From contig JAAYVG010000050.1 of the NCBI GenBank assembly GCA_012517285.1, positions 1 through 37,735 of the forward strand: a stretch of DNA of 37,735 nucleotides, read 5' to 3'. Shown piece after piece: positions 1 to 37,735 of the stretch; position 1 is the stretch's first letter, and the number at the start of each line of letters is the position of its first letter. This DNA is from Elusimicrobiota bacterium. Lineage in GTDB: Bacteria; Elusimicrobiota; Elusimicrobia; Elusimicrobiales; UBA9959. Position numbers and translations under genes: made by a program. Below the pieces are notes generated by a model. That model did not search any database and had not been told where the DNA came from. It saw only the letters and a program-made list of their open reading frames with translations.

Positions 1-831
1 AGCATCATAAGAGTTTTTATTTTCAAGGGGTATAAATTCGTTGGCCCCTAAAAGTTTTGAAAGGCTCATGCCTACAAATATTGCTTCAGCTCCGCAGGCT
101 GTAGTTTCAAGATTTTTTATTTTTTTGTTTAAAATAATTTTGTGAGTCAGATAAAAATAATTTTCATCCATATATTTTAGCGATTCTATTGTGGATGAAT
201 CAACAATTTTTGATGTATCATATGACGGATAATGAGTAAAGTCTGATGATACAATTATAAATATTTTTTTACCTGATTTATCTATTGCTTCTTTTATTGC
301 TCGGGATATATCTGTAAGTTTTGAAGTATCTGTTGTGTTTACAAGTATTGGCACTATTTTAAATTTTTTAAACTTGTACTGAAGAAATGGAAGTTGAACC
401 TCAACAGAGTGTTCATTTACAAATGAGTTAGAATCCTCATTAAAGAGTTTATTTTTTAACAAGAGGTCTGTAAAATCCTTATCAACATAAACTTCACCGA
501 GTGGTGTTAAAAAAATTTCTTTTGTCGTAGTAGCACTTTCTATATATTTTCTATGTGAAGGTGCTATGATAATAAATGTATCATAATCACCTTTTATCGC
601 TGAATATGATATTGCTGCAATTTTGCCTGAAAACTGGTAGCCTGCATGGGGGGAGATAATTGCCTTAATATCCTTACCGTTTGTTTTTTTATTATATTGC
701 TGAGCATTCTTAAATGCTGTTGAAAGGAAATTTGTGATTTCTTTTTTATCTGATGGGTAAAACGTTCCACTTACAAACGGACCTAAAGAAAAGATATTAA
801 GGTTTAATAACAATAAAAACAGTTTAAACAT
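1..831 (-). CDS. Memo-family protein (AmmeMemoRadiSam system protein B), 3' end outside window
   Basis: The minus frame is open from an ATG at 831 to the window edge, giving 277 codons without a stop; the C-terminus is missing. The start of the protein is hydrophobic (MFKLFLLLLNLNIF), which could be a signal peptide or anchor. Memo-family landmarks appear in order: SPHAGYQFSG near residue 56, APSH, EHSVEVQLPFLQ near 140, SSDFTHY near 195 and a TTACGAEA segment near 255. These supply the His, Asp and Cys residues that line the family's metal site. Bacterial members are often encoded beside an AMMECR1 protein and a radical SAM protein; neither is visible here, though they could lie beyond base 1. 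The start lies 5 bases downstream of the LOG-family stop, so the two are probably co-transcribed. The biochemical role of bacterial Memo proteins is unsettled. Confidence 0.85.
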   Translation of the reverse strand, partial: MFKLFLLLLNLNIFSLGPFVSGTFYPSDKKEITNFLSTAFKNAQQYNKKTNGKDIKAIISPHAGYQFSGKIAAISYSAIKGDYDTFIIIAPSHRKYIESATTTKEIFLTPLGEVYVDKDFTDLLLKNKLFNEDSNSFVNEHSVEVQLPFLQYKFKKFKIVPILVNTTDTSKLTDISRAIKEAIDKSGKKIFIIVSSDFTHYPSYDTSKIVDSSTIESLKYMDENYFYLTHKIILNKKIKNLETTACGAEAIFVGMSLSKLLGANEFIPLENKNSYDA

Positions 832-836
832 CTATT

Positions 837-1706
837 TTACAGTTTGTTTTCCTTATAAAAGTTTACTATAAAATTCCATGCATCTTCTGCTTTATCAACA
901 TAAGTAAATATTTTAAGATCGTTCTCGCTTATATATTTCATATCGGCCATAAGCTTGAAATTTATTAATTTTTTCCAGTATTCTTTGCCAAGCAAAATTA
1001 CAGGCATCTTTCTCTTTTTGTGTGTTTGAATGAGAGTAAGAACCTCAAAAAGCTCATCCATTGTTCCAAACCCTCCAGGAAAAGCCACCATAGCCTTAGC
1101 TCTCATAACAAAATGCATTTTTCTTATTGCAAAATAATGGAACCTAAAACAAAGATCCTCTGATATATAAGGATTTGGATCCTGTTCCATAGGAAGGGTT
1201 ATGTTGAGTCCTATGCTCGTCTCACCTTCATCCCATGCCCCTCTGTTAGCCCCTTCCATTACTCCTGGGCCACCACCTGTAACTATAACAACCTTTTCTC
1301 CGTTTATTCTGTTCTTTGATACAAGTCTCGCAAACTCTCTTGCTTCATCATAATACTTTGATGATTTCAAAAGTATTTTTGCTGTATTAAGGTTTTCCCT
1401 TAAAGATTTATCATCTGGATTTGATTTAATATCCTGTTCAATCTTTTCAATCCTTTTCAATATCTCACCCTTCTCAGCAGTCCTTGCACTACCAAAACAC
1501 ACTATTGTGTGATTTATCTTTTGCCTTCTAAGAGCATTTTCTGCTTTTAAAAGTTCAAGCTGCAACCTTATTGGCCTCAGATCATTACTTCTAAGAAAGT
1601 CTAAATCCTCATATGCTTTTCTGTAAGATCTTGAATTTTTAAGCTTTTCTACCATCCTGTCCTTTTCCTGCTCGGACATTTCTTTTTTAAAATTTTCCTT
1701 GCTCAT
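837..1706 (-). CDS. LOG-family (TIGR00730-type) Rossmann-fold nucleotide hydrolase, long form
   Basis: The 289-aa product has the two signatures of the LOG / 'lysine decarboxylase-like' family: GGGPGVMEGANRG near residue 145 and PGGFGTMDELFEVLT near 210. Family members hydrolyse nucleoside 5'-monophosphates, and some release cytokinin-type bases. The Arg and Glu of the PGGxGTxxE active site are present. An N-terminal helical extension of about 70 residues, rich in Lys, Glu and Arg, makes it longer than the 180-200 aa short forms. The start has a GAGG sequence a few bases upstream. It sits 7 bases after dxs and 5 bases before the Memo-like gene in one minus-strand run. The physiological substrate cannot be told from sequence. 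Confidence 0.85.
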   Translation of the reverse strand: MSKENFKKEMSEQEKDRMVEKLKNSRSYRKAYEDLDFLRSNDLRPIRLQLELLKAENALRRQKINHTIVCFGSARTAEKGEILKRIEKIEQDIKSNPDDKSLRENLNTAKILLKSSKYYDEAREFARLVSKNRINGEKVVIVTGGGPGVMEGANRGAWDEGETSIGLNITLPMEQDPNPYISEDLCFRFHYFAIRKMHFVMRAKAMVAFPGGFGTMDELFEVLTLIQTHKKRKMPVILLGKEYWKKLINFKLMADMKYISENDLKIFTYVDKAEDAWNFIVNFYKENKL

Positions 1707-1713
1707 TGTTACC

Positions 1714-3573
1714 TCATTTATTTTTTACAAATTTTTTGGCACTCTTATAAATCCCTTCTTCATCAAGCTCAAGCTTTTTATAAAGCTCTTCAGGCCTTCC
1801 ATGCTCAACAAATCTATCAGGTATGCCAAGCCTTAACAGATCAGTTTTAATCGACATATCTGACAGTGCCTCTAACACTGCACTTGAAAAACCGCAGATG
1901 AGAGCATTATCCTCAACAGTTACTATCTTTGTTTCAGCAGCTTCTCTTATCATATCAGTGTCAAGTGGTTTAACAAACCTGAAATAGTAAACGCCTGCAT
2001 CTATGCCATCATCAGAAAGTTTTTTTACAACCTTTAAGACTGGATGCAATCTATTTCCTGTAACTACAAAATTTACATCCTTACCCTGCTTTATTCTCAC
2101 TGCCTTTCCATATTCATACTTTTCAACATCTTTCATTTCAACACCAAATCCGCTTCCTCTCGGATACCTTATTATCACAGGAATCTGCATATCCGCTGCT
2201 GTGTAGAGGCAGTTTTTCAACTCATTTTCATCGGATGGAGCCATTATTGATAGATCCGGCAGCATCCTAAAAAGCCCCAAATCAAAAACTCCATGATGTG
2301 TTGGGCCATCCTCTCCAACTATTCCAGCTCTATCCATAGCTATTATCACAGGAAGTTTTTGCAGGCATATATCATGCATAACTTGGTCAAAAGCTCTTTG
2401 CATAAATGATGAATATATTGCTACCACAGGCTTGAAGCCTTGTGTCGCAAGACCTGCTGCAAATGTCACCGCATGCTCCTCAGCTATACCAACATCAAAG
2501 TATCTGTATGGAAATTTATCGCGGAACGCATCCAACCCTGTCCCTTCAGGCATTGCGGCTGTTATAGCCACGATCTTTGGATTTTTTTTAGCTATATCAA
2601 CAAGTGTCTTTGAAAATACATTTGTAAAACTCGGTATATTTTTTGGTGCTTGTGCTTTTATTACCTCACCTGTTTTTATATCAAACTGTGATGTTCCATG
2701 AAAGCTTATTGGCTTGTCCTCAGCATACTCATATCCCTTACCCTTTTTTGTTACTATGTGAAGCAGAACAGGGCCTTTTAAATCCTTTAAATATCCAAGT
2801 ACTTCAACCATTTCCTTTATGTTATGGCCATCTATTGGGCCAAAGTATCTGAATCCCATTTCTTCAAATATCATACCGGGAAAAAATAAAACCTTTGCTC
2901 GCTTTGCCATCTTTAAAATATTCTTTCCCCAAAACTGAAACCTGTTTAGAAATATTTCAATCTTTTCACCAGCATTTTTAATTGTCCCCATTGTCAAAAG
3001 CTTGGTTAATATCTTTCCAAACTGGCCGACTCTGTTTGATATGAACATCTGATTATCATTTAATATCACAAGCATATCCTGACCGAGATGGCCGATGTTC
3101 TGCATTGCCTCCCAACTCATGCCTCCTGTCATTGAACCATCAGCAACCATACAAACAACCTTGTAGTTTTCTTTGAGTATATCCCTTGCTGCTGCTATGC
3201 CACAGGCTGCACTTAAAGCAGTTGATGCATGTCCAGCACCAAAGACATCATGCTCACTCTCATTTCTTTTTAAAAATCCAGATATACCATTCAACTGTCT
3301 TATCGTGTCAAACTTATCAAACCTGCCTGTGAGTATCTTGTGAGCATATGCTTGATGACCAGTGTCAAATATTATCTTATCCTGAGGTGAGTTATAGACA
3401 TAGTGTATGGCTGTTATTATATCAACAGCCCCAAGACTGGATGCTAAATGTCCACCATTTTTGCTTATCGTTTCTATAATGGTATCCCTTATCTCCTTCG
3501 CAACATCGTCAAGCTCATTTACTTTGAGCCGTTTTAAATCCTGTGGTCCTTTTATATATCCTAAATATCTCAT
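1714..3573 (-). CDS. dxs: 1-deoxy-D-xylulose-5-phosphate synthase
   Basis: DXS condenses pyruvate and glyceraldehyde 3-phosphate to 1-deoxy-D-xylulose 5-phosphate, the first step of the MEP isoprenoid pathway; it needs thiamine diphosphate. The 619-aa length is normal. Visible signatures are GHQAYAHKILTGR near residue 72, the thiamine diphosphate segment ADGSMTGGMSWEAMQNIGHL near 144, FGPIDGHN near 243, GIAEEHAVTFAAGLA near 363 and DRAGIVGEDGPTHHG near 413. The first residue of the usual GDG is Ala here, a mild variation. The start codon overlaps the stop of the upstream polyprenyl synthase gene by 4 bases (ATGA), with a GGAGAG ribosome site just before it. This indicates translational coupling of MEP entry to prenyl chain elongation. 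Confidence 0.97.
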   Translation of the reverse strand: MRYLGYIKGPQDLKRLKVNELDDVAKEIRDTIIETISKNGGHLASSLGAVDIITAIHYVYNSPQDKIIFDTGHQAYAHKILTGRFDKFDTIRQLNGISGFLKRNESEHDVFGAGHASTALSAACGIAAARDILKENYKVVCMVADGSMTGGMSWEAMQNIGHLGQDMLVILNDNQMFISNRVGQFGKILTKLLTMGTIKNAGEKIEIFLNRFQFWGKNILKMAKRAKVLFFPGMIFEEMGFRYFGPIDGHNIKEMVEVLGYLKDLKGPVLLHIVTKKGKGYEYAEDKPISFHGTSQFDIKTGEVIKAQAPKNIPSFTNVFSKTLVDIAKKNPKIVAITAAMPEGTGLDAFRDKFPYRYFDVGIAEEHAVTFAAGLATQGFKPVVAIYSSFMQRAFDQVMHDICLQKLPVIIAMDRAGIVGEDGPTHHGVFDLGLFRMLPDLSIMAPSDENELKNCLYTAADMQIPVIIRYPRGSGFGVEMKDVEKYEYGKAVRIKQGKDVNFVVTGNRLHPVLKVVKKLSDDGIDAGVYYFRFVKPLDTDMIREAAETKIVTVEDNALICGFSSAVLEALSDMSIKTDLLRLGIPDRFVEHGRPEELYKKLELDEEGIYKSAKKFVKNK

Positions 3574-4478
3574 CTGTCTCTCCCTATTAAAAGATATGCC
3601 ATTTCTTTCATAAGCTTTTTATGTTCATCCCTGCCATCTAACATATCAAGTATTTTTAATGATTCAGATAAAAGTTTTTCCTCTAATTCTTTTGATTTTT
3701 CTATTCCATAAAATGAAACGTATGTGAGTTTATTATTTTTTTTATCACTTCCATTCTTTCCAATTTTTTTCTTATCGCCTATGACATCAAGTATGTCATC
3801 AGCTATCTGAAAGGCAAATCCTATTTTTTGAGCAAAATCAGATATGGATCTTAAATCCTTTTCTTTATCCGCTAATATGCACCCTATTTCACAGGCTGCC
3901 ATAATCATATCAGCAGTCTTGTGCTGGTGTATGTAATCGAGCTGCTCAGCTAATTCTTTTTTGCTATTTTTTTTAAGCAATGTTCCTTCTGATACAAGAT
4001 CTATGGTCTGTCCTGATACCATCCCCGAGCTACCCGCTCTTCTGGATAGAATTTCTATCACCATTCCCTTTTTTTCTTCATTGATCTTTTTTGAGCTTGA
4101 AATAATGTGAAAGGCATCAGTCAGAAGTCCATCACCAGCCAAAACTGCTACTCCGTCGCCAAAAACCTTATGGTTGGTAGGCTTTCCTCGTCTCAGATCA
4201 TCATTGTCCATTGCAGGGAGATCATCATGTATTAGTGAGTATGTGTGAACCATTTCTATTGCGGCAGCGGCATCCACTATATCCGTTTTTTTACCAGTGG
4301 ATAAAAATTCATATGTAAGAAACATCAAGGTTGGTCTTATCCTTTTTCCACCGCAGTTAATAGAATAAAGCATAGCATCTTTAATAAGTTTGCATGCTGA
4401 TTCTTTTTTGTTTATATACTCGTTTATTCTCTTGTTTACAAGGGTTTGTGAATCCTGAATATATTCTTCTAACCTCAT
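3570..4478 (-). CDS. ispA: polyprenyl (farnesyl/geranylgeranyl) diphosphate synthase
   Basis: This enzyme elongates allylic diphosphates with isopentenyl diphosphate. The 302-aa product shows the first Asp-rich motif in DDLPAMDNDDLRRGKPTNH near residue 90, the GGKRIRP segment near 43, and the second motif QIADDILDVIGD near 225, all with their aspartates intact. Length and motifs fit short-chain trans-prenyl synthases of the IspA/GGPPS group; chain length cannot be assigned safely. It is the first gene of the minus run with dxs and overlaps it by 4 bases. xseB, often next to this gene pair in other bacteria, is not seen. The start codon lies just downstream of a good -10 box with no room for a Shine-Dalgarno site, suggesting a leaderless message. 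Confidence 0.93.
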   Translation of the reverse strand: MRLEEYIQDSQTLVNKRINEYINKKESACKLIKDAMLYSINCGGKRIRPTLMFLTYEFLSTGKKTDIVDAAAAIEMVHTYSLIHDDLPAMDNDDLRRGKPTNHKVFGDGVAVLAGDGLLTDAFHIISSSKKINEEKKGMVIEILSRRAGSSGMVSGQTIDLVSEGTLLKKNSKKELAEQLDYIHQHKTADMIMAACEIGCILADKEKDLRSISDFAQKIGFAFQIADDILDVIGDKKKIGKNGSDKKNNKLTYVSFYGIEKSKELEEKLLSESLKILDMLDGRDEHKKLMKEMAYLLIGRDR

Positions 4479-4484
4479 ATCTAT

Positions 4485-4493
4485 ATTATAGCA
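4485..4493 (-). promoter_or_regulatory. extended -10 promoter of the ispA-dxs run
   Basis: On the minus strand TGC-TATAAT is a perfect extended -10 element. The last T lies 6 bases before the ispA ATG, so transcription would be expected to begin at or within a base or two of the start codon. No clear -35 box is visible, as is usual for extended -10 promoters. Confidence 0.6.
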
Positions 4494-4700
4494 AAATATA
4501 ATATTTATAATTTTAATAATAGGGCACTTAAAAAAATCCTAACGGCAGAGGACAGACAAATAGGGAATTTTCCTTAAATACTGTTTCGTGCTTTATGTCT
4601 TTTGACCCTGCCTGCCTTTGGAACTACGACGGATTATATGTGTTAAATTAATGCTGGTTTTACAACTTCTTAAGACATTGCAGTGGGCGGGCAGGCAAGT

Positions 4701-4762
4701 TCTGTTTTCTGACATCTGACTTCTGACTTCCGTTTCCACCAAACAACCAGATAACCAATTAT
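4701..4762. repeat. degenerate heptamer/octamer simple-repeat tract
   Basis: The tract between ispA and the DUF3467 gene contains consecutive variants of TCTGACT, followed by variants of an octamer that read on the minus strand as GTTATCTG and GTTGTTTG. Related tracts recur near 13648, 21770, 29850, 33240 and 36988. The rest of the gap from 4490 to 4758 holds no convincing gene; it contains a GC-rich GGGCGGGCAGGCAAG patch that resembles one near 21766. Confidence 0.6.
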
Positions 4763-5061
4763 GAATGCCCACCAACGTTATATTCTCTTTCAGGTATCTT
4801 GCCAAATCTTTCTTCATATTTTCTTATGTTGTCCATAAGCGCTGAAAGGAGTCTTTTTGTGTGTATGGGGCTTGATATTATTCTTGCCCTAAGTTTAGCC
4901 TTTGGCTGGTTCGGTTGCATGAAGAGGAAATCAAGTATAAATTCTGTTTCGCTGTGAGCAATACCAGCTAAGTTTGTGTATATGCCCTGAGCTGTTACAT
5001 CATCAACCTGTATCTCAAGTTGTTGTGTAACCTGCTCTTTATTGATATTGTTTTCTGACAT
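4759..5061 (-). CDS. DUF3467 domain protein
   Basis: This 100-aa protein matches the DUF3467 pattern as I recall it: a VTAQGIYTNLAGIAHSETEF segment near residue 23, then DFLFMQP, then a block ending in RIISSPIHTKRLLSALMDNI. DUF3467 proteins are small, soluble and of unknown function, and are widespread in anaerobes. An excellent ribosome site (GGAGG) precedes the ATG. The gene lies 31 bases downstream of the receiver/metallo-beta-lactamase gene on the same strand and may be co-transcribed with it. No catalytic motif is visible. Confidence 0.8.
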   Translation of the reverse strand: MSENNINKEQVTQQLEIQVDDVTAQGIYTNLAGIAHSETEFILDFLFMQPNQPKAKLRARIISSPIHTKRLLSALMDNIRKYEERFGKIPEREYNVGGHS

Positions 5062-5091
5062 AAAAACCTCCGCTTTTTAAAATTTTAATTC

Positions 5092-6414
5092 TTACCTACT
5101 ACTTTTTTTTATCTCAAAAATTTTCTGATCCCCTTCTTTCATAAATGTTACTGTGGATATAGATTTTGATTTTTTAATTATATCCATAGCAACCTTTTCC
5201 ATATCATCTATGTCTTTATCATCATATTCAGAGTTTATGTTAACTGGGATAAAACTTTTTATTCTGTTCCTTGTTACAAACTTCGTTAGTATTGATATGG
5301 AGCTGTGTCCCTTGTGATTGTTTGATTCATAATCCTTATCATTATAGTATGAATCATGGATTAGAACATCAAAGCCTGACGTAAACTTTCCAAACCTTTC
5401 GTTATAATCCTGAAATGCAGTAGATTCTTCCCATATCTCACTATCTGGAGAATAAGCGATTCTAAACCCGTTAATATTCAAAAGATACGTCATCGTTGTA
5501 GTTGGATGGTTTGAATACATTGTTGCCATTTTTATATTGTTTGAAAGTTTATAATTTTCCTCCAAGACTTCATATATATTTATCTTTGCCTTTGGCTTTC
5601 CTGATATAGGTGAAAATGAACTGTAAAGATTTGTTTTAATAACATCCTTGAGAGATCTCTCGGGATCGTTCGGTCCCACTATGTTTATCGTATAGGATGA
5701 GTCAAGCAGAGGTGAGAAATGAGGCAGTCCTATTAAATTATCAAGGTGAAAATGTGTGAGCAAAAGCCATATATTTTTATAAGGTTTTTTTGTTTTTATA
5801 TCATTCCCAACATCATAAAGCCCACTGCCAGCATCACAGATGAGAATATCATCCTTGGTTTCTATAGAAAAACACAGAGTTTGCCTGCCATATTTTGATG
5901 ATGACACTGGGAGTTTTTTCCCAAGTGATCTTATGCCGTAGGCTGTTAGCCTTATCTGGTTCTCGCTAAGATCTGACTTAATATTTCTGATGGATATGTT
6001 TTTTTTAGAAATTACTGGTGGTGGGGGAGGCTTAATCTTTTTTGTATTATCCATTATTTCTTTTATAGCTTTAGAAAATGTTTCTACATTGTATGGCTTT
6101 GCCATAAAGAAATCTGCACCTAACATCATTGCCCTTTGCTTTTCTGATTCATATGATTTCCCTGAAAGTATTACAACCTTTATTCCCTTTGTCTCTGGAT
6201 TTGATTTGAGAGTCTTGCATATTTCCATACCATTTATTCCCGGCATCATTATATCTGTTATGACAAGCCTCGGCATTATCTTTTTTATTTGTTCAACAGC
6301 TTTTGTAGAGTCATCTATCAAAAGCACCTTCCATCCTGCATCCACAAGCAGGTCTTTTGTAAGCTCACCTGTCATTGGGTCATCATCTATGATTACTATA
6401 TCAAAATCTTCCAT
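5092..6414 (-). CDS. response-regulator receiver domain fused to a metallo-beta-lactamase-fold domain
   Basis: The 440-aa product has an N-terminal CheY-like receiver (about residues 1-120): IDDD acidic pocket, phospho-acceptor D54 in ITDIMMPG, and conserved Lys in MAKPYN. A proline-rich linker (KKIKPPPPPVISKK) follows. Residues 150-440 form an MBL-fold hydrolase with THFHLDNLIG near 217, a later SNHPTTT His, LIHDSYYND and HKGHSSI. The sixth position of the canonical HxHxDH is Asn instead of His, which may change the second metal site. The ATG at 6414 is preferred over a TTG at 6426 because a GAGAGG ribosome site lies just before it. Output is probably phosphorylation-controlled hydrolysis of a small molecule; the substrate is unknown. 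No partner kinase is adjacent. Confidence 0.85.
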   Translation of the reverse strand: MEDFDIVIIDDDPMTGELTKDLLVDAGWKVLLIDDSTKAVEQIKKIMPRLVITDIMMPGINGMEICKTLKSNPETKGIKVVILSGKSYESEKQRAMMLGADFFMAKPYNVETFSKAIKEIMDNTKKIKPPPPPVISKKNISIRNIKSDLSENQIRLTAYGIRSLGKKLPVSSSKYGRQTLCFSIETKDDILICDAGSGLYDVGNDIKTKKPYKNIWLLLTHFHLDNLIGLPHFSPLLDSSYTINIVGPNDPERSLKDVIKTNLYSSFSPISGKPKAKINIYEVLEENYKLSNNIKMATMYSNHPTTTMTYLLNINGFRIAYSPDSEIWEESTAFQDYNERFGKFTSGFDVLIHDSYYNDKDYESNNHKGHSSISILTKFVTRNRIKSFIPVNINSEYDDKDIDDMEKVAMDIIKKSKSISTVTFMKEGDQKIFEIKKSSR

Positions 6415-6442
6415 AAAACCTCTCAACCTTATAAGTATATGT

Positions 6443-6467
6443 TATAATATATTATAGAAATTATAAT
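6443..6467. promoter_or_regulatory. divergent promoter region between the receiver-MBL gene and rsmD
   Basis: Two plus-strand TATAAT boxes (6443-6448 and 6462-6467) interleave with a minus-strand TATAAT (complement of 6451-6456). The stretch is almost symmetrical and entirely AT. It lies in the only gap between divergent genes in this half of the window and can serve both directions. The downstream plus-strand box leaves only a very short leader before the rsmD ATG at 6484. Confidence 0.5.
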
Positions 6468-6483
6468 ATATTTTTTTAAACTT

Positions 6484-7068
6484 ATGATAAGAATAATTGC
6501 AGGCACCAAAAAAAACAGAAGGGTTTTTTCTCTTCCGATGACACATCATGTAAAACCCATATCAGTAAGGATGAGGAAATCTCTTTTTGATATCTTGAGA
6601 CCATATATAACTGGTTCAATATTTCTTGATCTTTATGCTGGCGTTGGAGTGGTCGGGCTTGAAGCTCTTTCAAGAGGTGCTCAAAAGGTTGTATTTGTTG
6701 ATAAGGATATAACTTGTTTGAATGCTATAAAACGAAATATAAAGCATCTGGAGTTAGAGAGTGTATCGACTGTTTTAAAAGGGGATATCCTTCAAAATCT
6801 AAGCTGGCTTAATTATTATTCACCGGTTGGCTATGATATAGTTTATATGGGGCCACCATACAGGGATGCTCAAAACAATCCTTTGAATTACAGCTTGAAA
6901 ACACTCAGCAACGTTGTTGAAGGGAAACTGCTTTCAAAATACGGGATAGTTATATCCCAGCATCATATAAATGAAAAGCTTGATACTCCACAATCTCTGA
7001 TAAAATTCAGAAGCGAAAAATATGGTGATACTATTATAGATTTTTTTAAACCTAAAAAAAATGTTTGA
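6484..7068 (+). CDS. rsmD: 16S rRNA (guanine-N2)-methyltransferase RsmD family, variant catalytic motif
   Basis: RsmD methylates N2 of G966 in 16S rRNA using S-adenosylmethionine. The 194-aa length is normal. The N-terminus MIRIIAGTKKNR and the PISVRMRKSLFDIL block near residue 25 are typical. The AdoMet motif is FLDLYAGVGVVGLEALSRGA near 48, followed by VFVDKD. Motif IV, normally (D/N)PPY in this family, reads M122-G123-P124-P125-Y126: the polar residue expected to hold the target amino group is Gly. The reading frame is otherwise intact. The gene overlaps the next one by 8 bases. A protein of normal length with a changed catalytic residue may still act, may have altered chemistry, or may carry a sequencing error at one codon. 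Confidence 0.88.
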   Translation: MIRIIAGTKKNRRVFSLPMTHHVKPISVRMRKSLFDILRPYITGSIFLDLYAGVGVVGLEALSRGAQKVVFVDKDITCLNAIKRNIKHLELESVSTVLKGDILQNLSWLNYYSPVGYDIVYMGPPYRDAQNNPLNYSLKTLSNVVEGKLLSKYGIVISQHHINEKLDTPQSLIKFRSEKYGDTIIDFFKPKKNV

Positions 7069-7765
7069 AATCAATTATTCAAAGATAAACTCATATCTCT
7101 TCTGTCCTTACCTTTATAAATTTTCATATATTGATAGAAAATACACACAGCACAATCCTAAAACCTCATTTGGTTTATCGATCCACAAAACACTTAAAGA
7201 TTTTGCCCAAAAAAAACTTGATTTAAAAAGACTTTTGTTTGCTTACGAGGAAAACTGGTGTAACTATGGTTACACTTCGCCGCAACAGATGCTTGAATAC
7301 TATGATATGGGTATTGAGATGTTAAAAAAATTTTATAATGCAGAATTAACAAATAATTCTAAAATACTCTATTCTGAAGATATATTTAAAGTAGAAATAA
7401 ATGATGATGTTGTTCTAAGGGGAACTGTAGATAGAGTTGATAAAACTGCTGATGGAAAAATAGAAATAGTTGATTATAAAATGGGGTTTGAAGAAAAGGA
7501 AAATGGCTATGAAAAAAATTCCTTGCAGCTTAAAATTTATGCTTATGGGATTTCAAAAAAATATTCAATAAATATTGATTATATAAGCTACTATTTTTTG
7601 ATGAACCAGAAAAAAATAAGGATAGAATACAAACCCGATGCTGATCTTATACCTTTTTTAATAGACTGTTATAAAAAAATTCAATTTCCAGTTTTTGACA
7701 GAAAAGGAAGGTGTGATATCTGTTTAGCTAAAAATCTCTGTGAGTTTTCTGATTTTAAAATTTAA
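7061..7765 (+). CDS. PD-(D/E)XK nuclease of the Cas4/RecB-like type with predicted iron-sulfur cluster
   Basis: The 234-aa protein starts with YSKINSYLFCPYLYKFSYI, the typical opening of Cas4/AddB-like nuclease domains. The catalytic core is RGTVDRVDKT followed by IEIVDYKMG (D138-x-K140), with a Gln-rich SLQLKIYAYG helix after it. Cys15 together with Cys218, Cys221 and Cys227 (CDICLAKNLC) gives the four-cysteine arrangement that holds a [4Fe-4S] cluster in AddB and Cas4. No cas1, cas2 or CRISPR repeats are present, so a DNA repair role is more likely than adaptation. It lies between rsmD (8-base overlap) and dnaE. The exact substrate is unknown. Confidence 0.82.
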   Translation: MFEINYSKINSYLFCPYLYKFSYIDRKYTQHNPKTSFGLSIHKTLKDFAQKKLDLKRLLFAYEENWCNYGYTSPQQMLEYYDMGIEMLKKFYNAELTNNSKILYSEDIFKVEINDDVVLRGTVDRVDKTADGKIEIVDYKMGFEEKENGYEKNSLQLKIYAYGISKKYSINIDYISYYFLMNQKKIRIEYKPDADLIPFLIDCYKKIQFPVFDRKGRCDICLAKNLCEFSDFKI

Positions 7766-7818
7766 CTTTATCAAAAACCAATACAAATATTTATCAGTTA
7801 CAATTTTATTATAATTTG

Positions 7819-7824
7819 TATAAT
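7819..7824 (+). promoter_or_regulatory. -10 box of dnaE
   Basis: A consensus TATAAT ends 6 bases before the dnaE ATG at 7831, with only TAAATT in between. Transcription is expected to start at about the A of the ATG, so there is no room for a Shine-Dalgarno site. The geometry is the same as at the ispA gene. A weak TTACAA lies upstream at a 15-base spacing. Confidence 0.5.
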
Positions 7825-7830
7825 TAAATT

Positions 7831-10800
7831 ATGGAGACCAAGTTTATACATCTTCACAATCACTCAGAGTATTCACTTCTGGATGGGATGCTCAGGATAA
7901 CTGATATAGATGGAAAACCATCAAGTTTTTTGGAAAGATTAAAAAAGCAGGGAATACCAGCAGTAGCGATGACTGATCACGGTAATATGTATGGTGCAAT
8001 ATCATTTTATAATAACGCTACAAAGATTGGTCTTAAACCTATAATAGGTTGTGAACTTTATATAACAGACGGTGACAGAAAAAACAAAAGCAAGGATTCA
8101 AATGTAAAAATTGGGCATCTTACAGCTCTTGTAAGAGATAACGAGGGGTACCAAAATCTTATAGAAATGCTTTCAATAGCTTTTTTAGAAGGATTTTATT
8201 ATCATCCGAGGGTGGACTTTGAGCTTATTGAAAAATATCATAAGGGGATAATTTTTCTATCAGGATGCTTGAACTCTCTTCTGTGTCAGCATATACTTGA
8301 TAATAATTTTGAAAAAGCGCTTGAAACAGCTGATAGATTCAAGAGTATATGTGGAAAAGAAAATTTTTATATTGAGCTTATGGACCATAATCTTCCTGAT
8401 GAAAAAAAGGTTTTAAGACCATTAGCTGATATTGCTCAAAAGCTTGATCTGAAGCTTGTCGCAACAAATGACTGCCATTACGAGTTCAAAGAGGACGCAT
8501 TTGCCCACGATGTTCATATATGTATATCCACAAACGCTAAACTGGATGATCAGAAAAGGATGAGGATGGAAACTGAGGAGCTTTATTTCAAATCTCAGGA
8601 TGAGATGATAAAGCTTTTCAGTGATTTTCCTGATGCGATTAAGAATACTGTTGAGATAGCAAATATGTGTAACTTCAAGCTTGAAAAGGGTAAGATATAT
8701 CTACCTGAATACAAAATCCCTGAGGAATATTTGAAGAGCAAGGGAAAGATTGAAGACCCGCAGTATGAATATTTAAGGGACTTGTGTTATGATGGACTCA
8801 AGAAAAAATTTAATGAGATTCCTGAGGAGTATTCTAAAAGACTTGATTTTGAGCTTGGAGTAATAAGGAATATGGGGTTTTCAAGCTATTTTCTAATAGT
8901 TATGGATTTTATTAAATACGCAAGGGAGCATAATGTTCCTGTTGGGCCTGGACGAGGTTCTGGTGCTGGGGCTCTTGTGTCCTATGCACTGAATATAACA
9001 ATGGTTGATCCATTGAAGCACAATCTTCTTTTTGAAAGGTTTTTAAACCCTTCAAGAAAGAGTATGCCTGATCTTGATATAGATTTTTCTGACAAGGGTA
9101 GAGAAGTGGTTGTAAACTATGTAAGGGAAAAATATGGTCATGATAATGTTACAAATATCATAACATATGGCAATATAATGGCAAAAACTGCAATAAAGGA
9201 TGTTGGTAGAGTATTGGGTTTTTCTGCCGCAGAGATGAACAAGCTCACCAAGATGATGAATGATTCAAATTTGGCTTCAGCAATGAATAATCCTGAAATA
9301 AAAAAAATTATAGATAGCAATGAAAAATATAAACAGCTTTTTGATGTTGCGTTAAAAGTTGAGGGTTTGAAAAGACAAACTGGAGTTCATGCTGCTGGAA
9401 AGGTTATAACCGATAAACCCGTATATAAGTATGTTCCTCTGGCACAGAGGGAAGGGATAACAACAACTCAGTATGACGGTGAGATTCTCACTGAGATGGG
9501 ACTTTTAAAAATCGATTTCCTCGGTCTAAGGACATTAAGCGTTATTCAGGATGCCGTGGATGAGATAAAGAAAAGCAATAATGATTTTGATCTTAATAAA
9601 ATTCCATTTGATGATGAGAAAACGTTTGATCTTCTCTGTGAGGGAAGAACAACTGGTGTGTTTCAGTTAGAAAGTGATGGTATGAAAAAGCTTGTTAAAA
9701 ATTTAAAGCCACGAGTTTTTTCTGACATATCGGCGTTGGTTGCACTTTACAGGCCAGGACCTATTGAGGCGGGAATGCTTGATTCTTTTGTTGCGAGGAA
9801 GCATGGCAGGGAAAAGATAGTCTATGACCATCCACTTCTTGAGGATATACTTAAAGATACATATGGAACAATAATTTATCAGGAACAGGTAATGGAGATT
9901 TCAAAGAGGCTTGCAGGATTTTCTCCTTCTGATGCTGATGGACTCAGAAAGGCTATGAGCAAAAAGATACCAGAGGCGATGGAAAAGATCAGAAAACAGT
10001 TCATAGAAGGTTGTGAAAAAAATAAAATTTCACAAAAGATTTCAACAAAGATATTTGATCAGATGTATAAGTTTGCAGGATATGGTTTTAACAAATCACA
10101 CTCTGTGGCATATGCAACTGTTGCATATCAGACAGCATATCTTAAAGCAAACTATCCACTTGAGTTTATGGTATCACTTCTTTCAAGCGAAATAGGTCAC
10201 AATGCAATAGGTTCAGACCAGAAAGAAAACAAGATGGTTACATATCTTGAGGAATCAAGGGATATGGGTTTTGATATATTAGGACCTGATGTAAATTTTT
10301 CATATCCGAAGTTTGAGATTGAAGATTTTAATGGGAAAAAGGCAATAAGATTTGGTTTTACAGCAATAAAAAATATTGGGGATAGCGTGGCAGAGGAGAT
10401 AGTTGCAGAAAGAGAAAAAAATGGTAAATACAAATCATTTAATGATTTTATATCAAGGAATAACTCAAAGCAATTAAATAAGAGGGTTATTGAATCACTT
10501 GCAAAGGCAGGTGCGTTTGATGAACTTTTTAATGAGAATGAGCTAACCAAAACACATAAAAGAACAAAGGCTATAAATATGAGCAACAGGGATGAGAAGG
10601 CATCAATACTTTCATACAACACAAATCTTCTTTTTGAAACAGAGGAGTCAAAGGTGTTGAGCGAACATGAAATTTTGAAGTATGAAAAAGATGTTTTAGG
10701 TTTTTATCTATCAGGAAATCCTCTTTTAAATTACAAAAAGATAATAAAGATGATTTCAAGCCATACCATAAAGGATATAATAGATGGAAAGTTTGAAGAA

Positions 10801-11319
10801 AATTTAAAGGTTACTTTGTGTGGAATAATTACATCCACACGACCAACAAAGACCAAAAAAAATGAGAATATGTGCAGGCTTGAAATAGAAGACCTTACAG
10901 AATCAATTGGTGTAACGATATTCCCAAGACAGTTTGAGCCATATAAGAATGCCATTGTAACTGATAACATAGTTGTAATAGATGGCAATATAAAATCATC
11001 TGATTTTACTGATAAGAAATATGAAATAATAGCTGATAGGATCTATGAAGTATCTGATTATATTGAAAAATTTTCAAAAAGTTTTATAATATTTTTTGAA
11101 GGCAAGGTTTTGATGGGAGAAGATCCCAAAGAACTGAAAGAGATAAAGAGATTGCTCGACGCTCATAAGGATACAGGAGGAGCAAAGGTTTATTTTGTTG
11201 TGAGCTCTATGAACGGACACAGCTATACTGTTGAAACATCAATACAGTTAAAGGTAACAAAGAATATATTAAAAAAAATAAAAGAGGTAATGGGGGATAA
11301 TTCATGGAGAATAAATTAA
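7831..11319 (+). CDS. dnaE: DNA polymerase III alpha subunit
   Basis: This is the replicative polymerase subunit. The 1162-aa length matches DnaE1-type enzymes. The PHP domain opens with FIHLHNHSEYSLLDG. The palm contains VGPGRGSGAGALVSYAL near residue 370 and the catalytic aspartates in PDLDIDFSD (D416 and D418). The fingers include GVHAAGKVI near 513 and FLGLRTLSVIQDA near 561; the YRPGPIEAGMLDSFVARKHG segment lies near 637. YGFNKSHSVAYATVAYQTAY near 750 precedes the helix-hairpin-helix tail. An OB-fold segment (KVTLCGIITSTRPTK) lies near 990. No gene directly upstream shares its transcript, and its promoter suggests a leaderless message. The last 16 bases overlap the following receiver gene. 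Confidence 0.98.
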   Translation: METKFIHLHNHSEYSLLDGMLRITDIDGKPSSFLERLKKQGIPAVAMTDHGNMYGAISFYNNATKIGLKPIIGCELYITDGDRKNKSKDSNVKIGHLTALVRDNEGYQNLIEMLSIAFLEGFYYHPRVDFELIEKYHKGIIFLSGCLNSLLCQHILDNNFEKALETADRFKSICGKENFYIELMDHNLPDEKKVLRPLADIAQKLDLKLVATNDCHYEFKEDAFAHDVHICISTNAKLDDQKRMRMETEELYFKSQDEMIKLFSDFPDAIKNTVEIANMCNFKLEKGKIYLPEYKIPEEYLKSKGKIEDPQYEYLRDLCYDGLKKKFNEIPEEYSKRLDFELGVIRNMGFSSYFLIVMDFIKYAREHNVPVGPGRGSGAGALVSYALNITMVDPLKHNLLFERFLNPSRKSMPDLDIDFSDKGREVVVNYVREKYGHDNVTNIITYGNIMAKTAIKDVGRVLGFSAAEMNKLTKMMNDSNLASAMNNPEIKKIIDSNEKYKQLFDVALKVEGLKRQTGVHAAGKVITDKPVYKYVPLAQREGITTTQYDGEILTEMGLLKIDFLGLRTLSVIQDAVDEIKKSNNDFDLNKIPFDDEKTFDLLCEGRTTGVFQLESDGMKKLVKNLKPRVFSDISALVALYRPGPIEAGMLDSFVARKHGREKIVYDHPLLEDILKDTYGTIIYQEQVMEISKRLAGFSPSDADGLRKAMSKKIPEAMEKIRKQFIEGCEKNKISQKISTKIFDQMYKFAGYGFNKSHSVAYATVAYQTAYLKANYPLEFMVSLLSSEIGHNAIGSDQKENKMVTYLEESRDMGFDILGPDVNFSYPKFEIEDFNGKKAIRFGFTAIKNIGDSVAEEIVAEREKNGKYKSFNDFISRNNSKQLNKRVIESLAKAGAFDELFNENELTKTHKRTKAINMSNRDEKASILSYNTNLLFETEESKVLSEHEILKYEKDVLGFYLSGNPLLNYKKIIKMISSHTIKDIIDGKFEENLKVTLCGIITSTRPTKTKKNENMCRLEIEDLTESIGVTIFPRQFEPYKNAIVTDNIVVIDGNIKSSDFTDKKYEIIADRIYEVSDYIEKFSKSFIIFFEGKVLMGEDPKELKEIKRLLDAHKDTGGAKVYFVVSSMNGHSYTVETSIQLKVTKNILKKIKEVMGDNSWRIN

Positions 11320-11699
11320 AAATACTTATAGCAGATGATGATGCAGATATATCAGAATTACTATCAAACTTTTTAGCATCAAAAGGCCATAGCTGTGATG
11401 TAGTAAACAACGGCAAGGATGCTATATTAAAGGTAAGAAACAATGAATATGACCTTCTTCTTCTTGATGTGATAATGCCATATATGGATGGATATCACGT
11501 TGCATATGAGATAACAAACAACCTTGAAAATCCACCTATTATAATAATTCTTACATCAAGGGATATTCAGTTTGAGAAACCGATAGCAAAGATGAGTGGA
11601 GCATATGATATAATACAGAAACCTTTTAAGCTTGATATGCTTATCTCGGTTATAGAAAACGCTTTTAAATCTAAGGATAAAAACAAACAGGAGGAATGA
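11304..11699 (+). CDS. single-domain response regulator (CheY-like)
   Basis: The 131-aa product is a lone receiver domain: acidic pocket ADDDAD at residues 10-15, phospho-acceptor D55 in LLLLDVIMP, Thr in IILTSRD near 84 and Lys in IIQKPFK near 107. There is no DNA-binding or enzymatic output domain, so it would act by protein contact. Its start overlaps the end of dnaE by 16 bases, and a GGGGG ribosome site lies inside the dnaE coding sequence, so the two are translationally linked. No histidine kinase is visible in the window. The gene ends one base before the Kbl/BioF-type gene, with a GGAGG ribosome site for that gene inside its 3' end. Confidence 0.9.
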   Translation: MENKLKILIADDDADISELLSNFLASKGHSCDVVNNGKDAILKVRNNEYDLLLLDVIMPYMDGYHVAYEITNNLENPPIIIILTSRDIQFEKPIAKMSGAYDIIQKPFKLDMLISVIENAFKSKDKNKQEE

Positions 11700-11700
11700 T

Positions 11701-12906
11701 ATGATAGATAAAAATGTTAAAAGAAAGTTAGCGTTTCTTGATGAGGAGATAAAGACATTAAAAAAGGAAGACAGATTTATAAAACCGAGGGTTTTACACT
11801 CTGCCCAAAAGCCAGTTTCAATAATAGACGGGAAAAAGGTTGTAAACCTTACATCAAATAACTATTTAGCGATGGCAGATAACCCAGCAGTCAAAAAAGC
11901 TGCGATAGATGCTATAAACAAGTATGGAGTTGGAAGTGCAGCTGTCAGAACAATAATAGGAACAATGAAGATACATAAGGAACTCGAGGAAAAATTTGCA
12001 AGATTTAAAAAAACTGAGGATTCAATACTCTTTCAATCGGGATTTACAACAAACGTAGCAGTCTGTCAGTCACTTATGACGAGCGAGGAATATCTGCTGA
12101 TATCGGATGAGCTAAACCACGCATCAATAATAGATGGAGCAAGGCTGGCCAAGTCTCCGAGAAAGATATACAAACACAAGGATATGAATAATTTAAGAGA
12201 AATATTAGAAAGCCCTGAGTCAAAAAAGGCAAAGAGAAAGCTTATAGTGACCGATGGAGTATTCTCCATGGACGGTGATATCACACCGCTACCAGAAATC
12301 GTGGAGCTGGCAAACAAGTATGATGCTATGGTTATGGTTGATGATGCTCATGCAAGTGGTGTTATAGGCAAGCAAGGAAGAGGAACGGTAAATCATTATG
12401 GGCTTGATGGCAAGGTTGAGATACAGATAGGCACTCTTTCAAAGGCTTTTGCTGCTGTTGGTGGTTATGCTGCAACAACAAAAAATATGACAGCATACCT
12501 CGGTTCTGTTGCAAGACCATTTCTTTTTTCAAGTTCACAACCACCATCAGTTGCTGCAACATGTATAAAGATACTTGATATACTTTTAAAGGAACCAAAA
12601 TATTTGAAACAACTGTGGGACAATACAAACTTTTTTAAGGAAGAACTTAAAAAAGCAGGTTTTGATACAGGAGAAAGCGTAACACCAATAACCCCTGTTA
12701 TGGTTGGTGACAGCTCAAAGGCTATCAAGTTTTCTAATATGCTTTTTGACGAGGGAGTGTTTTCACTTTATATAGTTTATCCTACAGTTCCTAAAGGAAA
12801 GGAAAGGCTTAGAGCAATTGTAACAGCAGGACACACTATAAAAGACTTAGAGTTTGCTGTTTCAAAGTTTATTAAGGTTGGAAGAAAATTAGGAATAATA
12901 AATTAA
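11701..12906 (+). CDS. pyridoxal-phosphate alpha-oxoamine synthase (Kbl/BioF family)
   Basis: The 401-aa protein belongs to the fold-type I family that condenses an amino acid with an acyl-CoA (glycine C-acetyltransferase, 8-amino-7-oxononanoate synthase, serine palmitoyltransferase). Visible landmarks are the NLTSNNYLAMAD segment near residue 50, GVGSAAVRTIIGT near 78, DDAHASGVIGKQGRG near 215 and the cofactor Lys248 in IGTLSKAFAAVGGY. The sequence does not let me choose between a threonine-catabolic Kbl and a biotin-type BioF; no tdh or bio genes are adjacent. The overall form (starting LDEEIKTLKKEDRFIKPRVL) is that of the Kbl-like group. Confidence 0.88.
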   Translation: MIDKNVKRKLAFLDEEIKTLKKEDRFIKPRVLHSAQKPVSIIDGKKVVNLTSNNYLAMADNPAVKKAAIDAINKYGVGSAAVRTIIGTMKIHKELEEKFARFKKTEDSILFQSGFTTNVAVCQSLMTSEEYLLISDELNHASIIDGARLAKSPRKIYKHKDMNNLREILESPESKKAKRKLIVTDGVFSMDGDITPLPEIVELANKYDAMVMVDDAHASGVIGKQGRGTVNHYGLDGKVEIQIGTLSKAFAAVGGYAATTKNMTAYLGSVARPFLFSSSQPPSVAATCIKILDILLKEPKYLKQLWDNTNFFKEELKKAGFDTGESVTPITPVMVGDSSKAIKFSNMLFDEGVFSLYIVYPTVPKGKERLRAIVTAGHTIKDLEFAVSKFIKVGRKLGIIN

Positions 12907-12934
12907 TTAATTAAAATAAAAGTAGTAATGATTG

Positions 12935-13231
12935 ATGGATATTGGAAAAAAGATTAATGATATTAAAGCAATATTAATAAAGGAAATTGACCCAGATATA
13001 ATTATTTTGTTTGGTTCAAGAGCAAATGGAAAATCAAGAAATGGTTCTGATATAGATTTAGCTATTAAAACAAATCAAACAATCAGCTTTAGAAAGGAGA
13101 GAAAGCTAAGGGAAAAATTGGATGAAGCAGGAGGTATTTATTCTATTGATTTAATTTTTACTGATAGAGTTTCGAAAAAATTTCTTAAAAATATTAAAGG
13201 GTATGGAAAGGTGATATATGAAAAAAAATGA
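12935..13231 (+). CDS. MNT-type nucleotidyltransferase (antitoxin of MNT/HEPN pair)
   Basis: The 98-aa protein has the minimal nucleotidyltransferase signature FGSRANGKSRNGSDIDLAI, with the GS motif and the paired aspartates DID, and a third aspartate in SIDLIF. In characterised MNT/HEPN pairs this component transfers AMP to the toxin and blocks it. The ATG at 12935 is preferred; a TTG directly before it is also possible. The downstream HEPN gene overlaps it by 14 bases. The cassette lies between housekeeping genes without visible insertion-sequence ends. Confidence 0.85.
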   Translation: MDIGKKINDIKAILIKEIDPDIIILFGSRANGKSRNGSDIDLAIKTNQTISFRKERKLREKLDEAGGIYSIDLIFTDRVSKKFLKNIKGYGKVIYEKK

Positions 13232-13610
13232 AGTTTTATTAGCGATTGAAAACTTTAAAAAAGCATTTTTATCATTAAAAAAGGGGGCGAAAACTGCCAA
13301 AAATGATCTTGAAAGAGATGGTGTTGTACAAAGATTTGAGTTTAGCTTTGAATTGTTTTGGAAAACATTAAAGATAATATTAGAATTTCATGGCAAAAAT
13401 GCTGATAGTCCAAGAATGGCTATAAAAGAGGCAGTTAGATCAAACTTCCTTGTTGATGACGAGGTATATTTAGATATGCTTGAAGATAGGAATAGGACTT
13501 CTCATATATATGATGAAAGTGTTTCCAAAGAAATATTTGATAGAATAAAAAAATTTTATATACCAGCTTTTGAAGCTTTTTTAAAGAATATAGGCAAGAT
13601 CAGTAATTAG
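13218..13610 (+). CDS. HEPN-superfamily protein (HI0074 / nucleotidyltransferase substrate-binding type)
   Basis: The 130-aa helical protein contains FEFSFELFWKTLKIIL near residue 40 and LDMLEDRNRTSHIYDE near 85, the signature of the HI0074-like group. R91-x4-H96 (RNRTSH) is the RxxxxH motif that forms the RNase site in active HEPN toxins. It pairs with the MNT gene upstream (14-base overlap). The pair may act as a toxin-antitoxin module or a defence module; no other defence genes adjoin it. A degenerate simple-repeat tract follows before the IspH fusion gene. Confidence 0.85.
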   Translation: MKKNEVLLAIENFKKAFLSLKKGAKTAKNDLERDGVVQRFEFSFELFWKTLKIILEFHGKNADSPRMAIKEAVRSNFLVDDEVYLDMLEDRNRTSHIYDESVSKEIFDRIKKFYIPAFEAFLKNIGKISN

Positions 13611-13647
13611 ATGAAATAGGAAAAATAGATTTTTTTACTTCTTTTTT

Positions 13648-13680
13648 TCTGAGCTCTGATTTCTGTCACCTGACCTCTGT
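13648..13680. repeat. degenerate heptamer-type repeat tract
   Basis: Consecutive imperfect units of the type TCTGATT, CTGTCAC and CTGACCT lie just upstream of the IspH fusion gene. A very similar string occurs at about 36988-37017 and a related one at 4701-4735, all in intergenic DNA. Confidence 0.55.
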
Positions 13681-13687
13681 CTTAAAT

Positions 13688-15334
13688 ATGAAAATCATAA
13701 TTGCAAAAAATGCAGGATTCTGTCCCGGTGTTAATAACGCTATAAATAAGGTTATAGAACTATCTGAACATTCAACAAAAAAAATATATACATTAGGACA
13801 GTTAATACATAATAATGATGTTATAAAAAATTTAGAGGAAAGAGGAATAGTTGCAGTTAATAGTATAAGCGAGATAAATGATATAAAAACCTCAATACTT
13901 GTTATAAGAGCACACGGGATACCTCCAGAACTTGAAGAGAAGATAAAAGAATCGGGCATTGAATACGTGGATGCGACATGTCCACTTGTTAAAAATGCAC
14001 ATAGGATTATAAAAGAATACTCAGAAAAAGGATATACAACAATAATTCTTGGTGATAAAGAACATGCTGAGGTAATCGGACTTAAAGGTTATGCAGGCGA
14101 TAATTGCTTTGTTATCAGCTCTGTTGAGGAAGCAGAAAAGCTACCTGACATAGAAAAAGCAAACCTTGTTTCTCAAACGACTCAGGAGGAAGAGCTTTTT
14201 GAAAGGGTTGTAAATATTTTAACACCAAAGATAAAAGAATTAATAATTTCTAACACAATATGTACACCAACAAAACTGAGGCAGAAAGAGACAATAGAAT
14301 TTTCAAAGATTGCAGATATTGTTGTTGTTATAGGTGGAAAGCACTCAGCAAACACTCAAAGACTGTATCAGATATGTAAGGATATGTCAAAGGAAGCAGT
14401 TCTTGTGGAAAATGAGAATGATATAACCGATGACCTTTTTAAGGATAAAAATACTGTATTTATAACAGCCGGAGCATCGACGCCGGCTTGGCTCATATCT
14501 GGTGTGGAGAAAAAAATAAGGGGGATTATATACAAAGAAAATATATTTAGAAAATTTTTTAAGTTTATAGTGGCTTCAGGCATATTTACAGGCTTTGCCG
14601 CTCTCGGACTTATATCTGTGGTTTATAAATCATTTAAAACAAGCCCTGATATAAAATTTGCAATATCTCTTTCTCTTGTCCTTATGGCAGCACACATAAT
14701 AAACAGGAGCTCTGAAAAAGAGGCTAATGAGAACAACTTTAGAAAAACAATTTTCTTGAAGTATAACAGAGAGATAAGATATATTGCATATATATCAATC
14801 ATACTCTCCATATTATTATCATTGAACAGTGGAATACTTTACACCATATTAATACTGCTTTTTGCTCTGCCAGCAATGGTATATCGGAAAATTAAAAAAA
14901 GTTTAAAGATCTCAGCCATAAAGGACATATTTATCACACTCGGATGGGTTTATATAATCTGTTTCATACCGGCGATAAGCTTACACAAGCTTAGCTCACC
15001 CATCTTTTACTCAAACATATTGCTTATTTTTACAGCATCGCTTATAAGGAATATATTTATAGGCATACTCCAGAAAAAGAATGATATGATCATAACAAAT
15101 GAATACATATACTTCTGTCTGGGTGAGAAAAGAACATTCAAGCTTCTTTATATTATTTTATTAGTTTTACTCTTTATTTCGATACCTTACTGTAGATATT
15201 TTTCAATACCGATCTTATTCCTTCCAGTTTATTATTTTATAATGATATTTATGATGAAAAAAGGAAAATCTCCTGATATAATACTATCAGAGTTCTTGAT
15301 AGAACTTCCATTTTTTGCTATTATATTAGTCTGA
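13688..15334 (+). CDS. ispH: 4-hydroxy-3-methylbut-2-enyl diphosphate reductase fused to a UbiA-like membrane domain with lost Asp motifs
   Basis: IspH makes IPP and DMAPP in the last MEP step using a [4Fe-4S] cluster. Residues 1-285 are a complete IspH: Cys12 in GFCPGV, Cys98 in DATCPLV, Cys192 in NTICTPTKLRQ, RAHGIPP near 76 and KHSANTQRLYQIC near 220. Ordinary IspH stops near here; this protein continues for about 260 residues with roughly eight hydrophobic segments. Their layout resembles UbiA prenyltransferases, but the first Asp motif position (NDxxDxxxD) reads N339-RSSEKEA-N347 and the second (RDxxDxxxD) reads R454-N-IFIGIL-Q462. The GxKTLPxxxG-type tail survives as IITNEYIYFCLGEKRT. 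So the C-terminal domain is probably a non-catalytic membrane or prenyl-binding module. The UbiA assignment is my inference from pattern. Confidence 0.9.
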   Translation: MKIIIAKNAGFCPGVNNAINKVIELSEHSTKKIYTLGQLIHNNDVIKNLEERGIVAVNSISEINDIKTSILVIRAHGIPPELEEKIKESGIEYVDATCPLVKNAHRIIKEYSEKGYTTIILGDKEHAEVIGLKGYAGDNCFVISSVEEAEKLPDIEKANLVSQTTQEEELFERVVNILTPKIKELIISNTICTPTKLRQKETIEFSKIADIVVVIGGKHSANTQRLYQICKDMSKEAVLVENENDITDDLFKDKNTVFITAGASTPAWLISGVEKKIRGIIYKENIFRKFFKFIVASGIFTGFAALGLISVVYKSFKTSPDIKFAISLSLVLMAAHIINRSSEKEANENNFRKTIFLKYNREIRYIAYISIILSILLSLNSGILYTILILLFALPAMVYRKIKKSLKISAIKDIFITLGWVYIICFIPAISLHKLSSPIFYSNILLIFTASLIRNIFIGILQKKNDMIITNEYIYFCLGEKRTFKLLYIILLVLLFISIPYCRYFSIPILFLPVYYFIMIFMMKKGKSPDIILSEFLIELPFFAIILV

Positions 15335-15465
15335 CTTATAAAAAATTAAGATTAACTAATTGCGAAGTCGGTGTTTTTTTTGGTAAAATTTCATTAAAGC
15401 TTTGATTGCTGATGAAAGATACTGAAGAGATTTGAATTTATTTACAGCTTATATAAGAGGTATAT

Positions 15466-16899
15466 ATGGACAAAACGGTTTTGTTAGCAGTTCTCGTTCC
15501 TGTTATCGGTGCTTTTACAATCCCATTATTTAACAGGATATCCAAGGATCTAAGAAATGTTATGGCTGTGGTCATAGCAGCTTCAACCTTTATATTCAAC
15601 GTAGTACTGATGCAAAATGCCTTTCTGGACGGGATAAGATATGTCGTTTCGTTTCCATTAGGTTTTGATTTCATACTAAAGTTAGATCCTCTATCAGCAT
15701 TTATGGCAACTGTATCATCGCTTATCAGCCTTGTTATAGTTATATATTCTCTTGATTATATATCTCACTATGAGAATCAGACAGAATACTACACAATGGT
15801 CATATTTTTTATGGGCTCAATGATGGGGCTTGTTTATTCTGACAATCTTATATGGATGTACACATTCTGGGAACTGACAGGCTTTGCATCATGGAGGCTT
15901 GTTGGATTTTTTAGGGGCGATAAAGAAATAGCAAAGGCTAACAAGACGGTGCTTGTTACATTTTTTGGTGCAGTTTTGATGCTTATAGGAATAATAGATA
16001 TCTATATGACCCAAGGAACTGTTGTAATATCCGAACTCAAAGCAAAGGAGATAACATTTCTTCCAGCAACACTCATCCTTTGCGGAATATTTTCAAAATC
16101 TGCTATACTACCATTTTCGACATGGCTACCAGACGCTGGTGTTGCCCCATCAACTGTTACCTCACTGCTCCATGCCGCAGTGCTTGTCAAAATAGGAACG
16201 TTCGTATATGCAAAGCTTTTTGGAACAATTTTTATAGTTCCTGAAAGCTTTAGCTATATGGTCCTTATAATAACTGGCATCACTGCCCTTGTCGCAGGAG
16301 GAGCAGCTCTTATAGAAACAGATATGAAAAGGATCATTGCATACTCCACCATAAGTCAGCTTTCATTCATATTCTTGGGGCTTGCAAGCGGCTCAAAATT
16401 AGCATTTGCCGGAGCACTTGTTTACATACTGATGCACAGCATAGCAAAGGGCTCCCTATTCCTCTGTGCAGGTATAGTTGAGCAAAAGACCCATACCAAG
16501 GATATAACGAAGATGGGTGGACTTGTAAAATCAATGCCACTGACAGCATTAGCATTTGCTCTATCAGCATTCTCTGTTATGGGACTGCCACCGTTTGGCG
16601 GTTTTTTTGGTAAGTTTTTTGTGTTCAAGGGTGCTATAGAAACAAATGATATCATCGTTTCAATACTCTTCTTTATAGGTGCAATCCTCACAATGCTCTA
16701 CCTTTCAAGACTGTTTTATAAAATATTCCTTGGAAGCGAAAAACCAAATATGCCCCGCGAGGGTTCATCAACAATGGTTGCATCAGTCCTCTTCCTTGCG
16801 TTCCTGGGGCTTGTGCTTGGTATATTGATAACATATCCATTTGACTATGCAAGCATAACAACCGAAACAATGTATATGATGGGGGTAAACATACAATGA
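15466..16899 (+). CDS. antiporter-like subunit 1 (NuoL/M, HyfB type) of energy-converting hydrogenase
   Basis: The 477-aa polytopic protein of the proton-conducting transporter family has about 14 hydrophobic segments. It contains LDPLSAFMATVSSLI near residue 68, the glutamate of FWELTGFASWRLVGFF near 130, and the buried lysine of FSKSAILPFSTWLPDAG near 207, followed by VTSLLHAAVLVKIG. These Glu and Lys residues carry protons in complex I antiporter-like subunits. The protein lacks the long C-terminal lateral helix of NuoL. It is the first gene of the eleven-gene operon, with an AGAGG ribosome site, and its stop overlaps the next start (ATGA). The 130-bp gap upstream has no clear promoter. 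Confidence 0.9.
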   Translation: MDKTVLLAVLVPVIGAFTIPLFNRISKDLRNVMAVVIAASTFIFNVVLMQNAFLDGIRYVVSFPLGFDFILKLDPLSAFMATVSSLISLVIVIYSLDYISHYENQTEYYTMVIFFMGSMMGLVYSDNLIWMYTFWELTGFASWRLVGFFRGDKEIAKANKTVLVTFFGAVLMLIGIIDIYMTQGTVVISELKAKEITFLPATLILCGIFSKSAILPFSTWLPDAGVAPSTVTSLLHAAVLVKIGTFVYAKLFGTIFIVPESFSYMVLIITGITALVAGGAALIETDMKRIIAYSTISQLSFIFLGLASGSKLAFAGALVYILMHSIAKGSLFLCAGIVEQKTHTKDITKMGGLVKSMPLTALAFALSAFSVMGLPPFGGFFGKFFVFKGAIETNDIIVSILFFIGAILTMLYLSRLFYKIFLGSEKPNMPREGSSTMVASVLFLAFLGLVLGILITYPFDYASITTETMYMMGVNIQ

Positions 16900-18779
16900 A
16901 TACAAACACTAATATAAGCAATTTAATTTTGATTCCTATACTTATACCTTTTATCTCCGCTTTTCTGATACTTTTGATTTCAGAAAAGACAAAATATTTA
17001 AAAGAGGTTCTTTCCATTGCTGTAGCTCTTCTGTGTTTTATTGCTTCAATAACTCTTTTGAGGCTTGTAGGGGAAAATCCTATAATCTATCAGATTCCAT
17101 GGCTTGGATATAGAGAGATGATGGCATTCAGAGTTGATCACCTCTCAGCATTTCTTCTCTTTGCTGTAAGTATGTTTTCAACGCTTATATCAATCTATGC
17201 TATATCAGTAAAGAACAAGGGATATTCAAAGATTTTTTACTTTCTTTTACTTTTGACTCAGTCAGCTGCTGCTGGTTCAGTGTTAAGCGATAATCTTATT
17301 GCAATGCTCTTTTTCTGGGAGTCAATGGTTGTGTTCCTTTATGTATATATCTATATATCAGGTGAAGGCTATGCAGTAAGAAAGGCGGCTCTAAAAACAT
17401 TTTTAATAAACGGTATAAGTGATATAGCTATGATGATAGGCATAGTTATTGTTGGCTATATATCTGACACATATCTTATGAGCAGTATATCATCAAACAA
17501 ACTTATATTAAGTGGTTGGGGAACAATAGCATACATAATGCTTCTTATAGGTGCACTGACAAAAGCTGGGGCATTCCCATTTCATACTTGGATACCTGAT
17601 GCAGCATTAAACTCAAATGCAGCTTTTATGGCATACATCCCTGCGGCAATAGATAAGCTACTCGGTATATACTTTTTGGCCAGAATCTCAATTTATCTCT
17701 ACAGCCTTAACACAACAATGCAAGTAATACTTATGGCAATAGGGGCTATAACAATACTTGTTGCAGTTATGATGGCACTGGTTCAGAGTGATTATAAGAG
17801 GCTGCTCTCATACCACGCTGTAAGCCAAACTGGATATATGATACTCGGAATAGGAACATTAAACCCTATAGGAATAGCAGGTGGACTTTTTCATATGATA
17901 AACCATGCGAGCTACAAATCCTGTTTGTTCATGACATCAGGTGCTGTTGAAAGAGAAACAGGAACAAATGATATCTCAAAATTGGGTGGACTTTTCTCAA
18001 GGATGCCAGTAACTGCTATATGCTTTATAGTGGCGGCGGCTTCCATATCTGGGATAGCACCTTTCAACGGATTTTTTTCAAAGGAGCTTGTTTATAAGGG
18101 AACATTAGCAAGCGGATGGACACTTTTCTTTTATGCTGCTGAGTTAGGCTCAATCCTTACACTCGCATCATTTCTTAAATTAGGTCACAGCGTGTTCTTT
18201 GGAAGTTGCCCAGAGAATTTAAAAGATACAAAAGAAGCACCGTATTCAATGATAATACCAATGATTCTGCTTGCAGCTATATGCATAGTCTTTGGATTTG
18301 GTGCAGATATTCCTGTATCAAAATTTATAGAGCCATCGCTTTCATCATTAGGAGTTGTAGTAGGAAATATTGAGTTAGCAGGTTTCCATACCGATAGTCT
18401 TTTCATAATATTTCTTGTTGTCGTGATAATAGCAGTAACCAACCATATAATAGGATTCAGGCTTTCAGGAAAGGCATATAAATCATCCGACCATATACAT
18501 CACGCACCTGTTTTAAAGGAAACATATGCTATGGCCGATAAAGGATACTTTGATATATACGAGATATCAAGATATATATTTGCATATTTTGCAGGAATAA
18601 TGTTTAAAGTGGACAGGTTCTTTGATAAGCTGATTGATGACATACCGAGTGCAATAACACGATGGGCATCTGAGCAACTTTCAAGGCTCCAGAGTGCAAG
18701 CTACAGAGTATCTATGTTTTTTATATTCCTGTTCATTGCGATCTATCTATTATACCTTGGAGGAATAAAATGGCAATAG
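16896..18779 (+). CDS. antiporter-like subunit 2 (NuoL type, with C-terminal extension)
   Basis: The 627-aa protein is the longest of the three antiporter-like subunits. FRVDHLSAFLLFAVSMFSTL lies near residue 76, FWESMVVFLYVYIYISG near 138 with its Glu, and GALTKAGAFPFHTWIPDAA near 218 with its Lys. Beyond residue 520 there is an extra region with HHAPVLKETYAMADKGYFDI and a long helical tail ending in a final hydrophobic segment, which resembles the NuoL-type C-terminal lateral helix. This tail would clamp the other membrane subunits in complex I. The gene overlaps its neighbours on both sides (4 and 10 bases), so tight co-translation is expected. Confidence 0.9.
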   Translation: MNTNTNISNLILIPILIPFISAFLILLISEKTKYLKEVLSIAVALLCFIASITLLRLVGENPIIYQIPWLGYREMMAFRVDHLSAFLLFAVSMFSTLISIYAISVKNKGYSKIFYFLLLLTQSAAAGSVLSDNLIAMLFFWESMVVFLYVYIYISGEGYAVRKAALKTFLINGISDIAMMIGIVIVGYISDTYLMSSISSNKLILSGWGTIAYIMLLIGALTKAGAFPFHTWIPDAALNSNAAFMAYIPAAIDKLLGIYFLARISIYLYSLNTTMQVILMAIGAITILVAVMMALVQSDYKRLLSYHAVSQTGYMILGIGTLNPIGIAGGLFHMINHASYKSCLFMTSGAVERETGTNDISKLGGLFSRMPVTAICFIVAAASISGIAPFNGFFSKELVYKGTLASGWTLFFYAAELGSILTLASFLKLGHSVFFGSCPENLKDTKEAPYSMIIPMILLAAICIVFGFGADIPVSKFIEPSLSSLGVVVGNIELAGFHTDSLFIIFLVVVIIAVTNHIIGFRLSGKAYKSSDHIHHAPVLKETYAMADKGYFDIYEISRYIFAYFAGIMFKVDRFFDKLIDDIPSAITRWASEQLSRLQSASYRVSMFFIFLFIAIYLLYLGGIKWQ

Positions 18780-20170
18780 ATTTAATTTCATACAGTCTTG
18801 TGCCGCTTTTTGCAGCACTCATAATCCCGTTCATACCAAGAAAGCATAGAAGGATAACGGAGATCATAGCAAACATAACCCTTTTAAGTGGAATAATAAA
18901 CTTAGGTTATGTGATAATCTATTATCTAGTACTGAATGATTATACATCATACACATCGGATGCGTTTACGACACTGATGCTTTTTACAATCTATCTTGTT
19001 GGTATGGCTATAACCTTTTTCTCAACATACTATGAGGTAGAAAAGGATACAAATTTTTCATCATATTATTCGCTAATCCTCGTATCAGTATCTGCAATGT
19101 GCTCACTTGTTATGTCAAGAGATTTTTTTACGCTTTATATTTTTATGGAGGCATTGAGTGTTTGCTCATTTGCGTTGATAACATCAGACAGCAAGACATT
19201 TTCAATTGAGGCGGCAATAAAGTATTTTTTTCTTACATTTCCTGCATCAGTGCTGATAATATTTGGAATATCGCTTCTGATGATAAACTATGGAACCTTT
19301 GACTTTGATACTATAAAATTTACAAGTATGAACTTTCTTACATTTGTATCACTCTCATTCATAATACTTGGTTTTTTAATAAAGGCTGGAATTGTTCCAT
19401 TTCATTTCTGGACTCCTGATGTATATGAGGGATCATACTCACCAGTATCAGCATATATGGCAGGAATAGTTACAAAGGTTGGTGGGATATATGCAATAAT
19501 AAAAATAGTTATGCTTTTATCAAGCTATGGTTTTGGCAGCAATCTTTCAAAGCTTCTTCTCTTCACAGGCTTTTTATCAGTTTTTGTTGGAGCTATCGCA
19601 GCAACTGTTCAAAAGAATATGAAGAGGATGCTTGCATACTCAAGCATAAGCCAGATGGGATATATAATACTTGCAGCGGCAACATTTTCTCCGATTGGAA
19701 TAATAGCAGCGGTGTTCCATTTAATAAACCATGCAACATTTAAAACAGTTCTATTTTTGAACTCAGCCTGTGTTGAAAAAAGCACGGGGACAACCAATAT
19801 GGATGAGCTAAAAGGGCTTGAGCACAGGATGCCGTGGACAAGCTGGACATCAATCATCGCACTTTTTTCAACCGCTGGTCTTCCACCACTCTCAGGATTC
19901 TGGAGCAAGCTTTTAATAATACTTGCTCTCTGGCAGAGCGGTCATATATTTTATGCTGTGGCTGCACTTATAGCAAGCGTCTTTACATTAGCCTACTTCA
20001 CAATAATGCAAAAAAAGGTATTCTTCGGAAAACTTCCTGAAAAGTTTAATGATATAAAAGAAGCTAAGTATCAGCTCCTGATACCTGTTGTTGTTATCAG
20101 CCTTATAATAATTTTTACAGGTGTATTTTTTAACAGAGTATTTCCATACTTTGAAAGGATACTCAGCTAA
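18770..20170 (+). CDS. antiporter-like subunit 3 (NuoN type)
   Basis: The 466-aa polytopic protein shows FMEALSVCSFALITS near residue 126 with the conserved Glu and GFLIKAGIVPFHFWTPDVYE near 205 with the conserved Lys, followed by SPVSAYMAGIVTKVGG. The DVYEG sequence after the Lys helix is characteristic of NuoN/M-like members. QKNMKRMLAYSSISQMGY lies near 284 and LINHATFKTVLF near 320. With the two preceding genes it gives the complex three antiporter-type modules, as in complex I. It overlaps the preceding gene by 10 bases and is followed 11 bases later by the NuoJ-like gene, with a GGAGG ribosome site between. Confidence 0.9.
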   Translation: MAIDLISYSLVPLFAALIIPFIPRKHRRITEIIANITLLSGIINLGYVIIYYLVLNDYTSYTSDAFTTLMLFTIYLVGMAITFFSTYYEVEKDTNFSSYYSLILVSVSAMCSLVMSRDFFTLYIFMEALSVCSFALITSDSKTFSIEAAIKYFFLTFPASVLIIFGISLLMINYGTFDFDTIKFTSMNFLTFVSLSFIILGFLIKAGIVPFHFWTPDVYEGSYSPVSAYMAGIVTKVGGIYAIIKIVMLLSSYGFGSNLSKLLLFTGFLSVFVGAIAATVQKNMKRMLAYSSISQMGYIILAAATFSPIGIIAAVFHLINHATFKTVLFLNSACVEKSTGTTNMDELKGLEHRMPWTSWTSIIALFSTAGLPPLSGFWSKLLIILALWQSGHIFYAVAALIASVFTLAYFTIMQKKVFFGKLPEKFNDIKEAKYQLLIPVVVISLIIIFTGVFFNRVFPYFERILS

Positions 20171-20181
20171 CGGAGGAATAG

Positions 20182-20676
20182 ATGATATTTTATCTCTTGA
20201 TTTATTTCATAATAGTTGTGGCTGCGGCTATGGCCATTATGTCAAAAAAGCTGTTGAACTCAGCAGTAATGCTTGCACTCTTGAGCATTGGTATATCAAT
20301 ACTTCTTTTTGCATACAACGCACCATGGGCAGCAGTATTTGAGCTCTCAGTCTGTGCCGGACTTATAACAGTTCTTTTTATAAGTGCTGTCAGCCTTGTT
20401 AAAAATGATGAGGATGCACTCAAGGAGAAAAGAGTAAAGTACACAGTATTTCCTCTTATGCTTGTCGGCTTTGCAGTTATAGCATCAATATTTGTACCAG
20501 AATACTTTGCAAATCTCTTTCAGTTTGCAAGCTTTAATCCATCAAACAATCCACCACTCGGTGATATGATCTGGCTTTACAGAGGTTTTGATATAATAGG
20601 CCAGATAACACTTCTTGCTGCAAGCATATTTGTTATAAAGCATATATTTACCAAGGAGACTAAGAATGAACATTAA
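20182..20676 (+). CDS. NuoJ-like membrane subunit
   Basis: The 164-aa protein has about five hydrophobic segments. A segment near residue 53, FELSVCAGLITVLFISAVSL, matches the conserved Glu-Gly region of NuoJ and of the related DUF4040/MbhD-type subunits. The C-terminal YRGFDIIGQITLLAASIFVI resembles the MbhE/MrpA-type end segment (R-x-D-x-x-G). It thus appears to combine the two short MbhD- and MbhE-like segments in one chain, the state found in complex I J subunits. The gene overlaps the NuoK-like start by 11 bases. Confidence 0.8.
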   Translation: MIFYLLIYFIIVVAAAMAIMSKKLLNSAVMLALLSIGISILLFAYNAPWAAVFELSVCAGLITVLFISAVSLVKNDEDALKEKRVKYTVFPLMLVGFAVIASIFVPEYFANLFQFASFNPSNNPPLGDMIWLYRGFDIIGQITLLAASIFVIKHIFTKETKNEH

Positions 20677-20974
20677 TTTTCCTCTTGACTGGTTTTTTAT
20701 AGCAATTTTATTTTTCACAGGTGCATACTGTATGATAGTCTCAAGAAACATAATAAAATTGCTCATAGGCTTTGAGATAATATCAAAATCAGCAACAATA
20801 GCTATGATAACAGCAGGACAGGCAACAAACAATATGGCACTTGCCCAGAGTGTTATTATAGTGATGATAATGGTTGAGGCCATAGTCATAGCAAGTGGCC
20901 TTGCCCTTGTTGTTAAGTCTTACAGATTGAATGGCAGCATAGACATAAAAAAACTTATGAACTTAAAGGGGTAA
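20666..20974 (+). CDS. NuoK-like membrane subunit
   Basis: The 102-aa protein has three hydrophobic helices. The two glutamates that mark NuoK are at KLLIGFEIISKS near residue 37 and VMIMVEAIVIASGLALV near 74; in complex I these pass protons in the membrane arm's central axis. Length equals that of typical K subunits. It sits between the J-like and A-like genes, overlapping the first by 11 bases and lying 3 bases before the second. MrpC/MbhG-type subunits are homologous, but the operon order and the paired Glu favour the K label. Confidence 0.85.
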   Translation: MNINFPLDWFFIAILFFTGAYCMIVSRNIIKLLIGFEIISKSATIAMITAGQATNNMALAQSVIIVMIMVEAIVIASGLALVVKSYRLNGSIDIKKLMNLKG

Positions 20975-20977
20975 AAT

Positions 20978-21304
20978 ATGGAAATTTTATTGTATCCTCC
21001 TTTTGCTTTTATAATCGCTCTGATAATCCTTTTTATATTTGCAAAGATAATAAAGGGGTTTGAGCCAAGGGTTCAAAAGAATCCTGAGACATCAAAAACA
21101 TACGGCTGTGGTGAGGATGTTGAGCCTCAAAAGACGACCCCTTCATATGAGGAGTTCTATCCATACGCAATATTCTTTACAGTTTTGCATGTTGTTGCTC
21201 TGATGCTTATGACACTTGCTTTTGCAACTCAGGTTCCGTTTGTTATTCCGCTGACATATGTTCTTATAGTCATCATTATACTATCAATACTTTTTATAGG
21301 ATGA
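20978..21304 (+). CDS. NuoA-like membrane subunit
   Basis: The 108-aa protein has three hydrophobic segments separated by a long loop after the first, the layout of NuoA/ND3. The loop carries TYGCGEDVEP, matching the YECG loop whose Cys marks ND3. The usual FDVE stretch in the second helix reads LHVV here. A-type subunits are standard in complex I and Fpo and are not part of the standard Ech, CooMKLXUH, Hyc or Hyf hydrogenase sets, so its presence beside a true hydrogenase large subunit is notable. It has a GGGG ribosome site and lies between the K-like and B-like genes. Confidence 0.75.
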   Translation: MEILLYPPFAFIIALIILFIFAKIIKGFEPRVQKNPETSKTYGCGEDVEPQKTTPSYEEFYPYAIFFTVLHVVALMLMTLAFATQVPFVIPLTYVLIVIIILSILFIG

Positions 21305-21308
21305 ATTT

Positions 21309-21749
21309 ATGAAATTAAAAGATAAAATAATACTCTGGTCAAGGGTCAAATCGCCATGGATAATACATTTCAACACTGGCGCATGCAATGGTTGTGATAT
21401 AGAAATAGTTGATGCGCTCACACCGAGATATGATGTAGAAAGATTTGGTATGCTTTTAAAGGGAACGCCGAGACATGCTGATGTTATGGTGGTAAGTGGC
21501 CCACTCACAAGACAGCAGGCAAAGAGATTTAAAAGGATATATGACCAAATACCAAATCCAAAGTTTGTTTTAGCTGTTGGAACATGTGCATGCTCTGGCG
21601 GAGTTTTTGATGGATGCTACGGAGTAGTGGGCGGGATTGATAAGGTCATACCTGTATCAGCTTACATACCGGGATGTCCCGCAAGGCCTGAGGCTTTGCT
21701 TGATGCAGTGGTTAAATTGATAACACAGCTTGAAAAGTCGGCGAAATAG
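21309..21749 (+). CDS. group 4 [NiFe] hydrogenase small subunit / NuoB-like
   Basis: The 146-aa protein binds the [4Fe-4S] cluster nearest the active site. Its ligands are Cys26 and Cys29 in GACNGCDIE, Cys93 in GTCACSGG and Cys123 in IPGCPARPE. The CxxC spacing (CNGC) is the hydrogenase form seen in HycG, HyfI, CooL and EchC; respiratory NuoB has two adjacent cysteines instead. The PGCPARPE motif is shared across both groups. It is a short small subunit without the extra cluster domain of group 1 hydrogenases. The start lies 4 bases after the A-like stop, and no internal signal peptide is present, as expected for a cytoplasm-facing enzyme. Confidence 0.92.
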   Translation: MKLKDKIILWSRVKSPWIIHFNTGACNGCDIEIVDALTPRYDVERFGMLLKGTPRHADVMVVSGPLTRQQAKRFKRIYDQIPNPKFVLAVGTCACSGGVFDGCYGVVGGIDKVIPVSAYIPGCPARPEALLDAVVKLITQLEKSAK

Positions 21750-21889
21750 TGATCAGTGCTCGGTGCGGGCATGCCTGACAGTAGGCAGGATTAGTGGAAG
21801 GGAAATACATTATTAACTGATCACCATCCACTGACCACTGTTTTGTTTTGCTGATCACTGACCACTGTCCACTGACCACTAATAGAGAG
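21750..21889. repeat. degenerate CACTGACC-type repeat tract inside the hydrogenase operon
   Basis: Between the small subunit and the C-like gene lie repeated variants of GATCACTGACCACTG and CCACTGACCACT, plus a CGGGCATGCCTGACAGTAGGCAGG patch. These read on the complement as repeated GTGGTCAGTG units. The reading frame of the following gene continues back through it, but the ribosome site GAGAGG at about 21885 fixes the true start after the tract. Confidence 0.6.
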
Positions 21890-21895
21890 GTAAAT

Positions 21896-22390
21896 ATGAG
21901 CGAAGAAACAATAAAAGAAGAAGAACTTGTAAAAAACTTGAAGGAAAAATTTGGTGATGCAATTGAAAATGTTATCATACCCAGAAAGAACAGGGTATGG
22001 ATGGATATCAATCAAAACATTGCACTTGATTTAATGAAATACTTAAAGGAACACGGTTATTATCATCTTTCAACAATAACAGGTTTTGATGAGGGGGAAA
22101 AATTAGGAGCAATATATCATATAACAGATCATAAAACTATTCTCAACATCAAGATAAGAACATCGAAAGAAAATCCAGTGTTAAAAAGTGTTTTATCAGT
22201 TTATCCTGTTGCAACCTCATATGAAAGAGAACTTTTTGATCTTTTCGGTATAAAAGTAGAAGGTTTGCCAGAGGGGAGAAATTATCCTCTCCCTGAAGGG
22301 TTTCCAGAGGGTGTTCATCCGCTCAGAAAGGAAGTAAAATTGGATGAGTTAAACAAGATGTTAAATGAGAAGTCAGTTAAGGAGGACTAA
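21896..22390 (+). CDS. NuoC / EchD-like hydrogenase subunit
   Basis: The 164-aa soluble protein matches the 30-kDa subunit family of complex I and group 4 hydrogenases. The characteristic region is SVYPVATSYERELFDLFGIK near residue 100, followed by PEGRNYPLPEGFPEGVHPLRK. This subunit bridges the large and small subunits and binds no cofactor. The ATG at 21896 with its GAGAGG ribosome site is chosen over an earlier in-frame ATG at 21848, because the extra 16 codons fall in a simple-repeat tract. The stop overlaps the start of the large subunit gene (TAATG), indicating coupled translation. It is separate from the D-like subunit and not fused as in HycE/HyfG. Confidence 0.88.
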   Translation: MSEETIKEEELVKNLKEKFGDAIENVIIPRKNRVWMDINQNIALDLMKYLKEHGYYHLSTITGFDEGEKLGAIYHITDHKTILNIKIRTSKENPVLKSVLSVYPVATSYERELFDLFGIKVEGLPEGRNYPLPEGFPEGVHPLRKEVKLDELNKMLNEKSVKED

Positions 22391-23577
22391 TGTCAAAAAT
22401 GCAAATACCCCTTGGACCACAGCATCCAGCCTTAAAAGAACCAGAAAATTTTATGCTCGTTCTTGACGGTGAACAGATAGTTGATGCAACCGTCAATTTA
22501 GGTTACAATCACAGAGGAATTGAAAAAGCCGCTGAAAACAGAAATTATATTCAGGATATTTATCTTATAGAAAGGGTTTGTGGCATATGTTCACACTCAC
22601 ATGTAAGCTGCTATATAGGAGCAGTTGAGGAGATAGCAAAGGTTGAAGTTCCAGCAATAGCAAAAGCACTACGAACTATTGTGGCCGAGCTTGAAAGGAT
22701 TCACTCACATCTGCTCTGGCTTGGAGTGGCAGCATTTGAATTAGGTTATGATACACTTTTTATGTATACATGGAGGGACAGAGAACAGGTTCTTGATTGC
22801 CTTGAATTATTATCAGGCAACAGAGTCCATTATGGAATGAACACAATAGGTGGTGTTAGACGTGACATAACAAAAGAGCAGGTTGATGAAATATCAAAAA
22901 AGATTAAGTATTTAAAGGAAAGAACATCATATTATGTCAACGTTGTAACAGAGGAACCAACATTTTTAGCAAGGACACAAAACGTTGGGAAACTTCCAAA
23001 GGATGTTGCCCTTGAACTGAATGCTGTTGGACCGACAGCGAGAGCAAGTGGTGTTGACATTGATGTAAGAAGGGATGAGCCATATTTTATATATGATCAG
23101 TTGGATTGGAAGGTTATAACATATCACACCTGTGATGTGTTTGGAAGAGCAGTTGTAAGAGTTTTAGAAACAATAGAATCATACAAGATGATAGAACAGA
23201 TATTAAAGGCAATACCTGAGGGACCTATATCAGTTAAGGTTCCATGGAAGATTCCTGCTGGCGAAGCAGTTTTTAGATATGAGGCACCGAGGGGAGAGGA
23301 TATTCATTATGTTAAATCAAATGGAACAGAATATCCTGAGAGAGTCAAGGTCAGAGCCCCAACACTCTCTAACTTCCAGTCGCTTCCTTACTGTCTTAAA
23401 CAGGGATATTTAGCAGATGCCGTAATAACCATAGCTGCAATAGACCCGTGTATGAGCTGCACTGACAGGGCTGTTGTCTATGATATAAACAAGGGCGAAA
23501 GAAAAACCTTTGATCAGGAAGAACTCAGGAAGTATTCAATTGAGTTTTACAAGAAAAAAGGAATAAGTTTTAAATAA
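22390..23577 (+). CDS. group 4 [NiFe] hydrogenase large subunit (NuoD homologue with all Ni ligands)
   Basis: The 395-aa catalytic subunit contains HRGIEK near residue 41, the L1 motif ERVCGICSHSH (Cys64, Cys67) and the L2 motif DPCMSCTDR (Cys354, Cys357). All four cysteines that bind the Ni-Fe centre are present, so it should interconvert protons and H2; complex I NuoD lacks them. The rest follows the NuoD/EchE pattern (PLGPQHPALKEPE start, RIHSHLLWLGVAAFELG near 94, NAVGPTARASGVDIDVRRD near 215). A tail of 38 residues follows Cys357; whether it is removed by a maturation protease cannot be judged. No hyp maturation genes are in the window. Electron partner is probably ferredoxin, by analogy with Ech. 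Confidence 0.95.
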   Translation: MSKMQIPLGPQHPALKEPENFMLVLDGEQIVDATVNLGYNHRGIEKAAENRNYIQDIYLIERVCGICSHSHVSCYIGAVEEIAKVEVPAIAKALRTIVAELERIHSHLLWLGVAAFELGYDTLFMYTWRDREQVLDCLELLSGNRVHYGMNTIGGVRRDITKEQVDEISKKIKYLKERTSYYVNVVTEEPTFLARTQNVGKLPKDVALELNAVGPTARASGVDIDVRRDEPYFIYDQLDWKVITYHTCDVFGRAVVRVLETIESYKMIEQILKAIPEGPISVKVPWKIPAGEAVFRYEAPRGEDIHYVKSNGTEYPERVKVRAPTLSNFQSLPYCLKQGYLADAVITIAAIDPCMSCTDRAVVYDINKGERKTFDQEELRKYSIEFYKKKGISFK

Positions 23578-23581
23578 AAAC

Positions 23582-23822
23582 AAGGTTCACTGAAAAACTC
23601 TATTTGAGCAATAAAGCAATGATTTTCGTTATGAGGCGAGGAAGAATGAGCGAGCATACTACATAGTAGTCTGTAAGCGAGTTCTGACGAAGCCGTAGTT
23701 CTTTATTGCCAAAAGAAAGATAAAAAGTGCATGGTTTTTTTTGCAATATTATCTTAAAAATCGTACACTTTTAGAATAATAATCTACTATTTATCTTTCG
23801 TTAGAGTTTTCCAGTGAACCTT
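23582..23822. mobile_element. 241-bp MITE-like element with 20-bp terminal inverted repeats
   Basis: Positions 23582-23601 and 23803-23822 are inverted copies of AAGGTTCACTGAAAAACTCT matching at 19 of 20 positions. The interior has no gene but has nested dyads: GCAATAAAG near 23607 pairs with CTTTATTGC near 23702, the palindrome ACTACATAGTAGT near 23659, and AAAGATAAAAAGTG near 23716 pairs with the CACTTTTAG / TTTATCTTTC region near 23766-23800. It separates the large-subunit gene from the H-like gene. No transposase is encoded. A target duplication is not clear. Confidence 0.7.
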
Positions 23823-23838
23823 AATAAGGAGCGCAAGT

Positions 23839-24780
23839 ATGGATGCAATAATACCTTTACTTTATATAGCTGTATTTCCGGGATTTATATTTCTTGGAGT
23901 ATATGCTCTGCTTATGCAATGGGTTGATAGAAAGCTTTCTGCTGTGATGCAGAACAGGGTAGGGCCGCCGATTTATCAGCCATTGGCTGATTTTATAAAA
24001 CTTATATCTAAAGAGGTTGTCATACCTGAAAATGCTGATGTGATCTTATTTAAATCACTTCCTTATGTAGCTATGGCAAGCATAATAACAAGCATATTCA
24101 TGATCCCGATATGGGACGGTAAGGCTCTCGTATCCTTTGAGGGTGACATAATGGTTGTTATGTATCTGCTTATCATACCGACAGTAACATTCTTTTTAGC
24201 AGGATGGTCATCAACAAGCCCTTACTCTACAATAGGATCTATGAGGGTTATGACCCAGCTTTTTGGATACGAAGTTCCTCTTTTTATGTCGTTTGCAGGA
24301 TGTGCAATACTTGCAGGCAGTTGGTCAATAAGTGGCATAGCTGCTTATTTTTCTGCCAATCCATGGTTTATTCTTCTAAACCTTCCAGGCTTTATAGCTG
24401 CACTTTTAGCAGCGGAGGGTAAGTTAGAAAGGGTTCCGTTTGATACTCCACATGCCAAAAATGAGCTTGTTGGTGGGCAGTTCACAGAATACTCTGGAAG
24501 GCTTTTGGCAATATTCCTCCTTTCAATAGATATGGAGATGATCGTTCTTGCTGCATTTATAAGTGCAGTATTTTTAGGAGGACTTGGAAGTTTTACAGGA
24601 CTTGCAGGTTTCATTCTGTTTATAATAAAAACTTTTTTTGTCTGTTTCATACTCATACTTTTTAAAGCATTAATGGCAAGAGTAAGAGTGGATCAGATGC
24701 TAAAATTTTCATGGAAATGGCTTGTTCCTGTATCTGCCTTGCAGATACTTATAGACATACTTTTAAAAGTAAATATTTAA
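23839..24780 (+). CDS. NuoH / EchB-like membrane anchor subunit
   Basis: The 313-aa protein has eight hydrophobic segments. Family motifs are WVDRKLSAVMQNRVGPP near residue 28, PLADFIKLISKE near 47 and the quinone-cavity/acid cluster AEGKLERVPFDTPHAKNELV near 194, followed by EYSGRLLAIF. This subunit connects the hydrogenase module to the ion-translocating arm. In quinone-reducing enzymes it also forms the quinone channel; here a hydrogenase active site makes a quinone role less likely. It lies 16 bases after the right end of the MITE-like element, with a GGAGCG ribosome site. The next gene, a ferredoxin-like subunit, follows directly. Confidence 0.93.
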   Translation: MDAIIPLLYIAVFPGFIFLGVYALLMQWVDRKLSAVMQNRVGPPIYQPLADFIKLISKEVVIPENADVILFKSLPYVAMASIITSIFMIPIWDGKALVSFEGDIMVVMYLLIIPTVTFFLAGWSSTSPYSTIGSMRVMTQLFGYEVPLFMSFAGCAILAGSWSISGIAAYFSANPWFILLNLPGFIAALLAAEGKLERVPFDTPHAKNELVGGQFTEYSGRLLAIFLLSIDMEMIVLAAFISAVFLGGLGSFTGLAGFILFIIKTFFVCFILILFKALMARVRVDQMLKFSWKWLVPVSALQILIDILLKVNI

Positions 24781-24790
24781 TGAGGTGAAT

Positions 24791-25189
24791 ATGAAAAAAC
24801 CGCTTAGACTTTTTCCTGAAGCAATGAAAAATTTAACAAAAAAGGCTGCTACATCAAAGTATCCATTTGAAAAAGCAAAAACGTATCCGGGATTTAGGGC
24901 AAGAATAGTTTTTGAGTCTGAAAAATGCATAGGATGCAAGATGTGTATGAGAGTATGCCCTGCCGGAGCAATTGAAATAGTTTTAAGTGCAGAACAGCCT
25001 GCACCTCAAACAGCTGCTGATGGAAGCCAGATACCACAAAAGAAAAAGTTTGACTGCATAATGAATTTAGATAGATGTATATACTGTGCCCAGTGTGTAG
25101 ATATATGTCCTAAAAAAGCATTAGCATCAAGTCCTGATTTTGAACTAGCCCAATTTGACCGAAAAAAACTAAAACTTCATTACACTTAG
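24791..25189 (+). CDS. NuoI-like 2x[4Fe-4S] electron-transfer subunit
   Basis: The 132-aa protein contains two ferredoxin-type cluster motifs: CIGCKMCMRVCPAGAIEI near residue 47 and CIYCAQCVDICPKKAL near 94. It would carry electrons from a soluble donor such as ferredoxin to the cluster of the small subunit. The linker between the two motifs is longer than usual and contains AEQPAPQTAADGSQIPQKKK, a flexible insert. The ATG at 24791 with a GAGGTG ribosome site is chosen over a GTG two codons earlier. It is the last gene of the hydrogenase operon. No NuoE, F or G homologues follow. Confidence 0.92.
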   Translation: MKKPLRLFPEAMKNLTKKAATSKYPFEKAKTYPGFRARIVFESEKCIGCKMCMRVCPAGAIEIVLSAEQPAPQTAADGSQIPQKKKFDCIMNLDRCIYCAQCVDICPKKALASSPDFELAQFDRKKLKLHYT

Positions 25190-25255
25190 TTGGAATAGTG
25201 TGGCAATAAAATGTCAATAAGTGAAGCGGCAATCTTAAAAACTTGAGAGGTGAAT

Positions 25256-25306
25256 ATGCAAAAAATGATATTTCTAAATGTTGGCGTTGATGATTTATTT
25301 AAATAA
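25256..25306 (+). CDS. 16-codon leader ORF upstream of the type III methyltransferase
   Basis: An ATG with a strong GAGAGG ribosome site at correct spacing opens a 16-codon frame (MQKMIFLNVGVDDLFK) that stops 2 bases before the mod start. The mod gene itself has no ribosome site in its immediate upstream bases, so it may be translated by re-initiation after this ORF. Alternatively this is the stump of a gene interrupted when the restriction cassette was inserted: the ribosome site resembles those of the hydrogenase genes. Confidence 0.4.
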   Translation: MQKMIFLNVGVDDLFK

Positions 25307-25308
25307 TT

Positions 25309-27177
25309 ATGAAAAAACTAACTAAGCAACAAAAAGAGGAAATTATTAAGAAGATTCAGGAAGACAAGCCGATTTCTGATGAATACCGGTTTTTAATTCC
25401 GTTTGAGACGGAAAGAGAATATGAGCTTGTTTATGCTGGTAAAGAAAGAAAAGAAGATATTTTGGCGGATACTTTAAGCGTGCCGTTTCAGCCGATTAAG
25501 AAATTTGGCGAAGTTAAAGAAGATGAGTGGCACAATATGCTAATTTTCGGTGACAACTTACAGGCATTAAAACATCTTTTGAAATTAAAAGAGCAAGGAA
25601 AATTAAGAAATCCGGACGGCAGAAACGGCGTAAAGCTCATTTATATTGATCCTCCGTTTGCGACCGAGCAGGAATTCAGGGGCGCAAAAGAACAAAAAGC
25701 ATATCAAGACAAAATCGCCGGAGCGGAATTTTTAGAATTTTTGAGAAAGCGACTGATTTTCTTGAAAGAATTATTAACCGAGGATGGAAGTATTTTTGTT
25801 CACTTGGATTGGAGAAAGGGGCATCATATAAAATTATTATTGGATGAGATATTTGGAGAAGAAAAATTAAGAAATGAAATAATTTGGACATATACAGGAC
25901 CGAGTGCTCCCGGCCAGCAACAGTTTTCCAGAAAACATGAAGTAATTTTTTGGCATACAAAAAGTGATAACTGGATTTTTAATGTAGATGATATAAGAGT
26001 TCCGTATCACGAGACAACTGCTGGTAAGTTTGAAAGCGAGGGAACTGGTTTTGGTGGGAAAGAAGCTGATTTATCAAAAGGAAAAATTCCAGAGGATTGG
26101 TGGTATTTCCCAATTGTTTCAAGAGTTAGAAACGAGATTTTAGGATACCCCACTCAAAAACCGGAAAGATTATTAGAAAGAATTATTAAAGCATCTTCAA
26201 ACGAAGGCGACATTGTTTTAGATGCTTTTGCTGGTTCTGGTACAACTGGCGCAGTAGCTGAAAAATTGGGTAGAAAATGGATAATGATAGATTCTTCCAA
26301 GTTGGCTATTTACACAATGCAAAAACGAATGTTGAATTTGAAAGCGGAAATTGGTAACAAGGGAAAAGCGTTGAAACCGAAGCCATTTGTTTTGTATAAC
26401 GCTGGACTTTATCTTGACTCCGGATTTCTTGAAAAAATGGACGAAGTAGATTATAGAAAATTCGTCTTGGAATTGTTTGGTGCAGAGCCAGCAGACAACA
26501 GAGTTAAAGGCGTTCAAATGCACGGCATTTTGAATAACCGGCCAGTAATGGTGTTCTCACAAAAGGATTTTTTAACCCATGAGTTTATAGATGATTTACA
26601 TAAAACTCTCGGGGACGGATTAAAAGATGAGATGTACATAATCGCACCGATGAGCGTTGTTCGGTTTAACGAGGATTATATTGATAAAGGGAAAATCCGC
26701 TACCATGTTTTAAAAGTGCCGTATTCTATTATTCAAAAAATTCTGGAAAAGGATTTTATTCGAGGATTACAGCCATTATCCAAAGCAAACATTAATCAGA
26801 CGATTGAAAGCGTGGGATTTGATTTTATATATCCACCCAATGTTGAGTGTGAATATTATCAAGGCACAGAGGGCGGGCTTTTTGACCAGTTGGTGATAAA
26901 AATAAAAAAGTTTGAACCAGTGCAAATCAGCAAAAAGCAAGTGGAATTTAAAGATCCGAAGAAAGAAGCATTATCAATGGTGATGATTGATAAGGACTAC
27001 GATGGAAATGTTTTTGATATGGACCATTATTTCTTTAATGATGAGATTGTAAAAAACGATTTTAAGGTTGTTTTTCCAAAAGAAAAAGTCGGTGAAAAAT
27101 TAATGATTATTTATCTTGATGTTTTAGGAAACGAGAAGGCAGAAGTGAAAAACATTAAAGATTTTAAGAAAAAATAA
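25309..27177 (+). CDS. type III restriction-modification methyltransferase (Mod)
   Basis: The 622-aa product is a beta-class DNA methyltransferase: catalytic motif IV IDPPFATE (D114) precedes the AdoMet motif I DAFAGSGTTG (from D305), the order typical of type III Mod proteins. The motif before the AdoMet site is YPTQKPERLLERIIKAS near 282. The N-terminal EWHNMLIFGDNLQALKHLL block near 82 is also characteristic. The variable central region is about 150 residues and the C-terminal part holds the remaining specificity and Res-contact regions. Mod recognises and methylates one DNA strand and is needed by Res. It lies one base upstream of res. The cassette looks horizontally acquired: it breaks away from the hydrogenase operon and is richer in CG-containing codons than its neighbours. 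Confidence 0.93.
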   Translation: MKKLTKQQKEEIIKKIQEDKPISDEYRFLIPFETEREYELVYAGKERKEDILADTLSVPFQPIKKFGEVKEDEWHNMLIFGDNLQALKHLLKLKEQGKLRNPDGRNGVKLIYIDPPFATEQEFRGAKEQKAYQDKIAGAEFLEFLRKRLIFLKELLTEDGSIFVHLDWRKGHHIKLLLDEIFGEEKLRNEIIWTYTGPSAPGQQQFSRKHEVIFWHTKSDNWIFNVDDIRVPYHETTAGKFESEGTGFGGKEADLSKGKIPEDWWYFPIVSRVRNEILGYPTQKPERLLERIIKASSNEGDIVLDAFAGSGTTGAVAEKLGRKWIMIDSSKLAIYTMQKRMLNLKAEIGNKGKALKPKPFVLYNAGLYLDSGFLEKMDEVDYRKFVLELFGAEPADNRVKGVQMHGILNNRPVMVFSQKDFLTHEFIDDLHKTLGDGLKDEMYIIAPMSVVRFNEDYIDKGKIRYHVLKVPYSIIQKILEKDFIRGLQPLSKANINQTIESVGFDFIYPPNVECEYYQGTEGGLFDQLVIKIKKFEPVQISKKQVEFKDPKKEALSMVMIDKDYDGNVFDMDHYFFNDEIVKNDFKVVFPKEKVGEKLMIIYLDVLGNEKAEVKNIKDFKKK

Positions 27178-27178
27178 A

Positions 27179-29695
27179 ATGAGCGAAGAAGATAAAGAAA
27201 CAATCAGCCCAAATGATTTAGTTTTACGGCTTTCAGAGAAAGCCAACAATTTTGATATTTCAAAGTATGAGGATTTTATTGGCGAGCTTTGCGGAGAACG
27301 AGAGTATCAAATTGAAGCGACAAGAAAGGTTTTGAAATTCTTTTTGAGCGGCGAATACAAAAACATAGAGGAATTAGTTAGGGAAAATTTTAAAATAAAT
27401 GAGGCGATGCGGGAATTTTTTAGGGATGAAGACGAACTGCTTGGCGATTTACTTTTTAAGGACAAATTAAGTTGTACGATTGATTTAGCAACTGGAACTG
27501 GAAAAACTTGGGTAATGTACGCGGCGGCAAGGATAATGCTTGCCGAGGGTGCGGTTGATAATGTTTTAGTTGTCTGCCCTTCAAGAACTATCAAAGATGA
27601 ACTTTGGAAAAAATTTAATAATTTTACAAGCAAAACAAATCTGCAAAGCGCATTTCCAAAAAGCGGAAAATACAGAAACCCGGGCATTATTCAAGCAAAT
27701 CCGGCAATTAAAAAGGGTGATATTGTGATTGACAATATCCATAAGGCCTATGACCATGTTGGTTCATCAATTAAAGATTTAAAAGGAAAGGACAGAAAGA
27801 TTTTAATAATAAACGACGAGGCGCATCATTTTATCAACGCGAAATCGCACGCCAGTAAATCAGAAGATGGAAAAATGTTGGAATGGGCAAAATTTTTAAA
27901 AAATCCCGAGTATAACTTTGCTTATATTCTTAATTCGTCAGGGACGCCATATAAAGGCGACAATTATTTTAAAGATGTTATTTATCGCTATCCGATCCGC
28001 CAAGCGATTGAAGATAAAATGGTGAAAGACATCAACTATTTGGAAAAAGATGAGTCAAGGGGCTGGGGACAGAAACTTAAGGCAATTTACAGAAACCATA
28101 TTGAAAACAAAAAGAAATATCCGAAAGTTAAAAAGCATATTACTATTTTTGTTACCAATCAAATTTCAAAGACCGATAAAATCGCCGATGAAATCAGAAA
28201 GTTTTTGAGAACAGAAGAAGGGATTTCTGTCGAAGAAGCAGAGAAAAAAGTATTGCCGGTTACTTCAAGCCAGAAGCATAAAGCAAACCGAGAATTACTG
28301 AAAACTGTTGACGAGCCGGAAAATCCGGTAGAATGGATTGTTTCTGTTTCGATGCTTACCGAGGGTTGGGATGTCAATAATGTCTTTCAAATCGTCCCCC
28401 ACGAAGACAGGGCGTTTAATTCAAAATTACTTATTGCCCAAGTGTTGGGCAGGGGTTTGCGTGTGCCGCCAGCTTATCAAGGCGACGCGAAAATTCATCC
28501 GCAGGTTACAATTTTTAATCATGACGCTTGGGGTCCAAGAATAGACGATTTGGTGCGGGATGTTGCGGAAATCAGCAAGAAAATAACCAGCAAGGTTGAT
28601 AAAAAATCAAAATATAATTTCTCCCTCTACTACATCAATGTTGAGAAAAAGATTAAAACGGAAACAAAAACACCTGCTCGCGGCAAAATTGAACTACCGA
28701 AATCTCTCGGATTTAGTAGTAGGAAAGATATAACTGAACAAATATATAAGTCGGTGAAAACACAAGAGGAAACAATCAGACGAACCAAGGTTGATTTAGA
28801 GGAGTATTCCGTTAAGGAAGCGGTAAACGAAGTTTTTAATAATATCTTGCTTTTGGATTTAACGCATAATACCAACTTCGCCGAGAAAGCGAATAAAAAA
28901 TTTATTGAAGATCTTATTGAAAAAGAACTGAAAGATATTGGCGAAAAGACAATAACAGAAGCTAACCTCCAAAGAGCAAAATCGTCTTTCAATACGCTTT
29001 ACAGACAATTAACCGGTCAATCCCGAATAGTGGATAAGTATAGCGATCCGATTGAAAAAACTACCAAAGAAATGAACGCGTCCTATGTCAGTATCAGCGA
29101 AGTCAAGAAGAATAAAGGAATAATGTTTAGCGAAAAGTCGTTAAAATCATCTACGGCAAAGGAGTTAGAAAATATCAACGAAGCGCTTGGGGAAATAAAA
29201 AACAAGTATTCCATAAAAACAGATGAGGTCAATTACAAATCGCCTCTTAATGTTACAGTGCTTGCGTCAGAGCCAGAAATTGACTTTGCGACAACATTGA
29301 CAAGAAAAGAAAACGCAAAATTTATTGATTGCTGGGTGAAATCGAAAGACAAAGGATTTTATTCAATTCCGTATAACTATCGCCCAGGCACTCACCCCCA
29401 GCAAAAGCAATTCAACCCCGATTTTATTATCAAAAAGAAGGACAAAATTATTTTTGTGGAAACGAAACACGATGAGGACACGGACGTAAAAAATCGAGAT
29501 AAAATAGCTGGTGCAAATGATTACTTTGTGAAACTAAACAATAAGATTAAGAACAAAGGACAGGAGTATTATTTTTATTTTCTAACGCCAGCGGACTATA
29601 CCGGATTTTTTGAAAAAGTGATAAGAAATAACAAGGCTTTCATCGGAAAATTACACGCGGAGTTATTGAAGAAAAGCAGAGAAGAATTGAAATAA
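27179..29695 (+). CDS. type III restriction endonuclease helicase subunit (Res)
   Basis: The 838-aa protein is an SF2 helicase with a C-terminal nuclease. Walker A is ATGTGKT (A104-T110); motif II is DEAH (D213-H216); motif III is SSGTPY near 258; motifs V and VI are SMLTEGWDVNNVFQ near 393 and AQVLGRGLRVPP near 422. The end of the chain holds a PD-(D/E)XK site: D748 in NPDFIIKKKDK and E761-x-K763 in FVETKHDED. Res works only in complex with Mod and cuts when two unmethylated sites interact. All key residues are present, so the system looks functional. One base separates it from mod. Confidence 0.93.
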   Translation: MSEEDKETISPNDLVLRLSEKANNFDISKYEDFIGELCGEREYQIEATRKVLKFFLSGEYKNIEELVRENFKINEAMREFFRDEDELLGDLLFKDKLSCTIDLATGTGKTWVMYAAARIMLAEGAVDNVLVVCPSRTIKDELWKKFNNFTSKTNLQSAFPKSGKYRNPGIIQANPAIKKGDIVIDNIHKAYDHVGSSIKDLKGKDRKILIINDEAHHFINAKSHASKSEDGKMLEWAKFLKNPEYNFAYILNSSGTPYKGDNYFKDVIYRYPIRQAIEDKMVKDINYLEKDESRGWGQKLKAIYRNHIENKKKYPKVKKHITIFVTNQISKTDKIADEIRKFLRTEEGISVEEAEKKVLPVTSSQKHKANRELLKTVDEPENPVEWIVSVSMLTEGWDVNNVFQIVPHEDRAFNSKLLIAQVLGRGLRVPPAYQGDAKIHPQVTIFNHDAWGPRIDDLVRDVAEISKKITSKVDKKSKYNFSLYYINVEKKIKTETKTPARGKIELPKSLGFSSRKDITEQIYKSVKTQEETIRRTKVDLEEYSVKEAVNEVFNNILLLDLTHNTNFAEKANKKFIEDLIEKELKDIGEKTITEANLQRAKSSFNTLYRQLTGQSRIVDKYSDPIEKTTKEMNASYVSISEVKKNKGIMFSEKSLKSSTAKELENINEALGEIKNKYSIKTDEVNYKSPLNVTVLASEPEIDFATTLTRKENAKFIDCWVKSKDKGFYSIPYNYRPGTHPQQKQFNPDFIIKKKDKIIFVETKHDEDTDVKNRDKIAGANDYFVKLNNKIKNKGQEYYFYFLTPADYTGFFEKVIRNNKAFIGKLHAELLKKSREELK

Positions 29696-29750
29696 TTGGT
29701 ATAATAAAAAATCATCGGCTCGTCCGATCTGTCTGGGGGTGGAAAAGCTT

Positions 29751-30043
29751 TTCCCGACTTTCGCATTTTTTAATCATTGAGATTAAAACGGATTCATCAG
29801 GATGTAAACGAATAAGACATCAGATGAAGACGGATAAACTGGTTGTTTAGTTATTTAGGAAGAAGAATCATCGAGATGAAGACAGACTAATTAGTTATTT
29901 AGTTATCTCGTTGTCTGGTTGTCTGGGAAGAAGGGGCAAGGCAGTTGTTTAGTTGTTTAGGAAATTGATGGATTATTTATTATGGTATAATATAGAGAAG
30001 CCACATAAAGAGCTTAGAGGAAAATGCCATTAGATAGTTTTTT
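29751..30043 (+). repeat. promoter-bearing direct repeat, copy 1
   Basis: The left part shares TTCCC-ACTT-CGCATTTTTTAA and GGATTCATCAGGATGTAAAC with copy 2 at 33154. The last 125 bases (29919-30043) match 33262-33386 with one difference. This copy has about 60 extra bases of GTTGTCTG / GTTATTTA-type octamers and a second ATCATCGAGATGAAGAC. It ends in T7 after TTAGATAG. Confidence 0.85.
29983..29991 (+). promoter_or_regulatory. extended -10 promoter in direct repeat copy 1
   Basis: TGG-TATAAT is an extended -10 element, with TTGATG 15 bases upstream as a poor -35. It points toward the unknown-gene block starting at 30159. The identical module at 33326-33334 points toward the GmrSD-like gene. 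Confidence 0.5.
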
Positions 30044-30158
30044 TAGATTGTAAAAAGTCCAATATGTATAGATATTCTACAGAATATTATGGAGGGAATT
30101 TGTTTGCAAAACCTATTTGGTATTATTACGATACATACAATTGAGTTTGGACTAATCT

Positions 30159-30863
30159 ATGAAAGGAGGAGAAAATATAAAGAAAGTTCTTATTATATCT
30201 GCTGTTTCTTTTATAATAATGGTATCTGGGTGTAAACAAGATGAAACACATCCACTAAGAACAGAAAATGGAAAATTAAACCCAGAACTGGCTAATTTTA
30301 AAAAAGATTTATCACCTCAAAAATCCACAGAGAATAAACAAAGTGAAAATCTTATAGAGTCGGTAGATAGATCAAAAATTCTTAATCTAGTCCAGAATAC
30401 CATTTCTATAGATTCTGAAAAACGAACAATCAGACAGTTTTTTCTAGATTTAGAACATGCTGTTCAAGAAGTATATAGTGAGTATCAAGAAAAATCTAAT
30501 CTAGGGGATGAATCAGCAGCCGCTGTACTCACTTTGATACAGAGACACATAATTAGTGAAAAATGGGAAATAAAACCTTTGCCAGATGGGTGTTGGGAAG
30601 TGGAATATTTGAAGGTTACAATGAATGACATGGGAGAACAATTAAGGTTATCTTATATTTGGAAAGTTGATTATAAGAAAAAGAAAATACTTCCATTAAC
30701 TGTGGAAAGCTTAATATGTATATCGGTACAAGATGCAAGGTATTGGATAGAGAATAATGAAGAAGTGAAATCTGCTCCTATGAATTTTAAGTTCTCTCAC
30801 CCCCCTTGGTCTTGGTATAAACTGAAACCAGTTGATAATAAATGGCAGATTATATCCCAGTAA
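30159..30863 (+). CDS. predicted lipoprotein of unknown function, unclear start codon
   Basis: The protein has a lipoprotein signal: IKKVLIISAVSFIIMVSGC, with lipobox VSGC and modified Cys at about residue 25 of the ATG-started 234-aa frame. The ATG at 30159 is directly followed by AAAGGAGGAGAA, a near-perfect ribosome site, so translation may really start at the ATA at 30177, which would give the textbook signal start (M)KKVLII. This implies either an ATA start or a mutated ATG. Behind the Cys the chain is polar; no enzyme motif was recognised. PDGCWEVEYLKVTMND and HPPWSWYKLKP regions look like a small folded domain. It is first in the block downstream of the promoter repeat. Confidence 0.7.
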   Translation: MKGGENIKKVLIISAVSFIIMVSGCKQDETHPLRTENGKLNPELANFKKDLSPQKSTENKQSENLIESVDRSKILNLVQNTISIDSEKRTIRQFFLDLEHAVQEVYSEYQEKSNLGDESAAAVLTLIQRHIISEKWEIKPLPDGCWEVEYLKVTMNDMGEQLRLSYIWKVDYKKKKILPLTVESLICISVQDARYWIENNEEVKSAPMNFKFSHPPWSWYKLKPVDNKWQIISQ

Positions 30864-30876
30864 AGGAGGACGATTT

Positions 30877-31176
30877 ATGGCAAGAATGGATTTATATCAG
30901 CTGTTAGTGAATATTGCTTCCAGACAGGAACGCATTTTATATGGAGAAGTTTCAGAAAGACTACAGGATCATCCAAATCCACATATAGAGCTAAGTAATC
31001 TTCTATATGATGTCAATAGAGTATGTGCTGACTTTGGTTTACCACCTATTTCTGCTTTGGTTGTTTCCAGAGATAGAAATAGCCAAATTGCTTTTCCAGA
31101 AAATGGATTTTGGCACTGTTCGGCAGTTGCCAATTTGCCTACGAGACATTTGCCATGGTTAGAAAGATATATTTAG
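30877..31176 (+). CDS. small protein of unknown function (99 aa)
   Basis: The start ATG at 30877 is preceded by a perfect AAAGGAGG ribosome site that overlaps the previous gene's end; an earlier in-frame ATG at 30832 would include it and is rejected. The protein opens MARMDLYQLLVNIASRQERI and contains PPISALVVSRD near residue 55 followed by a GFWHCSA segment. The pattern 'PPISALVV ... GFW' recurs in short proteins of unknown function, some as I recall near restriction genes, but I cannot name a family. It is co-directional with the neighbouring lipoprotein and nuclease-like genes. Confidence 0.65.
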   Translation: MARMDLYQLLVNIASRQERILYGEVSERLQDHPNPHIELSNLLYDVNRVCADFGLPPISALVVSRDRNSQIAFPENGFWHCSAVANLPTRHLPWLERYI

Positions 31177-31295
31177 GTATGTTTGCGAAATTTATACTAC
31201 AGAATGGCCTAATTCTTTACCAGGACTTAAATAAGTCAGAATTAAAATATTTAATAACAGAAAAAACATAATATTGCTTTTGAGAAGGATAAATT

Positions 31296-31730
31296 ATGAA
31301 TAAACATAAATCAGGATATGCTACAGGAATGGCGGGCGAGTTTTTTGTCATGGAAAAGCTGTATCAGCTTGGATATGAACCAGCACTTACAATAGGTAAT
31401 GCAAAATCAGTAGATATTTTTGTTAAAAATAAATCCAATCAGCTTTTTGCAGTCAGTGTAAAATCTGTTCGTAAAAGTACAGGGAAATGGGTTATAGGAA
31501 CCAGAGAAAATATATTAAAAAGCAAAAAAATTATATATATTTTTCTCAAATATAATAATTTTGAAGATATAAAAGATCCTCCAGAAGTATTTGTAATACC
31601 AGCAAAAAATGTTGAACAACTCAAAGAAAAATGGCTAAACAATCAATATGCTATTTATTTTTCACCTCAACAAAATTTAAAGAAAATAAACTGTTATAAA
31701 AATAAATGGGGACTATTTAATACCAGATGA
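31296..31730 (+). CDS. PD-(D/E)XK-like endonuclease-fold protein
   Basis: The 144-aa protein has the layout of small restriction-endonuclease-fold proteins: GMAGEFFVMEKLYQLGYEPA with a conserved Glu near residue 15, then KSVDIFVKN with Asp near 45, then FAVSVKSVRK, where the usual (D/E/Q)-x-K reads S-V-K. The end, NCYKNKWGLFN, resembles the terminal Trp segment of these proteins. The changed residue before the Lys leaves catalysis uncertain. A GAGAAGG ribosome site precedes the ATG. It lies 120 bases after the 99-aa gene and 37 bases before the second lipoprotein. The gene may encode a nuclease effector or a scaffold of a defence unit. Confidence 0.6.
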   Translation: MNKHKSGYATGMAGEFFVMEKLYQLGYEPALTIGNAKSVDIFVKNKSNQLFAVSVKSVRKSTGKWVIGTRENILKSKKIIYIFLKYNNFEDIKDPPEVFVIPAKNVEQLKEKWLNNQYAIYFSPQQNLKKINCYKNKWGLFNTR

Positions 31731-31767
31731 ACTTAATATGATAGATTTAAAAATTTTCCAAAAGCAA

Positions 31768-33039
31768 ATGAAAACTTGGCATAATATGCTATTTTGTGTG
31801 TTAGTAATATGTGTTGGATTTTCTGGTTGTACGTCATTTTCCTATTCCGTTCGTAAAGAACAAGAGGGAATATTTTCTATAGATGGTGGTAGGGAAGTGA
31901 AGGTAAAAAATACTTTCCCGATTTGGAATTGGTGGAGGTCGAATCTTAATCTTGAAGGTACTGATTTGCTTGGCTTAATAACATCACCTATAGACTTGCT
32001 AATTGGTTGGCATAAAATAGAAAATTTCAAACCGTTAGATGTAAGTTTTAAATGTAAATTTATTGATCAGAATGGAAATCCATTAGCCGAAAAAGTTTTG
32101 GATATTTATTATTCTTGGGATGTTGGGAAAAATATTAGAACAGTTTCATCTAAAATCTCTCAAGATGGTTCCTTAGATGTTTTACTGAGAGGGTTAGGTT
32201 CTAGTTTTATCCCTACTGCGATGTATGAAATAGATTTCAAATTCCCTGATTGGCAGACTAAGTTTGAAGAAACAGGTGAAGCAGAAGAAATTAAACCTAA
32301 TTTTTTACAAATAATTTTAAGATGTAATAAGGGAAAATGTCAGTTTGAGAATACAGATGGAACATTAATCAAAGAATTGAAATTTGGCGTTGAAGTAATT
32401 AAACATCATGACCCAGAAAAGATTAAAGTATATAAAAAGAGGTTAGAAAAAAAAGAACAAGATATGCTTACAGCAGAAGCAGAACGGAGGCGTCAAGAAA
32501 TTCTAAAACAAGAAGAACAGGAGAGAATACAACAAAAAAAATTACAGAAACTTAAACAACAAAAAATTGAAGCCACTAATTATTTTTCAGATACGCAAGT
32601 AGTTAAAATAATGAGTGATTTAATACATGAAAAGAATGCTATAAAAGATACAAGCATAGGCATTAGTCTTTTAGATTATTTTAAACTTCATCCTTCCGAT
32701 GCTCACAAAGTAAACTTTCATATTGGATATTTTGGAGTTAAAAATACAACTATTAAAAATGGGGTGACAGAATGGTTCGGCATTTCATCTGAGCCTGATG
32801 AAAATATCGGAACGGTGGTTATAGATGGTGTTTTTAACTACTATTATTGGCTATCTATTTTTCAATTTCCTGGTGAAATTGATATTCCTAGTGGTTCATT
32901 TGTATGGGGAATAGGTAAGATTATTGGAATTAGAAAAGATATAATTCACGGTGCACGCATAGAAGTCCCAATTATTCAATTTAGTGTTTGTATTGTTAGA
33001 TTAGAAAGTGAAACGTATGTAGTATATAGAAAAAAGTAA
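31768..33039 (+). CDS. predicted lipoprotein with coiled-coil region, unknown function
   Basis: Starting at 31768 the protein is 423 aa and opens with a lipoprotein signal (KTWHNMLFCVLVICVGFSGC) with lipobox GFSGC. An ATG at 31738 would add ten residues before it. Residues about 215-275 are a charged coiled coil rich in Lys, Glu and Gln (EAERRRQEILKQEEQERIQQ). The N-terminal half has beta-rich stretches; the C-terminal part contains a region of alternating hydrophobic residues with GTVVIDGVFNYYYWLSIFQF. No family was recognised. It is the last gene before the second copy of the promoter repeat, so the repeats bracket four unknown genes. Confidence 0.65.
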   Translation: MKTWHNMLFCVLVICVGFSGCTSFSYSVRKEQEGIFSIDGGREVKVKNTFPIWNWWRSNLNLEGTDLLGLITSPIDLLIGWHKIENFKPLDVSFKCKFIDQNGNPLAEKVLDIYYSWDVGKNIRTVSSKISQDGSLDVLLRGLGSSFIPTAMYEIDFKFPDWQTKFEETGEAEEIKPNFLQIILRCNKGKCQFENTDGTLIKELKFGVEVIKHHDPEKIKVYKKRLEKKEQDMLTAEAERRRQEILKQEEQERIQQKKLQKLKQQKIEATNYFSDTQVVKIMSDLIHEKNAIKDTSIGISLLDYFKLHPSDAHKVNFHIGYFGVKNTTIKNGVTEWFGISSEPDENIGTVVIDGVFNYYYWLSIFQFPGEIDIPSGSFVWGIGKIIGIRKDIIHGARIEVPIIQFSVCIVRLESETYVVYRKK

Positions 33040-33116
33040 GTTTAGAGGTCTTTTAAGTTGTTAATCACGTTTGAAATAGAAAAGAGAATAATTAAATAAA
33101 TGTTTCTTTCGTAATT

Positions 33117-33152
33117 ATTGTGGATATAGTCTTGGATTTAATAATCCACAAT
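33117..33152. repeat. 36-bp dyad repeat, copy A
   Basis: ATTGTGGAT at the left end and ATCCACAAT at the right form a perfect 9-bp dyad around an 18-base centre. With its left flank the 49-base stretch 33104-33152 matches 35542-35590 with one difference. The second copy lies within the ISL3-like transposase remnant. Confidence 0.7.
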
Positions 33153-33153
33153 T

Positions 33154-33386
33154 TTCCCAACTTCCGCATTTTTTAATCATCGAGATGAAAACGGATTCAT
33201 CAGGATGTAAACAGATAAGACAGCAAATGAAGACGGATAAATTCGTTATTTGGTTGTCTGGTTGTTTGGGAAGAAGGGGCAAGGCAGTTGTTTAGTTGTT
33301 TAGGAAATTGATGGATTATTTATTATGGTATAATATAGAGAAGCCACATAAAGAGCTTAGAGGAAAATGCCATTAGATAGTTTTTT
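33154..33386 (+). repeat. promoter-bearing direct repeat, copy 2
   Basis: The last 125 bases (33262-33386) match 29919-30043 at 124 of 125 positions and include the extended -10 TGG-TATAAT (33326-33334). The left part matches the first copy more loosely and is about 60 bases shorter because of fewer octamer units. It is followed by the GmrSD-like gene instead of the lipoprotein gene. Confidence 0.85.
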
Positions 33387-33387
33387 A

Positions 33388-33500
33388 CTTGCCTGATGGC
33401 TCGGTTGCATAACAGTAGATAAACGGTTCGGCTCATAGAGCCTCACCTAAATTTTTGTTTCGCAAAAACTTCTTTTATCCGCGAAACGTTAGTCGAAAGG
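33388..33500 (+). promoter_or_regulatory. structured leader upstream of the GmrSD-like gene
   Basis: The stretch contains perfect or near-perfect dyads: GGCTC-ATA-GAGCC (33433-33445), AAATTTTTG / CAAAAACTT around TTTCG (about 33450-33472), and GTTTCGC / GCGAAAC. An outer pair TAGATAGT (33374-33381) and ACTATCTA (33507-33514) encloses it. The organisation, with CATAAC on the left and CGTTAGTC on the right, faintly recalls an integron attC site. It could be a leader RNA or a recombination site. Confidence 0.35.
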
Positions 33501-33535
33501 CAGAGCACTATCTATATTAAGAAAAGGAGTTATTT

Positions 33536-35311
33536 ATGAAAGCAGAAGCAAAAAGTTTTAACTTCTTGAGTCTTGAAGGAATGGTAAAAATACCTTTTTT
33601 TCAAAGAACTTACGTATGGGATAAAGACAATTGGGAAAACTTGTTATCTGAACTTTTAAATAAACCCTCTGGTCATTTTTTAGGATCAATAATATTGAAA
33701 CAATTACTGTCTCCATCTGGAGAACCTAAACAACTCGAGGTTATTGATGGACAACAAAGGCTCACAACATTGAGTATTCTGCTTAAAGCCTTATATGACA
33801 CTTTTCCATCAGAAATACAGAAAAACTGTGAAAAAAATATTAAGGATATTCTTTTTTATAGAGAAGATTGCACCGGTCAAAACTATGCGATTAAAATTGA
33901 ACATTCACAAGTTGATGCAGATGTGTACCAAAATATTATAGAGGCAAATATAGACAATAACCCAACAATCAACCAGATTACTGAAAATAGCCACAAGATG
34001 TTGCAATGTTATCAATATTTTTATGATGAATTGAAAAATAAATCTGATGAAATAAAAAAAAGCCTTCTAAATAAAATACTTAATTCAGAGAACAAGATGC
34101 TTGTAGTAATTGATTTGGTGGAAGAGAGCGATGATGAACAAGCAATTTTTGATACATTAAATACTGCTGGAGTTAGATTAAGTCCTGCTGAAATTATTAA
34201 AAATGCCCTTTTCCAGCGAATTATTCAAAAATCAAGCAAAAAAACAGCCATTGATCTGTATAAACAAACATGGGAGAAAATATTCTTGCAAGATGAAGAT
34301 ACTATTAAATATTGGGATAACGAAAGACAAACAGGTAGATTTAAACGAGATAACATAGAAATATTACTACATTGTTTCGCTATAATAAAAGGATTCTATG
34401 ACCCAGATAAACACGCATTATCGGATTTATCAAAACTATATAAAGCTGAAATTGCTAACAGGGATTCAAAAGAAAAATTGGAAGAATTACTAAATGAAAT
34501 TATAGAGTATGCTAAAGTTTACCAAGAGAAAATTATTACTTTTGACAAGAGTATGTTGTTTCCATTTAATGACGATATTAAGCGTCTTCTCCACATTCTT
34601 GAAGTTTTAGAAATATCAACTTTTCATCCTTTCATACTTTTTGTTTTTAAAAAATATCAAGACGAGTCTCGAAAAAACATCTTTTTAAATTTAGAGAAGT
34701 TCATAGTAAGAAGGATGATTGCACAAAAAGAGACTAAAAACTATAATAAGGATTGTAAGACTTTCATTAAGAATCCTGATGCAATTCTTAATAAAATAGA
34801 AACAACTGACGAAGAAATTTCTAATGGTATTAGAAAAATCTCTAATAAAAATGCTGCCCTGTTATTGTTTTGGATAGAGCTATATAGAAGAAACAGAAAT
34901 GAGAGATATGATATAAAAGAGTTGAAATATACCTACTCACTTGAACACATAATGCCACAAAAATGGGAAGAATATTGGAAGGATATTCCTCAGAAGACAA
35001 ATCCCGATGGTTTACCAATGACCGAAGAAGAAACAAAGAGGGATAGGTCCAACAAGATTTATTGGATAGGTAATATGACGCTTCTTACTTCTTCCTTGAA
35101 TTCTGCACTGCATAACTATGCTTTTGAAAAGAAGATGAATGGTGAAGGACGAAAAAAAGGGATAAAGGCATATGCAGAACTTTCTATTACAAAAGAGGAT
35201 ATTGTTGAGCCTTACGACAAGGGTGATAGAAATTGGGATGAAGAGAAAATAATAAAACGAACCAATAATCTTGAACAGGAAATTATGAAAATCTGGAATC
35301 TTCAAGGATAG
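33536..35311 (+). CDS. GmrSD-like type IV restriction protein (DUF262-DUF1524)
   Basis: The 591-aa protein has an N-terminal DUF262 (ParB-like, GmrS) domain: IPFFQRTYVWDKDNW near residue 19 and EVIDGQQRLTTLS near 68, where DGQQR is the nucleotide-binding motif. The C-terminal DUF1524 (GmrD) nuclease domain has the HNH-type LEHIMPQKW (His471) and IGNMTLLTSSLN near 515 followed by NYAFEKKM. Single-chain GmrSD enzymes cut DNA with modified bases, such as glucosylated hydroxymethylcytosine, using NTP; phosphorothioate-linked relatives (SspE) share the layout. No ssp/dnd genes are adjacent. It has an excellent AAAGGAG ribosome site and sits downstream of the promoter repeat. Confidence 0.9.
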   Translation: MKAEAKSFNFLSLEGMVKIPFFQRTYVWDKDNWENLLSELLNKPSGHFLGSIILKQLLSPSGEPKQLEVIDGQQRLTTLSILLKALYDTFPSEIQKNCEKNIKDILFYREDCTGQNYAIKIEHSQVDADVYQNIIEANIDNNPTINQITENSHKMLQCYQYFYDELKNKSDEIKKSLLNKILNSENKMLVVIDLVEESDDEQAIFDTLNTAGVRLSPAEIIKNALFQRIIQKSSKKTAIDLYKQTWEKIFLQDEDTIKYWDNERQTGRFKRDNIEILLHCFAIIKGFYDPDKHALSDLSKLYKAEIANRDSKEKLEELLNEIIEYAKVYQEKIITFDKSMLFPFNDDIKRLLHILEVLEISTFHPFILFVFKKYQDESRKNIFLNLEKFIVRRMIAQKETKNYNKDCKTFIKNPDAILNKIETTDEEISNGIRKISNKNAALLLFWIELYRRNRNERYDIKELKYTYSLEHIMPQKWEEYWKDIPQKTNPDGLPMTEEETKRDRSNKIYWIGNMTLLTSSLNSALHNYAFEKKMNGEGRKKGIKAYAELSITKEDIVEPYDKGDRNWDEEKIIKRTNNLEQEIMKIWNLQG

Positions 35312-35321
35312 GGGAAATTAC

Positions 35322-35486
35322 ATGAAAATACAACAAAATAGAAGATGCTCTATCCATCGCCTAATACAGTATAAAAGGTTTGTATCTCACGGCACTCACT
35401 CAAATTTCCCTTGGGGAAAACTTTTTTTTGTTAGGAATGTTGCGCGAGATGCAGATCAAACGGGTAATGTAAAATTTTATGTGTAA
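35322..35486 (+). CDS. small ORF (54 aa) directly downstream of the GmrSD-like gene
   Basis: An ATG 10 bases after the GmrSD-like stop, with GGGGAA as ribosome site, opens a 54-codon frame. The product is basic, starts MKIQQNRRCSIHRLIQYKRF and ends DQTGNVKFYV. No family was recognised. Its placement suggests a co-translated partner of the restriction protein, but the DNA also has imperfect dyads, so chance is possible. Confidence 0.35.
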   Translation: MKIQQNRRCSIHRLIQYKRFVSHGTHSNFPWGKLFFVRNVARDADQTGNVKFYV

Positions 35487-35496
35487 TTCTACCACC

Positions 35497-35715
35497 TCAA
35501 CTATTTCCGACTTCTTCATTTTTTAAGTTAAAAAAATTTGGTTCTTTCGTAATTATTGTGGATATAGTCTTGGATTTAATAGTCCACAATGCTGATGGAT
35601 CTTTAACCTGAAATAATAAATATCCTTGTATCGATTTAAGCTTTTGAATAATGTGGAATTTGTCATAGACTATTATCGCATTGACAGCGTATTTATTTCC
35701 TGACTTTGCCCACAA
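35497..35715 (-). pseudogene. fragment of an ISL3-like transposase
   Basis: The open minus-strand stretch of 72 codons contains NAIIVYDKFHIIQKL, matching the ISL3-family catalytic segment of the type (I)VxDxFHxxxxxN with the DDE aspartate. The following text (YLLFQVKDP, then KSKTISTIITKEPNFF) no longer aligns convincingly. The frame is about one sixth of a full ISL3 transposase, is not preceded by an N-terminal zinc or helix-turn-helix region, and its 5' end abuts the paired hairpins. It includes the second copy of the 36-bp dyad repeat. Confidence 0.6.
35555..35590. repeat. 36-bp dyad repeat, copy B
   Basis: It matches 33117-33152 with one change (ATAATCC versus ATAGTCC), which shortens the perfect dyad from 9 to about 7-8 bp. 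It overlaps the transposase remnant. Confidence 0.65.
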
Positions 35716-35735
35716 TTTTATAGACTAACCGTTCA

Positions 35736-35770
35736 AAACCCGAAGTAACCGCGTAGGTTACTTCGGGTTT
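35736..35770. repeat. perfect hairpin 1 (15-bp stem, loop GCGTA)
   Basis: AAACCCGAAGTAACC is followed by GCGTA and then by its exact reverse complement. There is no T-run on either side, so it is not a typical terminator. Its central 21 bases are the reverse complement of those of hairpin 2. Confidence 0.85.
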
Positions 35771-35811
35771 GGATAAATTTATGATTATATTTTAATATTA
35801 TTTTGTTGCTA

Positions 35812-35842
35812 ACCAAAAGTAACCTACGCGGTTACTTTTGGT
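35812..35842. repeat. perfect hairpin 2 (13-bp stem, loop TACGC)
   Basis: ACCAAAAGTAACC is followed by TACGC and then by its exact reverse complement. The loop is the complement of the hairpin 1 loop. The 41-base spacer between the two hairpins is AT-rich and has no gene. Confidence 0.85.
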
Positions 35843-35872
35843 GTGGGATATCTCACTTTTTCAGGTTCATCT

Positions 35873-35937
35873 TCTGCCTACGCTGAAACAGCTTCGGCAG
35901 ACTGGTCTGCTTACGTTGAAGTGGCTTCGGCAGGTGG
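35873..35937. repeat. two tandem ~33-bp units with internal dyads
   Basis: Unit 1 (35873-35905) has the form TCTGCCTACGCTGAAACAGC then TTCGGCAGACTGG; unit 2 (35906-35937) is the same with about seven changes. Unit 1 contains a CTGCC / GGCAG outer dyad and a GCTG-AAA-CAGC inner dyad. TACGC, the loop of hairpin 2, recurs in it. Confidence 0.65.
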
Positions 35938-35955
35938 ATTGTATTGGATAATTCT

Positions 35956-36006
35956 TGTTCATTTAAAATGATTTTTGATACTATTGAGGTTAAGGATGAG
36001 AAATAA
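35956..36006 (+). pseudogene. 3' end remnant of a second copy of the downstream membrane-protein gene
   Basis: Seventeen codons (CSFKMIFDTIEVKDEK and stop) match the C-terminus of the gene at 36027-36917, where the same residues read CSFKMILDTIEVKDEK. With flanks, 35956-36023 matches 36849-36916 at 64 of 68 positions. Nothing else of the gene is left upstream. Confidence 0.75.
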
Positions 36007-36026
36007 CGAAAGACAGCGAAATAAAT

Positions 36027-36917
36027 ATGAGCAAAATATTTAAAAGATATAAAAAGACAAAAATATTATTAATAGTTCTAATTAGTATATTTATCATTCA
36101 TCAATTGGCATATGCAATCCTCACAAAGCTTGGACCTGATACACACTATACAAAGACATTAAGGATCTATTATAACCTGATATATAATCTTACATCTTGT
36201 AAGGATGGTAAAATAAGAGAGATCAACAATGAATATCTAAGATTTAAATATATATCATTCCCATATTCATCATATCCTGAGCTGAGAGCGAAAATTTATA
36301 TGCCCAAGGATAAAAACAAAAAGGAGGTTTCATCTTTGTTTACTTTTAAGATAGGTGATCGTGGTGATATAAATATTTATATTTATAAAAAAGAGTGGTA
36401 TTCATTAGAATTAAAAAAAGTGTTAGAAAAAGGAAAATATTGCTGGTATGATTATGATTATAATGAAAAATGTATAGAGGTTAGTGATAAGGTAATATCA
36501 GATTTCAAGAAAGGTGACATAAATTATGATAATTTTATCTATATTAGTGGTCTAAATTTAGATGAATATGATATTAATGAATTTACAATAAAAGATGGAT
36601 TTAGATTTATTAGTTTTGATGCAAAACCAACCATTCCAAATAATTTACATAAAATTGTGTATGGAATATTAAAAGGCGAGAGTATTATAGAAGTAGAAAT
36701 CTTTCAGAAAAGCAGATATTTTGATGATTATAATATAGTGAAAGGGATGTGGTATGAGTTTTTCAAGAATATAATAGGACCTGGCTCAACCCCATCACAT
36801 TATTATATGATAAAGCCGTCATGGATAAGTCATGATAAACGATTAGCATGTTCATTTAAAATGATTCTTGATACTATTGAGGTTAAGGATGAGAAATCAC
36901 AAAAGTCAGCGAAATAG
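36027..36917 (+). CDS. membrane-anchored protein of unknown function
   Basis: The 296-aa protein has a positively charged start (MSKIFKRYKKTK) and one hydrophobic segment, ILLIVLISIFIIHQLAYAIL, near residues 13-32, so it is probably anchored with the bulk outside. Three Cys (two near residues 133-145, in KYCWYDYDYNEKC) and many Tyr and Asp mark the middle. The domain was not recognised. No ribosome site is obvious. Partial copies flank it: its 3' end is repeated upstream (35956-36006) and its first 15 bases recur downstream at 36950, so it belongs to a decayed tandem array. Confidence 0.65.
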   Translation: MSKIFKRYKKTKILLIVLISIFIIHQLAYAILTKLGPDTHYTKTLRIYYNLIYNLTSCKDGKIREINNEYLRFKYISFPYSSYPELRAKIYMPKDKNKKEVSSLFTFKIGDRGDINIYIYKKEWYSLELKKVLEKGKYCWYDYDYNEKCIEVSDKVISDFKKGDINYDNFIYISGLNLDEYDINEFTIKDGFRFISFDAKPTIPNNLHKIVYGILKGESIIEVEIFQKSRYFDDYNIVKGMWYEFFKNIIGPGSTPSHYYMIKPSWISHDKRLACSFKMILDTIEVKDEKSQKSAK

Positions 36918-37250
36918 TGGTCAGAATAAATAAAATATTGGATGAATGGATGAGCAAAATATTAGGAAAGAGAAGGGTATAAGCTCTCTTTTCTGATTTC
37001 TGTCATCTGACCTCTGTTAGCAATTTTTTGAGGGAGGTAAATAAGGGGGCAATAAAAAACTCTAACCGTGAATATTTGATAAATAAAAAACTGTATAAAA
37101 ATTTTAAAAATTTATATCAAAACTGCAAGGTTTTTTTAAAGTATTGCTGGCAAATTCCATTAAGTTTTTTTCCAAAATCGACAAAAAAAAGACGATCGTG
37201 GGATAAAGACAGTATTTTGGTTGGTAAATAGTAAAAAAGTAGTATTATTT
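36918..37250. other. gap between the membrane-protein gene and the transposase
   Basis: A start-like ATGAGCAAAATATTA at 36950 repeats the beginning of the upstream gene and stops after ten codons. A heptamer-type repeat tract follows (36988-37017). Then TTGAGGGAGG at 37028 opens a 67-codon frame rich in Lys and Asn whose supposed ribosome site would lie inside it; it could be a decayed gene but is not called. Confidence 0.5.
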
Positions 37251-37735
37251 TTATTTATACAAACACCTTATTTTTTTAGTATTTTTAACAAAAGCTTCTA
37301 ACCAAATTGAAAAAGCTTTTAGTGTTCTAAATCCCCTTGACCTATAACATAAATCTCTAAATTTGCTGTTTAATGATTCAATACAATTACTTGTTGTAGG
37401 TATGTTTAACTCAGGATGCTCTAAATATGTCCTGTAATATGGATATGACTTACTTAAACCACTTATCATTCTTTTTAATTGAGGTGAATTGGTTGAATTC
37501 TTAATCCTGTTTAATTTCCTGAGCAATACACTTAATCTTATATCATCTTTTGTTGTAATCAACTCTTTTACAGTATTGTATAAGTTAATACCAGTTTTTT
37601 GATGTCTTGACCATTTACTTTTAGAACGTCTGCCCATAATCTTGAATATCAGATGAAAATGGCAAGATTGATATAAAATATTATATTTCTTTGCAATATG
37701 AAGAATTCCCCTGTGTTTATCACCTACTATTGCTG
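37251..37735 (-). CDS. DDE transposase (mutator/IS256-like), N-terminal part outside window
   Basis: The minus frame is open from the window end to a stop at 37251, about 160 codons. The visible C-terminal half begins AIVGDKHRGILHIAKKYN with an Asp typical of the second DDE position, continues YQSCHFHLIFKIMGRRSK with the conserved Cys-His following it, and has the third acidic residue in TTSNCIESLNSKFRDL, then SRGFRTLKAFSIWL. This 'TSNxIES' arrangement is that of the mutator/IS256-like group. An internal ATG at 37637 is not the true start. Inverted repeats at its downstream end were not identified. Confidence 0.75.
   Translation of the reverse strand, partial: AIVGDKHRGILHIAKKYNILYQSCHFHLIFKIMGRRSKSKWSRHQKTGINLYNTVKELITTKDDIRLSVLLRKLNRIKNSTNSPQLKRMISGLSKSYPYYRTYLEHPELNIPTTSNCIESLNSKFRDLCYRSRGFRTLKAFSIWLEAFVKNTKKIRCLYK

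What the first reader, a model, noticed from the sequence alone, without database searches (positions are those of the whole stretch)
13688..15334. IspH fused to a UbiA-like membrane domain that has lost its Asp motifs
A full IspH with its three cluster cysteines is followed by about 260 residues of membrane protein. The residues at the expected UbiA Asp-motif positions are N-RSSEKEA-N and R-N-IFIGIL-Q, so all metal-binding Asp are gone while spacing and the LGEKRT-type tail remain. A pseudo-prenyltransferase tied to the enzyme that makes IPP/DMAPP may tether the MEP end point to the membrane, or bind prenyl substrates and feed back on flux. dxs and a prenyl synthase are in the same window.
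Basis: partly seen in the sequence, partly recalled or inferred. Interest (0 to 1): 0.78.

Follow-up and report, generated by a model that had tools for sequence, protein, structure and literature searches.

The report
IspH fused to divergent UbiA domain
The last enzyme of the MEP isoprenoid pathway is joined in one protein to a membrane domain with the fold of prenyl-transferring enzymes; such fusions have been known since 2015, but in this bacterial lineage the membrane half has an altered yet strongly conserved active-site pocket whose job nobody has tested.

Summary
The fusion is real. Window 13688-15334 encodes a complete IspH (residues 1-279) followed by a nine-helix domain of about 265 residues. 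It is not a frameshift or assembly error: one open frame carries both parts in 67 of 199 genomes of the phylum, nearly all in one order. The C-terminal domain has the UbiA fold (for a close homologue, the 16 best PDB matches are all UbiA proteins), although the window copy itself matches no Pfam UbiA model. The fusion type is already published (IspH-UbiA, Rao et al. 2015, sulfate reducers). The claim that all metal-binding Asp are gone is overstated: motif I keeps N339 and E343, the N-x3-E form seen in CtaB-type UbiA proteins of the phylum; motif II keeps D466, invariant in 47/47 fusions; the UbiA-signature Tyr (Y399) is kept. Truly lost are the D76 and D198 equivalents. The domain is under purifying selection (dN/dS about 0.07-0.11) but was lost cleanly at least five times while IspH stayed. 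I favour a membrane module that still binds prenyl diphosphate next to IspH; whether it transfers, senses or only tethers is unresolved. New variant of a known kind; interest moderate.

The parts
13688..15334 (+). IspH-UbiA fusion ORF, 548 aa
   Evidence: one open frame; full-length relatives without internal stops; C-terminal domain in 67 of 199 genomes of the phylum
13688..14524 (+). IspH (HMBPP reductase) domain, residues 1-279; cluster Cys12, Cys98, Cys192
   Evidence: PF02401 E=1.2e-88; TIGR00216 283.7 bits, over cut-off; Cys invariant in 36 relatives
14540..15331 (+). UbiA-fold membrane domain, residues ~285-548, nine transmembrane helices
   Evidence: AF2 pLDDT 84.6, and 88.1 for a consensus-like homologue; Foldseek top hits UbiA 4od4/4tq4; Pfam UbiA in 13/36 relatives, best E=1.2e-6
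14702..14728 (+). Motif I equivalent, residues 339-347 N-RSS-E-KEA-N; N339 and E343 stand at the AfUbiA N68 and D72 positions
14882..14884 (+). Y399, equivalent of the UbiA-signature Tyr (AfUbiA Y139); Tyr in 46/47 fusions
   Evidence: PMC4106721
14921..14947 (+). Family-specific K412-D413 ... G419-W420 at the start of helix 5
   Evidence: K 46/47, D 44/47, G and W 47/47
15047..15085 (+). Motif II equivalent, R454 to D466; Q462 stands for D198, D466 for D202; R454 and D466 invariant

Best explanation
This is a membrane-anchored IspH. It belongs to the known IspH-UbiA fusion type, here a divergent version spread through one order of (probably) Elusimicrobiota. IspH sits on the cytosolic side and makes IPP/DMAPP. 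The UbiA-fold domain holds it at the membrane and keeps a cytosol-facing pocket that includes N339, E343, Y399, K412, R454 and D466. That pocket most likely still binds a prenyl diphosphate, through a motif I metal site and a reduced motif II. The bound prenyl diphosphate could be the donor for an unknown prenyl transfer or a signal that sets IspH activity. Shown: the fusion, the fold (by prediction), the conservation, purifying selection and repeated loss. Inferred: the cytosolic orientation of the pocket, metal and prenyl-diphosphate binding, and coupling to IspH. Not shown: any catalysis.
For: Fold: the 16 best PDB matches of the homologue model are all UbiA-family proteins, best E=5.6e-5, TM 0.65-0.69; the window model puts the same family on top. 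Pocket: N339 45/47, E343 36/47, Y399 46/47, K412 46/47, R454 47/47, D466 47/47; 15 of the 30 most conserved positions lie at predicted cytosolic helix ends against 2 at the outer ends. Charge: 17 K/R in predicted cytosolic segments against 5 in outer ones. Constraint: C-terminal dN/dS about 0.07-0.11 in five close pairs. Literature: in AfUbiA the N68 and D72 alanine mutants lose GPP binding, while D198A and D202A weaken it 45- and 21-fold (PMC4106721).
Against: Motif II lacks the D198 equivalent in every relative, and the equivalents of both D198 and D202 are needed for activity in E. coli MenA (PMC4106721). The AfUbiA diphosphate ligand R22 has no equivalent that I could see. The window copy also deviates at conserved sites (G470->T, K476->F, P409->S) and its loop between helices 4 and 5 is shortened. 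The mean conservation difference between cytosolic and outer ends is not significant (Mann-Whitney p=0.06). At least five lineages live without the domain.
Confidence: 0.55

Rival explanations
1. Active but divergent prenyltransferase: the domain transfers a prenyl chain to an unknown acceptor and IspH feeds it (the proposal of Rao et al. 2015). This and the sensor reading below are the two sub-cases of the best explanation, so confidences overlap.
For: N-x3-E motif I as in CtaB-type UbiA proteins of the phylum; Y399 and D466 kept; purifying selection; in genus g4 stand-alone IspH is commoner in genomes with a futalosine cluster and its own UbiA (MqnC+ 5 solo/3 fused; MqnC- 2 solo/18 fused; Fisher p=0.009, not corrected for phylogeny).
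Against: The D198 equivalent is never Asp. No strong quinone pathway marker (MqnC, MenD) was found in the window's genome or in G045, and G045 has no other UbiA hit, so no acceptor is known. IPP/DMAPP, the products of IspH, are not the usual long-chain donors.
Confidence: 0.35
2. Non-catalytic sensor: the domain binds a prenyl diphosphate and regulates IspH, comparable in logic to UBIAD1 controlling HMG-CoA reductase.
For: Altered but invariant pocket; physical link to the isoprenoid-supplying enzyme; UBIAD1/HMGCR precedent with GGPP-induced release (PMC8641950); the UBIAD1 chain of that complex is among the UbiA structural matches.
Against: No direct evidence for ligand binding or for an effect on IspH; UBIAD1 acts through degradation and as a separate protein.
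Confidence: 0.3
3. Plain membrane anchor left over from a dead prenyltransferase; the pocket is decaying.
For: Partial loss of Asp ligands; repeated clean loss of the domain; the window copy has lost several family-conserved residues.
Against: Invariant polar and charged residues and low dN/dS across the family; an anchor alone would not be expected to keep N, Y, K, R and D at pocket positions.
Confidence: 0.25
4. Frameshift, chimera or assembly artefact.
For: None found.
Against: Same architecture, without internal stops, in genomes of two families of one order plus two genomes of other families.
Confidence: 0.01

Closest known systems
IspH-UbiA fusions of Desulfobacterales (Rao et al. 2015, PMC4746011)
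   Same: IspH at the N-terminus, UbiA-like nine-helix domain at the C-terminus; function of the UbiA part unknown.
   Different: Rao et al. report two DXXXD motifs in the sulfate-reducer proteins; here neither is intact. The lineage differs. Their sequences could not be reached, so common origin was not tested.
UbiA superfamily of intramembrane prenyltransferases (AfUbiA, ApUbiA)
   Same: Fold, Asn of motif I, signature Tyr, second Asp of motif II.
   Different: D72 replaced mostly by Glu, D76 and D198 lost, new invariant K-D, G-W and R; only weak Pfam UbiA scores, below the curated cut-off in the genomes scanned.
IspH-RPS1 fusions of Firmicutes and others
   Same: IspH with a C-terminal partner domain.
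   Different: The partner is ribosomal protein S1 repeats, not a membrane domain.
UBIAD1 bound to HMG-CoA reductase
   Same: A UbiA-fold protein coupled to an isoprenoid-pathway enzyme and answering to a prenyl diphosphate (analogy in logic only).
   Different: Separate eukaryotic proteins, mevalonate pathway, control by degradation.

Membership tests
IspH (HMBPP reductase) | Full LytB/IspH domain | tested here: met
   PF02401 E=1.2e-88, profile 1-266 of 267; TIGR00216 over cut-off
IspH (HMBPP reductase) | Three cluster cysteines | tested here: met
   C12, C98, C192 invariant
UbiA superfamily | Nine-helix UbiA fold | tested here: met
   predicted models and Foldseek
UbiA superfamily | Sequence match to the Pfam UbiA model | tested here: inconclusive
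   none for the window copy; 13/36 relatives, best E=1.2e-6; fusion matches below the curated cut-off in the genomes scanned
UbiA superfamily | Motif I NxxxDxxxD | tested here: inconclusive
   N-x3-E kept, as in CtaB-type proteins, but the following x3-D is lost
UbiA superfamily | Motif II DxxxD | tested here: not met
   only the second Asp (D466) kept
UbiA superfamily | Signature Tyr on TM4 | tested here: met
   Y399, 46/47 Tyr
UbiA superfamily | Mg2+-dependent prenyl transfer | not testable with these tools
   needs an assay
IspH-UbiA fusion (Rao 2015) | IspH N-terminal, UbiA-like C-terminal in one chain | tested here: met
IspH-UbiA fusion (Rao 2015) | Two DXXXD motifs (reported for the sulfate-reducer proteins) | tested here: not met
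   motif columns of 47 fusions

The most novel reading that the evidence does not exclude
A bacterial isoprenoid feedback module: a UbiA-fold domain that no longer transfers prenyl groups but senses prenyl diphosphates in the membrane and tunes the IspH fused to it, a bacterial counterpart in logic to UBIAD1-HMGCR.
Probability: 0.2. Interest if true: 0.8.

Novelty: new variant of a known kind. Interest (0 to 1): 0.42.

Why it matters
The role of IspH-UbiA fusions has been open since 2015. This lineage is a natural experiment: the domain kept a conserved but altered pocket, persists in genomes with no recognised quinone pathway and no other UbiA protein (for example G045), and was lost several times. 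That argues against a simple quinone prenyltransferase role and makes tether, sensor and enzyme models testable.

Tried and rejected
Profile-profile comparison with eight local UbiA proteins and a home-made UbiA HMM gave nothing; the sequences are too divergent, so the fold carries the assignment. Plasmid and viral collections hold no fusion. The one genome-contig scan returned only Firmicutes IspH, so the Desulfobacterales fusions could not be compared. A PDB sequence search with the C-terminal alignment found nothing relevant. I considered a link to complex I because the flanking operon looks like nuo, but its large subunit carries hydrogenase cysteine motifs and the fusion's neighbours differ between genera. 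An IDI-2 (IPP isomerase) link was not supported: found in only one of 33 genomes.

Full report
What is there. Window 13688-15334 (+) is one 548-residue ORF. Residues 1-279 are IspH (PF02401 E=1.2e-88; TIGR00216 283.7 bits against a cut-off of 187.85). The cluster cysteines C12, C98 and C192 are invariant in 36 relatives. Residues from about 285 on form a membrane domain.

It is not an artefact. Full-length relatives without internal stops occur in the sister genome (64% identity) and across two families of the order. A search with the C-terminal alignment found it in 67 of 199 genomes of the phylum: nearly all in one order, plus one genome in each of two other families of the class. Apart from hits cut by contig ends it always shares the open frame with IspH. 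G045, a single contig of 1,643,562 bases, has the length I remember for Elusimicrobium minutum Pei191, so the phylum is probably Elusimicrobiota; the tools gave no names and I could not verify this.

The fold is UbiA. The window sequence alone matches no Pfam UbiA model, but 13 of 36 relatives do, best E=1.2e-6. AlphaFold2 gave pLDDT 84.6 for the window domain and 88.1 for a consensus-like homologue. Foldseek put ApUbiA on top in both cases: E=2.8e-3, TM 0.66 and E=5.6e-5, TM 0.65-0.69. In the second search the first 16 matches are all UbiA proteins.

The Asp motifs. Huang et al. 2014 (PMC4106721) showed in AfUbiA that N68, D72, D198 and D202 coordinate Mg2+, that D76 does not bind it directly, and that Y139 is the most conserved residue of the family. 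An unsupervised alignment with UbiA proteins of the same phylum puts N339, E343, N347 and Y399 on N68, D72, D76 and Y139. For motif II that alignment differs by two columns; I use the shared D-x3-G spacing, which puts Q462 and D466 on D198 and D202. This register is an inference. Counts over 47 fusions: residue 339 N 45, H 2; residue 343 E 36, D 1, others 10; residue 347 variable; residue 399 Y 46, F 1; residue 462 never acidic; residue 466 D 47. CtaB-type UbiA proteins of the phylum have Glu at the D72 position, so E343 need not mean loss of metal binding.

Conservation and selection. K412, D413, G419, W420, P428, R454, D466 and F542 are invariant or nearly so. Fifteen of the top 30 positions lie at predicted cytosolic helix ends and two at outer ends, but the mean difference is not significant (p=0.06). 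K/R counts, 17 inside against 5 outside, fit the topology. In five close pairs dN/dS is about 0.07-0.11 for the C-terminal domain and about 0.02-0.09 for IspH; the window pair itself is near saturation at synonymous sites. The window copy has left the family consensus at S409, T470 and F476 and has a shortened loop after Y399, so its own pocket may be less functional than that of relatives.

History. A tree of 79 IspH domains needs seven changes between fused and unfused; one is a mislabelled Firmicutes protein with a long non-UbiA tail (IspH-S1 type by length, inferred), leaving one gain and five losses as the simplest account. The unfused proteins of the order end 4-13 residues after the IspH domain. 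G116 carries both an ordinary IspH and the fusion, which points to horizontal transfer.

Physiology. No strong MqnC or MenD match was found in the window's genome or in G045, and G045 has no UbiA hit other than the fusion. A general role in quinone synthesis is therefore unlikely. The window's genome does have a separate MenA-like protein beside a polyprenyl synthase. In genus g4, genomes with a futalosine cluster tend to lack the fused domain (5 of 8 against 2 of 20; p=0.009), but these genomes are related and three have both.

Known background. Rao et al. 2015 (PMC4746011) described 47 IspH-UbiA fusions in sulfate reducers with two DXXXD motifs, failed to express them in full, and proposed membrane localisation and local substrate supply. 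In the held library I found no later paper on their function. UBIAD1, which answers to GGPP and controls HMG-CoA reductase (PMC8641950), is the nearest functional analogy for a sensor.

Verdict. A real, conserved, already known type of fusion in a lineage that paper does not name in its text, with a divergent rather than dead pocket. The mechanism is unresolved between divergent enzyme, sensor and anchor.

Noticed in passing
15466-25189: Operon that models name nuo/Mrp/Fpo; its large subunit (22390-23577) has CGICSHSH and DPCMSC motifs, so it is more likely a group 4 membrane-bound [NiFe] hydrogenase than complex I.
   Followed up: partly
12932-13610: MNT nucleotidyltransferase and HEPN-like (PF08780) pair, a likely toxin-antitoxin, directly upstream of the fusion; not seen upstream of it in the sister genome G001.
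   Followed up: partly
25309-35311: Probable defence island: DNA methylase, ResIII/helicase protein and a GmrSD-type restriction endonuclease.
   Followed up: partly
5092-6426: Response regulator receiver domain fused to a metallo-beta-lactamase/RNase Z-like domain.
   Followed up: no
837-4478: dxs, an FPP/GGPP-type synthase and a TIGR00730 (LOG-like) protein in one minus-strand cluster.
   Followed up: no
L085, L137 (genome G116): One genome carries both an ordinary IspH and the IspH-UbiA fusion, suggesting transfer of the fusion between families.
   Followed up: partly
L099, L105, L106 (genomes G022, G015, G034): Canonical UbiA gene next to MqnC and a second MqnC-like gene in genomes whose IspH has lost the fused domain.
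   Followed up: partly
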